Assembly: GCA_034231615.1 (NCBI GenBank)
Contig: CM067306.1
Location: 44,460,094-44,524,093 of the forward strand
DNA: 64,000 nucleotides
Origin: Meghimatium bilineatum
Taxonomy: Eukaryota; Mollusca; Gastropoda; Stylommatophora; Philomycidae
Direction of reading: 5' to 3'
Position numbers and translations under genes: made by a program. Below are positions 1 through 64,000 of this stretch, piece by piece; position 1 is the stretch's first letter; every line of letters starts with the position of its first letter. Under the pieces are notes generated by a model. That model saw nothing but the letters and a program-made list of their open reading frames with translations, was not told the origin of the DNA and made no database searches.

Positions 1-380
1 GTTGTGCCTTCTAGCTGCAGTCCTTACAAGAACTATGGTGTAGATTTGCCTTCCTTCCGTGATAGTGATGGGACGCTAAGGCGTAGTCTGGTTTGGTAGC
101 CCGTAGCAGGGCGTTATATGGTCTGGTTCTTTAGGGTGCTCCTGTTTATTGTGCTGCATCGTCACCGTGATGATGTTCGTGGTGTTTTGGCTGAAGAGAC
201 GTAATTTTTAGGTGTCTTGGCTGCTAAATTATCTGCCTGATGAATGTTTGTTGCGCCTGTAGAGAAATTTTTTTTAAAATCAGTTATTTTTTCATTTGTA
301 TAATTATTTTGTTTAAATAATTATATATTATATATATAATTTTACACACACACACGCACATATATATATCTATATATATT
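1..380. other. No gene seen; ends in CA/TA microsatellite
   Basis: No frame gives a recognisable protein. The last 40 bases are a CA/TA microsatellite that is the insertion context of the hAT element beginning at 381. Confidence 0.5.
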
Positions 381-3037
381 AGGGCTGTACCGTATTCAAA
401 TTTTTGATATCCGGCCAGAGCCGGATTTATGAAGTGAGATCCGGTCGGAGCCGGATTTACAAATAAAAAATATTACAATTAAATAACGTACTACATCACT
501 TGACTTAGGTTAGTGGAGTCACTCGACTGTTGATTACTGCAGTTCATTACTATGGACATGACAAAGATGACATATACTCAAATTAAATCATTTAAATGTA
601 AAATAATTATATTTACATTAGAATAAGTAATATTAAGTTCCATAAGTGCAAGATGAAACATAATACATAAGCACATAATGATAATTTTAGTAATTTTAAT
701 TTTTAGTTTTTACATTGTTTTCAGTTGGCATATTGGCAGCAGAGTTACAACTCACAACAATAGTACTTTGAACAGATTTAATTTATTAAAATACATTCAT
801 TCAGTAATTTCAGTCTTCATTATGACTGTGAAGTTGAACTCTCAGAGTCAAGAAGGGACGAGTTGTCTTTCAGGAAAATCAACGTCTCCGCATTTTGTGG
901 TACAAGGCTACTACGGTGGTCAGTGATAATGTCTCCTGCAGTACTGAATGGCCTTTCCGATGGCACATTTGTAGGTGGTGATGCAAGGAATGCCTGCGCC
1001 AGTCTAGCCATACTTGGAAATTTTTGCTTATTGGCATGCCACCATGAAACTGGATCTGACTGTCGAGTTTGAAGTGACTCTGACAGGTACTGTGTCACCT
1101 CAGTGTTAATGTTGTTTCCTTCGACACTGGAAGAACGATCTGTGGTGGGATTTTCCTCGACAATTGTGTCGAAACAGCTCCATAGACTTGACTCGTACTG
1201 TGTGGCAGTGCTCACAGAAGTCAAAACACTAGTACTACTACAAGTAAGTGATGGATCCTGTGGACTGACTGTGTTTGCTGAATTAATAATGGAGTTAGCT
1301 GCTAACAGAAGATGGGCTCGTGCATCACTTAAACCACGTTCGGAGAAAAAGCACAGCTGGAATCGAGGATCCAGTAGTGGGGCACAGCTGTAAATTCTGT
1401 TAGATTAAATGTCCGCAAATCTGCTGCTAACAGCTTCAAGCAGAGCTGCTTTCATAGTTGTGATCCCAGCATCACTACCTTCTTTCTGGAGGAAAGCCGT
1501 GAGTGTTTTCACTAATGGGATCACAACTGATATTGATGCATGAGTTGTGCTTATGTCACGTGTGAATTCTTCAAATGCTGAAAAAGTAGCTACCACATTC
1601 TTCGTGACTGCCCACTGCTGTGCCGTTAGTCATGTTACCGAATCAATTTCAACACAATACAGGTTGATGCTGCGCCGTTGTTCTAACAGACGTCGTAACA
1701 TATAGAACGTTGAGTTCCATCGTGTTGTCATGTCCTGGATAAGCTGATGGTGTGGTAGGTTTAATTCATTTTGAAGTTCATGCAAACGCCTGGTTGCTGA
1801 GGAAGAGTGTTTGAAATGTCCTACCAATTTTCTGCCAGTACTGATTATGTCAGCAACATACTTTAGACTCAAAAGACCATACAACACTTGAATAGCTGCC
1901 ATCACGAAAGTATTTGGCAATGTTGAATGCATTGTCTCTCACAACAACATGGCACTTCTCACGTGCAATAGATCACTCATCCAGCATCATTTCAAAATGT
2001 GCAAGCAAGTTTGTGGCCATATGATGTTCATCAAATGCATTACAATGGAAGACTACACTGCGGTGAACGAAAGAGTATGTTAATTCATTGGCCAGTGAGG
2101 CCCATAAATGACTGAGTGGTGTGTTCAGCTGTCCACGTAGCTGTTGTGAATGATATGTAATCAGTGTCAGATATCATTTCTGCAATTTTTACCTTCAGAC
2201 GTTTACACATGTCAGGAATGATATGTTCAGCAAAGTACTTTCTTGAAGGCAATTCATATCTTTTTTCCATTGTATGCATCAACTCTCTGAAACCTAGTTG
2301 AAAACTACTTGAAAAGGCCCCCATATCTATGGCTATCATTCGGGCTACGGCAGCATGAATGCATTTAGCATTGGGACTGTTGATGTCCCAAATTTTGGCC
2401 CGGTCCCATGCCTGCACAATTGACTGCTGGGTACTGCTGCTTGCTTTGTGCAAACATGGTCCCAGATTCATCATAGATGTGGTCGCCAAAACAATGGCCT
2501 CCAATGATGCTTTCTTTTCCATTATTTCGCCATAGCTTTTCCTGTGCATCGATCACAAATGGGTCTGCATTGATGATGTTGAGAAGTCTTGGGGCGATCT
2601 GATCGTCCACGCGATAACTGTTTGTCACAAAACATACATATTACCTTCGCTGAATCATCGTCTTTAACCTTGAAGTAAACCCAAACGGCGCTGTATGACT
2701 TAGATATTGATGTCATTTTATTTTATCGGCAAGACCAAAGAAATTTACGAAAATATGAAATAGTTAAGTCCCACAAGCTCATGAAGTAATGCACCATTAA
2801 CATTCAAAATGAGTGTTTATTTCCTAAAATATTTACATCAGCGAGAAATAGTAAACCGTAAGTGCTACTGTGCTATTGCCTAAAATTCGGCTCGGCCTCA
2901 TGAAACATGTACAGAAAATTCACGTGCCTAGGCAACACAAATCCGGCCTAAATCGGCAAAATCCTAAATCCGGCCGTAGCCGGATTTGTATTAATGGCTG
3001 AATTCCGGATTTACCGGATCCGAAATCCGGTACACAC

Positions 3038-3040
<3 letters not shown>
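381..3040 (-). mobile_element. hAT DNA transposon, decayed (ZBED-like group)
   Basis: The element is bounded by short imperfect terminal inverted repeats. The left end reads agggctgtaccg and the right end, reverse-complemented, reads agggtgtgtaccgg; both fit the hAT terminus type. Subterminal regions on both sides are rich in the motif ccgga (at about 410-465 and 2940-3030), as expected for transposase binding sites. It sits in a TA microsatellite, so an 8-bp target duplication such as tatatata cannot be told from background. The interior carries one hAT transposase gene on the minus strand, broken by frameshifts. The length (2.66 kb) is right for a full-length hAT, so this is a dead full-length copy rather than a deletion derivative. 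Confidence 0.85.
820..2716 (-). pseudogene. hAT transposase pseudogene with BED finger and C-terminal dimerisation domain
   Basis: This would catalyse cut-and-paste transposition in the nucleus. Reading right to left, the first piece (2716-2522) holds the first half of a BED zinc finger, with W-x-YF and C-x2-C (VICMFCDK). The reading then shifts frame. The segment 2549-2085 matches the conserved hAT core, with the motif YELPSRKYF and the DDE-proximal ISFTTATWTAE. The segment 1932-1630 has MTTRWNSTFYML, the conserved RWNS block. The segment 1224-820 is the C-terminal hAT dimerisation region, with DPVSWWHANKQKFPSMARLA, SVPSERPFS-like VPSERPFSTAG and HRSSLVPQNAE. The order and strand are collinear, but at least four frame breaks or stops separate the pieces, so no functional protein can be made. 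Assignment to hAT is firm; the ZBED4/6-like subgroup is inferred from the YELPSRKYF block. Confidence 0.9.
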
Positions 3041-3347
<307 letters not shown>

Positions 3348-3489
3348 ATACAAACCTCTTATCTTTTCATTCATGCATAATTATAAAGAATTCGCTTGCA
3401 TACTTTGTGGTGCACTATTAAATGGTAGTATCTTAACTACCAGAAAAACTAATGTAGAGGCGTTATAGTCTAATGCGAAACGGACCTTA

Positions 3490-3722
3490 ATCAACAATAT
3501 AAGAAAAAGGTAATCTTCTTTTTTTGGCTAATTCATGAGACAGGCAGGTTTAGAGAACATAGTCACAACAGGCAAAATTGAAGGCAACAGAGACAGTTTG
3601 ACAACCTGGCACGGTAAGGAAACAACAACGATTTTTATACATAATACTGTGGACAGAGAGCTGTGGAGAGCCATGACCGCCTACGCCAGCTTATATGGCA
3701 CCTGATGATGATCTTAACTAGC
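3490..3722 (+). pseudogene. RTE-like LINE 3' end, 5'-truncated
   Basis: The plus-strand translation matches the extreme C-terminus of endonuclease/RT LINEs. The diagnostic run is TTGKIEGNRDSLTTWHGKET followed by LWRAMTAYA. The same sequence occurs, more completely, on the minus strand at 18934-19357. It terminates in ggcacctgatgatgat, so this family uses a GAT-type microsatellite 3' tail. Only about 75 residues remain and they contain frame breaks. This is a dead-on-arrival fragment. Confidence 0.75.
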
Positions 3723-5310
3723 GTTTCCTAGTATGCGTTCACTACATAGTCATATATTCATTCATTCCCACACATATATTCGACGTATACATTAATATTA
3801 TTCTCTTCTGACTTATTACATGTTTAGTCTCTAGAGTTACATTCTCTTTAATTAATTAATTATAGTTATATAAGCTTTCTCTTCCAAAAACATTTTGCGT
3901 GCCTTAAATTCTATTCTCTCATACATACTCATACTCTCATTCATACTGTTATGTACGTGCTCCTATTCTTATACTTATTCAAATCTTATGGCTATTCATT
4001 ACTCTTATTTGTGACCTCACACATTTTAATATTTTTAAGTGTTATTCTAACTCTTCCAGAAAGTATAATTACACTATTCACTCATACGTTAATACATATT
4101 CTTATAATACAATATACTATTTCAAATAATTCAAATAATATAATACGGGTAAATTTATTCTATTTTAACTAATGTATTCTATTTCTTACTTGGGGTGGAT
4201 GGGTTTAGTATGTATGTGAAGAAGTATGATATTTTGTTGTTGTGGACTGAAATTCAGAACAACCGCATAGGTGTATCGTCAGGGAAAGATGGTATGTATG
4301 TGTGTGATATTATTCTGTTCTAGTGGGCCGAAACTCAGGACAAATGAAAGGTTGTCTCTTTTGGAGTGGGTAGTATATATGGGTGCGGTATGTGCCTTTG
4401 TGGATAGAGACTTGCTCAACCGTAAGGCTGTATCTCCTGTGACTAAATATGTTTCAACATTTATACCTGTACTTAATCTAAAATACGTGATAGCATTAAA
4501 TTCCAAACATCTTCCCACATATAAATTGTACTGACTTCTTCACAATCAATTAACAATATTTTCTCTTCGAGACTTTCACACATGTCCGTCATTCAACATT
4601 TGTAACTCGCCGAGTAAACAGCTAGATAATCACTCCCATAAAATATTCATTTTGAAGTAGTCAAACTAAAGGACATGCAGTAAAAATGGCATTTGCATTT
4701 GTGATTGCGACATAAATGTAAATGAGTAAATACAAATACATGTCATTGGTCATTTCTTATGTACTTCAATGGATCAACTCATCGATGTAACAATCACTTA
4801 AGTAGGTCTAAGTTAATTTATTCCGTCTTTATTTGTACCTTGTACAAACAGAATTCCACACCTAATAACAAGTTATCACATGCAAACGTAAACAATGCAA
4901 TCTCTTTCCATATGGCCGATTATTTCTGGTATCCCATCAGACAGTGTCAATAGATCACGTCTGCGTCGCACGTTATGACGTTCTAGATAAATATTTACCT
5001 AATGCGACAAGATTGGCCACAGTCCTTGACTTCAAAGTTCCTAATAGTCTAGACAGGGAATAACCTTGTTTTTCGTCTTGTCATAACACCGACAACCGAA
5101 AAAAAGCTACTTGCACTCTTTCTGTAGGTGCTAAGTGCCTGCCAATTACAATGACCACACAAAAGCACTATATCGTATTTATTCTCTCATGAGTGACAGG
5201 TTAAAAGAAGGCTCTGTCTGTCCATTCATTCCCTTGCGTTACATATGAATTCACATTCCCATTCCTCTGTTATACTGTGGTCACCAGTCCGGAGATATTG
5301 GAGTTTGTCG
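3723..5310. other. No gene seen
   Basis: AT-rich sequence. The open frames near 3951-4172 and 4271-4534 have low-complexity or unrecognisable translations and are open on both strands at 4271-4534, so I do not support them as genes. A weak, divergent direct repeat of about 90 bases is visible at 4220-4350. Confidence 0.4.
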
Positions 5311-5311
5311 G

Positions 5312-5560
5312 TCAGAGCTGTTTCAGATGTCTATAGTTTTTCCCTATGGTGTCGTACAGTGGGAAGTTCTGTAAAATCTGTCGTGTTTTCTGGACATTAT
5401 CCGTAGGGGAGCACATATAGGTGTTCCCAACTCTAAACATTCGGTAACATGTGTTGATTCTGTTGTGACCTATTCTCAATATAAAAATAATTGTGTGTTC
5501 CTTTCTTCCAAGCATGTAGTTTCATCCCTGAACTGTCTTGTATTCTGTAAATTGTAATTT
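5312..5560 (-). pseudogene. RNase H LINE C-terminal relic
   Basis: The minus-strand translation EHTIIFILRIGHNRINT aligns with the C-terminal region of the RNase H LINE at 13622-17497 (EQVIIFRLRTGHNRLNS). It continues with remnants of the Cys-rich segment (VGNTYMCSP against IGTTAKCNC). In the intact family this segment follows RNase H and carries a CxC...H...C motif; here two cysteines are lost. About 65 residues survive. It is an old, divergent copy. Confidence 0.65.
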
Positions 5561-5689
5561 TTTTCATATCCGCACCTAATATTCTGATTGTGTCATCGAC
5601 TGTAGAGGTGAACGATCTTGTGTTTAACTAATTATTACTGTTGTACAGTTTACAGCAGTTCCATTTATTATCTATTGTTGAATAATGTG

Positions 5690-5880
5690 GACGCTTGATC
5701 GTATGGCTAGAACGCCGGTCTCAGAAGCCTGAGGTCCCGGGTATAATTCACGTTTGGGATTAGGATTTTTGTCTTTCGGAGGTGAAAAAATATTTTTCCT
5801 GTACACGTCGCGGGGACAGCTATTAGCAAAACGGCCTTTATTTCCACAGCCAAAAAAACCTCCTGCACGCCTTAACAGGA
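5690..5880 (+). mobile_element. Possible tRNA-derived SINE
   Basis: Bases 5705-5765 resemble a tRNA gene. An A-box-like tggctagaacgccgg is followed by the hairpin ctcagaagcctgag and a B-box-like ccgggtataattcac. About 120 bases of non-tRNA body follow. No tail or target duplication could be fixed. Only one copy is in the window, so SINE status is inferred from the tRNA-like head alone. Confidence 0.4.
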
Positions 5881-5939
5881 AAACACGTAGTAATGAAAGT
5901 TTTGTTTTTTTAAAGTTGAGTGACAAGTATCTTTAAGAA

Positions 5940-7190
5940 CAAAAATGTCAACATAGACACTAAAGTTGCATTAAGCGGGACTATTACTATTTTATGATTT
6001 TCTATAAGTGTCAACCTGGAAAACAACAGCACAAAACAAGAGAAAATTAGTGATAACAAAAATGACGTGTCAGCAAGAAACGCCAAATTGCCCCGCGCCC
6101 CATTTAAGCGACGCAAATAGCCCACATACATTACTATTTATTTGTTATAAACATAACAAACAACAAGATAAATGCTGGTTTATTCGTTATGTGACCGCTA
6201 TCCGCTCTTGACAAACACACTAAATATTCTCCCTTGAAGTTTGAAGCCAAAGCCGTTGGTGTCCATAAAAACTGTCTATTGCACTGACAGTTTGAAGCCA
6301 AGAATATTTGGCGTTCAAATAAAAAAGGATATGATAATAGGAAAAAAAGACGTCAGGTAGAGCCTGGTGAATCACAAGTTGGAAAATCCGTTATCTTTAA
6401 ATGTCTACCACATATATACCAGCGTACGATTGCTGACTTCAGACCAATCATACATTTAGAAATAATGTTTGATGACGCATTTTCTGAGCATTGCAAACTG
6501 AAAAACTCTATCTGTTACATCTTTGCTGAAGCCACAAACTTATTTGTATATGTGTGTTTGTTGCGTATACATGTAGAAATATGGACAAAAAAGTTTTTGA
6601 GACTCACAAATTGTTAACTTTATTTTGACAACTCCTGAGTGTAATTTATCATATTAACAACGATGTGTGCTGAAATTGCACAGACTATTTCCGTGTTTGT
6701 CAATTCAAGAATTTCGTAATAATAGAAACATTTTCAAGCATCATGGTATTACAGATTTCCGTGGATAACGTTTTGCTATGTATGTCTATGGTTTAGGACC
6801 AAAGACTATGAATGGTGCAAGGTAGGCATTTGTGATTTAAGCAACTTTATTATAAAAACAGTAAAACACAAGTCTTTAAAATAACGTTGATTACACAATG
6901 AGGCATTTTATACGTTGGACAAGACACAAATCAATATGTGTCGGAAGCTGTACTACTACAAGCAATACATCACAGTGAGATTTTGTCTTCTAACAGACAA
7001 TACTTGCAGCGACTCATTCAGTCGGTAATATTTTTTAGTAATCAGGAGCTAGCTTTCCGTGGGCACATTAGTAGAAATGTATTTATGGTGTGGCCCAAAG
7101 AGGGGGGGGGGCAGAAAGCTACTTACATATTTTAAAAAAGGTATCTCGGTGTCCATACTCTAACGCTATATCCTAGTCATACGCCACTGG
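5940..7190. other. No gene seen
   Basis: No translation in this stretch is recognisable. A short G run (7098-7107) and several poly-A/T runs are the only simple features. Confidence 0.4.
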
Positions 7191-7215
7191 TGTCTACGAA
7201 GAATAATTGAAAGCG

Positions 7216-7420
7216 AAGTGGTACAGAGCGCGTCTGTGACAGCCAAGGTACCAAATTCGCTCCCAGCCACAGGCAATTGTACAACCGGACCGTTCAGAAA
7301 GTAATGGTATACTACTGAACGTATTTATATTGCCTAGAAAATCACCATAGCCAACAAATGCTGGGTTGACAGCTACGTCATGAATATGATATGCTACCAA
7401 TAAAGAATTAGAATTAGAAA
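7216..7420 (+). mobile_element. tRNA-derived SINE, copy 1
   Basis: This is a second copy of the about 190-bp sequence at 31171-31362, and the two are clearly homologous along their whole length. The head has a tRNA-like A box (gtggtacagagcg) and a B-box region (ggtaccaaattcgctccc here; ggtaccgagttcggtcctc in the other copy). The body includes gttcagaaag and ccaacaaatgctgggttga. It ends in gctaccaataaagaattaga, a short ATTAGA-type tail. SINEs of this kind are transcribed by RNA polymerase III from the internal boxes and are mobilised by a LINE; the partner LINE cannot be identified here. Confidence 0.7.
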
Positions 7421-7544
7421 CGATGACATCAGACAGATAACCAAAACAGTGGCAGTATTAGAATACACCAAGAGACCACAGGTTTAGTGGTTTTCATACA
7501 CGACAAGACTACCAATAAATAGTATGCCACAAATTCCATGACAC

Positions 7545-7715
7545 ATAGACACATGGCCACCTATAAAGCCAGAGGCAGACCATGTAAAAGATGGGCCACA
7601 GAAATCAAAGAGTCTACGGAAAGAAGTCTACAAACAGCACGCACTTAGGACATCTCCAGAGAATTCTTTTACTCATTACGCAGCGAGGCATAAAAGGGTC
7701 ACAGCGTATTGATAT
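7545..7715 (+). pseudogene. RTE-like LINE C-terminal fragment
   Basis: The plus-strand frame reads KARGRPCKRWATEIKES, the RGRP-x-x-RW signature that lies near the C-terminus of many RTE-like LINE proteins. It is followed by about 30 weakly similar residues. It is very short and 5'-truncated, and the family cannot be decided. Confidence 0.45.
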
Positions 7716-8720
7716 AGAATCAATTTGAGCTGTGGATGCTATTAGAAACATCACTAGTTATGTTGAATGGTAAATAAGACGGCAGGTACGCGTGAACACT
7801 TTCCAGTTATCGCTCTAGTTAAATGACACCTTGCAAATTCAATGCTTTGATCTGTCTCACCTTCCTATCTCATCCCGAGACGAAGTAACTTTTGTTGAGA
7901 GATGTAATCGCTACCAACGGCGGCTGCAACACTCCACATATGAAATAACACGAATTGCATTTAAAATGCACTGCACACTCTACACCAAAAGAGTTACTCG
8001 ACCGAGCCACGGCCAAATCCAAATCTGTGCGATTCAGGTAGAAAAAAAAACTTGGGAAAAAAAAATCCTATGAAAAATAAGGCATAACTGGGTAACCGGG
8101 TCAATATTGTGAGGCTCTGGTTGGGATTTTCCCAGCGAATAAAGTTCAATATAATCTACACAGTTGGAGGCGGGAGCTTTAGAGAGGGCGTTTGGAGAAG
8201 TGTTTTGTTTGTGTAATAAGCTGATTATTCACGACCGAAGTGTGTGAGTGACTGAAGAAAGAACTTTGTATATTGTAGGGCTTTCTTGTGCTGATGTAAA
8301 CGCTTATCAGCGTGAACAAGAGACTTTTTTTAGTTGTTTTGTGGTACGTCAAATGTAAGATTATCCACGCTTTAATGCAGACGTTAGCAGTTAACAATGG
8401 AGCGTTAGTATCTACAAGTTGTATTGTTAACTGCCAGCTAACGGGAAAGAGATTAGAGTTGAGAATTTCACATGGATTATCGGTGACCTATTTAAAGTTG
8501 CTTGTCAGATTGTATGAACAGCCAGAGTGTTTACATTCTTGATTTATGTAGGGTCAAAGAGTTCCTGAGACTGACTAGTCATACAGGTAGGCAGATGTGT
8601 CTAGAATGAGGATGTTGTTGTAGTTGTTTTCATTAAATAATAGTGTGAGATATTAGTAGTCATTTGTCAGTCTTTGACGTAGTGAAAGAAGGCGTATGTT
8701 TGATGTGTGGCAAAAGGAAG
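7716..8720. other. No gene seen
   Basis: No recognisable protein, and no RNA gene detected by eye. The open frame at 8312-8542 has no family resemblance and I do not call it. Confidence 0.4.
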
Positions 8721-8723
8721 TTG

Positions 8724-9058
8724 AAGTGGTGAATTTTGTGAGAGAAGAGTGTTGTACAATAAGTGGTGAATTGTGTTAGAGAAACGTATTGTACAATAAG
8801 TGACCAATTGTGTGAGTTAAGAACGATGTACAATAGTGGGAAATTGTGTGAGAAAAGAAAGCTGTACAATAAGTGAGGAAATGTGTGAGAAAAGAAAGCT
8901 GTACAATAAGTGAGAAAATGTGTGAGAAAAGAAAGCTGGACAATAAGTGAGGAAATGCGTGAGAAACAAAATTGTGCAATAATTGAAGAATTTTGTTGGA
9001 GAGGATATTGTACGATAAGTAGTGAATTGTGTGGGAGAAGAAAGATGTACAATACCGT
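8724..9058. repeat. 37-bp minisatellite
   Basis: About nine imperfect units of a 37-bp repeat with core gtgtgagaaaagaaagctg and tacaataagtgag. Starts at 8845, 8882 and 8919 fix the 37-bp period. Edge units are more divergent than central ones, as expected for an array growing by unequal exchange. It creates spurious open frames on the minus strand. Confidence 0.9.
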
Positions 9059-9454
9059 AAGTAATGAAGAACATTTGCGGTCAGAATATGACTTATTAGC
9101 CCTATACAAACTCATAGTTATGGATATGACTAAATGAATTTCATAAAGTAGATGTATCACATGGTCATTATAACTTATGATGGACGAACAGCATATCAGC
9201 ATTTTGTCGGGTCCTTGTGTTTTAATGGGATGTTTGTCAGTGAGTACTATTGTTGTACTGAGTTCTTCGTGTACTAACTTCTAACTACTGCTATCTACTA
9301 ACTCCCTATATATTCCGGGATGTTTGCGAGTGTTGCTGTTGTACTAGCTTCTTCTGTGATCGTTCTCAATCTCCTGCAGGGTGTAGTCCGGAGAACGGAA
9401 TAAGTTCAGTTACGGTTACAGCTCAACTTATTTAGTCCTCCCATATTGCGTGCA

Positions 9455-9870
9455 CCGTATGTTGTTGTTCTGAAAGTCTCAGTTCTGGCCCATCAGACCA
9501 AGACCAATATGTACACATGTTGTTGTTCTAAAAGTCGCAGTTCTGGCCCATCAGACCAATATGTACACATTATTTTGTTGTTCTGAAAGTATCAGTTCTG
9601 GCCTATCAGACCAATATGTACATATTATGTTGTTGGTTTGAAAGTCGCAGTTGTGACCCATCAAACATCCGCATGTTGTTGGTCTGAAAGTCTCAGTTGT
9701 GACCCAGTAGACCAATTTGTACACATTATGTTGTTGGTCTGAAAGTATCATGCTATGTTCTGTGAGCACACGTAAAGTCATGTCATCAAATATGAACACA
9801 CGTAGAGAGACTTGCTATCAAATTGAGCACGCGTAGAGTCATGCCATTAACCTTGAACACACGTAAAGAG
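9455..9870. repeat. Minisatellites of about 56 bp and about 32 bp
   Basis: From 9455 to 9765 there are six imperfect units beginning gttgttctgaaagtctcag, spaced 44-58 bases. Variants switch gttctg to ggtctg. From 9762 to 9870 a second short array follows, with units containing gaacacacgtaaagagca and tcatgccatcaa-like segments. Confidence 0.8.
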
Positions 9871-9881
9871 CAGATCAACGG

Positions 9882-10200
9882 ATGTTATGCGCGATTGTGG
9901 CACAGGGCGTTGGCGTAATGGATCGAGCTGACGTTTTGAACCCCATACAAGATATATCACGCGAGAGTGAGACTAATGTGAATGATGATTCCTTTTCAAT
10001 GTCCAAGATTAAAGATTAGGGTTTGAAATGCAGTGTTGCTAGAAGTGAATATTGTGGTGGACGCAGAAGAATGATGGTCAACCAGCAGAGGACTGGTACT
10101 GTTAGAAGAAGTGTAATGGCAGATACACTGAGGGAGAGATCGGAGTAACTATGGACGTGTCCAATTTGCATTGATGATGGTCTGACAACTAACTAGTTAA
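9882..10200 (+). pseudogene. C-terminal relic of a second RNase H LINE
   Basis: This plus-strand segment is homologous base by base to the minus-strand segments at about 50100-50410 and 55228-55540. Shared landmarks are tggatcgagctgac, aatgatgattccttttcaatg and gcagaagaatgatggtcaa. The best-preserved translation is GGRRRMMVNQQRTGTVRRS followed by LWTCPICIDD, the region after the RNase H domain in this LINE type. Stops and frame breaks lie upstream. It ends in ctgacaactaactagttaa, a decayed AACT-type tail. It is an older, independent copy of the family found inside the tandem duplication at 45841-56123. Confidence 0.75.
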
Positions 10201-10840
10201 ATAACACGCAGAGAGTCATATCTAAGTTACTGGACACTCAACTTTATAATATTATTGTTGCACATACAGTATTCTCGCAAGTGAGTGGCGTGTCATGAAC
10301 AGTAAGACACTACCCGAGCTGTCTTTGATATGAAGATTGAGTGTGGTATAAGTAGAATTATTTGAATCTACAACGCGGATGTCTCTTGATTAACCTGTAC
10401 CGGATGCATGGGCATATTTGGCCGTCTATACCAGTACACCTGTACTTGTTACATAGTCAGATTTGATCGTCTATACCAGTACATTTAAGAGAAACATCCC
10501 GCAGTCTACGTTTCAGTGTTGTCTATTGTCAACATTATATATATATATATCAAAATATAGAATATATATATATCGTATATATCAAAAATATAGAATAGCA
10601 TTTTTATATGCAGAATCAATGTTTCATTCCCCAAAATCTTCAAATAAACGAGATACGGTACATAATCTCCCTTCTTGTGACCAGAGCATGACCTTTAGCA
10701 ATACATTAAAAAAGTCAGAAAGCGGTTAGTACCATCAACGTTATATTTAGTATCAAATGACTGTCAAAGTTTGTTTTGTATTTACCTCAAGAGAAAAACC
10801 TACCTTTCTCATCTAAAATAAAATGACAAACATTTCAAGC
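10201..10840. other. No gene seen; short TA microsatellite
   Basis: The repeated phrase tcgtctataccagtaca / ccgtctataccagtaca occurs at about 10422 and 10468. A TA tract lies at 10538-10580. No coding signal. Confidence 0.45.
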
Positions 10841-10949
10841 GTACCAGTAGTATATAGCGCGGTTTACAAGAAGCTTTTTCCTGGCATCAATAACAAAGAA
10901 GGAAAAACCTGGCATCAAAGACAAAAACCAGAAGGTTGTTAACAACACT

Positions 10950-12611
10950 GTGAAAACCCTTATCCTTAACAATGACCTTCCTACCACTGCCAAATCTCTT
11001 TGCATCGATCAAAGTTGTTTAGGCAAACCTGTTTTCTATATGCTGCCTAAAATCCATAAGGCATCGAATCCTGGTAGACCTATTGTCTCTGCTTGCTCTT
11101 GTCCGACTGAGCGCATCTATGACTTCCTTGACAGCATTTTTCAGCCGTTAGTCGAACAACTGCCTTCTTTCTTGAAAGACACTAAGCATGCCCTAACCAT
11201 TTTTTCTACCGTCCAGTTGTCTTCTGACCGTACCTATCGTCTGTTCTTGCTTGATGTCTGTTCTTTGTACACATCTATACCCCATGCAGATGGTCTCAGG
11301 GCTCTACAGTTCTTTCTTGACAAGAGTCCCCACCCCTCTGTATCCACTTCTACTCTTATCCGTCTTGCTGAACTGGTACTTACGCTCAACTCTTTTGAAT
11401 TTGATGGACACTTTTTGGATCAGATCAGTGGCGTTGCCATGGGAACCAAAATGGGACCTAGCTATGCGTGTCTCTTCATGGGACATCTGGAACATTTAGT
11501 TTGGTCTACATATGATGGCCCGTTCCCATCTCTTTTCCATAGATACATTGACGATGGGATAGGTATCACCGACATGTCCGAAGTTGAATTGTCTCGTTTC
11601 ATCAACTTCATCGGCAGTTTTAACCCTGCTATTCAATTTACATCTAATATCTCCACTACTTCTGTCAACTTCCTTGACATCATTGTCACCATTTATCCCC
11701 CTTACCTTAGCACATCCGTTTACTATAAACCTACTGATGCACATGGCTTTCTTCTCTACACTTCTTCTCATCCCCCTGCTTGTCGCAACTCTCTACCGTA
11801 CTCCCAGCTTCTTCGCCTGCGTCGCTTATGTAGTGATTACGACGATTTTCTCGACAAGTCCTCTGAGATGATTGAGTTTTTCCGTAGACCATCGTTCCCT
11901 GACAGCATTCTTTCTTCCGCTTGGCTCCGTGTGCGCCATTTGTCTCGCCTCGATACCTTGACTAACCCTCAGGGTTCTTCCTCCTCCTCTGATAGGGTTA
12001 AACTTATTCTTACCTTTCATCCCCATAACTCTTCTGTTCGACGCATCATGCTCAAACATTATTCTCTTCTCCAGTCTGATCCTGACACCCGTGACGCTTT
12101 CCATGACTTACCTCTGGTGGCTTATAGGCGTGATAGAAATCTGAGGGACATCTTGGTTCATAGCCACCTTAAGTCTTCTGTTCCTGACCATTTTGGCACT
12201 GTTCGTTGCTCACGTGTCCGTTGCTTTACATGTCCTTATGTGGTTCAGATGCGCTCCATTTCATTTCCCAAGGCCACTTTCTCCATCGATGAGGCCTTTA
12301 CATGTGAATCCCGTAATGTCATTTACGTGATCATATGTAAATGCTGTGGCAAACAGTACATCGGGGAAACCGGCCTACGATTGAGCGATCGCTTTTGTAA
12401 CCATCTTCATGCCATCAAGCACAGAACACCCACTCCTGTGGCCACACACTTCAACGGCGATGGTCATCATGGTGCTTTGGATATTCAGGTCACCGCCATC
12501 AGATCTTGCACCACCGATGATAGATCTAGGTATGCTCTAGAAAATCGTCTCATTTTCGAGTTGGGTACACTCAAGCCTTTTGGACTCAATTCCGACCACT
12601 CTTATGTCTAG
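10950..12611 (+). CDS. Penelope-like reverse transcriptase with GIY-YIG endonuclease (partial, N-terminus missing)
   Basis: The protein copies element RNA and nicks target DNA for retrotransposition. The uninterrupted 553-residue frame contains the Penelope RT blocks in order: LPKIHK and RPIVSACSCPTERI (about residues 33-56), LDVCSLYTSIP (about 100), MGTKMGPSYACLFMG (about 165), the catalytic RYIDDGIGI (about 198) and VNFLDIIV (about 239). A Cys linker (RCSRVRCFTC, about 427) leads into the GIY-YIG nuclease: NVIYVIICKCCGKQYIGETG (about 457), an Arg in LSDRFCNHLH, and a Glu in ENRLIFELG. The first codon shown is GTG and the frame is open through to the insertion boundary, so there is no genuine start. 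Roughly the first 150 residues expected for Penelope proteins are absent. All catalytic residues are intact and no stops are present, so the copy is young. Confidence 0.9.
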   Translation: MKTLILNNDLPTTAKSLCIDQSCLGKPVFYMLPKIHKASNPGRPIVSACSCPTERIYDFLDSIFQPLVEQLPSFLKDTKHALTIFSTVQLSSDRTYRLFLLDVCSLYTSIPHADGLRALQFFLDKSPHPSVSTSTLIRLAELVLTLNSFEFDGHFLDQISGVAMGTKMGPSYACLFMGHLEHLVWSTYDGPFPSLFHRYIDDGIGITDMSEVELSRFINFIGSFNPAIQFTSNISTTSVNFLDIIVTIYPPYLSTSVYYKPTDAHGFLLYTSSHPPACRNSLPYSQLLRLRRLCSDYDDFLDKSSEMIEFFRRPSFPDSILSSAWLRVRHLSRLDTLTNPQGSSSSSDRVKLILTFHPHNSSVRRIMLKHYSLLQSDPDTRDAFHDLPLVAYRRDRNLRDILVHSHLKSSVPDHFGTVRCSRVRCFTCPYVVQMRSISFPKATFSIDEAFTCESRNVIYVIICKCCGKQYIGETGLRLSDRFCNHLHAIKHRTPTPVATHFNGDGHHGALDIQVTAIRSCTTDDRSRYALENRLIFELGTLKPFGLNSDHSYV

Positions 12612-12800
12612 TACTGGTTTGGTGTGGTCTTTGTCTTTATTCTTTTTGTTCCGTCATTTACTCATCTTTTTGTTTCGTTTCGTTTCCACATATATTTACG
12701 TTTTTATGTACTTTCTGACCTTCCGGCATATCATTTCCATATTTTCGTTGGACGTTGTGATAATTTTTCTATTCGTCGTCTTTTAATGATTTGTTTGTGT

Positions 12801-12830
12801 CTTGATAAAGACCTTTTGGTTGAAACGTTG
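12801..12830 (+). ncRNA. Hammerhead-like core remnant in Penelope 3' UTR
   Basis: The sequence ttgataaag, then acc-tttt-ggt, then tgaaacg resembles the hammerhead core CTGATGA / stem II / GAAA. It lies 190 bases after the stop codon. Penelope-like elements are known to carry minimal hammerheads. Here the first core box deviates (TTGATAA), and no good cleavage triplet with stem III could be drawn. It is probably an inactive remnant. Confidence 0.3.
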
Positions 12831-12975
12831 AATATGATTCGTGTATTGTAATTTTTATGATTTCTTGTGTGCTCATCATTGCCCATCATTACCCACTAGT
12901 TTTTGATATAGTCTATGGTGTCCCATTGAGACGATATATAAACCTGTGCTTTACGTAAGTCTAATCAAAGACAAA

Positions 12976-13592
12976 GAAGGATTCATTCCAAGGAACACAT
13001 GGGTTGGCTGAGTTTTTCTGGGGTTTTCTTGAGGTATATTGAAATGTTTTTTATTTTGATCTTAATTTTATGGCAATTTTTTTTTCTGGAGTTTTCGTGT
13101 TTTGTTTCGTTTGTGATTTTCTAATGTTTAGGGCATACTGTTTAATGTAGTACCGCCCGATATCTCCGGTCTTTACTTGCTGATATTGTTGTGATGTCAT
13201 GTTATATAAGTAAATTGTCATAATGCGTGACGGTCTCTACATACAAGAACTATTCTCAAAAACCCTCTATCTCTTCTGTTTTGATGTTACATATGCCTAA
13301 ACTGTGTTTATTTTTGTTGTTACATCTTGCTACAACCAACTTGGTATAATTGTCTGTCTAATTCTGTGTTTGCTGTTTGTTGCAACTCCCTGATATAACC
13401 GAGGGAGTATGATGTGTATAAATATTCCGTCTCCTTACAGAGAACAGCTATAAAAACCAGCGGCCATATCTAACTTGTGTTATTTCTAATTAATAGTGTT
13501 CAACCTGTCTATGTTTTAAGTGTATATATCGTTTTATTGTTCGTAGAGGGTTGCATAGGGTCTTCCGAGTAGTTGATGATTATTACGTAAAC
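12976..13592 (+). other. Inverted-duplication arm sequence without a gene; LTR-like traits
   Basis: Counterpart of 32658-33285. It has a TATA-like tataaat in gatgtgtataaatattccg at about 13413 and the palindrome actccctgatataaccgagggagt-type sequence near 13386. These recall retroelement promoter sequence, but no coding region accompanies them, so I do not name an element. Confidence 0.35.
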
Positions 13593-13621
13593 TTTTTTTT
13601 TTCTTCTTCTTCTTTCGTTCG

Positions 13622-16600
13622 CTAATAATGTCTATATCTGCAGTGTTGTTTCTTGTATATATTGCACAGTGTTTTCCATTTCTTGTTTGTACCATATAGT
13701 TTAACATTTATTGGTGTATCAGAAGGCCAGTATGTGCATCTTAATGTGTCATAGTTTGCACATTCTTGAAGGATATGTTCTGAAGTCTGGTTGACTTGTC
13801 CACAATTACACTTTGCTGTTGTGCCAATTAAAAATTGTGTATACATATGGCTGTTTAGTCTATTGTGTCCAGTTCTCAGTCGAAATATGATGACCTGTTC
13901 TTGTCTGTTAAGTAGGTGGTAGTCATCCCGTGGAGGTAAGTTAGGCTTTCGTTGTGCCTTTATCATGGATTTCTTTTGGTGATAGCTGATTGGTACATCC
14001 GGTTGCTGCATGTTAGCACCTTCCTTGGCGTGTTGATCAGCTCTCTCATTTCCTGCTATTCCACAGTGTGATGGAATCCATTGCAGTATAACTCTACACC
14101 TATTTTGTACTATGGACAATACCTCTTTTAACTCTGGAAGTTTATTGGATTGTAATGCCTCTAGTACTGACCTTGCATCTGTAAGTATTACAATAGGGTG
14201 TGAGGTCCTGTCCAAAGTTAACAGATTCTCTGCAGCTGTATAAATAGCTTTTACTTCAGAGTCATAGTTGTTGCAGTAATTCCCTGTTGGAATACAAGTG
14301 GTATCAGTGGTGACATCTGGGTATTCTACATATACACCACTTCCTCCATTTTTTACTGCATTCTGTGCTGATCCATCTGTATATACTCTGGTCCATAGAT
14401 CACTTGGGTAAACATCATCAAGGAAACTTAGAGCTGCTACTCTTTTCTGCAGATTATTCTGATGTTCATCCCCATGCACACCTGAAACTGTTGTTTGGAT
14501 GGTCACTGGTAGGCATGTCCGTTTTTCCCATGGGGTGTGTTCTGGTTGAGATGTCAGTGGTATTGTTACCTCTGGTAGATCCGATGCCTGTCTACGTAGA
14601 CGCTTGGCCTGGTGTATGAAGCTGCTTCTTTTAAGCCGTCCTTGTGATAGATTCTGGAATCTTTCCTTCATTGGGTGACTATGGTGGGAAAGAAACTTTT
14701 CTCCATGAATTATAATTTTAGTATCTCTACGATCTTTCAATGACTGCATCCCTTCGATATTCTGCATTTCTATGATTGGTGTGGATCTCATTGCACCTGT
14801 AATGATTCTAAGTGCTTGGTTCTGTACTCTATCTAGGTTTTGTAGTGTAGTGTTTGATGATGAACTCCATGCTGTAGAACCATATTCCAAGTGTGGTCGA
14901 ATGGCTTGTTGGTATACATTTTTTAGAATTCTTTCATTAGCTCCCCAAGTTGTCCCACTCAGTTTTCTTAGTATAGCTATCTTCCTTCTAGCCTTTGTTT
15001 CTGCTTTGCTGATATGATGTTTCCATGTCATTTTGGCATCAAATGTTACACCAAGATATGTGGGTTGGTCATCTACCTTTAAGATAGTTTTATTTACATA
15101 GATGTTTCCTGCTCTTTGTTTTGGTGAAAGTGTAAAAAGGGTTGTTGCTGACTTCTCTATATTGATACTTACACACCATTTGTCAGCCCAATTAGTCAAA
15201 ATGTCCATGGCTCTCTGAAGCATTTATGTGGTAACCATGGCGCTCTCATGTGTGCACCACAGAACCAAGTCATCTGCATATAGTGCTGCCTTAGTTCCAC
15301 AGGGTATTTCTTCAATTAGATCATTGATAAATATTAGAAAAAGAGTGGGTGATAGAACTCCTCCTTGAGGCACTTCATGGCGTAGTAATACTTTCCTACT
15401 TTCTTTGCCATTTACTTGTACTCTGGCTCTTCTATTGTGAAGAAAGGCTTTCGTCCATCTATACATATTTCCACATATCTTGTAGTTTCTCATTTTTTGA
15501 AGCAATCCTTCTTTCCATACTTTATCAAAGGCCTTCTGTAAATCAATCCATGCCACTAAAACTGATTTTTTGTCTTGGAAAGCATCCTCAATTTCCTGTG
15601 AGAGGTATGTGGTTTGATCCTCTGTGGAGTAGCATTGCCTGAAACTTGCCTGCTGTGGTGCAAGGAATTTTCTACTTTCCAGGTGAAATTTTAGTCTTAG
15701 GTTTATGATGCGCTCCATTGTTTTGCACAGGCAACTTGTAAGACTAATTGGTCTGTAGCTAGTTGGTGTTGTTCCATCTTTTCCAGGTTTAAGCAGAGGG
15801 ACCATAATTGATTCTCTCCAGATTTGTGGTATTTTCCCAGTAGTCCAGCTAATATTTAGGATGTCCAATAGTTTCCTTCTGGCTGTTGTTCCTAGATTCT
15901 TTATCATTTCATTTGATATTTCATCAATTCCTGGAGACTTATTTAGCTTTAGTTTAGAGACTGCTAATTCTAATTCACTATATGTGAACAATGTATCCAT
16001 AATTTCATCTGCACTGTTTTCATCACTGATTCTAGTCTGAGCATGTTCCAATTTACTTTTTTGGTCGCTCCGCACTGTATGCTGTTTCTCTGGACTAATT
16101 TCAATATTGCAGTCTTGAACAAATATCCTAGCGAAATTATCTACTGCTTGCTTTCCTGTAATCATTTTGACATTCTGTACGAGTGTTATGTTTGTGCTTC
16201 TTCCTGTTCCCTCATCATTTAGTTGTTTGACCAGTTTCCACAGTTTTCTTCCATCCTTTTCAAAATTTAAGGATTCTGTTTTCTCTTTCCAGCTCTTTCT
16301 TCTAGCTTCTAGTTTGACTCTTTGGAATTTAGCTTTTGCGTGTTGATGTTTGTTGTGATGTTCCTGGCTTGGGTTATTTTCCACTTCCGTCCGTGCTTTT
16401 TCTAATTCCTCTTGCAGCAGTTCTAGTTGTTCACTCCAGTATGGCTTGTATTGTTTGCGTGCTCCTCTTGGTATTGCTTCCTTGGCAGCTTGATGAATAC
16501 ATTTATTGAACTCTTTGACTATGACGCTTATGTCTTTTCCTTCCATGTCTATTTGTCCAGCTAAAACACTACTGCGGTGTTTAAATAGTCCCCAATTTGC

Positions 16601-17497
16601 TTTTTTATAATTCCATCTTGGAAGGCTACATGCATTTCCTGTGAGTTCATTTTTAATACTAAGGAGGACTGGTCGATGGTCGCTACCTCCAAGTGGCTTC
16701 CCCACTGTTCTATTGATTTCCCAGTTTAGGTCTGCTGAGTACAATGCCAAGTCTGGCGTGGAAGTGGTTTGCCATGCTCGTGAGTAGTATGTTGGAGGAT
16801 CTTTTGACTTATTAAGCAATAGAAGACATGTATCGTCTTGCCAGCTTTCAAGTTCTTCTCCTCTTTTATCCATGTGGTCATAACCCCAAATTTGTGAGTG
16901 ACTATTAAAATCTCCACATACTATCAGTCTTCCTCTGTACGGTATTGTGTCCAGGGAAAGGGACTGGTCATTTGGACAATAATAATTTAGTAGGTTGAAG
17001 TCTGTGTTCTTGGTCTTTAGTTGAAGGACCTGATATTCTGCTCCTTCCATGTATAGCTCAGTTTGATGTGCGCTGATATTATTTTTGACTAGAGTTAGTA
17101 TACCTCCTTTTCTTCTGTCTATTCGATCAGCTCTAAAGCACTGATAACCTGCAATCTTAAAGGCTACATCGTTGCTGAGGTGTGTCTCTTGTATGCAACA
17201 AATGCTGACCTGTTCCTTGTGAAGGGTGTTTTATAATTATAATTTCTTGCTAAAGCCATCTTTTTTACTATTTACACCCTCAGCATTCCAGTGCATTATT
17301 GTAAGTGATGTCTCATTGGTTGGTAATATTTGTTGGTCAGTGATATTACTCTTGTGCCTCCTGGCTCCACAAGGCAATCGAAGAGGACCTCCAGTCGTAT
17401 GGGGTGGGCCTTTTCGAGGTATAGGGCCCGGTGCTACTCCTGCCTCGTGAGTCGTCACAGGGTTAGCACCATAACGGGGTAATGCAGATATAGACAT
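13622..17497 (-). pseudogene. LINE polyprotein: endonuclease, reverse transcriptase, RNase H (three premature stops)
   Basis: The frame runs from ATG at 17497 to the stop at 13622. Residues 1-65 form a Pro/Arg-rich leader. The AP-type endonuclease starts at IMHWNAEGVNS (about 67) and has CCIQETHLS, CGDFNSHSQ (about 195) and GGSDHRPV (about 272). The RT has NKSPGIDEISNEM (about 517), SYRPISLTSCLCKTMERI, AWIDLQKAFDKVW, EVPQGGVLSPTLF and the catalytic ALYADDLV (about 743). RNase H follows, with VYTDGSA (about 1038), NYDSEVKAIYTA, VILTDARSV and SHCGIAGNERAD (about 1147); all acidic residues are present. The C-terminus has the Cys/His motif CNCGQVNQTSEHILQEC. In-frame TAA codons occur at 17239-17237, 17233-17231 and just after YADD at about 15223; there are no frameshifts. 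It would act in target-primed reverse transcription in the nucleus. Confidence 0.93.
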
Positions 17498-17618
17498 TCA
17501 TGTGCGATAATGCATGCCATTCTGATTGTTGCGGTGCGCCTTCTGGCCAAATGTCGCTGACTTCAGCACCTTTACTTGCTAGGCAAGACTGTGGTCCTGC
17601 CCGAATGTGGGAGGGCCC

Positions 17619-17693
17619 GGCCAGTCTTAGTTTCCAGCCTCTGCTGGCTGGACTAAGCCCCATCTCCACGCCAAGGAGCTGGCCTCGATGGGG
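17619..17693 (-). ncRNA. HDV-like self-cleaving ribozyme at LINE 5' end
   Basis: The 75 nt start exactly at the first base of the element. Numbering from 17693: P1 is CCCCATC (1-7) with GATGGGG (30-36). P2 is GGCCAG (10-15) with CTGGCC (70-75). P3 is 3 bp (17-19 with 27-29) closing a 7-nt loop. P4 is CCAGCC (43-48) with GGCTGG (55-60). J4/2 is AAACTAAGA, with C64 in the place of the catalytic cytosine. This is the double-pseudoknot order of HDV ribozymes. Cleavage before base 1 would free the exact 5' end of the LINE transcript from any upstream cotranscript. Confidence 0.82.
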
Positions 17694-17704
17694 ATTACGT
17701 AAAC

Positions 17705-18933
17705 AATAACCTAGGGTTTGTTGTAACGTAGGTGTTGGTAGAATATACATGTCGGTTATTGCCAGGTCGGGTGTTACATGTGATACGCTTCTTTGGTAGT
17801 ATAGATAAAAGGGAAATACACAAGGGTCACATATATGCAGACAAACGTAAATAAAACGAGTTGTGTTTGAGTCGTGTTGAATAGGTTTTATTTAGGTTTT
17901 TCGTTATTTTAAATGAACATACATATAATTAGCATGAAAAGTGTATTTATGTATAAATTATTGGTAACATAAATTCGTATATACATAAAACTCTTTGGTA
18001 GCACATAATTAAAGGAAATACATGTATGTTTTTACATATATATACATACAAAAAATTAGATAAAACATGAAGATTTTGAATAGTTTAATTCATATTATGA
18101 CAGAGTCGTCTGCATAGTTAACAGGAAAAATGCTTCGCAAGTAGTAATCCATTTTAGGGAAATATATAATTTATACATATATACAGACAAATGTAGTACC
18201 ATTTTAGTCCTCTATTCGTCGTTTTACACAAATATGCACACAGTGTACAGACAAATTATGTTACAAATGAGTAGCATAAATTCATATATACATGAAATAA
18301 CACTAGTTGGTAAGCACATAGATCAGGGAAATACATGATGTTTACACATATACATTCAAAAAGTAGATAAAACATGAAGATTTTGAGTGGTGTAATTCAT
18401 ATTTTTGGCTTGGGATGTGGTTCCATAGCAGGAAAATATTTTTTTTTAAAAACAGAGTGGTGTTTTAAATTGATAAAAAGAGATATCAGAGGTCGGCCCG
18501 AAATAACAATGATTATATAACAATTAACCTGGAGCAAAGCCCTAATACGGATTATTTCCAAGGAAATTAGGCTTGGCTGAACTTTTCTGGGGGTTTTCTT
18601 GAGGTATTTTCTTTTTAAAAGTCGAACTTTTCATAATTTATATTTTGTTTCTTTTCTGTTTTATTTATATTTTATTGTTCATTTGTTGGTATTTTCTTGT
18701 GGTTTGTTATGTCTTGTTTATTTTTTTTAATTTTTTTTTGGGTGGGGGGGGGGGGAGTTGTTACATGCCTAGGTTTTAACAGAACTAGATACCCTTTTGT
18801 TGTCTACGTACCTGAACCTGTTCAGACTTTCTATAAAGCAAACACACCGTTTATCATTTTACCAAGTTAGCATACATCAACTTACATATCATCAAATTTG
18901 TCACTAATGAAATAACAGGCTAGTTAGATACAT
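17705..18933 (+). other. Inverted-duplication arm without a gene; 307-bp tandem duplication
   Basis: Counterpart of 31440-32657. Two copies of an about 307-bp segment occur, anchored on agataaaacatgaagatttt at 18058 and 18365. A poly-G run lies at 18742-18755. No coding signal on either strand. Confidence 0.6.
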
Positions 18934-19357
18934 CATCATCAGGTGCCATGCCTGGTGGCGTAGCCGGTCATGGCTCTCCACAGCACTCTGTCCACAGTAT
19001 TATATTTCAAAATCGTTGTTGTTTCTTTGCCGTGCCAGGTTGTCAAACTGTCTAATATTTTCTCACGTTTTCACCCTCTGTCTCTGATGCCTTCAATCTT
19101 GCCTGTTGTGATTATGTTCTCTAAACCTGCCTGTCACATGAAGTGGCCAAAAAAAGATTGCCTTTTTCTTATATATTCTTGATTGGGTCCGAAGGTCCGT
19201 TTCGCATTTAACTCTTTTAACTCCTCTAAATTAGTTTTTCTGGCAGTCCATGGTATTCTCAGCATTTTTCTGTAGAACCACATCTCTGTTGCCTCCAATC
19301 TCCCACTTTCCAGTTTGTTTATTGTCTAAGACTTGCACCCATATGTTAGTATAGGGG
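18934..19357 (-). mobile_element. RTE-like LINE 3' end inserted in left arm
   Basis: Minus-strand translation gives the C-terminus of an endonuclease/RT LINE: MWFYRKMLRIPWTARKTN, then TGKIEGIRD and LWRAMTGYA. Its low-coordinate end is catcatcatcaggtgcc, the complement of a GAT-type 3' tail, as in the plus-strand copy at 3490-3722. The insertion is flanked by ttagatacat (18924-18933) and ttggatacat (19358-19367), a 10-bp target duplication with one difference. The right arm lacks the insert at about 31405-31425. It is 5'-truncated, with stops in the frame. Confidence 0.85.
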
Positions 19358-19367
19358 TTGGATACAT

Positions 19368-21105
19368 AGGACTTTTAAAAACAATTAGTTTTGCGGAGAC
19401 GGCAAACCATCGATGCGCATAATAGGTACATGGTTATATCAGGGAGTTACTACAAGCAATAAACACATAATTTGAAACACACATAAAAACAATAGAGGGG
19501 CGGAGACCTACTAGAAGTTATATTAAACACAGTAGACAAATCACTGAACTAAACAAACAACAACAACATACGATAATGTGTAGAGACGTCACCCTCAACA
19601 CCGAACAGAACTGTGCTTGAAAGGTTAACATTAAACACATAAAAAAATAATTTATAAAATATATATTACAGATATAACCTTAAAATGTGTTAGTTTGCAC
19701 TAACAGTAACCGACAGCAGTTAAAATTACGATTCAAATCATTTACTATGACCTAATGAGAACAATATATTTTACTATATTAAGAATACCATTGACGTCTT
19801 TTATAGTATATCTTTTACAGAACAATACGATTTACACAATTACAGTGTTAGAACAAGGTGTTTCTGTCATATGCCCAATAGGTTAGCAAAAAAACTAGAT
19901 TATGTCCCTTACATAAACAGTCGTATACTATTCTTTATATGTTATCCCTTCTACTATGTTAACATTTTCTCAGTATATTCTCACGAACGTATAAGATTAT
20001 CTACCATATTATAAAATATTCTAAATGTTCTCCTTAGGTTCTGCAACTATTTTCTCAGTGGCCTCTTAAACTGTGTTTTCACGCAAACTTATTTTTTTCA
20101 TAACTAAAAGCTAAGAGCCAGTACAACTAAGAATATTCATTGATTTGCTTCTAGTAAGTACAAATTTTAATACTCCACATAATTTTGAAATGTGTTTATG
20201 ATGTACTTTTCCTAGAAGCTTGATATATATGTAGTAATGAAACATGAATAGGTCTATATTATAAAATATCAGACAACTTGAAATATAGAATATTCATTGC
20301 GTCTTGAATGTAACACAGTGAGTGACCTATTAACATATTTACATTTTAATGGTGATAGCCTTTGGAGATACTATGATATGGGGAATAACTATCATTTAAT
20401 TATGTATACTGTTTCTAAATTATGGAATATGAGACCACATATGAACAGGAATATAGGTATTGAGTAGCTATATGAATTCTTCCTAGATTAATGGTGGTAT
20501 GCCTATAGTTAGTACGTAATTAACTCACACCCTTTGATACGAATATTGAATTTATGTCCCCATATCATACGCATGCATGTCTAAATTTTTTCACTATCAA
20601 CTTATCGGCACAATGACTATATAACAGTTAACTTTAGATGCCTTTCCAATTTACCTACAGCCATGCCCATTATCAAGCAGTCTGTCCTGGTGCTCCTATA
20701 TAAAATGGTAGATCATGTGATCTGCTGAAAATCAAGCCTGTGTGTGATGTGACAAATTAATAAGAGAAGTCAGAATATAGAAAACATCACAGTTATGCAG
20801 CCATAACTTGAAGATGTCCTTGATGGTGATAATTGTGAACAAGGCTGCCCCAGCCAACACCGCTAACACATCCAAACATATTGCATGCTGTGTACATCTG
20901 TGACATGAAATGAACCTTTGCAGGATTGTAGAAGCTTGTGATTCACACTGTGCCAATAATGGAAATATGGAAGGCACAACACACTGTAGGAGCCATTTCG
21001 GCTCGATGGAAAGCTTCTAAAATCATTGCATACTTTTGAAAATCTTCTATGTATAAATTTCTGGAGGAACTATTTCACAGCATAAACATGAAGTGGCTTT
21101 ACAAA
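19368..21105 (+). other. Inverted-duplication arm, no recognisable gene
   Basis: Counterpart of about 29460-31160. Only short conserved open stretches exist. One, minus strand 20977-20732, matches plus strand 29617-29841 with the same reading (MAQCESQASTILQRFIS-type start in the right arm). It has no known family. Confidence 0.45.
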
Positions 21106-21342
21106 TTATTTATAGTGTATGCGATTTAAACAACCACCACTGACATCATAAAAAGTATAGTACATATGTAGTCTAGTACTAACAAATGATTCATTTGTTT
21201 CTATTGCAGGTTCATCTTCAATATATGACTCATTTCCTGCTGTTAGTGTAAAATACTGTTTGTATTCAAAGCCATGTTTATTACATTCACCACACAACAA
21301 ATTACATAATGGTGGCACACACTTTTGAGAAACACAGTTCAA
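21106..21342 (-). pseudogene. Conserved open frame in left arm, Cys-rich, unknown
   Basis: The 78-residue reading is MNCVSQKCVPPLCNLLCGEC and onward, then a Tyr-rich tail ending CLNRIHYK. The counterpart in the right arm (plus strand, about 29230-29466) keeps the frame but has TAG where this copy reads Tyr, and a Gly where this copy has the last Cys. The five closely spaced cysteines might be a zinc-binding or disulfide module, but I recognise no family. Its conservation may only reflect the recent duplication. Confidence 0.3.
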
Positions 21343-21833
21343 ACATTCAAGACTTATGCAGGACTTGTGGAGAGAAATTACTAACGAAAAAAACAGAAAT
21401 ATAACTACCAGAAACGGCTCCTTTGTACACTACATGTTAATAATATTTTCTTTAGTTTTGGTTTGAATGGAAATGATGATATGCCCAATAAATATTCAAC
21501 AAATATGTGCATAAAATGTTTATATAAAATTATAACACATTAATCTCACATATTCAGAGCAATCACTAAAGATAACACAACAAATTGGAGATAAATCTAG
21601 AAATGTTTGGTGTCATTCTAAGCCTGATGTTTGTATCAATTAGTGTTCTGTCTGTTTGCATTATTCAGTAAAATATCTTGGTAGCATGAAAATTTGAGTA
21701 CTAGGTCCACAAATGAAATGAATGCCGACATTTCTGATCTTTCAAAGCATCCCAATCAATCTAACATTTCCGTACAAGATGAGGTTGGTGTGTCTGATGA
21801 ACAACATTAAAAAAAGTAAGTTCAAAGGCAAAC

Positions 21834-22190
21834 TTGACAAATACATCAACAGCTCCAACGCAAAACATCAACAAACATCATAATATGCTGTGTAAGTCAC
21901 TAACACTACTACTTTCTTTAGTTGAAGAAAATCTGTTTACAAATTTTGTTAAGAGAAAACTGAACACAGCACACACTAAAAATATAATTACTTGCAAAAC
22001 ATTTGGACAGTCGATTACATTACATAAAATTATAAATCACAGAAAAGAATCACATGAAATAAAATCTCTAATGAGACGAATGCGATCAATATTTACTCAA
22101 GTAGTTAGAGAATGTATATCAGGCACATCCACTGATTCTTTAGAAGTTCAGCAGGCACATGAACTGAAACGACTACCCAAAAAAATCTAG
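21834..22190 (+). pseudogene. Conserved open frame at inner edge of left arm, unknown
   Basis: The 118-residue reading is rich in Lys, Thr and Ser, with the segment SLTLLLSLVEENLFTNFVKR and a basic stretch MRRMRSIFTQVVRE. The reverse-strand frame at 28309-28851 in the right arm is the same protein extended by about 60 residues, with very few changes. It ends here at the arm boundary. No motif was recognised. It is the best candidate in the window for a protein belonging to whatever the inverted duplication originally was. Confidence 0.35.
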
Positions 22191-22261
22191 TGTTAACATA
22201 AGTAAAGTTGCCCATTTAAAAGTAAGTATATCAACAAAAGCAGCTTTCTCATTGAAAGGAT

Positions 22262-22336
22262 CCCCATCAACGCCAGCACCGTGCTGTGGTGATGGGGCTT
22301 AGTTCAGCCATCAGGGGCTGGAAACTAAGACAGGTC
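22262..22336 (+). ncRNA. HDV-like ribozyme, copy 2 (degenerate P2)
   Basis: It is the same length and has the same helix positions as the copy at 17619-17693. P1 CCCCATC with GATGGGG is identical. P3 pair 17-29 is A-T here against T-A in copy 1, a compensatory change. P4 keeps five Watson-Crick pairs plus a T-G pair. J4/2 AAACTAAGA is unchanged. P2 has two mismatches and a G-T pair, so this copy is probably inactive. Confidence 0.72.
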
Positions 22337-22430
22337 GGGCAGTCCCATTCGAGCAGGACCATAGTCCTGCCCAGGTAAGCAGATTGCTGGAGACGGAGGC
22401 ATCCAGCCAAAAGGCGCACAGATAATCAGG

Positions 22431-25400
22431 ATGCCACGCACAAAACACAATGGAAACATTTCTGTATCTATAAAAAGTTATGGTGCCTGCCCTGTGGTGG
22501 ACGTTCAGGCAGGGACGGTGCCGGGCCCTATACCTCGAAAGGGTCCAACTTCAGTTACTGAAAGTCCTTCTCAATTGCCTCGAGGAGCCAGGAGGCAAGG
22601 GAATAGAGCTACTGGCCAAACAAACTTTAAACGACCAATAAAAATAATGCACTGGAATGCTAAGGGTGTCAACAGTAAAAGAGATGGATACAGCAAAAAA
22701 TTGGAACTTGAAAATGTCCTCAGTGAAGAACAAGTTAATATATGCTGTATCCAAGAAACACACCTCAGCAGCGACATAACCTTCAAAATCAGAGGATACC
22801 AGTGCTACCGATCTGACCGAAAGGACAGGCGAAAGGGTGGAATTCTGACACTTGTTAAAAACAATATTATCGCATGTCAGCTGGAAGTATATATGGAAGT
22901 GGCAGAATACCAGATGCTCCACCTAAAACAGACAGTGCAGAATTCCATCTCCTGAATTGCTACTGCCCAAATGATAAACCATTGGCACTAGACACAATTC
23001 CAGAAAAAGAGAGACTTATGTTGTGTGGTGACTTCAACAGCCACTCTCAGAGCTGGGGCTACGATCATATCGATAAGAGAGGTGAGGAACTTGAGAGCTG
23101 GCAGGATGAAAATAATCTCATCCTTATTAACCAGCCAGCAGACTCACCAACCTTCTACTCGAGAGCATGGCACACCACCTCTACACCAGATCTGGCATTC
23201 CACTCACCAGGCGTGGATTGGAACATCACACGTGTCGTTGGAAAGCAGCTTGGGGGTAGTGACCACAGACCAGTATTTCTGGAAATCCACAATGAATTTA
23301 CCAAGGACAGCAGCACGCTCACTAGGTGGAACTATAAGAGGGCAGACTGGAAAATGTACCAGCATTTAACCAGTGCTCTAGCTAAGGACATGAACTTGGA
23401 CAAAGACATCAATAGAGCAGTGAGTGAATTTAATAGATGTATACTACATACTGCTAGTAAAACCATACCCTGGGTGGGGGGGGGCACGTAAAAACTACAA
23501 ACCCTACTGGAATGATGAACTGGAAAAGCTGCAAAATGAGATGGAAACATCTAGACAGCAGGCTGAGAACAGACCTAGCCAAGAACATCACAACAAATAT
23601 CAGCAAACAAAGGCTAAATTTCAAAGAGTCAAGTTACAAGCCAGACGGAGTAGCTGGAAAGAAAAAACAGAGTCGCTGAACCTAGAAAGAGATACTAGGA
23701 AATTATGGAAACTTGTAAAACAACTAAATGATGAAGGTACAGGGAGAAATACCAGGATCACACCTTATAAAGATAGAAACATTTCAACAGGTAAACATGC
23801 AGCTTATTGCTTTGCAGATTCCTTTGCAGAATACAATAACATCAAAGTCAGCCCAGACAAACAACAGGAGGTTCGAGAGAACCAGCAAAACATTGGACAA
23901 GGCGAACCTATACCTGAAGTCATGGAGGCACCAATCACAATGAGAGAACTGGAGCATGCAATATCCAAAGTGAAAATGAGAAAGTCCCCTGGAGCTGATG
24001 GAGTGTCCAATGAAATGATTAGAAACCTGGGAATTGCAGCAAGAGCAAAGCTACTGCAGATCTTTAACACAAGCTGGTCCACGGGTAATGTACCACAGGC
24101 GTGGAGAGAAGCAATAATGATACCAATCCTCAAATCAGGAAAAGATGGCAACACAGTCTCCAACTACAGGCTCATCAGCCTCACAAGCTGTCTATGCAAA
24201 ACAATGGAACGCATTATCAATCTTAGGATGCAGTGGTACCTTGAAAGTGAAAACCTTCTGGTATCACAGCAAGCAGGTTTCAGACAGTGCTACTCTACTG
24301 AAGATCAGGCAACCTACCTCTACCAAGAGATTGAGGATGCCTTCCAAGATAAGAAACTGGTACTAGCAGCATGGATAGACCTCAGAAGAGCATTTGATAA
24401 GGTCTGGAAAGAAGGGCTCCTAAAGAAATTGCGAAATTGCAGGGTTAGCTCAAGAATGTACAAATGGGTAAAAGCATACCTGCATAATAGAAGAGTCAGG
24501 GTACAACTAGATGGTCGCAAGAGCAAGAAAGTCCTACTGCGTCATGGAGTCCCCCAGGGAGGAGTCCTGTCACCCACACTTTTCTTGGTTTACATCAATG
24601 ACCTAGTTGCTGAACTACCACATGGGATCAAAGTGGCAATGTATGCTGACGACCTGGTGATCTGGTGCACGGAAGAACATGCGACAGTGGCCACTAAACA
24701 AATACAAAGAGCTATCGATGCCCTAACCTTATGGGCTAATAGATGGTGCGTCAGCATTAACACAGATAGGTGCAGCATTACAATTTTTACCCTCTCACCA
24801 AAACAAAAAGCCGGTCACATCAAAATAGATGGAGAGCTCTTGAAAGAAGACAAACAACCCACATAACTCGGAGATACTTTTGATGATAAGCTGACATGGA
24901 AGCAGCACATAAACAAAGCAACAACAAAAGCCAGGAGGAAGTTAGCTATCCTGAGAAAACTAAGTGGAACCACAAGGGGAGCCAGTGGGAATATACTCAG
25001 TAAAGTTGCAAGGCATAAGACCACACCTGGAATATGGTTCAGCTGCATGGTGTCCTGCATCAAACACCACATTACAAGATCTAGATAGATTGGAAAACTA
25101 GGCACTTAGAATAATGTTGGGAGCAATGAAATCAACACCCATAGCAGAGATGCAGAAAATGGGAAGAATGCAAAAACTTGGCGAAGGCAGAGACACAAAA
25201 GTAATAATTCAGGCAGAAAAGTTTCAGTGTATGCCAAGTCATCCAATGAAGGAAAGATTCCATAATCTAGCAATGGGACGACTGAAAAGAAGCAGCTTTA
25301 TCCATCAAGCTAAACGACTTCGCAGACAACTTACAGACCTACCTGAAGTTGACAGCCCCTTAAGGCCTGTACCAGAACAAACCCCGTGGAGTGAAAGACA

Positions 25401-26280
25401 TGGAATGTCAATATATATTCAGACCCATGTGAAAGGAATACTAAGCGAGGACGAACAGAACAGTGTAGTGTGCAGCGAAGGACAGTCACCCTCAGTTTCC
25501 TGGATGAGGAATATCCACAAGATATATGGGTCAGAGTATACACAGATGGGTCAGCATAGAATGCCGTGAGGAATGGAGGTGCAGGTGTATATATATAATA
25601 TCCACACAAGCCCAGAACACCGACATGAAAATTCTGCAATAATTATGATGCAGAAATCCAGGCAATTAGTGAGGCAGCTAAAAAAACTGCTGAACTCCTA
25701 CTATGACCTACAGCCTGTGGTATTCCTGACAGATGCAAGGTCAGTGCTTCAAGCTCTCCAGTCTGAAAAACTAACAGACTTGAAAAAACTACTTAGCGAA
25801 TTGTCTTACCAGTATAGGGTACCCATGCAGTGGATACCCTCTCACTGTGGAATACCAGGAAATGAAAAAGCAGACCAACTGGCTAAGGAAGGTGCTGCCT
25901 AAGACCAACCAGATATACCAATCACATACCATCAGAAAAAACAGATGATCAAGTCAATAAGAAAGCCACAAACACCAACACAAGATGACTATCATATTAT
26001 GAACATACCAGAACAAGTTATAATTCTACGTCTCAGAACAGGACACAACCGACTCCGCATTCACATGTATACAAAGTTCAAGATTGGGAACACAGCCATG
26101 TGTACATGTGGACAGGCAGCACAGAGTGCCAAACATATACTTCAAGAGTGTTCTGAGCATGAAATGCTGAGGCAGACATATTGGGCAGAGGAAACAACAC
26201 TGGAATCAAAACTCTATAGGACACTGTATGAACTACAAAAGACAGTGAGTTTTATTAAGGAGACAGAATTACAGATATAG
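22431..26280 (+). pseudogene. LINE polyprotein: endonuclease, reverse transcriptase, RNase H (frameshifted)
   Basis: The first frame (22431-22952) gives the leader and the endonuclease start, IMHWNAKGVNSKRDGYSKKL, then shifts. The next (to 23491) has CGDFNSHSQSWGYDH and GGSDHRPV, and breaks at a G run (about 23472-23484). The third (to 24866) has RKSPGADGVSNEM, SYR-like NYRLISLTSCLCKTMERI, IDLRRAFDKVW, GVPQGGVLSPTLF and AMYADDLV. It stops at TAA where copy 1 reads Tyr (QPTYLG). RNase H follows in pieces: a degraded YTDGSA near 25540, FLTDARSV, and SHCGIPGNEKADQ near 25850. The C-terminus CTCGQAAQSAKHILQEC is intact (about 26100). At least six lesions in total. Confidence 0.9.
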
Positions 26281-26326
26281 ACATGTTTCAAGTGAACGAA
26301 AGAAGAAGAAGAAGAAGAAGAAGAAG

Positions 26327-28024
26327 TGAATATGCCATCACATGTCATATTTGAAATTAGATTTATTAAGTTCTGTAACCATTTTTCTTTTTATATATGT
26401 AACTTTAAAGTGAGTAAAACGATGCCCAAACCAGCAGTTAATTTTTAAAACTTCAACATTTGTTTAAATTATGCAAATTAGCCAATATTTTTAATATTAA
26501 TTAGTTGTACATGCATATGATCAAGCAATGTGATCAAGAGATGCGTCTTGTCTTTACGAATACAAAAATATAGGCTATAGTTTCTGTGGTATTTTATTAT
26601 GTTTAATAGATATATAATTTATTTTCATTATAATTATGTTCATTAGCCGCCATTTTGAATATAAATTAGGCCTAATATATATCAGAATATATAGTAGAAT
26701 ATAAATTCTGTCTCCACCTGAAAATTCTAGAAATGTGATCAATATAAGCGTCTTATCTCTGCAAATACAAAAATGTATAGTTTGTGTATTGAATTGTATT
26801 TTTGAAAATAACAAAGATAATTCAAAAATTATCAGCTCAGCTACACTTTGTGGTCACAAGTTTTATATATATTTTCAGTACAAATTTGATTTCGTCCACC
26901 TTTGTGCTATAAATCATATCGATTCACACCTTTTTACATTCACAATTTTAAAAATCTAAACACTGATTCTAACCCTACTCCCCCTCCTAAAAATATATAA
27001 ACTAATTCTAATCCTTTTAACCCCCATTTTCAAAAATCTATAATTTTATGCAACTTATCTAACACTGCAAATGTCACATCAGTGGATGAAACCAAATTTG
27101 CACCATATTTTCCTATATGTGTCATGTAAATTATTATTTTGATGTCAAATTCATTCGGGATAAAAAATAACTTTTTTCAGGATTGATGTAAGTACAGACT
27201 TGGTTGAAATATCATTGGAATGTTTAAGGGTTATCTAACTATATTAAGTATATATATTATTATTTGTAATTATGTAGTTAGCATTTTTATTTTGAAAATT
27301 TTGTCCAAGTATCTACTACATATCAAGTACGAAACTTTTTTCTGAATTAACAATCACAATCAATGCATTTTTTGTGTGCATTTTCTCATGTACAAAGACA
27401 ATTTACGTTGAAATGTGTTACGTCAATGTAAAACTAAAATACAGTAAAGTAAAATCATCTTGATGAAAATTTTGCCCAAAACAAAACACCTAGGGAGCTA
27501 GACCCACCTAGTAAAATTACACATAATTTTGTTAGTGTTATGATTCAAATGATAGCTATACTATCTCTTTTGAGTCTTTGAAAATGTATTATTTTTAGAG
27601 TTATGTTAAGCTTTTTACTAGACTAGTAAGTTAACTAAGATACTTAACTATTAACTTAACTATCTAAATATTTTATTTTGCCTACCCTACGCTAGTCAAA
27701 CCAGCAATAATTAATATGAATTAATAACAACACACGGTAAGGCATGTATGTTGCATAATGAAATGTGGCATATGGAGAACAACTCATAACTTATCTAAAT
27801 AGACTTACTTATGTCAAGCAACCAAACAGTAGCATCTTACTAGTATACAAATAGAGTATCATACTCAGTATGGGCAATAATAAGGTTAATAATTTAAAAA
27901 AATATACCGGAAGTGCCGACATACTAGGCTATTCCTACAGCTCTTTGCCCTTCGGTCAATTGAACCATAATTATGTCTCCTGAAAATTGTATGATTATAG
28001 ATGAACTTTGCTAAGGAAATGTAG
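26327..28024. other. Spacer sequence, no gene seen
   Basis: AT-rich. A diverged direct repeat about 205 bases apart is visible at about 26530-26585 and 26735-26785 (shared phrases atgtgatcaa and aatacaaaaat). The open frame at 26735-26959 is low complexity and not supported. Confidence 0.45.
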
Positions 28025-28092
28025 GAGTTTTATTAAGGAGACAGAATTACAGATATAGACATGTTTCAAGTGAACGAAAGAAGAAGAAGAAG
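28025..28092 (+). mobile_element. 67-bp duplicate of the RNase H LINE 3' end
   Basis: The sequence beginning ttttattaaggagacagaat and running into gaacgaaagaagaagaag matches about 26247-26313 of LINE copy 2 without visible difference. It may be an extremely 5'-truncated insertion, or the far edge of a 1.7-kb insertion into copy 2's tail. Confidence 0.7.
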
Positions 28093-28384
28093 ATGTGAAA
28101 GAATCACTAGGACTTTCCTGGAGACAAGAAAGAAAACATAGATCTTTTCTAAAACTATGGTCACATGAAAAATCACAAAGGAAATGTGCAAAATATATTA
28201 CAAGAGACTGGGTGAATGTTGTAATGAAATAATTTGAGAGTGATAAGGGACTAACAAACGAGGCACCATTGGCTTACATTAATAATTTAGATTCATTTGT
28301 TAGTGCTCTTATGTGTGATTATAGTAGGGAGAGTTTGTTGACTTTGCATAATGGATACATTCCAGAGAATCAGATTTTATGTTA
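28093..28384 (+). pseudogene. Open-frame relic beside the right arm, unknown
   Basis: The frame reads VKESLGLSWRQERKH, then ITRDWVNVVMK, a single TAA at about 28228, and continues as LAYINNLDSFVSALMCDYSR and LHNGYIPENQIL. It stops just past the right-arm inner edge. The composition is protein-like (Trp, charged residues, few low-complexity runs) but I recognise no family. Its position in the spacer suggests it belonged to the unit between the arms. Confidence 0.35.
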
Positions 28385-28851
28385 ACACTAGATTTTTTGG
28401 GTAGTCGTTTCAGTTCATGTGCCTGCTGAACTTCTAAAGAATCAGTGGATGTTCCTGACATACGTTCTCCAACTACTTGAGTAAATATTGATCGCATTCG
28501 TCTCATTAGAGATTTTATTTCATGTGATTCTTTTCTGTGATTTATAATTTTATGTAATGTAATCGACTGTCCAAATGTTTTGCAAGTAATTATATTTTTA
28601 GTGTGTGCTGTGTTCAGTTTTCTCTTAACAAAATGTGTAAACAGATTTTCTTCAACTAAAGAAAGTAGTAGTGTTAGTGACTTACACTGGATATTATGTT
28701 TGTTGATGTTTTGCGTTGGAGCTGTTGATGTATTTGTCAAGTTTACCTTTGAACTTATTTTTTTAATGTTGTTCATCAGACACACCAACCTCATCTTGTA
28801 CGGAAATGTTAGATTGATTGGGATGCTATGAAAGATCAGAAATGTCGGCAT
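28309..28851 (-). pseudogene. Conserved open frame at inner edge of right arm, unknown
   Basis: A 180-residue frame, with no interior stop, that is the longer version of the left-arm frame at 21834-22190. It adds an N-terminal stretch with an uncharged start (MPTFLIFHSIPINLTFPYK) and a C-terminal tail reading into the spacer. Lys/Arg-rich middle with MRRMRSIFTQVVGE. No signal for a known domain. Confidence 0.35.
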
Positions 28852-31800
28852 TCATTTCATTTGTGGACCTAGTACTCAAATTTTCATGCTACCAAGATAT
28901 TTTACTGAATAATGCAAACAGACACGACACTCATTGATACAAACATCAGGCTTAGAATGACACCAAACATTTCTAGATTTATCTCCAATTTGTTGTGTTA
29001 TCTTTAGTGATTGCTCTGAATATGTGAGATTAATGTGTTATAATTTTATATAAACATTTTATGCACATATTTGTTGAATATTTATTGGGCATATCATCAT
29101 TTCCATTCAAACCAAAACTAAAGAAAATATTATTAACATGTAGTGTACAAAGGAGCCGTTTCTGGTAGTTATATTTCTGTTTTTTTCGTTAGTAATTTCT
29201 CTCCACAAGTCATGCATAAGTCTTGAATGTTTGAACTGTGTTTCTCAAAAGTGTGTGCCATCATTATGTAATTTGTTGTGTGGTGAAGGTAATAAACATG
29301 GCTTTGAATACAAACAGTAGTTTACACTAACAGCAGGAAATGGGTCATATATTGAAGATGAACCTGCAATAGAAACAAATGAATCATTTGTTAGTACTAG
29401 ACTACATATGTACTATACTTTTTATGATGTCAGTGGTGGTTGTTTAAATCGCATACACTATAAATAATTTGTAAAGCCACTTCATGTTTATGCTGTGAAA
29501 TAGTTCTTCCAGAAATTTATACATAGAAGATTTTCAAAAGTATGCAATGATTTTAGAAGCTTTCCATCGAGCTGAAATGGCTCCTACAGTGTGTTGTGCC
29601 TTCCATATTTCCATAATTGGCACAGTGTGAATCACAAGCTTCTACAATCCTGCAAAGGTTCATTTCATGTCACAGATGTACACAGCATGCAATATGTTTG
29701 GATGTGTTAGCGGTGTTGGCTGGGGCAGCCTTGTTCACAATTATCACCATCAAGGACATCTTCAAGTTATGGCTGCATAACTGTGATGTTTTCTATATTC
29801 TGACTTCTCTTATTAATTTGTCACATCACACTCAGGCTTGATTTTCAGCAGATCACATGATCTACCATTTTATATAGGAGCACCAGGACAGACTGCTTGA
29901 TAATGGGCATGGCTGTAGGTAAATTGGAAAGGCATCTAAAGTTAACTGTTATATAGTCATTGTGCCGATAAGTTGATAGTGAAAAAATTTAGACATGCAT
30001 GCGTATGATATGGGTACATAAATTCAATATTCGTATCAAAGGGTGTGAATTAATTACGTACTAACTATAGGCCTACCACCCTTAATCTAGGAAGAATTCA
30101 TATAGCTACTCAATACCTATATTCCTGTTCATATGTGGTCTCATATTCCAGAATTTAGAAACTTTGTACATTAAAATGTAAATATGTTAATAGGTCACTC
30201 ACTGTGTTACATTCAAGACGCAATGAATATTCTATATTTCAAGCTGTCTGATATTTTATAATATAGACCTATTCATGTTGCATTACTACATGTATATCAA
30301 TCTTCTCAGAAAAGTACATCATAAACAGATTTCAAAATTAAGTGCAGTAGTAAAATTTATACTTACTAGAAGCAAAAACAATGAATATTCCAATATTCAT
30401 ATATATATATATATTCTTATAGCTAGTTGTACTGGCTCTCAGCTTTTAGTTATGAAAAAAAATAAGGTTGCGTGAAAACACAGTTTAAGAGGCCACTGAG
30501 AAAATAGTTGCAGAACCTAAGGAGTATATTTAGAATATTTTATAATATGGTAGATAATCTTATACGTTCGTGAGAATATACTGAGAAAATGTTAACATAG
30601 TAGAAGGGATAACATATAAAGAATAGTATACGACTGTTTATTTAAGGGACATAATCTAGTTTTTTTGCTAACCTATTGGGCATATGACAGAAACACCTTA
30701 TTTGTTTACCTACTTGATAACTCTAATACTGTAATTGTGTAAATCGTATTGTTCTGTAAAAGATATACTATAAAAGACTTCAATGGTATTCTTAATATAG
30801 TAAAATATATTGTTCTCATTAGGTCATTGCAAATGATTTGAATCGTAATTTTAACTGCTGCCGGTTACAGTTAGTGCAAACTAACACATTTTAAGGTTAT
30901 ATCTGTAATATATATTATAGATTGTTTTTTAAGTGTTTAATGTTAACCTTTCAAGCACAGTGTACTTCTGTTCGGTGTTGAAAGTGACGTCTCTACACAT
31001 TATCGTATTCTGTTGTTGTTTGTTTAGTTCAGTGATTTGTCTAGTGTGTTTAATATAACTTCTAGTAGGTCTCCGCCCCTCTATTGTTTTTATGTGTGTT
31101 ACAAATTATGTGTTTATTGCTTGTAGTAACTCCCTGATATAACCATGGGCTTATTATGCTTATTATGTGCTTATATAAGTGGTACATATCGCGTCTGTGA
31201 CGGCAAAGGTACCGAGTTCGGTCCTCACCACAGGCAATTGTGCATTTGGACCGTTCAGAAAGCAATGGCAATCTACTGAACGTATTTATATGGCCTAGAA
31301 AATCACCACAGCCAACAAATGCTGGGTTGATAGGTACGTCCTGGATAGGATATGCTACCAATTTATTATGCGCATCGATGATTTGCCGTCAACTAATTGT
31401 TTTTAAAAGTCCTATGTATTTAACTAGCCTGTTATTTTATTAGTGACAAAATTGATGATACATCCTTGTATCTTTCAAAGTACATTGTACATTGCAAAGT
31501 TGATGTATACTAACTTGGTAAAATGATAAACGGTGTGTTTGCTTTATGGAAATTCTGAACAGGTTCAGGTACGTAGACAACAAAAGGGGATCTAATTCTG
31601 TTAAAACCTAGGCATGTAACAACTCCCCCCCCCCAAAAAAAAAAATAAACAACAAGACATAACAAACCACAAGATAATACCAACAGATAAACAATAAAAT
31701 ATAAATAAAACAGAAAAGAAACAAAATATAAATTATGAAAAATTAGACTTAAAAAAAAAATACCTCAAGAAAACCCCCGGAAAAGTTCAGCCAAGCCTTC

Positions 31801-33368
31801 TTTCCTTGGAAATAATCCGTATTAGGGCTTTGCTCCAGGTTAATTGTTATATAATCATTGTTATTTCGGGCCGACCTCTGTTATCCCTTTTTATCAATTT
31901 AAAACACCACTCTGTTTTTTTCCTGCTATGGAACCACATCCCAAGCCAAAAATATGAATTACACCACTCAAAATCTTCATGTTTTATTTATATTTTGAAT
32001 GTATATGTGTATACATCATGTATTTCCCTGAGCTATGTGCTTGCCAACTAGTGTTATTTCATGTATATATGAATGTATGCTACTCATAAAACTCACATTA
32101 ACATAATTTGTCTGTTAACTGTGTGCATATTTGTGTAAAACGACGAATAGAGGACTAAAATGGTACTACATTTGTCTGTAAATTTGTATAAATTATATAT
32201 TTCCCTGAAATGGATTACTACTAGCGTAGCATTTTTCCTGTTAACTATGCAGACGACTCTGACATAATATGAATTAAACTATTCAAAATCTTCATGTTTT
32301 ATCTAATTTTTTGTATGTATAAATATATGTAAAAATACAGGTATTTCCCTTAACTATGTGCTACCAACGAGTTTTATGTCTATACTAATGTATGTTACTA
32401 ATAATGTATACATAAATCCACTTTTCATACTAATTATATGTATGTTCATTTAAAATAACGGAAAACCTAAATAAAACCTATTCAACACAACTCAAACACA
32501 ACTCGTTTTATTTACGTTTGTCTGTATATATGTGACCGTTGTGTATTTCCCTTTTATCTATACTACCAAGGAAGCGTATCACATGTAACACCCGACCTGG
32601 CAATAACCGACATGTGTATTCTACCAACGCCTACGTTACAACAAACCCTAGGTTATTGTTTACGTAATAATCATCAACTACTCGGAAGACCCTATGCAAC
32701 CCTCTACGAACAATACAACGATATATACACTTAAAACATAGACAGGTTGAACACTATTAATTAGAAATAACACAAGTTAGATAGGGGCCGCTGGTTTTTT
32801 ATAGATGTTCTCTGTAAGGAGACGGAATATTTATACACATCATACTCCCTCGATTATATCAGGGAGTTGCAGCAAACACAGAATTAGACACACAATTATA
32901 CCAAGTTGGTTGTAGCAAGATGTAACAACAAAAATAAACACAGTTTAGGCATATGTAACATCAAAACAGAAGAGATAGAGGGTTTTTGAGAATAGTTCTT
33001 GTATGTAGAGACCGTCACGCATTATGACAATTTACTTATATAACATGACATCACAATAATATCAACAGGTAAAGACCGGAGATATCGGGCGGTACTACAT
33101 TAAACAGTATGCCCTAAACATTAGAAAATCACAAACGAAACAAAACACGAAAACTCCAGGAAAAAATTGCCATACAATTAAGATCAAAATAAAAAAACAT
33201 TTCAAAATATTTTTTTTTTAAATACCTTAAGTAAACCCCAGAAAAACTCAGTCAACCCTTGTGTTCCTTGGAATTAATGCTTCTTTGTCTTTGATGCCAG
33301 GTGTTTCCTTCTTTGTTATTGATGCCAGGAAAAAGCTTCACGTAAACCTCGCTATATACTACTCGTAC
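28380..33368 (-). repeat. Right arm of the large inverted duplication
   Basis: Reverse complement of the left arm (10841-22199) without the left-arm Penelope, LINE and RTE-like inserts. It contains one insert of its own, the SINE at 31171-31362. It preserves the empty sites at 32658-32668 (LINE), about 33270-33300 (Penelope) and about 31405-31425 (RTE-like). It has a poly-C run at 31625-31634, the mate of the poly-G run at 18742. Confidence 0.92.
31171..31362 (+). mobile_element. tRNA-derived SINE, copy 2, right-arm specific
   Basis: A 192-bp insert flanked by ttattatgtgc (31160-31170) and ttattatgcgc (31363-31373), an 11-bp target duplication with one change. The left arm lacks it at about 19417-19430. 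The tRNA-like head has gtggtacatatcgcgtctg and the B box gagttcggtcc. It is homologous along its length to 7216-7420 but lacks that copy's ATTAGA tail. Confidence 0.85.
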
Positions 33369-33649
33369 TACCCCACTCCCCCTTTTCCCGAAATTCAGAT
33401 TTCTAGTGAAATTGTATTTCTACTCTACTCTAATTTTCTCCCATCTTTGTGGGAGTGAATTCATTGTCTGTCCAGACACACAGTATATCATTCTAACATC
33501 AGCATGTTATTCGTCCATCAAAAGTGATGATGACCATTTATTACGCCCACTTTTGAAAATTCAATTAGTTATGTTCTTAATTCAAGTAGTTGAGTTCGTA
33601 GATGGCTGTGCTAATTTAGGATGTGCTAATCATCCTAATTACAACTTCT
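33369..33649. other. No gene seen
   Basis: Flank outside the right arm. No coding or repeat structure recognised. Confidence 0.4.
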
Positions 33650-33835
33650 GAGAAAGACAAATAATGGAGGGAAGAGTAACTGGAAGAGGAGATAAGGCAG
33701 ACCAAGAAGACGTTGGACTGACGAAATTAAAGATAAAATGAGTACATCGCTAGAAAATGCAAGCCACATCGTCAAAGATAGAGAGGGGTTCAGAGAGTTC
33801 ATTGGGAAGACAACGTTCTGGAAGGAATACGTCAC
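33650..33835 (+). pseudogene. RTE-like LINE 3' fragment
   Basis: Translation pieces are RQIMEGRVTGRGDKADQ, then FREFIGKTTFWKEYVT. These are the final residues of an RTE-like LINE protein. It is homologous to the minus-strand piece at about 45010-45230. Frame shifts between the pieces. Confidence 0.7.
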
Positions 33836-33854
33836 ACCTGGAAGGAGAAGCCAG

Positions 33855-34440
33855 ATGTCTAATGAGCCCTATTCGAGCTGTAAATGTCCTTGGCCAGTTC
33901 GGGTATGGAATGACAACTGTAGACGGATCTTGGTCTATCCGTGACTTTCTAGCTACTCTCCGCTGTAGAGCTGCTGTATTTCTCCTCTTTTCACTAGATG
34001 ATGCGCTCTTTTTGAGTGTAGAACGCCATGTAAATTTCCTTTATGCACGTTCTTCCAATATATCTTGGTCTATTTCAAAGGCGTTCAGTGAGGTCTTTAA
34101 CGAGTCCTTGTAGCGCTTCTTTTGGCCACCTTTAGTTCGTGTACCCTTCTGCAGCTCACCATAGAGAAGTATCTTTGGCAGACGTTGGTCTGGCATAAGC
34201 ACCAAATGACCTGCTCAACGAATCTGTGTCTGCATCAGGATAGTGTCAATACTGGGAAAACCAACTCTTTCAAGGACAGTGGTGTCTGGAATCTTGTCTT
34301 GCCATCTGATGTTCATAACCTTTCTGAGACATGTTGTGCGAAAGTGATTCAGTTTTTTCATATGACGTCTATACACAGTCCATGTTTCACCAGCGTATAA
34401 CAGCATGGAAGTACCACTTCTTTGTAAACTTTCAGCTTAG
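33855..34440 (-). pseudogene. LINE RT C-terminus with zinc-finger tail
   Basis: From the right: ETWTVYRRHMKKLNHFRTTC, then LRKVMNIRWQDKIPDTTVLE, then degraded sequence. It ends in the complement of a CxxC...FTARIGLIRH zinc-finger tail near 33870. This C2H2-ended C-terminus is typical of a widespread animal LINE type. It is 5'-truncated (no YxDD) and carries several stops. Confidence 0.8.
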
Positions 34441-35640
34441 CTGACATGAGCATATCACTCTAACATGAACATATCATCCTAACATCAGCAAATGATCAGC
34501 CTAAGAATGCCCCAGCAGTTACTATATTGGGTGCCACCTGGAGTAAGAAGAAGAGGGAGACCTAGATAAACTCTACGAAGAACCATTAATAGAGAAAGCA
34601 TGTCAATGAACCTAAACAACAAGCAACAATTGAAAGACCTGGCAACAAAAGACAGAAAAGGAAAGCTATGGTTTCTGCCCTATGCACCGCCAATGCCCTG
34701 GAGGAAAATAACAGCATAACATAACATCAGCATATTATCCTAACATGATCGTATCACTTATCATGTGCCTATCATCCTACTTAGCATGAGCATATCATCC
34801 TAACATGAACATATCATCCTACCATGAACATATCATCCTAACATGAGCATATTATCCTAACATGAGCATATTATCCTACCTAACATGAGCATATCATCCT
34901 AACATGAACATATTATCCTACCTAACATGCACATATCATCCTAACATGAGCATATTATCCTACCTAACATGCACATATCATCCTAACATGAGCATATTAT
35001 CCTAACATGAGAATATTATCCTACCTAACATGCACATATCATCCTAACATGAGCATATTATCCTAACATGAGCATATTATCCTACCTAACATGCACATAT
35101 CATCCTAACATGAGCATATTATCCTACCTAACATGCACATATCATCCTAACATGAGCATATTATCCTACCTACCATGAACATATCATCCTAACATGAGCA
35201 TATTATCCTACCTAACATGCACATATCATCCTAACATGCACATATCATCCTAACATGAACATATCATCCTAACATGAACATATCACTTATCATGAGTCTA
35301 TTATCCTACTTAACATGCTCATATCATCCTACCTAACATGAGCATACCATCCTACCTAACATGCTCATATCATCCTAACATGCACATATCATCCTAACAT
35401 GAACATATCATCCTAACATGAACATATCATCCTAACATGAGCATATCATCCTACCTAACATGCTCATATCATCCTACCTAAATATGAGCATATCATCCTA
35501 CCTAACATGCTCATATCATCCTACCTAACATGCTCATATCATCCTACCTAACATGCTCATATCATCCTACCTAACATGAGAATATCATCCTACCTAACAT
35601 GCTCATATCATCCTACTTAACTTGCATATCCTAGCTAACT
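34441..35640. repeat. Satellite array, AACATGAGCATATCATCCT type
   Basis: Tandem units of 19 bases (catgagcatatcatcctaa and variants with gaacat, gcacat or ctcat), alternating with 23-base versions that carry an extra ccta. A LINE fragment (34500-34730) interrupts the left part. Units drift smoothly into the CCTAACTTG type after 35640. Confidence 0.9.
34500..34730 (+). pseudogene. LINE 3' end inside satellite
   Basis: The reading VPPGVRRRGRPR, then TLRRTINRESMSM and LKDLATKDRKGKLWF, is the end of an RTE-like LINE protein, related to the ends at 36628 and 39309. It runs straight into satellite through ataacataacat, as those do. Confidence 0.7.
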
Positions 35641-35955
35641 TTAGTATATTATACTACCTAACTTTAATATATTATCCTACCTAACTTGAGTATATTATTC
35701 TACCTAACTTGCATATACTACCTAACTTGCATATACTACCTAACTTGCATATACTACCTAACTTGCATATACTACCTAACTTGAGTATATTATTCTACCT
35801 AACTTGCATATACTACCTAACTTGCATATACTACCTAACTTGCATATACTACCTAACTTGCATATACTACCTAACTTGCATATACTACCTAACTTGCATA
35901 TACTACCTAACTTGCATATACTACCTAACTTGCATATACTACGTAACTTGGCTTT
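35641..35955. repeat. Satellite array, 19-bp CCTAACTTGCATATACTAC units
   Basis: About twelve nearly perfect 19-bp units with a few 24-bp gagtatattatcc variants. The array ends at a variant unit (actacgtaacttgg) where a LINE fragment begins. Confidence 0.95.
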
Positions 35956-35982
35956 CAGATCAACACGTCCAAATCAAATATC

Positions 35983-36628
35983 ATGGAACTTAACAGCTCA
36001 ACAAATAACATCTTAGTAAATAACCAAATACTGGAAAAAGTCTCCAGCTTTAATTACTTGGGCAGCCGAATGTTTGTTGACGGAGACTCAATGAAAGAAA
36101 TAAACACACGTATAGTAATGGCAGCTAGCACATTTGCTAAATTAACTAATATCTGGAAATCAAAAGATCTAGGGACAAACACCAAACTAAAACTATTTAA
36201 CTCATGTATTGTATCCGTGCTAACGTATGGTAGTGAAAGCTGGAAATCAACTCAAGCAACAGACAACAAACTAAACAGCTTCGAAAACACATGTCTACGC
36301 AAACTTATGAACATAAAATGGTGCGACTTTTTCACAAATAGTGATCTAAGAGACAAAACACACCAAGAGTATGTTTCAAACATCATAAGAAAACGAAGAT
36401 GGAAATACCTTGGCCACGTTTTACGACTAGATGTAAAGAGAATAAACCAGCAAGCCTTTATGTGGTCACCTGAGGGCAAGAAAAAGAGGAAGACCTAAAA
36501 CAACCCTTAAAAACACCATTCTTAAAGAAGGGGAATTAATATGCTGTAAGACCATTCAGGAACTAAAGCTGCAGGCAGCGAACCGCATCATATGGAGAAC
36601 CAGAACCTCTGCCCTATGTGTCGCTTGA
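35983..36628 (+). pseudogene. RTE-like LINE RT C-terminus (first duplicate)
   Basis: The frame to 36498 has KVSSFNYLGSRMFVDGDSMK, then LKLFNSCIVSVLTYGSESWK and FENTCLRKLMNIKWCDFF, the regions after the RT active site. RRWKYLGHVLRLD follows. A shift near 36480 leads to RGRPKTTLKNTILKEGEL, ending ALCVA at the stop near 36628. No YxDD is present; the element is 5'-truncated. The 3' end is gaacaaactaactaacc, flowing into satellite. Confidence 0.85.
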
Positions 36629-36639
36629 GGCACGAAAGG

Positions 36640-36785
36640 AACAAACTAACTAACCTAACTTGCATATACTACCTAACTTGCATATACTACCTAACTTGAG
36701 TATATTATCCCACCTAACTTAAGTATATCATCCTAACATAAGCATATCATCCTACCTAAATTGCATATCCTACCTAACCTACCTA
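36640..36785. repeat. Short satellite run between LINE pieces
   Basis: About seven units of the CCTAACTTG satellite following the LINE end at 36628. The equivalent run in the second duplicate is at 40312-40457. Confidence 0.85.
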
Positions 36786-39309
36786 AATTAATAGAACATC
36801 CAAACTAGCTGTTATAGCTATGATGGGAGACTTCAACGCAAAGATATGTGACAATAACTCAGGGGTGGAAAAATACAATACATGGGGACTCATGGTGTAG
36901 GCGATATTAACCAAAATGGAGAAAGAATGTTGGAAACTTGTGAATTAAATAATCTTTTAATAGCGAGTACAATTTTTCCACATAAACGCTTTCACAAAAT
37001 AACATAGAACTCGCCAAACAATATCACAAACAACCAAATAGACCATTTCTGTATCAACACAAAAGTTCGTTCCTCAGTAAAGGATGTTAGAGCTACAGAG
37101 GAGCTGACGTCGACAGACCACAGTCTATGTATTGCTACATTAAGACTAAAACCTAAGAGAATCATAAAAGCAACTAGATGTAAGAAAATTATCTCACAGC
37201 TGTTACAAATAAAAGACAATAATATACCATACAACGAAGTGATCAATGCCAAATACTCTACTCAAGAACAACATGCAGAAAAAATTAATAGCATGGATAC
37301 AATTGAACAGCAGTGGGAAGCTCTAAAAAAGCACAATAAAAGAAGCCGCAGTAAATACAGTAGGCTATGACATAAGCCAAATGAAAAAATGGTTAAGTGA
37401 AGATAAATGGAAAAAAAATACTAGCCATACTAGAGAGAACAAGCCAAGCTAACTCTATTGTCTTCAAAAGATCTGCTCTCGAAAAAACATAACAAATAGA
37501 AATATAGAATACTGGATAAAGAAGTTAAAAACTGCAAGAAAAGACAAACGAAACTTTATTTACGAACTAGCTAACGAAGCAGAAACAGCAGCTAAAACTG
37601 GAAAAAGCAAAACACTAAAACGATAAAATACTAAAATATAATGAAACAACTCTGCAACAATACACCAACAACAAATAATGCAATTAAAGACTAACATGGA
37701 CAGTTATTAACATCCGAAGAAGACAAAAAACACGGGCTGAATTCTTTAAAGAGATACTAAATAGACCACAACCGACAACCTCTACAAGTAAAACCGAGAA
37801 AATGACTACCCTAGACGCCACGTGTTTTCCCTATTCACCATAAAAAAACTACAATTAGCCATAAAAAAGCTTAAAAAAAATAACAAAGCAGCTGGAAACG
37901 ATGAGATCTCTGCAGAAATGTTAAAAGCAACAGATGACAATACCCTGCAATACTTATTACAATTGTTTAATGAAATATGGCTGAAAGAAGCACCACCAGC
38001 ACAATGGAAAGATGGAATTATTTTCAAACTCCCCCAAAAAGGTGACCTAACCGATTGCAACAACTGGAGGGGCATCACATTACTCTCAATACCAGGAAAA
38101 GTGTTTTGTAGTATGGTAATGGAAAGAATTAAAATATCAATAGACAAAATATTAAGAGAAGAACAGGCAAGTTTTAGACCTAACAGGTCATGTGTTGACC
38201 ATATATTTACACTCAGGACAATAATAGAAGAATCAGTAGAACACCAATCACAGCTGATTATAAACTTTGTTGACTTTCAAAAGGCCTTTGATAGTATATA
38301 TAGACCTTCACTCTGGAACATTCTTGAAATATATGGATTCCAACAGAAATACGTGAACATTATAAAAGCCTTTTATGACAACTCACAATGTCATGTCATG
38401 TCACCGATGTCATGTCACCGATGTTATTTAGTATTGCAATGGATTGGGTCATGCGAAATTGTACAACTGATAAAGATAGTGGTATCGAGTGGCTCGGAAA
38501 TAAAAATCTGGAAGATTTCGACTTTGCAGACGACTTAGCGTTACTTAGCGCATCTCACGAAGATGCCCAAGAAAAAAACAAATAGCCAGTTATTATTCTC
38601 TGCACAACTTGGGCTTGACATCAACACATCCAAAACAAAAATATTTGACCTTACCAACAAACCAACGGACATTAAACTAAACGGCAACACTCTTGAACAA
38701 GTCAACAACTTCACATACCTTGTCAGTAAGCTATCAACAACAGGAGATTCATCAACATAATTGTCATACTGTATTGCACTGGCTGCTAACTCATTCAATA
38801 AACTATCAAATATCTTGCATTCAAAAACACTAAGAAATAACACAAAACTCAAAATCTTCAACTCCTGCATAATTCCAACATTAACATATGGATGCGAAAC
38901 TTGGAAAGCAACATCATACTTAGAGCAAAGACTAAACACCTTTGAAAATAAATATTTTAGAAGACTACTGAACATACGTTGGTCAGACATCAAATCAAAC
39001 ACAGTTGTCAGACAAGAATCAAAACAAGAATATGTATCCACCTATATTGGAAAGCGTCGCTGGAATTACATCGGACACGCACTACGAATGGATACTCAAA
39101 GACTCCCCTGTCAAGCTTTGATGTGGTCACCAAAAGGGAGAGAAAACGAGGAAGACCAAAAGAAACTTTACGTAGAACTATTTACAAGGGAACGTTTCAC
39201 CATCGGTATCAGGAAAAATAAAGATCTAAAGCAAATTGCAATGAAACGAGAGACATGGAAATCCATGACATCCTCCCTATTGGTCTTTGGCCCTTCGAAG
39301 AATAACTAA
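36780..39309 (+). pseudogene. RTE-like LINE: endonuclease remnant, RT and C-terminus (first duplicate)
   Basis: The endonuclease second half is visible in shifting frames: AMMGDFNAKICDNNSGVEK (about 36820), then STIFPHKRFHK and TSTDHSLCIA. The RT frame 37822-38538 has NNKAAGNDEISAEML, NNWRGITLLSIPGKVF, QASFRPNRSCVDHIF and VDFQKAFDSIYR. A local duplication of atgtcatgtcaccg at about 38390 destroys the next motif. DFADDLALLSA (active site, YxDD as FADD) follows in another frame. The C-terminus to 39309 has LKIFNSCIIPTLTYGCETWK and RRWNYIGHALRMD. The N-terminal endonuclease half is missing. The lesions are shared by both tandem copies, so the element was dead before duplication. Confidence 0.88.
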
Positions 39310-39625
39310 CTAACCTAACTTGAGTATATTATCCTACCTAACTTGAGTATGTCATCCTATCTAACTTGCATATCCTACCTAACTTGAGTATGTCATCCTA
39401 TCTAACTTGCATATCCTACCTAACTTGAGTATATTATCCTACCTAACTTGAGTATATTATCCTACCTAACTTGAGTATATTATCCTACCTAACTTGCATA
39501 TACTACCTAACTTGCATATACTACCTAACTTGCATATACTACCTAACTTGCATATACTACCTAACTTGCATATACTACCTAACTTGCATATACTACCTAA
39601 CTTGCATATACTACGTAACTTGGCT
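39310..39625. repeat. Satellite run between duplicates
   Basis: Mixed 24-bp (gagtatattatcctacctaactt-type) and 19-bp units. It starts directly at the LINE end aactaactaacctaacttg and stops at the variant unit actacgtaacttgg. Confidence 0.92.
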
Positions 39626-39654
39626 TTCTGATCAACACGTCCAAATCAAATATC

Positions 39655-40300
39655 ATGGAACTTAACAGCTCAACAAATAACATCTTAGTAAATAACCAAA
39701 TACTGGAAAAAGTCTCCAGCTTTAATTACTTGGGCAGCCGAATGTTTGTTGACGGAGACTCAATGAAAGAAATAAACACACGTATAGTAATGGCAGCTAG
39801 CACATTTGCTAAATTAACTAATATCTGGAAATCAAAAGATCTAGGGACAAACACCAAACTAAAACTATTTAACTCATGTATTGTATCAGTGCTAACGTAT
39901 GGTAGTGAAAGCTGGAAATCAACTCAAGCAACAGACAACAAACTAAACAGCTTCGAAAACACATGTCTACGCAAACTTATGAACATAAAATGGTGCGACT
40001 TTTTCACAAATAGTGATCTAAGAGACAAAACACACCAAGAGTATGTTTCAAACATCATAAGAAAACGAAGATGGAAATACCTTGGCCACGTTTTACGACT
40101 AGATGTAAAGAGAATAAACCAGCAAGCCTTTATGTGGTCACCTGAAGGCAAGAAAAAGAGGAAGACCTAAAACAACCCTTAAAAACACCATTCTTAAAGA
40201 AGGGGAATTAATATGCTGTAAGACCATTCAGGAACTAAAGCTGCAGGCAGCGAACCGCATCATATGGAGAACCAGAACCTCTGCCCTATGTGTCGCTTGA
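39655..40300 (+). pseudogene. RTE-like LINE RT C-terminus (second duplicate)
   Basis: Residue-for-residue the same as 35983-36628 over the main 171-residue frame, with the same frame break before RGRPKTTLKNTILKEGEL. Confidence 0.85.
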
Positions 40301-40451
40301 GGCACGAAAGGAACAAACTAACTAACCTAACTTGCATATACTACCTAACTTGCATATACTACCTAACTTGAGTATATTATCCCACCTAACTTAAGTATAT
40401 CATCCTAACATAAGCATAATATCCTACCTAAATTGCATATCCTACCTAACC

Positions 40452-42984
40452 TACCTAAATTAATAGAACATCCAAACTAGCTGTTATAGCTATGATGGGA
40501 GACTTCAACGCAAAGATATGTGACAATAACTCAGGGGTGGAAAAATACAATACATGGGGACTCATGGTGTAGGCGATATTAACCAAAATGGAGAAAGAAT
40601 GTTGGAAACTTGTGAATTAAATAATCTTTTAATAGCGAGTACAATTTTTCCACATAAACGCTTTCACAAAATAACATAGAACTCGCCAAACAATATCACA
40701 AACAACCAAATAGACCATTTCTGTATCAACACAAAAGTTCGTTCCTCAGTAAAGGATGTTAGAGCTACAGAGGAGCTGACATCGACAGACCACAGTCTAT
40801 GTATTGCTACATTAAGACTAAAACCTAAGAGAATCATAAAAGCAACTAGATGTAAGAAAATTATCTCACAGCTGTTACAAATAAAAGACAATAATATACC
40901 ATACAACGAAGTGATCAATGCCAAATACTCTACTCAAGAACAACATGCAGAAAAAATTAATAGCATGGATACAATTGAACAGCAGTGGGAAGCTCTAAAA
41001 AAGCACAATAAAAGAAGCCGCAGTAAATACAGTAGGCTATGACATAAGCCAAATGAAAAAATGGTTAAGTGAAGATAAATGGAAAAAAAATACTAGCCAT
41101 ACTAGAGAGAACAAGCCAAGCTAACTCTATTGTCTTCAAAAGATCTGCTCTCGAAAAAACATAACAAATAGAAATATAGAATACTGGATAAAGAAGTTAA
41201 AAACTGCAAGAAAAGACAAACGAAACTTTATTTACGAACTAGCTAACGAAGCAGAAACAGCAGCTAAAACTGGAAAAAGCAAAACACTAAAACGATAAAA
41301 TACTAAAATATAATGAAACAACTCTGCAACCATACACCAACAACAAATAATGCAATTAAAGACTAACATGGACAGTTATTAACATCCGAAGAAGACAAAA
41401 AACACGGGCTGAATTCTTTAAAGAGATACTAAATAGACCACAACCGACAACCTCTACAAGTAAAACCGAGAAAATGACTACCCTAGACGCCACGTGTTTT
41501 CCCTATTCACCATAAAAAAACTACAATTAGCCATAAAAAAGCTTAAAAAAAATAACAAAGCAGCTGGAAACGATGAGATCTCTGCAGAAATGTTAAAAGC
41601 AACAGATGACAATACCCTGCAATACTTATTACAATTGTTTAATGAAATATGGCTGAAAGAAGCACCACCAGCACAATGGAAAGATGGAATTATTTTCAAA
41701 CTCCCCCAAAAAGGTGACCTAACCGATTGCAACAACTGGAGGGGCATCACATTACTCTCAATACCAGGAAAAGTGTTTTGTAGTATGGTAATGGAAAGAA
41801 TTAAAATATCAATAGACAAAATATTAAGAGAAGAACAGGCAAGTTTTAGACCTAACAGGTCATGTGTTGACCATATATTTACACTCAGGACAATAATAGA
41901 AGAATCAGTAGAACACCAATCACAGCTGATTATAAACTTTGTTGACTTTCAAAAGGCCTTTGATAGTATATATAGACCTTCACTCTGGAACATTCTTGAA
42001 ATATATGGATTCCAACAGAAATACGTGAACATTATAAAAGCCTTTTATGACAACTCACAATGTCATGTCATGTCACCGATGTCATGTCACCGATGTTATT
42101 TAGTATTGCAATGGATTGGGTCATGCGAAATTGTACAACTGATAAAGATAGTGGTATCGAGTGGCTCGGAAATAAAAATCTGGAAGATTTCGACTTTGCA
42201 GACGACTTAGCGTTACTTAGCGCATCTCACGAAGATGCCCAAGAAAAAAACAAATAGCCAGTTATTATTCTCTGCACAACTTGGGCTTGACATCAACACA
42301 TCCAAAACAAAAATATTTGACCTTACCAACAAACCAACGGACATTAAACTAAACGGCAACACTCTTGAACAAGTCAACAACTTCACATACCTTGTCAGTA
42401 AGCTATCAACAACAGGAGATTCATCAACATAATTGTCATACTGTATTGCACTGGCTGCTAACTCATTCAATAAACTATCAAATATCTTGCATTCAAAAAC
42501 ACTAAGAAATAACACAAAACTCAAAATCTTCAACTCCTGCATAATTCCAACATTAACATATGGATGCGAAACTTGGAAAGCAACATCATACTTAGAGCAA
42601 AGACTAAACACCTTTGAAAATAAATATTTTAGAAGACTACTGAACATACGTTGGTCAGACATCAAATCAAACACAGTTGTCAGACAAGAATCAAAACAAG
42701 AATATGTATCCACCTATATTGGAAAGCGTCGCTGGAATTACATCGGACACGCACTACGAATGGATACTCAAAGACTCCCCTGTCAAGCTTTGATGTGGTC
42801 ACCAAAAGGGAGAGAAAACGAGGAAGACCAAAAGAAACTTTACGTAGAACTATTTACAAGGGAACGTTTCACCATCGGTATCAGGAAAAATAAAGATCTA
42901 AAGCAAATTGCAATGAAACGAGAGACATGGAAATCCATGACATCCTCCCTATGTGCCGTCTTTGGCCCTTCGAAGAATAACTAA
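40452..42984 (+). pseudogene. RTE-like LINE: endonuclease remnant, RT and C-terminus (second duplicate)
   Basis: Same content as 36780-39309: GDFNAK, NNKAAGNDEISAEML, VDFQKAFDSIYR, DFADDLALLSA and the C-terminal tail, with the same frameshifts. The C-terminal frame is one residue longer, ending SSLCAVFGPSKNN, which agrees with the related minus-strand fragment at 58499-58785 and so looks ancestral. Confidence 0.88.
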
Positions 42985-44045
42985 CTAACCTAACTTGAGT
43001 ATATTATCCTACCTAACTTGAGTATGTCATCCTATCTAACTTGCATATCCTACCTAACTTGAGTATGTCATCCTATCTAACTTGCATATCCTACCTAACT
43101 TGAGTATATTATCCTACCTAACTTGAGTATATTATCCTACCTAACTTGCATATCCTACCTAACTTGCATATACTACCTAACTTGCATATACTACCTAACT
43201 TGAGTATATTATCCTACCTAACTTGAGTATATTATCCTACCTAACTTGCATATCCTACCTAACTTGAGTATATTATCCTACCTAACTTGCATATCCTACC
43301 TAACTTGAGTATATTATCCTACCTAACTTGAGTATATTATCCTACCTAACTTGAGTATATTATCCTACCTAACTTGAGTATATTACCTAACTTGAGTATA
43401 TTATCCTACCTAACTTGAGTATATTATCCTACCTAACTTGAGTATATTATCCTACCTAACTTGAGTATATTATCCTACCTAACTTGAGTATATTATCCTA
43501 CCTAACTTGAGTATATTATCCTACCTAACTTGAGTATATTATCCTACCTAACTTGAGTATATTATCCTACCTAACTTGAGTATATTATCCTACCTAACTT
43601 GAGTATATTATCCTACCTAACTTGAGTATATTATCCTACCTAACTTGCATATCATAACTAATTTGTATATCCTACCTAACTTGAGTATATTATCCTACCT
43701 AACTTGAGTATATTATCCTACCTAACTTGCATATCATAACTAATTTGTATATCCTACCTAACTTGCAGATCCTACCTAACTTGAGTATGTCGTATCTAAC
43801 TTGCAGATCCTACCTAACTTGAGTATGTCGTATCTAACTTGCATATCCTACCTAACTTGAGTATGTCGTATCTAACTTGCATATCCTACCTAACTTGAGT
43901 ATATTATCCTACCTAACTTGCATATCATAACTAATTTGTATATCCTACCTAACTTGCAGATCCTACCTAACTTGAGTATGTCGCCCTACCTAACTTGCAG
44001 ATCCTACCTAACTTGGATATCCTAACTTGAGAAGATCATCCTACC
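42985..44045. repeat. Satellite array, 24-bp CCTAACTTGAGTATATTATCCTA type
   Basis: More than forty units, mostly 24 bp, with interspersed 19-bp gcatatccta units. Towards 43640-44010 there are variants gtcgtatctaacttgcagatc and gcatatcataactaatttgt, arranged as a repeated multi-unit block (43650-43760 and 43920-43990). Confidence 0.95.
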
Positions 44046-44084
44046 TGACTATTGTCTATTGTCTGTCCCCATGTGGTTTGTTAT

Positions 44085-44910
44085 CCGCTCTTGCAGTTAA
44101 GCGTAGGGGTGATTGGCGATCGATCATGCGTTCAAGAGCCAGATGTGTAGCCTCTCGCTGTGCTATGACGGTGTTTGTTTAGGATGTCCCTGACGTTTTC
44201 TATTCATCTTTTCGGTGGTCTTCCTCTGGCTTTGTACCCTGATCTCATTTGGTTATATGCCTGTACGATCAACTTGTCGTGATGCATTCTCATAATGTAG
44301 CCAAACCACTTGATCTGCTGCCTTTCTCTGTATTCTGTGCAAGGTGTTATACCTATTCTTTCCCTGATGTCTTCATTTCGTAATATTTTGAGCCTGGTGA
44401 CCCGGGCTGGTGATCGATCTTTTGAGCTCGTGCAGCTTTCCTTAAGTATTCCATCTCACATGCCACTATCTTTCTGTAATGGGAAGATGAGAGAGACCAG
44501 GTTTGACACTGGTAGCAAAGTGTTGGTAGGAATATTCTGTAGATCATTTGTCTTTTAATGTCCATCTTGATCTTTGGATGAAGAAGTAGTGGGGACAGTT
44601 GGTATATTACTGCATTTGCCTTTGGACATCTTCTAGTTCTCTATCGAGGTTTCCATTTCTGTTAAAATACTACCGAGGTATTTAAACTCTGTTACTTGTT
44701 TTACTCCTATGTTGTCTATCTATATGTTTAGTGGGATCGGTTTTCTGTATATTCTCATAATTCCTGTCTTTTGTGTATTGATCGTCGTGTTGTATTTTCT
44801 ACATGTTCATGTCTCAGATGGTGAGTTAACATGATTTTGTAGTTGTTCTTCGTTTTCGTATATATGGCTCTGATCGTCTGCGAAATGCAGTTCATTTAGT
44901 TCATTGTTTA
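44085..44910 (-). pseudogene. RTE-like LINE RT C-terminal half
   Basis: From the right: LHFADD (active-site remnant), then GVKQVTEFKYLGSILTEMET, SKDRSPARVTRLKILRNEDI, RERQQIKWFGYIMRMHHDKL and KARGRPPKR. These are the post-active-site regions of an RTE-like RT in correct order, with several stops and frame breaks. The family differs from that in the tandem units. Confidence 0.82.
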
Positions 44911-44939
44911 GTTTCTCTGATTGCATAGTTTAATTGCAT

Positions 44940-45005
44940 TAACTAGTTAGTCCAGTACTAATTGTTAATGTTGGTTCCCGTAACTTACAGCATTATAGAT
45001 AATGC
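44940..45005. repeat. About 60-bp minisatellite, split by a LINE (left part)
   Basis: One unit of the repeat tagtccagtactaattgtta followed by atgttggt and cgtaacttacagcattata. The array resumes at 45615-45815 with three to four more units. Confidence 0.75.
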
Positions 45006-45009
45006 AGTC

Positions 45010-45610
45010 ATGTGACGTATTCCTTCCAGAACGTTGTCTTCCCAATGAACTCACTGAACCCCTCTCTGTCTTGGGCTTTTCTAGCTTGCATTTTCTAGCG
45101 ATGTATTCATGTTATCTTTGATGTCGTCAGCCAATCGTCTTGTTGGTCTGCCCTTTCTCCTGTCCCAGGTACTCTTCCCTCCATTATTTGTCTTTCTAAA
45201 CAGTTGTGTCTCTTTATTTGACCAAACAGATGTAGTTTTCTTTTTGTTATTGTGTTTAGTAACCAACAATCTGGAATCTTAAATGTGTATATAATATCTG
45301 AGTTTCTGATTTGTTATCTTCCATGATATTCTAAGTATCGTTCTGTAGCATTTCATCTCTAAGGCGTGGATCTTCTTTGTCGCTGTTTTACTTATGGTCC
45401 ATGATTCACAGCCGTATGTTGCAACTGGAAAAATAAAAGTTTGTAATATTAGGAATTTCGTTTCTATTTTGTTGTTTTTCCATATGTTTTCAACCGTGTT
45501 ATTTTACAATATGCCATTGTCAATCTCTTCCTTATTTCTGCCATGCAGTCTCCTGCGCCGTTGATGTTTGCTCCTAAGTATTCAAATTTATCCACACATT
45601 CTATCTCGTA
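45010..45610 (-). pseudogene. RTE-like LINE C-terminus interrupting a minisatellite
   Basis: From the right: ECVDKFEYLGANINGAGDCM, then ITRLKTYGKTTK, IPDCWLLNTITKRKLHLFGQ, IMEGRVPGTGERADQ and FREFIG-like remains. It is the same family as the plus fragment at 33650-33835. The flanks ataatgcag and ataatattgcag may be a decayed target duplication. Confidence 0.78.
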
Positions 45611-45614
45611 TAAT

Positions 45615-45815
45615 ATTGCAGTACTAATAGTTAATGTTGGTGTCCGTAATTTACACCATTATAGTTAGTCCAGTAATAATTTTTAATGTTGGTGCCTGTA
45701 ACATACAACATTATAGATAGTCCAGTTCAAGTTGTTAATGTTGGTGCCCTTAACTTACAGAATTATATTTAGTCCAGTACTAATCAAGCAGTGTACTTAT
45801 CGGTAATGTTGGTGA
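45615..45815. repeat. About 60-bp minisatellite (right part)
   Basis: Units begin tagtccagt and include gttaatgttggtg and an attata end. See the left part at 44940-45005. Confidence 0.8.
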
Positions 45816-45999
45816 ATTAAAATTTTGTCTATTAAATTTCTGCCGTGTCCACGCTCCCTGACTTTAAAATTAATCATGGCGATCGTGAATATATGAAAGA
45901 TGTTAATAATGATGGAGAAAGTGTTGTTACAATTATTATCTAGAAATATGTTTATAACGTTGCTGTCTGTGTTGTTATTATCATCTAGATCGATGTGGA

Positions 46000-48900
46000 T
46001 GACAAAACCATGTTGAAGCACGATGTGGATGTAACTATGTTGAAACAAGATGTTGATGATGTAACTGTGTATGTTGACGCACGATGTGGATGATGTAACT
46101 GTCTATATTGAAGCCCGATGTGGAAGATGTAACTATGGTGTAGATGATGTAATTATGTTGCAGCACGATGTAGATGATGTAACTTGTGAAGCAGGATGTG
46201 GATGATGTAACTATGTTGTAGCTGGATGTAGATGATGTACTTATTTTTAAGCACTATGTAGATGATGCAACTGTGTGGAAGCACGATGTGGATTATGTAA
46301 CTATGTTGTAGTCCGATGTGGATGATTTAACTGTCTATATTGCAGCACGATGTAGATGATGTAACTATGTTGAAACACGATGTGAATGTAACTATGTTGA
46401 AACACGATGTGAATGTAACTATGTTGAAACACAATGTGAATGTAACTATGTTGAAACACAATGTGAATGTAGCTCTGTTGAAGCAAGATGTGAATGTAAC
46501 TATGTTGAAACACGATGTGAATGATGTAATTATGTTGAAGCACGATGTGGATGATGTAACTGTCTATGTTGTAGCCCGATGTGAATAATTAAACTATGTT
46601 GAAACACGATGTGAATGATGTAACTGTCTATGTTGTAGCCCAATGTGGATGATGTAATTGTCTATGTTGTAGCCCGATGTGGATGATGTAATTGTCTATG
46701 TTGTAGCCCAATGTGGATGATGTAATTGTCTATGTTGTAGCCCAATGTGGATGATGTAATTGTCTATGTTGTAGCCCAATGTGGATGATGTAACTGTCTA
46801 TGTTGTAGCCCGATGTGAATAATTAAACTATGTTGAAGCACGATGTGGATGATGTAACTGTCTATGTTGTAGCGCGATGTGAATAATTAAACTATGTTGA
46901 AACACGATGTGAATGATGTAACTGTCTATGTTGTAGCCTAATGTGGATGATGTAATTGTCTATGTTGTAGCCCAATGTGGATGATGTAATTGTCTATGTT
47001 GTAGCCCAATGTGGATGATGTAATTGTCTATGTTGTAGCCCGATGTGGATGATGTAATTGTCTATGTTGTAGCCCAATGTGGATGATGTAATTGTCTATG
47101 TTGTAGCCCAATGTGAATAATTAAACTATGTTGAAGCACGATGTGGATGATGTAACTGTCTATGTTGTAGCACGATGTGAATAATTAAACTATGTTGAAA
47201 CACGATGTGAATGATGTAACTGTCTATGTTGTAGCCCAATGTGGATGATGTAATTGTCTATGTTGTAGCCCAATGTGGATGATGTAATTGTCTATGTTGT
47301 AGCCCGATGTGGATGATGTAATTGTCTATGTTGTAGCCCGATGTGGATGATTTAACTGTCTATATTGCAGCACGATGTAGATGATGTAACTATGTTGAAA
47401 CACGATGTGAATGTAACTATGTTGAAACACGATGTGAATGTAACTATGTTGAAACACAATGTGAATGTAGCTGTGTTGAAGCAAGATGTGAATGTAACTA
47501 TGTTGAAACACGATGTGAATGATGTAATTATGTTGAAGCACGATGTGGATGATGTAACTGTCTATGTTGTAGCTCGATGTGAATAATTAAACTATGTTGA
47601 AACACGATGTGAATGATGTAACTGTCTATGTTGTAGCCCAATGTGGATGATGTAATTGTCTATGTTGTAGCCCGATGTGGATGATGTAATTGTCTATGTT
47701 GTAGCCCAATGTGGATGATGTAATTGTCTATGTTGTAGCCCAATGTGGATGATGTAATTGTCTATCTTGTAGCCCAATGTGGATGATGTAATTGTCTATG
47801 TTGTAGCCCGATATTAATAATTAAACTATGTTGAAGCACGATGTGGATGATGTAACTGTCTATGTTGTAGCCCGATGTGAATAATTAAACTATGTTGAAA
47901 CACGATGTGAATGATGTAACTGTCTATGTTGTAGCCCAATGTGAATGATGTAATTGTCTATGTTGTAGCCCAATGTGGATGATGTAATTGTCTATGTTGT
48001 AGCCCAATGTGGATGATGTAATTGTCTATGCTGTAGCCCGATCTGGATGATGTAATTGTCTATGTTGTAGCCTAATGTGGATGATGTAATTGTCTATGTT
48101 GTAGCCCAATGTGAATAATTAAACTATGTTGAAGCACGATGTGGATGATGTAACTGTCTATGTTGTAGCCCGATGTGAATAATTAAACTATGTTGAAACA
48201 CGATGTGAATGATGTAACTGTCTATGTTGTAGCCCAATGTGCATGATGTAATTGTCTATGGTGTAGCCCAATGTGGATGATGTAATTGTCTATGTTGTAG
48301 CCCGATGTGGATGATGTAATTGTCTATGTTGTAGCCCAATGTGGATGATGTAATTGTCTATGTTGTAGCCCAATGTGGATGATGTAATTGTCTATGTTGT
48401 AGCCCAATGTGGATGATGTAATTGTCTATGTTGTAGCCCGATGTGGATGATGTAATTGTCTATGTTGTAGCCCGATGTGGATAATGTAATTGTCTATGTT
48501 GTAGCCCGATGTGGATGATGTAATTGTCTATGTTGTAGCCCGATGTGAATAATTAAGCTATGTTGAAGTACGATGTGGATGATGTAATTGTCTATGTTGT
48601 AGCCCGATGTGAATAATTAAACTATGTTGAAGCACGATGTGGATGATGTAAGAATGTAGTAGCCCGATGAAGATGATGTAACAATGTTGTAGCCCGATGA
48701 AGATGATGTAACTATGTCGAAGCACGATGTCGATAGTCTGTCTAATATGAAACACCATGTGGATGTTATAAGTATGTTGCACCCCCGATTTGGATGATGT
48801 AGCTATGTTGTAGTACGATTTGGATGATGTAACTGTGATGAAGAACGATGTGGATGATTTAACTCTCTATGTTGTAGCAGGATGTAGATGATGTAACTAT

Positions 48901-50085
48901 GCTGAAGCACAATGTGAATGTAACTATGTTGAAGCACGATGTGAATGTAAATATCTTGAAACACGATGTGAATGTAACTATGTTGAAACATTATGTGAAT
49001 GTAACTATGTTGAAACACAATATGAATGTAACTATGTTAAAACACGATGTTAATGTAACTATGTTGAAACATTATGTTAATGTAACTATATTGAAACACA
49101 ATGTGAATGTAACTATGTTGAAATACGATGTGAATGTAACTATGTTGAAACACGATGTGAATGTAATTATGTTGAAACACGATGTGAATGCAACTGTAAA
49201 AGCACGATGTCAATGATGTAATTAAGTTGTAGCACGATGTAGATGATGTAACTATGTTGATGCACGATGTGGATGATGTAGCAATGTTGCTGCCCGATGT
49301 AGATGATTTAACAATGGTGTAGCTCGATGTAGATGATTTAACAATGGTGTAGCCCGATGTAGATGATGTAACTATATTGACGCATGGTTAGTATGACGTA
49401 ACTATGTCGAAGCACGATGTGGATGGTCTAACTGTCTATTATGAAACACGATGTGGAATTTATAACTATGTTGTGGCCCGATTTGGATGATGTAACTATG
49501 TTGTAGCACGACGTGGATGATGTAACTATGTTGTAGCACGACGTGGATGATGTAACTATGTTGTAGCACGACGTGGATGATGTAATTATGTTTAAGCACG
49601 ATGTAGATGATATAACTGTGTTAAAGAACGAAGTGGATAATTTAGTTGTCTATGTTGTAGCACGATGTGAATATAACCATGTTGAAACACGATGTAAATG
49701 ATATAGCTGTCTATGTTGTAGCCCGACTTGAATGATGTAACTGTCTATGTTGTAGCCCGAAGGTGGATAATGTAGCTATGATGAAGCACGATGTGGATGG
49801 TGTAGCTATGTCTTAGCCCGATGTGTATGATGTAACTATGTTGTATCCCGAAGTGAATGATGTAACTAAGTTGTAGCCTGTAGTGGTTGATGTAACTATG
49901 TTTTAAACACGATGTGGACGATGCAACTATGGTGTAGCCCGATGTAGAGGATGGAACCATGGTGTAGCCCGATTTGGATGATGTAACTATGTTGTAGCCT
50001 GATGTGGATGATGTAACTATGTTGTAGACTGAAGTGAATGATATAATTATGTTGTAGCGCGTTGTGGATGATGTAACTATTTAAT
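46000..50085. repeat. 27/30/34-bp minisatellite field with higher-order repeats (unit A)
   Basis: Monomers share (g)cccgatgtggatgatgtaa. Three lengths occur: 34 bp with tgtctatgttgtag, 30 bp with ctatgttgaagca, and 27 bp with ctatgttgaaacacgatgtg. A higher-order period of 298 bp is set by gaataattaa at 46582, 46881, 47179, then 47581, 47879 and 48177. Nine- and ten-residue periodic frames (such as MLKHDVNVT) arise from the 27- and 30-bp monomers and are not evidence of a gene. Confidence 0.94.
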
Positions 50086-50099
50086 TAGTTAGTTAATTA

Positions 50100-50995
50100 G
50101 TTAGTTAGTCGTCAGATTATCATCACCGCAATCTGGACGCGTCCATAGTTGCTCCAACCTCTCCTTGAGTGTATCAGCCATTACACATCTGCTGACAGTA
50201 CCGGTATATGCTGATTGACCATCATTCTTCTGCGCCCTCCAAGAAGTTCACTTCTAGAAACTCCGCATTTCAATCCCTGATCTTTAATCCTTGCCATTGA
50301 AAAGGAATCATCATCCACATTAGTCTCACTTCTCACTGCAATATGTCTAAAGGAATTCAATGCGTCAGCTCGATCCATTGCCCAATCGCCCTGTGCCACA
50401 ATCTCGCATGACGTCATTTGAGCCGCTCTTTCATTGCCTCGAACACCCATATGTCCCGGCACGAAAATAAATGTAACCACTTTCAGCCTCGCTTTTCTCA
50501 AGGCCAAAATCCACTGTTCGCAAACGAGACCCACTTGTACGTTCCTAATCATACTCATAGTCACTCAAGATGCAGACCTGCGTTACCTTCTGTGTGCATA
50601 CCCACTCAAATGCATTGATCACCGCCATAGTCTCCATGGTCAATACTACTCATAGTGACCGCAAAGGTACCACTCTCCTCCATGATCTTTTTTCCTGCGC
50701 ACTGAGCTGTGAAGGCCCAAGCACTGCGAACTTGTCTAATTGCAGATCCATCAGTGTATATAATCACATCCCCCTCTTTGGTATTCTCATTGACCAAAGC
50801 CTGCACTTCTTTCTCCACAGCTGTGGGACACCATTCTCTGCATTTCCTGCTAAGTGATATTACTACTCTCAAACAAGTTTCGAAATCTGTAGGTAGACAT
50901 CCATTCCGCACCTGCCGCCACATCCTGCAATCTGCACACGCTTTGTATGGCACCCTCAGCACGTCTTATCCACGACCACCCTCTCTTGAATGTGC
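50100..50995 (-). pseudogene. RNase H LINE relic (unit A)
   Basis: Read from the right: MLRVPYKACADCRMWRQVRN, then CREWCPTAVEKEVQALVNEN, VIIYTDGSAIRQVRSAWAF (first Asp), TMETMAVINAF in another frame (Glu), a broken ILSD, then FVPGHMGVRGNERAAQ. The last RNase H Asp is Ala here. The tail LGGRRRMMVNQ ends near 50181. The 3' end is a decayed AACT-type repeat (50085-50110). It has two frameshifts and no RT, and its left half is cut by the duplication breakpoint at 50995. Confidence 0.82.
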
Positions 50996-53900
50996 TGCCG
51001 TGTCCACGCTCCCTGACTTTAAAATTAATCATGGCGATCGTGAATATATGAAAGATGTTAATAATGATGGAGAAAGTGTTGTTACAATTATTATCTAGAA
51101 ATATGTTTATAACGTTGCTGTCTGTGTTGTTATTATCATCTAGATCGATGTGGATGACAAAACCATGTTGAAGCACGATGTGGATGTAACTATGTTGAAA
51201 CAAGATGTTGATGATGTAACTGTGTATGTTGACGCACGATGTGGATGATGTAACTGTCTATATTGAAGCCCGATGTGGAAGATGTAACTATGGTGTAGAT
51301 GATGTAATTATGTTGCAGCACGATGTAGATGATGTAACTTGTGAAGCAGGATGTGGATGATGTAACTATGTTGTAGCTGGATGTAGATGATGTACTTATT
51401 TTTAAGCACTATGTAGATGATGCAACTGTGTGGAAGCACGATGTGGATTATGTAACTATGTTGTAGTCCGATGTGGATGATTTAACTGTCTATATTGCAG
51501 CACGATGTAGATGATGTAACTATGTTGAAACACGATGTGAATGTAACTATGTTGAAACACGATGTGAATGTAACTATGTTGAAACACAATGTGAATGTAA
51601 CTATGTTGAAACACAATGTGAATGTAGCTCTGTTGAAGCAAGATGTGAATGTAACTATGTTGAAACACGATGTGAATGATGTAATTATGTTGAAGCACGA
51701 TGTGGATGATGTAACTGTCTATGTTGTAGCCCGATGTGAATAATTAAACTATGTTGAAACACGATGTGAATGATGTAACTGTCTATGTTGTAGCCCAATG
51801 TGGATGATGTAATTGTCTATGTTGTAGCCCGATGTGGATGATGTAATTGTCTATGTTGTAGCCCAATGTGGATGATGTAATTGTCTATGTTGTAGCCCAA
51901 TGTGGATGATGTAATTGTCTATGTTGTAGCCCAATGTGGATGATGTAACTGTCTATGTTGTAGCCCGATGTGAATAATTAAACTATGTTGAAGCACGATG
52001 TGGATGATGTAACTGTCTATGTTGTAGCGCGATGTGAATAATTAAACTATGTTGAAACACGATGTGAATGATGTAACTGTCTATGTTGTAGCCTAATGTG
52101 GATGATGTAATTGTCTATGTTGTAGCCCAATGTGGATGATGTAATTGTCTATGTTGTAGCCCAATGTGGATGATGTAATTGTCTATGTTGTAGCCCGATG
52201 TGGATGATGTAATTGTCTATGTTGTAGCCCAATGTGGATGATGTAATTGTCTATGTTGTAGCCCAATGTGAATAATTAAACTATGTTGAAGCACGATGTG
52301 GATGATGTAACTGTCTATGTTGTAGCCCGATGTGAATAATTAAACTATGTTGAAACACGATGTGAATGATGTAACTGTCTATGTTGTAGCCCAATGTGGA
52401 TGATGTAATTGTCTATGTTGTAGCCCAATGTGGATGATGTAATTGTCTATGTTGTAGCCCGATGTGGATGATGTAATTGTCTATGTTGTAGCCCGATGTG
52501 GATGATTTAACTGTCTATATTGCAGCACGATGTAGATGATGTAACTATGTTGAAACACGATGTGAATGTAACTATGTTGAAACACGATGTGAATGTAACT
52601 ATGTTGAAACACAATGTGAATGTTGCTGTGTTGAAGCAAGATGTGAATGTAACTATGTTGAAACACGATGTGAATGATGTAATTATGTTGAAGCACGATG
52701 TGGATGATGTAACTGTCTATGTTGTAGCTCGATGTGAATAATTAAACTATGTTGAAACACGATGTGAATGATGTAACTGTCTATGTTGTAGCCCAATGTG
52801 GATGATGTAATTGTCTATGTTGTAGCCCGATGTGGATGATGTAATTGTCTATGTTGTAGCCCAATGTGGATGATGTAATTGTCTATGTTGTAGCCCAATG
52901 TGGATGATGTAATTGTCTATGTTGTAGCCCAATGTGGATGATGTAATTGTCTATGTTGTAGCCCGATATTAATAATTAAACTATGTTGAAGCACGATGTG
53001 GATGATGTAACTGTCTATGTTGTAGCCCGATGTGAATAATTAAACTATGTTGAAACACGATGTGAATGATGTAACTGTCTATGTTGTAGCCCAATGTGGA
53101 TGATGTAATTGTCTATGTTGTAGCCCAATGTGGATGATGTAATTGTCTATGTTGTAGCCCAATGTGGATGATGTAATTGTCTATGCTGTAGCCCGATGTG
53201 GATGATGTAATTGTCTATGTTGTAGCCTAATGTGGATGATGTAATTGTCTATGTTGTAGCCCAATGTGAATAATTAAACTATGTTGAAGCACGATGTGGA
53301 TGATGTAACTGTCTATGTTGTAGCCCGATGTGAATAATTAAACTATGTTGAAACACGATGTGAATGATGTAACTGTCTATGTTGTAGCCCAATGTGCATG
53401 ATGTAATTGTCTATGTTGTAGCCCAATGTGGATGATGTAATTGTCTATGTTGTAGCCCGATGTGGATGATGTAATTGTCTATGTTGTAGCCCAATGTGGA
53501 TGATGTAATTGTCTATGTTGTAGCCCAATGTGAGTGATGTAATTGTCTATGTTGTAGCCCAATGTGGATGATGTAATTGTCTATGTTGTAGCCCGATGTG
53601 GATGATGTAATTGTCTATGTTGTAGCCCGATGTGGATAATGTAATTGTCTATGTTGTAGCCCGATGTGGATGATGTAATTGTCTATGTTGTAGCCCGATG
53701 TGAATAATTAAGCTATGTTGAAGTACGATGTGGATGATGTAATTGTCTATGTTGTAGCCCGATGTGAATAATTAAACTATGTTGAAGCACGATGTGGATG
53801 ATGTAAGAATGTAGTAGCCCGATGAAGATGATGTAACAATGTTGTAGCCCGATGAAGATGATGTAACTATGTCGAAGCACGATGTCGATAGTCTGTCTAA

Positions 53901-56123
53901 TATGAAACACCATGTGGATGTTATAAGTATGTTGCACCCCCGATTTGGATGATGTAGCTATGTTGTAGTACGATTTGGATGATGTAACTGTGATGAAGAA
54001 CGATGTGGATGATTTAACTCTCTATGTTGTAGCAGGATGTAGATGATGTAACTATGCTGAAGCACAATGTGAATGTAACTATGTTGAAGCACGATGTGAA
54101 TGTAAATATCTTGAAACACGATGTGAATGTAACTATGTTGAAACATTATGTGAATGTAACTATGTTGAAACACAATATGAATGTAACTATGTTAAAACAC
54201 GATGTTAATGTAACTATGTTGAAACATTATGTTAATGTAACTATATTGAAACACAATGTGAATGTAACTATGTTGAAATACGATGTGAATGTAACTATGT
54301 TGAAACACGATGTGAATGTAATTATGTTGAAACACGATGTGAATGCAACTGTAAAAGCACGATGTCAATGATGTAATTAAGTTGTAGCACGATGTAGATG
54401 ATGTAACTATGTTGATGCACGATGTGGATGATGTAGCAATGTTGCTGCCCGATGTAGATGATTTAACAATGGTGTAGCTCGATGTAGATGATTTAACAAT
54501 GGTGTAGCCCGATGTAGATGATGTAACTATATTGACGCATGGTTAGTATGACGTAACTATGTCGAAGCACGATGTGGATGGTCTAACTGTCTATTATGAA
54601 ACACGATGTGGAATTTATAACTATGTTGTGGCCCGATTTGGATGATGTAACTATGTTGTAGCACGACGTGGATGATGTAACTATGTTGTAGCACGACGTG
54701 GATGATGTAACTATGTTGTAGCACGACGTGGATGATGTAATTATGTTTAAGCACGATGTAGATGATATAACTGTGTTAAAGAACGAAGTGGATAATTTAG
54801 TTGTCTATGTTGAAACACGATGTAAATGATATAGCTGTCTATGTTGTAGCCCGACTTGAATGATGTAACTGTCTATGTTGTAGCCCGAAGGTGGATAATG
54901 TAGCTATGATGAAGCACGATGTGGATGGTGTAGCTATGTCTTAGCCCGATGTGTATGATGTAACTATGTTGTATCCCGAAGTGAATGATGTAACTAAGTT
55001 GTAGCCTGTAGTGGTTGATGTAACTATGTTTTAAACACGATGTGGACGATGCAACTATGGTGTAGCCCGATGTAGAGGATGGAACCATGGTGTAGCCCGA
55101 TTTGGATGATGTAACTATGTTGTAGCCTGATGTGGATGATATAACTATGTTGTAGACTGAAGTGAATGATATAATTATGTTGTAGCGCGTTGTGGATGAT
55201 GTAACTATTTAATTAGTTAGTTAATTAGTTAGTTAGTCGTCAGATTATCATCACCGCAATCTGGACGCGTCCATAGTTGCTCCAACCTCTCCTTGAGTGT
55301 ATCAGCCATTACACATCTGCTGACAGTACCGGTATATGCTGATTGACCATCATTCTTCTGCGCCCTCCAAGAAGTTCACTTCTAGAAACTCCGCATTTCA
55401 ATCCCTGATCTTTAATCCTTGCCATTGAAAAGGAATCATCATCCACATTAGTCTCACTTCTCACTGCAATATGTCTAAAGGAATTCAATGCGTCAGCTCG
55501 ATCCATTGCCCAATCGCCCTGTGCCACAATCTCGCATGACGTCATTTGAGCCGCTCTTTCATTGCCTCGAACACCCATATGTCCCGGCACGAAAATAAAT
55601 GTAACCACTTTCAGCCTCGCTTTTCTCAAGGCCAAAATCCACTGTTCGCAAACGAGACCCACTTGTACGTTCCTAATCATACTCATAGTCACTCAAGATG
55701 CAGACCTGCGTTACCTTCTGTGTGCATACCCACTCAAATGCATTGATCACCGCCATAGTCTCCATGGTCAATACTACTCATAGTGACCGCAAAGGTACCA
55801 CTCTCCTCCATGATCTTTTTTCCTGCGCACTGAGCTGTGAAGGCCCAAGCACTGCGAACTTGTCTAATTGCAGATCCATCAGTGTATATAATCACATCCC
55901 CCTCTTTGGTATTCTCATTGACCAAAGCCTGCACTTCTTTCTCCACAGCTGTGGGACACCATTCTCTGCATTTCCTGCTAAGTGATATTACTACTCTCAA
56001 ACAAGTTTCGAAATCTGTAGGTAGACATCCATTCCGCACCTGCCGCCACATCCTGCAATCTGCACACGCTTTGTATGGCACCCTCAGCACGTCTTATCCA
56101 CGACCACCCTCTCTTGAATGTGC
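50996..56123. repeat. 5,128-bp tandem duplication, unit B
   Basis: Second copy of 45841-50995, shorter by 27 bases, because one monomer is missing near 54810. Scattered single-base differences (for example 47163 cacgat against 52325 cccgat). The right edge is the original locus: here the RNase H LINE relic continues beyond the breakpoint. Confidence 0.94.
51155..55213. repeat. 27/30/34-bp minisatellite field (unit B)
   Basis: Same monomer order as in unit A, offset by 5,155 bases to about 54800 and by 5,128 bases after that. Confidence 0.94.
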
Positions 56124-56290
56124 TGCCTTTAACTTTCAGTATTTCGGAATGCAACGGGTGTTTCTTATCTCCATGTATGTGAAGGTACGCCAGTGCACGG
56201 CAATACTGTAATATGTGCTCAGCTGTTGGGCAGTGAAGTAGGTATCGCATAGCTCTTGTCGATGTGTCTCTTGTGCACCCAAGTAAGATG
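55228..56290 (-). pseudogene. RNase H LINE relic, longer copy (unit B and beyond)
   Basis: Same as 50100-50995, but the frame from 56290 downward adds the segment before RNase H: GCTRDTSTRAMRYLLHCPTA, then FKRGWSWIRRAEGAIQSVC. This is the linker between RT and RNase H in this LINE type. So this is the pre-duplication locus. The RT is missing: the 5' side ends in minisatellite at about 56290. Confidence 0.8.
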
Positions 56291-56510
56291 TAACCATGTT
56301 GTAGCCCGATGTAAATGATGTAACTGTGTTGAAACACGATGTGGATGATGTAACTGTCTATATTGAAGCACGATGTGGATGATGTAACTGTCTATATTGA
56401 AGCACGATGTGGATGATGTAACTGTCTATATTGAAGCACGATGTGGATGATGTAACTGTCTATATTGAAGCACGATGTGGATGATGTAATTATGTTGAAG
56501 CACGATTCTT
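56285..56510. repeat. Minisatellite remnant right of the duplication
   Basis: Five 34-bp units with gatgtggatgatgtaactgt and ctatattgaagcac, more uniform than the main field. Confidence 0.9.
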
Positions 56511-56514
56511 TTAC

Positions 56515-57750
56515 AAAACTCACCTGAAGGGGACAAATGAGGGTGGATTAAAAGAGGACAAAAGAAAGTGTGTCTTGATAAAGGCTGGGCAGAATTAATT
56601 ATGTACAATAATATGTACGATCCACACTAAAATAAAGCAATCAAATTATAGAGGAATGGCGGGATACTTGTGATGTTATTTATACAGGCATGTTTCATCA
56701 TTATTTATGAAAAATCCAGTCACATGAAAACTTGCAATTATTTGATGACTTTTGACCACACAATCTATAAAATTGCGTGTCTTTAGTACGGTCATTTCAT
56801 TGTTTGTGAAATAAAAGGTGAAATTGTCATTATTCACACCCATGAGGCGTATTGGAAAATGCGGTATAATGTCCTTGTTTGCCCATCTAATGATGGTGTG
56901 GTCAGCAACGCGATCACTACCTTTAATTTACCATAAGATCTAGCACTCATTTTCTTTGAATGGGTCGACATAATTTGTTGGTTGGTTGTTGAATACGAAA
57001 ACAAGAAACATATTTTTCGAATGAAACCATGTTGACATTAACGAAAACATAGCAACGAATTTCGAAGCTTGCTAACGAGTTACTCTTTCAATCATCGCAT
57101 GAAATATGGTGTAAGTTAAAGCTATTTTCAATTATATTATATTTAAAAATATATTCTCTCTGTGTTTTCTGTTACCCTTGTTAGAATTTTTGTTTAATTG
57201 GAGCTGAGTCGCGTTTACTTTGCTTAATAGAGTCACCGCTAAAAAATAGTTGGAAACATGAGTCAAAAACTGTCGGGAAGAAAATATGATCTGTCTGTCA
57301 CATATGACATTGATCTGCGGTTGTGTAAATGCTGTTACATTTACTTTGGAAGTTGAATTAGGTGAAATAGCGGTGCGATAATAAGTCAGATTAGAAGACT
57401 ATGTAACCATTTCACCAGAAAACATGAATACTTTCGGCAATTAAGTTGATGAGTTTATGCATTTTGAAATCCGAAAATAAATTGTTAGATTTAGGCCAGT
57501 GTTGAGTTACTAATACAATATTTAATAACATTATTGTGGATAGTGTAATATAATGACAGTTTGTATAATTTTCTACATACATTACCAGCGATATAGTTCT
57601 GACTCTGTCTGGGTTGTAAAGAAAAACGCCAGCAGCGTATGTGAAAATCCTACCTGGCCCTCATGTTTGATCAATTTTTAAGGTGTATACATTTAAAATC
57701 ACATGAGTCAAACCGGGTGCTGTTGTTCTAATAGGAGAGCGATTTTAATA
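56515..57750. other. No gene seen
   Basis: AT-rich, no recognisable translation, repeat or RNA. Confidence 0.45.
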
Positions 57751-57754
57751 GGGT

Positions 57755-58390
57755 TCATGATACATACATCAGGGAAACATTGAAACACATGCGCACGTTT
57801 GTTATCCAAAAGGTAATCTGCAGATCAATAGTTAGTAATCTGCAGGTTAAGAGGTTCACAAGATGGCTGTAGTTGACTCTGTTGTACACATCTGCTAAGT
57901 CTGTCACAGCTGCTGCATTTACCTCATTTGTGTGGAAGGTCTCATAAATTTCGTATTCAAGAATTGCAGCATTTATAAGTTTCGTTTCAGGACCTTCCAA
58001 GACCATTCAGACCTTCCAAGTCTGTTTGCACATATAGTGTCTGTGAAATCCCCTCTAGAATCCAGATCCATGGTTATACCCCTAACAAGAAATGTCTCTA
58101 TATCAAATCAGTACCTGTTCTGCTGTGCAATGATAACCTCTACTGTAGGTGGCACCTTTGCCTAGTTTTTCCAGTGTGATATGGTAGCTACATAGCCAGT
58201 CTTCCTGTACCATTCCTGTCTTCAGACTGTTGTTGTAATCGTCTGTAATCGAGGCTAGTACCTCGTCAACGATGTCATTAAGTATACTGTACGAAATTCC
58301 ACCAAAACCTCGTGCACTATGAGATGTCTTTTTCATATCAAGTCGCACCTTCTCAACATCACTTAGCTTGTCTTCATTGACATGTTTCAA
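57755..58390 (-). pseudogene. Non-LTR RT relic of another lineage
   Basis: From the right: KKTSHSARGFGGISYSILND, then TGMVQEDWLCSYHITLEKLG and KGATYSRGYHCT, matching RT blocks 2 to 3 (SPGxDGISY, W...I..I.K.GK, YRPI). After a frame break, VTDLADVYNRVNYSHLVNLL matches the block that precedes the active site (D-x-x-x-A-Y-N-R-V). No YxDD remains. It looks Jockey/R1-like rather than RTE-like, but is too decayed to place. Confidence 0.65.
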
Positions 58391-58498
58391 TATTCAATGT
58401 TAAAATCTATGATACTGTCTTTTCATATCACCATTAGTCTGCCGAAGATATCTTTTTTTTTAAATCCAACTATTTCCCTATGCTCACCAGTTGTTAGT

Positions 58499-58785
58499 AA
58501 TTGTTAGTCCAAAGACGGCACATAAGGAGGATGTCATGGATTTCCATGTCTCTCGTTTCATTGCAATTTGCTTTAGATCTTTATTTTTCCTGATACCGAT
58601 GGTTAAACGTTCCCTTGTAAATAGTTCTACGTAGTTTCTTTTTGTCTTCCTCGTTTTCTCTTCCCTTTTGGTGACCACATCAAAGCTTGACAGGGGAGTC
58701 TTTGAGTATCCATTCGTAGTGCGTGTCCGATGTAATTCCAGCGACGCTTTCCAATATAGGTGGATACATATTCTTGTATAGTTGT
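58499..58785 (-). pseudogene. RTE-like LINE C-terminus (tandem-unit family)
   Basis: From the right: STYIGKRRWNYIGHALRMD, QRLPCQALMWSPKG-like and YVELFTRERLTIGIRKNKDL, ending SSLCAVFGL. Nearly the same sequence as the end of 36780-39309. The 3' tail is ctaacaattactaacaac. Confidence 0.85.
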
Positions 58786-59159
58786 TAGTCTATATTTATG
58801 CATCTATTGTCTTTTTTGCTGTAAATTGTCGCAGGATTGAATGACAATCGGTTTTCCGACGTGGCACGTTTGGTCGCTTATATGCAGTAATATTGCGACG
58901 TCTCAGAACGTTGACTCCTTCAATCTACATTGTTCGCGGTCTTGCTCTGCCTCCTACTTTTTCCATTTTCATGTTGAACGCCCTTGCTACGTTAGCGGAA
59001 ACATATATGCGCTTTTGTTTGTTTGCATTATTTTGCATAACCTGATTAGTTTGTTGAAATTTCATATACTTCTTGTGATGTTATAGATTTCTCCTTGTGA
59101 CTTCATAGATCTCCTTATGATTTAAGTCATTTTTTTAAGTCTATTGTCTATCTAAAGGT

Positions 59160-59345
59160 GAATAATGGTTCACACTTGGCATTAAGCGTAGGTCTGGGAG
59201 CTTAAGCTGTCGTTCCAAGGCCAGATGTGTCGCCGTGGTTGCATTTATTTCATGTTTGTTCAAGGCTATCTTTATGTTTTCTATCCACCGTTTTCTTGGT
59301 CTACCTTTGGCTTTACGTCCGGATATTATTTTGTTATATGCTCTT
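59160..59345 (-). pseudogene. Possible LINE C-terminal fragment
   Basis: The minus-strand reading VRAYNKIISGRKAKGRPRKR followed by WIENIKIALNKHEINATTAT resembles the end of 44085-44910 (GRPPKR, IENVRDILNKHRHSTA). No other domain is present. Confidence 0.6.
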
Positions 59346-59521
59346 ACTGGTATTTGGTTTATTTAAGTATTTGTGCTAAAGTTTAATTCGTGCCTTTTGA
59401 CGCAGTACATCTCATTTTTACTCTAATTTAGTTGGTATTATTTTTCCGATTGTTGACATTACCCTTCGTGTAATGAAATATACTCAGACGGATATAGAAT
59501 AATTCATTCAGTAATACAGGG

Positions 59522-61106
59522 ACATGAATGAAAAAAGTGTATGTATAATCTTGGATAAAGAAGGAGCAAATGCAGTGAAAGGATATATGGCAATATCAGA
59601 TAGTGTTGTGTTAGTCGGACTAAATGATAAAAAACAGATATTAATATCATACAAGTCTATGCACCAACTGCAGACAGTACAGAAAAAGAAAGTGATATTT
59701 TTTTTTACAAAGAACTTAATATGCCGTTAGCACAATGTAAGAAGCACAAGAGAGAAACAACTATCGCATTATTAGATTTTAACGCCAAGGAAAGAGATGA
59801 AGATATGACCGGTGGATATGAACTTGGGGAGAGACTTGATAGAGGAGAGAGACTTACTGAGTAGACAAGGGAACAAACCAGGATCATTGAAAACACCTTC
59901 TTTCATCAACACCCTATTCGTCTTTGGACGTGGGGAAGTCCATGAAATAATTATCGCAATTAAATTTACTACGTACTAATATGCAAACAATATCTGTACA
60001 GTTTGCTGTCTGTGAAAACAAGGCCAATAGCAGAATGAAATAATGGACAAAGAGAAAATAATAGACAGATGGTCAAAGCATATACACGAATTGTATGATG
60101 CCAGCAACAGATCAGAAGTAAACACGCATGACTCATCTGAAAGACCATCAATATTAAAAACAGAAGTAGAGGACACAATACAACATATGACGAAAAATAA
60201 ATCGTCAGCGCCAAATAACATCACCGTTGAAGAAATAGATAACCAAACAAGAGCATTTCAGCTCATGAAACAAGGGGTTAACAAAGACAAGTTAAATAAG
60301 GTTGTGTACTGTTACCCGATCTGTTCAATATATACAGAGAAATAATAATGAGATCCATACAATATATGCTAGGAGTATCAGTTGGATGACATATTATAAA
60401 CAGCATACGATACGCTGATGATACAGTTTTGATAGCTGAAAATAAAACACATTTACAAGAAATGATTATTATCATTGCACAAGGAATTCAAGACAAAGGG
60501 CTTAGTCTGAATAGCAGAAAAACTGAAGTAATGGTAATCTCAAAGAATATATGTATTCCAGAATGCAACATCAAAGTAGATGAGATCAGTCTGAAGCAAG
60601 TCAATATATTCAAATGAATTGCCCAAGCAAAGACATTTCAAAAGATGAATACCATCCTATGTAATATATCTTTGTCAGTTGAGATGAGAGAGTTCTTAGA
60701 AGTTATATAGAACCAATTCCAATGTATGGAAGTGAATCTTGGACACTCAGCAGAACAGTGAAAGATTGTGTTGAGGCAATAAAGATGTGGTTTTTATAGA
60801 AGAATGTTGAGAGCACCATGGGCAGATAAATAGTGTAATGAGAATATCTTGAAAGAAGTTAATTCAAAGAGAGCTGCTTTCCCGCATCAGAAAGAGATAT
60901 TCCACATTTGTGGACGCATTATGAGAAGAGGAAAGATGGTACCCATTGTAACAACAGGCAGTTGAAGAGCAAGAGAGAAGATGCTCGACAACCTAGCATT
61001 GTGGCATCGGAGAACATCGACATAAAGAAATGATTGACACACACGAAATGAAATACTGGAAAGACATGATAACAGACGCCACGCGTCATGGACCATAAGA
61101 AGAAGA
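59522..61106 (+). pseudogene. RTE-like LINE with internal deletion
   Basis: Endonuclease remnants: ILDKEGANAVKGYMAISDS, LLDFNAKERDED and ENTFFHQHPIRLWTW. Then RT entry (60043-60345): DRWSKHIHELYDASN, KNKSSAPNNITVEEI. RT blocks between there and the active site are deleted. It resumes at SIRYADDTVLIAENKTHLQE (about 60405), then LSLNSRKTEVMVISKN, MYGSESWTLSRTVKD and RIMRRGKMVPIVTTG. The 3' end is ccataagaagaagaag, a GAA-type tail. Many stops. It is the only RTE-like copy here spanning endonuclease to tail. Confidence 0.85.
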
Positions 61107-62320
61107 AGTTACCTTTCTAAGCAGGCAAATCTTGGAACATAGTAATGCAGTTTTGCTAATAACTTGTAACTCACATGATAACATAAAGATTGAAGTGTCA
61201 CCCAAAATGCATTTATAAAGAAAAAAAATTATGCACGCTCACTGAGATACGGCACTGTCCATGATCACATAATTGCTAGGGATAAATGCTCCATTGTATG
61301 GTCACAACCCCAAACAGGAAGAAGGTCGCTTAAGTAACACAGGGTATACAAAAATAGGTCAAGATATACAAAAATAGGTAGATGTGTTAACAAAGTAAAA
61401 TAAAACAACCTAACAATTTGGTAACACATTTACCTATTTTTGTATATCTTGACATAATTTCTAGGCTCCAGCTCTTACTGTACTAGCTATATGGCTATTG
61501 TGCGACCGTCAAGTTATATGGGAGACCTGTCAACTAAAGCGTAAACATGAACTAGCTTCCGATTTGCGTGAAATCTATTGGTTGGAGTTGGCTATTTTTG
61601 GTATGCGACTCCAAGTATGTAAATAGCGACCAATTAAAATTTAAAAAATAATCAAAAACTTAACGATCGGGGTCCAAATTAATTCAGCCAAAACGTGCAT
61701 ATATTGCACATCTAGAGATAACATTGCATGCGATTCGAGTACATGCGAAGGAAACATAATGTCCTTTCATATAGGAATAGTGTACTAGATAGTGGATAAC
61801 AATTGGAAGAAAGTTGTGTAGGTAAGTCAGCAAACTGGTGATGGTTAGATTAAAGTCTCTGGTATATATTATTGTGAGTTATGAGTGCTGCTTATCATCA
61901 CTTTACAGCGGGAAAGTCCATATGTGCTCAGATACACGTCTAAATACATTAATGGGAGTGTATTAACTTATAGTTCCAGTTAGATGCTACTGTTCCAGTC
62001 TCTTTGTATATATGTTATGTTTCTCTATCCGGACTGGGCTGTTCCGATGTTTGCACCAATATCACGCAGTCAAGAGAGCGGCAATGATTCATACTATAAA
62101 AAATATTCCTAACATCCCTTAATGCATTAATTATGTCAAATCGATCTATGGATGTTGACATGGTAATATTGTACCAATAAGTACATCCGACACTTCTATA
62201 TATACTGATAATATACCAGAGTGTACAATAACTTTCACACATGCTGTAGATATGCCCAATTGATAAATTACATCCACACATGCTGTAGACAAGCTCGATA
62301 GTAATCTAGACAATGTTTTT
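61107..62320. other. No gene seen apart from a hairpin
   Basis: No coding signal; see the inverted repeat at 61358-61453. Confidence 0.45.
61358..61453. repeat. 34-bp inverted repeat (hairpin)
   Basis: Arms 61358-61391 and 61420-61453 pair over 34 bases with about two mismatches, around a 28-base AT-rich loop. The left arm begins gtcaagatatacaaaaatag. A partial third copy, gggtatacaaaaataggtc, lies just to the left at 61342-61360. Confidence 0.9.
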
Positions 62321-62322
62321 TT

Positions 62323-62508
62323 AGAGCAGTCACTTGGTGGCTGCGTGGATGGTTCTCATGTATCTGACTCTAATCTCTGTTGGTAGAGCAGCCACTTGGT
62401 GGCTGCGTGGGTGGTTCTCATGTAGCTGACTCTAATCTCTGTTGGTAGAGCAGCCATTGGGTGACTTCTTGGTCGGTTCTCATGTAGCTGACGCTTATCT
62501 CTACTAGG
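62323..62508. repeat. 62-bp tandem repeat, three units
   Basis: Units start agagcag at 62323, 62385 and 62447, the last more divergent. Each of the first two contains the palindrome cagccacttggtggctg. An unrecognised minus-strand open frame of 98 residues (62714-62418) overlaps the last unit; I do not support it as a gene. Confidence 0.9.
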
Positions 62509-62916
62509 TTAGTCTTAGGCTTGGCTTCTAGCAATCTATTAATAGTAGTAATAAGACCCGTAATCCGTAGTGGTGTTACATTTGGCACATCCGCGCAAAG
62601 AGCATCCAAACATTTCTGTTCTCCACCATACAGATGAGTATAGAAAAAATATGTTCTGACCATTCCTCGATATTGTAAAAGCAATATTTGTTTTACCACA
62701 TCTTCTCCTTCCACTGACTTATTCCTGTTTCTGGAGTGAGTTGTGTCACTTAACTTGTCCTAACCGAGCACAAGTTTACGGCGTTTTACTAGTTAGTTAT
62801 TGATAATATGCAAGTTTGTTTATTTGCTGTCGAACGTATCCATGTGTTTTAAGTTCTACATACCTGATGTGAAGAGAAATATATAGATAGAGAGATGTTG
62901 GGCACGCATGCGAGTA

Positions 62917-62919
<3 letters not shown>

Positions 62920-62955
<36 letters not shown>
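62920..62955. repeat. (GA)n microsatellite
   Basis: Eighteen uninterrupted GA units. Confidence 0.95.
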
Positions 62956-62959
<4 letters not shown>

Positions 62960-63349
62960 TAACTCTCAATGAATAGATGTTGCATACTATCGATGTCCTA
63001 GTGCATGAATTAACCGAGTTTTATTTTCCCTGCGGTACTGGTCTGGTATTGAGTTCCGACTCGCGGGATAGATCGATACAAATACCACGTCATTTACTCC
63101 GGTTAAATAACGGTCATCTTCCAATTCTCTGCCTGTCTTTCATAGAACGTCTTTTCCAACGGCTGTTATCTGAAGCTAGTATGTCCTTGTGTATTTTCAT
63201 TACAAAAACAACGTCTTACATGGACGTTCCCATCTAGTCAGACTCACTACACGTGATATCACACATTTATTGTATGTGCAAGTGACGACTGTATTTACAA
63301 GCGCCATTTGTATTTCAGTGGTTTTTAGAGTGCGTCATATGGCCTGTAC

Positions 63350-63480
63350 CATTAGTTAGTTTGTTCCTTTCGTGCTACATGTGGCAAGTAGGGCAGAGGT
63401 TTTGGTTCTCCATGCGTTGCGATCCACTGCCTGTACTTTAGTTCTTGTATGGACTTGCAACCTATTATTTGTTCTTCTAC
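63350..63480 (-). pseudogene. LINE 3' end fragment
   Basis: The minus-strand reading EEQIIGCKSIQELKYRQWIA ends with ALPYL-type residues and then gaacaaactaactaa. This is the same 3' end as 36500-36650. Extreme 5' truncation. Confidence 0.7.
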
Positions 63481-63520
63481 TCCATCAAAGAATCAAATAA
63501 ACCTCTGTTTCAGAATAGTG

Positions 63521-63607
63521 AAAAATTCTTGAGACTAACGGGAATTGAACCAGTCCGTTCAACGTTTAACGGAAATGATTCAATAGCCGTTAGTCTGAAG
63601 AATTTTT
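63521..63607 (-). other. 21-bp inverted repeat enclosing a tRNA-like fold
   Basis: Arms 63521-63541 and 63587-63607 pair with one mismatch. On the minus strand, 63595-63533 looks like a shortened tRNA: acceptor GACTAAC with GTTAGTC, an anticodon-like stem TCCGTT with AACGGA, and a B-box-like GGTTCAATTCC. At 63 nt it lacks a normal D arm and the T stem is imperfect. I read it as tRNA-derived or coincidental, not a working tRNA gene. Confidence 0.4.
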
Positions 63608-63799
63608 AATTTATTCTCTTGCTTCCTTCTTGAATTTACTTGTTTCAAAATAGTGAGTGATTTTACGATTGTGCTTATTAGGACACAGATCAACCGACCA
63701 TAGCAAATACGAAGAACACAACTACTTCAGTCTTGAACCGGAACCTGTACCACTGTAAGTGGCTATATTTCTTTACCTATATATACACACTGTCAATTA

Positions 63800-64000
63800 T
63801 TTATGTGGCGTGTCCTTTGCAGAACTTTGTTCTCACTGCCATTATGTAAGCATCTAGCTTCTATGCATGCTTTCCAGTGTTATATCCAGAAGAGGTCGTC
63901 AATAGTTCTGTGTGTATATTAGTCTTGGTCTGCCTCTTGTTTTCTTTCCTGGAACCCTTTCCTCCATGATTAATCTTTATAAAACGTTGTCTTTTCTTTA
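63800..64000 (-). pseudogene. Possible LINE C-terminal fragment at window edge
   Basis: Minus-strand readings include RKGFQERKQEADQD (a decayed GRP-type segment) and THRTIDDLFWI, HWKACIEARCLHNGSE. The style is that of RTE-like ends, but similarity is weak and the sequence leaves the window. Confidence 0.4.

What the first reader, a model, noticed from the sequence alone, without database searches (positions are those of the whole stretch)
17619..17693. HDV-like self-cleaving ribozyme at the exact 5' end of an RNase H LINE, with covariation between two copies
Seen: base 1 of the fold is base 1 of the LINE, fixed by the 11-bp target duplication and by the empty site in the opposite arm. Both copies (also 22262-22336) are 75 nt, with P1 (CCCCATC/GATGGGG), 3-bp P3 with a 7-nt loop, P4 and J4/2 (AAACTAAGA) at the same positions. 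P3 pair 17-29 is T-A in one copy and A-T in the other. P2 is a perfect 6 bp in copy 1. Known: HDV-like ribozymes sit at the 5' ends of R2, RTE and trypanosome L1Tc elements. Inference: this family uses one to define its RNA 5' end.
Basis: partly seen in the sequence, partly recalled or inferred. Interest (0 to 1): 0.85.

Follow-up and report, generated by a model that had tools for sequence, protein, structure and literature searches.

The report
Self-cleaving ribozyme heads mollusc LINE elements
Thousands of sites in this mollusc genome carry a "jumping gene" start that looks, at its exact first base, like the hepatitis-delta type of self-cutting RNA, which probably trims the element's RNA to its correct beginning; the same trick is known from trypanosome and insect elements, and cutting has not been tested here in the laboratory.

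Summary
Both 75-nt segments form the described double pseudoknot at base 1 of a LINE (copy 2 with two P2 mismatches). Copy 1's first base is fixed by an 11-bp target duplication and an empty site in the opposite arm. The host is a mollusc (1.6 Gb; clustered hemocyanin domains). A 14-mer of the motif occurs 6,594 times, its reversal 28 times. In 82 copies conservation switches on at base 1.

Four LINE groups carry the segment: D (window copy 1), ABC (copy 2), E (endonuclease piece 54% identical to D) and F (pieces 27-32%). Between D and ABC it is the most conserved stretch of the 4.1-kb element (89% against a mean of 68%); in F it is the only stretch alignable as DNA within the 1.5 kb seen. Between families the pseudoknot helix P2 changes compensatorily at two pairs and P3 at one, which a hairpin-only fold would not predict.

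No Rfam HDV model hits, P1.1 has one certain pair, P4 shows no covariation, independent events are few, and cleavage is untested. Closest relative: the trypanosomatid Pr77/L1Tc ribozyme, which also starts with C. Verdict: very probably an HDV-like ribozyme defining the LINE RNA's 5' end; a new member of a known kind in a new host group.

The parts
17619..17693 (-). HDV-like ribozyme candidate, copy 1 (base n = 17694 - n)
   Evidence: the LINE is 98.7% like L150
17687..17693 (-). P1 5' strand CCCCATC; cleavage expected 5' of 17693
   Evidence: sequence; conservation onset at this base in 82 copies
17679..17684 (-). P2 5' strand GGCCAG
   Evidence: compensatory changes at pairs 11-74 and 15-70
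17665..17677 (-). P3 hairpin TCC-TTGGCGT-GGA; L3 has T21, G22, G25 in 79, 80 and 81 of 82 rows
   Evidence: pair 17-29 T-A / A-T between families
17658..17664 (-). P1 3' strand GATGGGG
   Evidence: sequence
17653..17657 (-). J1/4 CTTAG; C37 could pair with G22 (P1.1); also complementary to CTAAG of J4/2
   Evidence: CTTAG in 76 of 79 rows chosen by the 14-mer
17633..17652 (-). P4 hairpin (7 bp, 6-nt loop)
   Evidence: 94.1% of cells paired, no pair changed on both sides
17625..17632 (-). J4/2 AACTAAGA; C64 (17630) is the candidate catalytic cytosine (C75 of HDV, by recalled analogy)
   Evidence: where J4/2 was not part of the selection: C64 in 27 of 30 rows and 14 of 14 E rows
17619..17624 (-). 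P2 3' strand CTGGCC
13593..17693 (-). LINE copy 1 (D family), single-ORF EN-RT-RNase H type, frame broken in this copy
   Evidence: intact relative L150, 1288 aa
17694..17704 (-). target-site duplication, 5' side (GTTTACGTAAT read on minus)
13582..13592 (-). target-site duplication, 3' side
32658..32668 (-). empty site in the opposite arm of the inverted repeat
22262..22336 (+). HDV-like ribozyme candidate, copy 2 (base n = 22261 + n); P2 carries two mismatches
22262..26318 (+). LINE copy 2 (ABC group, 95% like L149), frames broken

Best explanation
The first 75 nt of this LINE RNA fold into an HDV-like self-cleaving ribozyme. When the element is co-transcribed from an upstream host promoter, the ribozyme cuts the chain just 5' of its own base 1, releasing an RNA that starts exactly at the element's first base. 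Because cleavage is upstream of the ribozyme, the ribozyme travels in the RNA and is copied into every full-length insertion. Shown here: position at base 1, double-pseudoknot complementarity, conservation across four LINE groups, compensatory changes in P2 and P3, and retention in internally deleted derivatives. Inferred: catalysis, the role of C64, host co-transcription, and any help to translation.
For: Base-1 boundary in 82 copies: the ten columns before base 1 carry 0.02-0.38 bit, base 1 carries 1.39 bit (one column farther out, -69, has 0.52). Duplications of 11, 12 and 11 bp end at base 1 in window copy 1, L149 and L150. First 75 columns 89% identical between L149 and L150, mean of 162 windows 68%; of the other 161 only the overlapping next one is as high. 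F elements (endonuclease pieces 27-32% identical to L150) share as DNA with L149/L150 only a stretch ending at bases 66-87 (first 1.5 kb compared). In 127 rows P2 15-70 is G-C 95, A-T 16, other 16; 11-74 is G-T 78, A-T 22, G-C 18, other 9; P3 17-29 is A-T 79, T-A 35, other 13. In 80 distinct rows (of 139) 43 paired cells are changed on both sides against 15.4 +/- 2.8 shuffled (0 of 500) and at most 17 slid. With families defined outside the ribozyme: 1 non-standard cell of 115 against 11.6 permuted; 3 double-changed pairs, reached by 45 of 20,000 permutations (finest cut). E, sampled by a downstream 22-mer: T70 in 14 of 14, A15 in 11 of 14 by eye (10 in fixed register; two loci look like one duplicated stretch). 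At least 12 of 80 loci join the 5' end to a 3' part of the LINE. Known parallel: PMC4035085.
Against: No Rfam HDV family at E <= 10 around either copy, none at gathering score in the window, none for RF00094 genome-wide, though that search rang in no control genome. P1.1 is at best one certain pair (C37-G22; 38-21 is T-T in 42 of 45 unique rows). The pseudoknot-free minimum-energy fold extends P4 by CTTAG/CTAAG and would bury C64. P4 has no double-sided change, and the number of pairs with any double change (6) is ordinary (117 of 500 shuffles). Few independent events: about one per covarying pair. P1 position-4 mutants mostly keep G33: in the 100 listed of 131 places, 13 changed there, 3 of them complementary, counted by eye. 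A first unsupervised test that included a decayed duplicated copy (L125/L126) was not significant (1541, 2283 and, jointly, 626 of 10,000). No cleavage data.
Confidence: 0.85

Rival explanations
1. The segment is a structured RNA or DNA element without catalysis: two stable hairpins (P1 and a 12-bp extended P4) that act as a 5' end-protecting or RT/translation signal.
For: The pseudoknot-free fold of both window copies gives these hairpins at about -35 kcal/mol, z -2.7 and -4.4; CTTAG is kept in 76 of 79 rows chosen by the 14-mer and 13 of 14 E rows, though only 21 of 30 rows.
Against: This fold does not use P2, yet P2 shows two compensated pairs; the extended hairpin has no covariation beyond chance (score 0.071 observed, 0.071 shuffled).
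Confidence: 0.1
2. [quoted passage not shown] pairing is incidental.
For: Pr77 is reported to be both promoter and ribozyme (PMC4035085 background; PMC8256844 passages).
Against: In F the DNA similarity ends close to the 3' strand of P2 (bases 66-87), and changes keep pairing, which a DNA-binding site would not require. Not exclusive with the ribozyme.
Confidence: 0.08
3. The ribozyme is a fossil: active in an ancestor, but these families now use another 5' end mechanism.
For: Window copy 2 has a damaged P2; P1.1 is weak.
Against: In many near-identical copies of the L149-like and L150-like families the segment is intact, and it is the most conserved part of the element.
Confidence: 0.07

Closest known systems
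Pr77-hallmark / L1TcRz HDV-like ribozyme of trypanosomatid L1Tc/ingi-clade LINEs and their short derivatives
   Same: About 77 nt at base 1 of an endonuclease-RT-RNase H LINE; base 1 is C (PMC4035085 section 6 speaks of C1; primer CCCTGGCTCAGCCGG in PMC4748587, passage); kept in short internally deleted derivatives; HDV-like fold with P1, P2, P3, P4 and a P1.1 unlike that of HDV/R2 (PMC4035085 sections 3 and 9).
   Different: Host is a mollusc; no trypanosome sequence was aligned, none being held; whether Pr77 has the self-complementary J1/4-J4/2 was not checked; catalysis is shown only for the trypanosomatid ones.
R2 LINE ribozymes of insects and other animals
   Same: HDV-like fold at a LINE 5' end that frees the RNA from a co-transcript (PMC3774820 passages).
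   Different: R2 is site-specific in 28S rDNA; P1 GC orientation and P1.1 differ from the C-starting type (PMC4035085 section 9).
HDV ribozyme (Rfam RF00094)
   Same: Double-pseudoknot topology, 3-bp P3 with a 7-nt loop, J4/2 with C followed by N-A-A (core letters and loop size recalled).
   Different: No Rfam match; C rather than G at base 1 (G recalled); P1.1 reduced.
Ingi-type LINEs of gastropods
   Same: Ingi is reported as numerous in several gastropods, among them sacoglossan heterobranchs (PMC11203168 passages).
   Different: The word ribozyme does not occur in that paper's main text; clade membership of this element was not tested.

Membership tests
HDV-like ribozyme | Nested double pseudoknot with P1, P2, P3, P4 in HDV order and spacing | tested here: met
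   Both copies match the descriptor, copy 2 through the allowed P2 mismatch; 93.0% of cells paired in 80 rows
HDV-like ribozyme | Helices supported by covariation, the pseudoknot P2 included | tested here: met
   P2 pairs 11-74 and 15-70, P3 pair 17-29; P1 only single cells; P4 none; few independent events
HDV-like ribozyme | J4/2 with catalytic C followed by N-A-A | tested here: met
   rows not selected on J4/2: C64 27 of 30 and 14 of 14, T65-A67 28 of 30 and 14 of 14; role of the C inferred
HDV-like ribozyme | P1.1 of two pairs between L3 and J1/4 | tested here: inconclusive
   22-37 is G-C in 43 and G-T in 2 of 45 unique rows; 21-38 is T-T in 42 of 45; P1.1 differs in the trypanosomatid type too
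HDV-like ribozyme | Match to an Rfam HDV covariance model | tested here: not met
HDV-like ribozyme | Self-cleavage 5' of base 1 | not testable with these tools
   needs in vitro transcription
Pr77-type LINE ribozyme (L1Tc/ingi clade) | At base 1 of an EN-RT-RNase H LINE, kept in internally deleted derivatives | tested here: met
   L150 ORF 1288 aa: EN 68-274, RT 572-819, RNase H 1037-1161; at least 12 of 80 loci are internally deleted
Pr77-type LINE ribozyme (L1Tc/ingi clade) | Host LINE belongs to the Ingi clade by RT phylogeny | not tested
   no reference Ingi RT at hand; no relatives found in genome contigs or viral contigs
Pr77-type LINE ribozyme (L1Tc/ingi clade) | C at base 1, C-first P1 | tested here: met
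   C at base 1 in 74 of 82 rows

The most novel reading that the evidence does not exclude
The mollusc segment and trypanosomatid Pr77 descend from one ribozyme that has stayed at the head of this LINE lineage since before animals and trypanosomes split, and the well-kept CTTAG/CTAAG complement is a second state: after cleavage P4 zips up by five pairs, buries C64, shuts the ribozyme off and leaves a stable hairpin at the RNA's 5' end.
Probability: 0.2. Interest if true: 0.8.

Novelty: new member of a known kind. Interest (0 to 1): 0.55.

Why it matters
It places a C-starting, Pr77-like ribozyme at the head of thousands of element copies in an animal; the papers holding both 'Pr77' and 'ribozyme' in the searched library are five, four on trypanosomatids and one HDV review (listing). 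The segment outlasts the protein-coding part of the element: in the F group it is the only stretch found alignable as DNA. That makes it testable whether 5'-end ribozymes are inherited with a LINE lineage, exchanged between lineages, or reinvented. It also gives a case that the Rfam HDV models did not detect.

Tried and rejected
Rfam scans of the window and of 401 and 91 nt around the copies: no HDV family; RF00094 over the whole genome: 0 of 1 genomes, 0 of 14 controls. P1 position-4 mutants as a covariation test: 100 of 131 places listed, 13 also changed at 33, 3 of these complementary (by eye); judged post-insertion decay. Search for copies with a changed P4: 56 places (20 for the reversed pattern), many of them by eye the antisense reading of the near-palindromic P4 hairpin; no new family seen. 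Tree of downstream regions: several loci were read on the wrong strand and many do not align; not used. Family test: families were defined partly by the tested columns, so circular for 15-70, and the F and E letters at position 4 come from the selection; replaced; unsupervised clusters including L125/L126 (a decayed copy in a duplicated stretch) not significant (1541 of 10,000); told because it goes against the reading. In one search the one non-standard cell comes from the F consensus (5 old rows, one of which, L154, does not align), and some E rows are out of register; structure strings set in wrong columns; replaced by 108 and 109. One of four stretches folded (L149:162-236) was not the ribozyme; ignored. 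Relatives outside this genome: none in genome contigs or viral contigs by DNA pattern or protein. Sanchez-Luque 2011 and 2012 and Ruminski 2011 are not held.

Full report
What is there. Two 75-nt segments, 17693 down to 17619 on the minus strand and 22262-22336 on the plus strand, sit at base 1 of two LINE copies. In base-1 numbering: P1 1-7/30-36, P2 10-15/70-75, P3 17-19/27-29 with loop 20-26, J1/4 37-41 (CTTAG), P4 42-48/55-61, J4/2 62-69 (AACTAAGA). P1 and P2 cross, so the fold is a pseudoknot. Copy 1 is perfect in P1-P4; copy 2 has two mismatches in P2. The two LINEs are 67.6% identical over 4150 aligned columns.

Base 1. For copy 1 the 11-bp duplication GTTTACGTAAT directly precedes base 1 and follows the A-rich 3' end. 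The flanks match the opposite arm of a large inverted repeat at 93% and meet there with about one copy of the target. Eighty loci were fetched: the first 80 of the 100 listed places of an exact 14-mer of P4/J4-2, all in the first 14.4 Mb of one contig. With the two window copies, 82 rows: the ten columns before base 1 carry 0.02-0.38 bit (one farther out, -69, has 0.52) and base 1 carries 1.39 bit; C stands at base 1 in 74 of 82. Relatives L149 and L150 have duplications of 12 and 11 bp ending at the same base.

Host and element. The genome (1.61 Gb, 32 contigs) has 50 matches to the hemocyanin domain PF14830 in clusters on two contigs and none in 14 control genomes; one of them matches hemocyanins in the PDB, keyhole limpet among them. 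That this hemocyanin type marks molluscs is recalled; the species was not determined. L150, 98.7% identical to copy 1, has an intact ORF of 1288 aa with endonuclease 68-274, RT 572-819 and RNase H 1037-1161, starting 196 nt after base 1. No other ORF of at least 200 aa was listed in L150. L149 and L150 end in GAA repeats. This is the architecture of Ingi-type elements (recalled); the clade was not tested. Ingi is reported as numerous in several gastropods (PMC11203168, passages).

Copy number and derivatives. The exact 14-mer occurs 6,594 times against 28 for its reversal. Among the 80 loci at least 12 join the 5' 168-378 nt to a 3' part of the LINE (only about 320-440 nt were visible, so a lower bound), like the short derivatives of trypanosomatid elements.

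Conservation. Between L149 and L150 the first 75 columns are 89% identical; 162 windows average 68%, and only the overlapping next window equals the first. E elements (L132, endonuclease piece 54% identical to L150) and F elements (pieces 27-32%) keep it; in F (L001, L099, L119, L125, L126, L137) DNA similarity to L149/L150 stops at base 66-87 within the 1.5 kb compared. So the conserved unit is close to the ribozyme itself. Exchange of 5' ends between families would give the same picture and is not excluded.

Covariation. Of 139 rows, 80 distinct ones were aligned (43 chosen by the 14-mer, 13, 24; left out: window copies, duplicates, L125/L126 and rows from which an extra G had been removed). 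93.0% of cells pair (shuffled 90.4, slid at most 52.3), 43 cells are changed on both sides (shuffled 15.4 +/- 2.8, 0 of 500 as high; slid at most 17), score 0.166 (shuffled 0.124, slid at most 0.062). The number of pairs with any double change (6) is not unusual (117 of 500). The weight comes from P2 15-70 (G-C to A-T in E) and P3 17-29 (A-T / T-A); P2 11-74 moves between A-T, G-T and G-C. Selection on positions 4 and 32 biases P1; the 14-mer fixes part of P4, J4/2 and base 70. With families clustered on positions 77-196 only, E and F taken by patterns outside the ribozyme (14 and 5 rows), and clusters under three rows left out (26, 14 or 9 of 79 rows by cut), 1 cell of 115 is non-standard (permuted mean 11.6; 0 of 20,000 as low) and 3 pairs are double-changed (45 of 20,000 reach this) at the finest cut; at the coarser cuts 2 pairs (455 and 430 of 20,000). 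Low non-standard counts partly reflect conservation of paired columns; the double-change figures are the covariation proper. Independent events are few, about one per pair. An earlier clustering with a decayed duplicated copy in it was not significant.

Against. No Rfam HDV model sees it. P1.1 has one safe pair. Without pseudoknots the segment folds into P1 plus a 12-bp hairpin that would hide C64; CTTAG is kept in 76 of 79 14-mer rows and 13 of 14 E rows but in 21 of 30 rows, and the extension shows no covariation, so its formation is neither supported nor excluded. P4's covariation could hardly be seen in rows selected for its 3' strand. Catalysis is inferred.

Comparison. The Pr77-hallmark of trypanosomatid L1Tc/ingi elements is a 77-nt HDV-like ribozyme at base 1 of EN-RT-RNase H LINEs and their short forms, starts with C, differs from HDV and R2 in P1 GC orientation and in P1.1, and keeps its catalytic function in the majority of those assayed (PMC4035085: abstract, background, result sections 5, 6, 9 and one methods section read; PMC4748587 passages). 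R2 ribozymes free their RNA from a 28S co-transcript (PMC3774820, passages). HDV-like ribozymes are listed for several other animals; 'mollus' does not occur in that review's main text (PMC8256844). Searches listed no paper on a Pr77-type ribozyme in molluscs or other animals; several lists were capped (for example 20 of 171), and only openly licensed papers are held.

Verdict. Observation confirmed, interpretation supported, function untested: a new member of a known kind in a new host group, with an open question about common descent with Pr77.

Noticed in passing
window 12964-22201 and 28377-33295: Large inverted repeat with matching pieces 90-93% identical; LINE copy 1 is inserted in the left arm and copy 2 lies in the spacer.
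   Followed up: partly
window 45828-50999 and 50982-56127: Two 5.2-kb copies in tandem, 99.2% identical, themselves built of shorter repeats.
   Followed up: no
window 35656-39622 and 39313-43307: 4-kb tandem duplication, 98.2% identical, with shorter repeats at 34.7-35.9 and 43.0-44.0 kb.
   Followed up: no
L016 (= L008), L026, L031, L033, L035, L040, L050, L057, L068, L074, L076, L088: Internally deleted derivatives that keep the 5' ribozyme segment and join it to a 3' part of the LINE.
   Followed up: partly
L001, L099, L119, L125, L126, L137: Old LINE group F: the first stretch up to base 66-87 is 79-90% identical to L150, the endonuclease match (about 27-32%) begins only near base 715-880. 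L153-L157, found by a pattern just after the ribozyme, belong with them.
   Followed up: partly
offsets -70 to -67 and -57 before base 1 in 82 copies: T/A-rich signal about 11-14 nt upstream of base 1, and T directly before base 1 in 45 of 82, suggesting a fixed duplication length and a preferred second-strand site.
   Followed up: no
G000 contigs C15 (48.69-49.24 Mb) and C22 (44.15-44.27 Mb): Hemocyanin domains clustered on two contigs, perhaps from a large-scale duplication.
   Followed up: no
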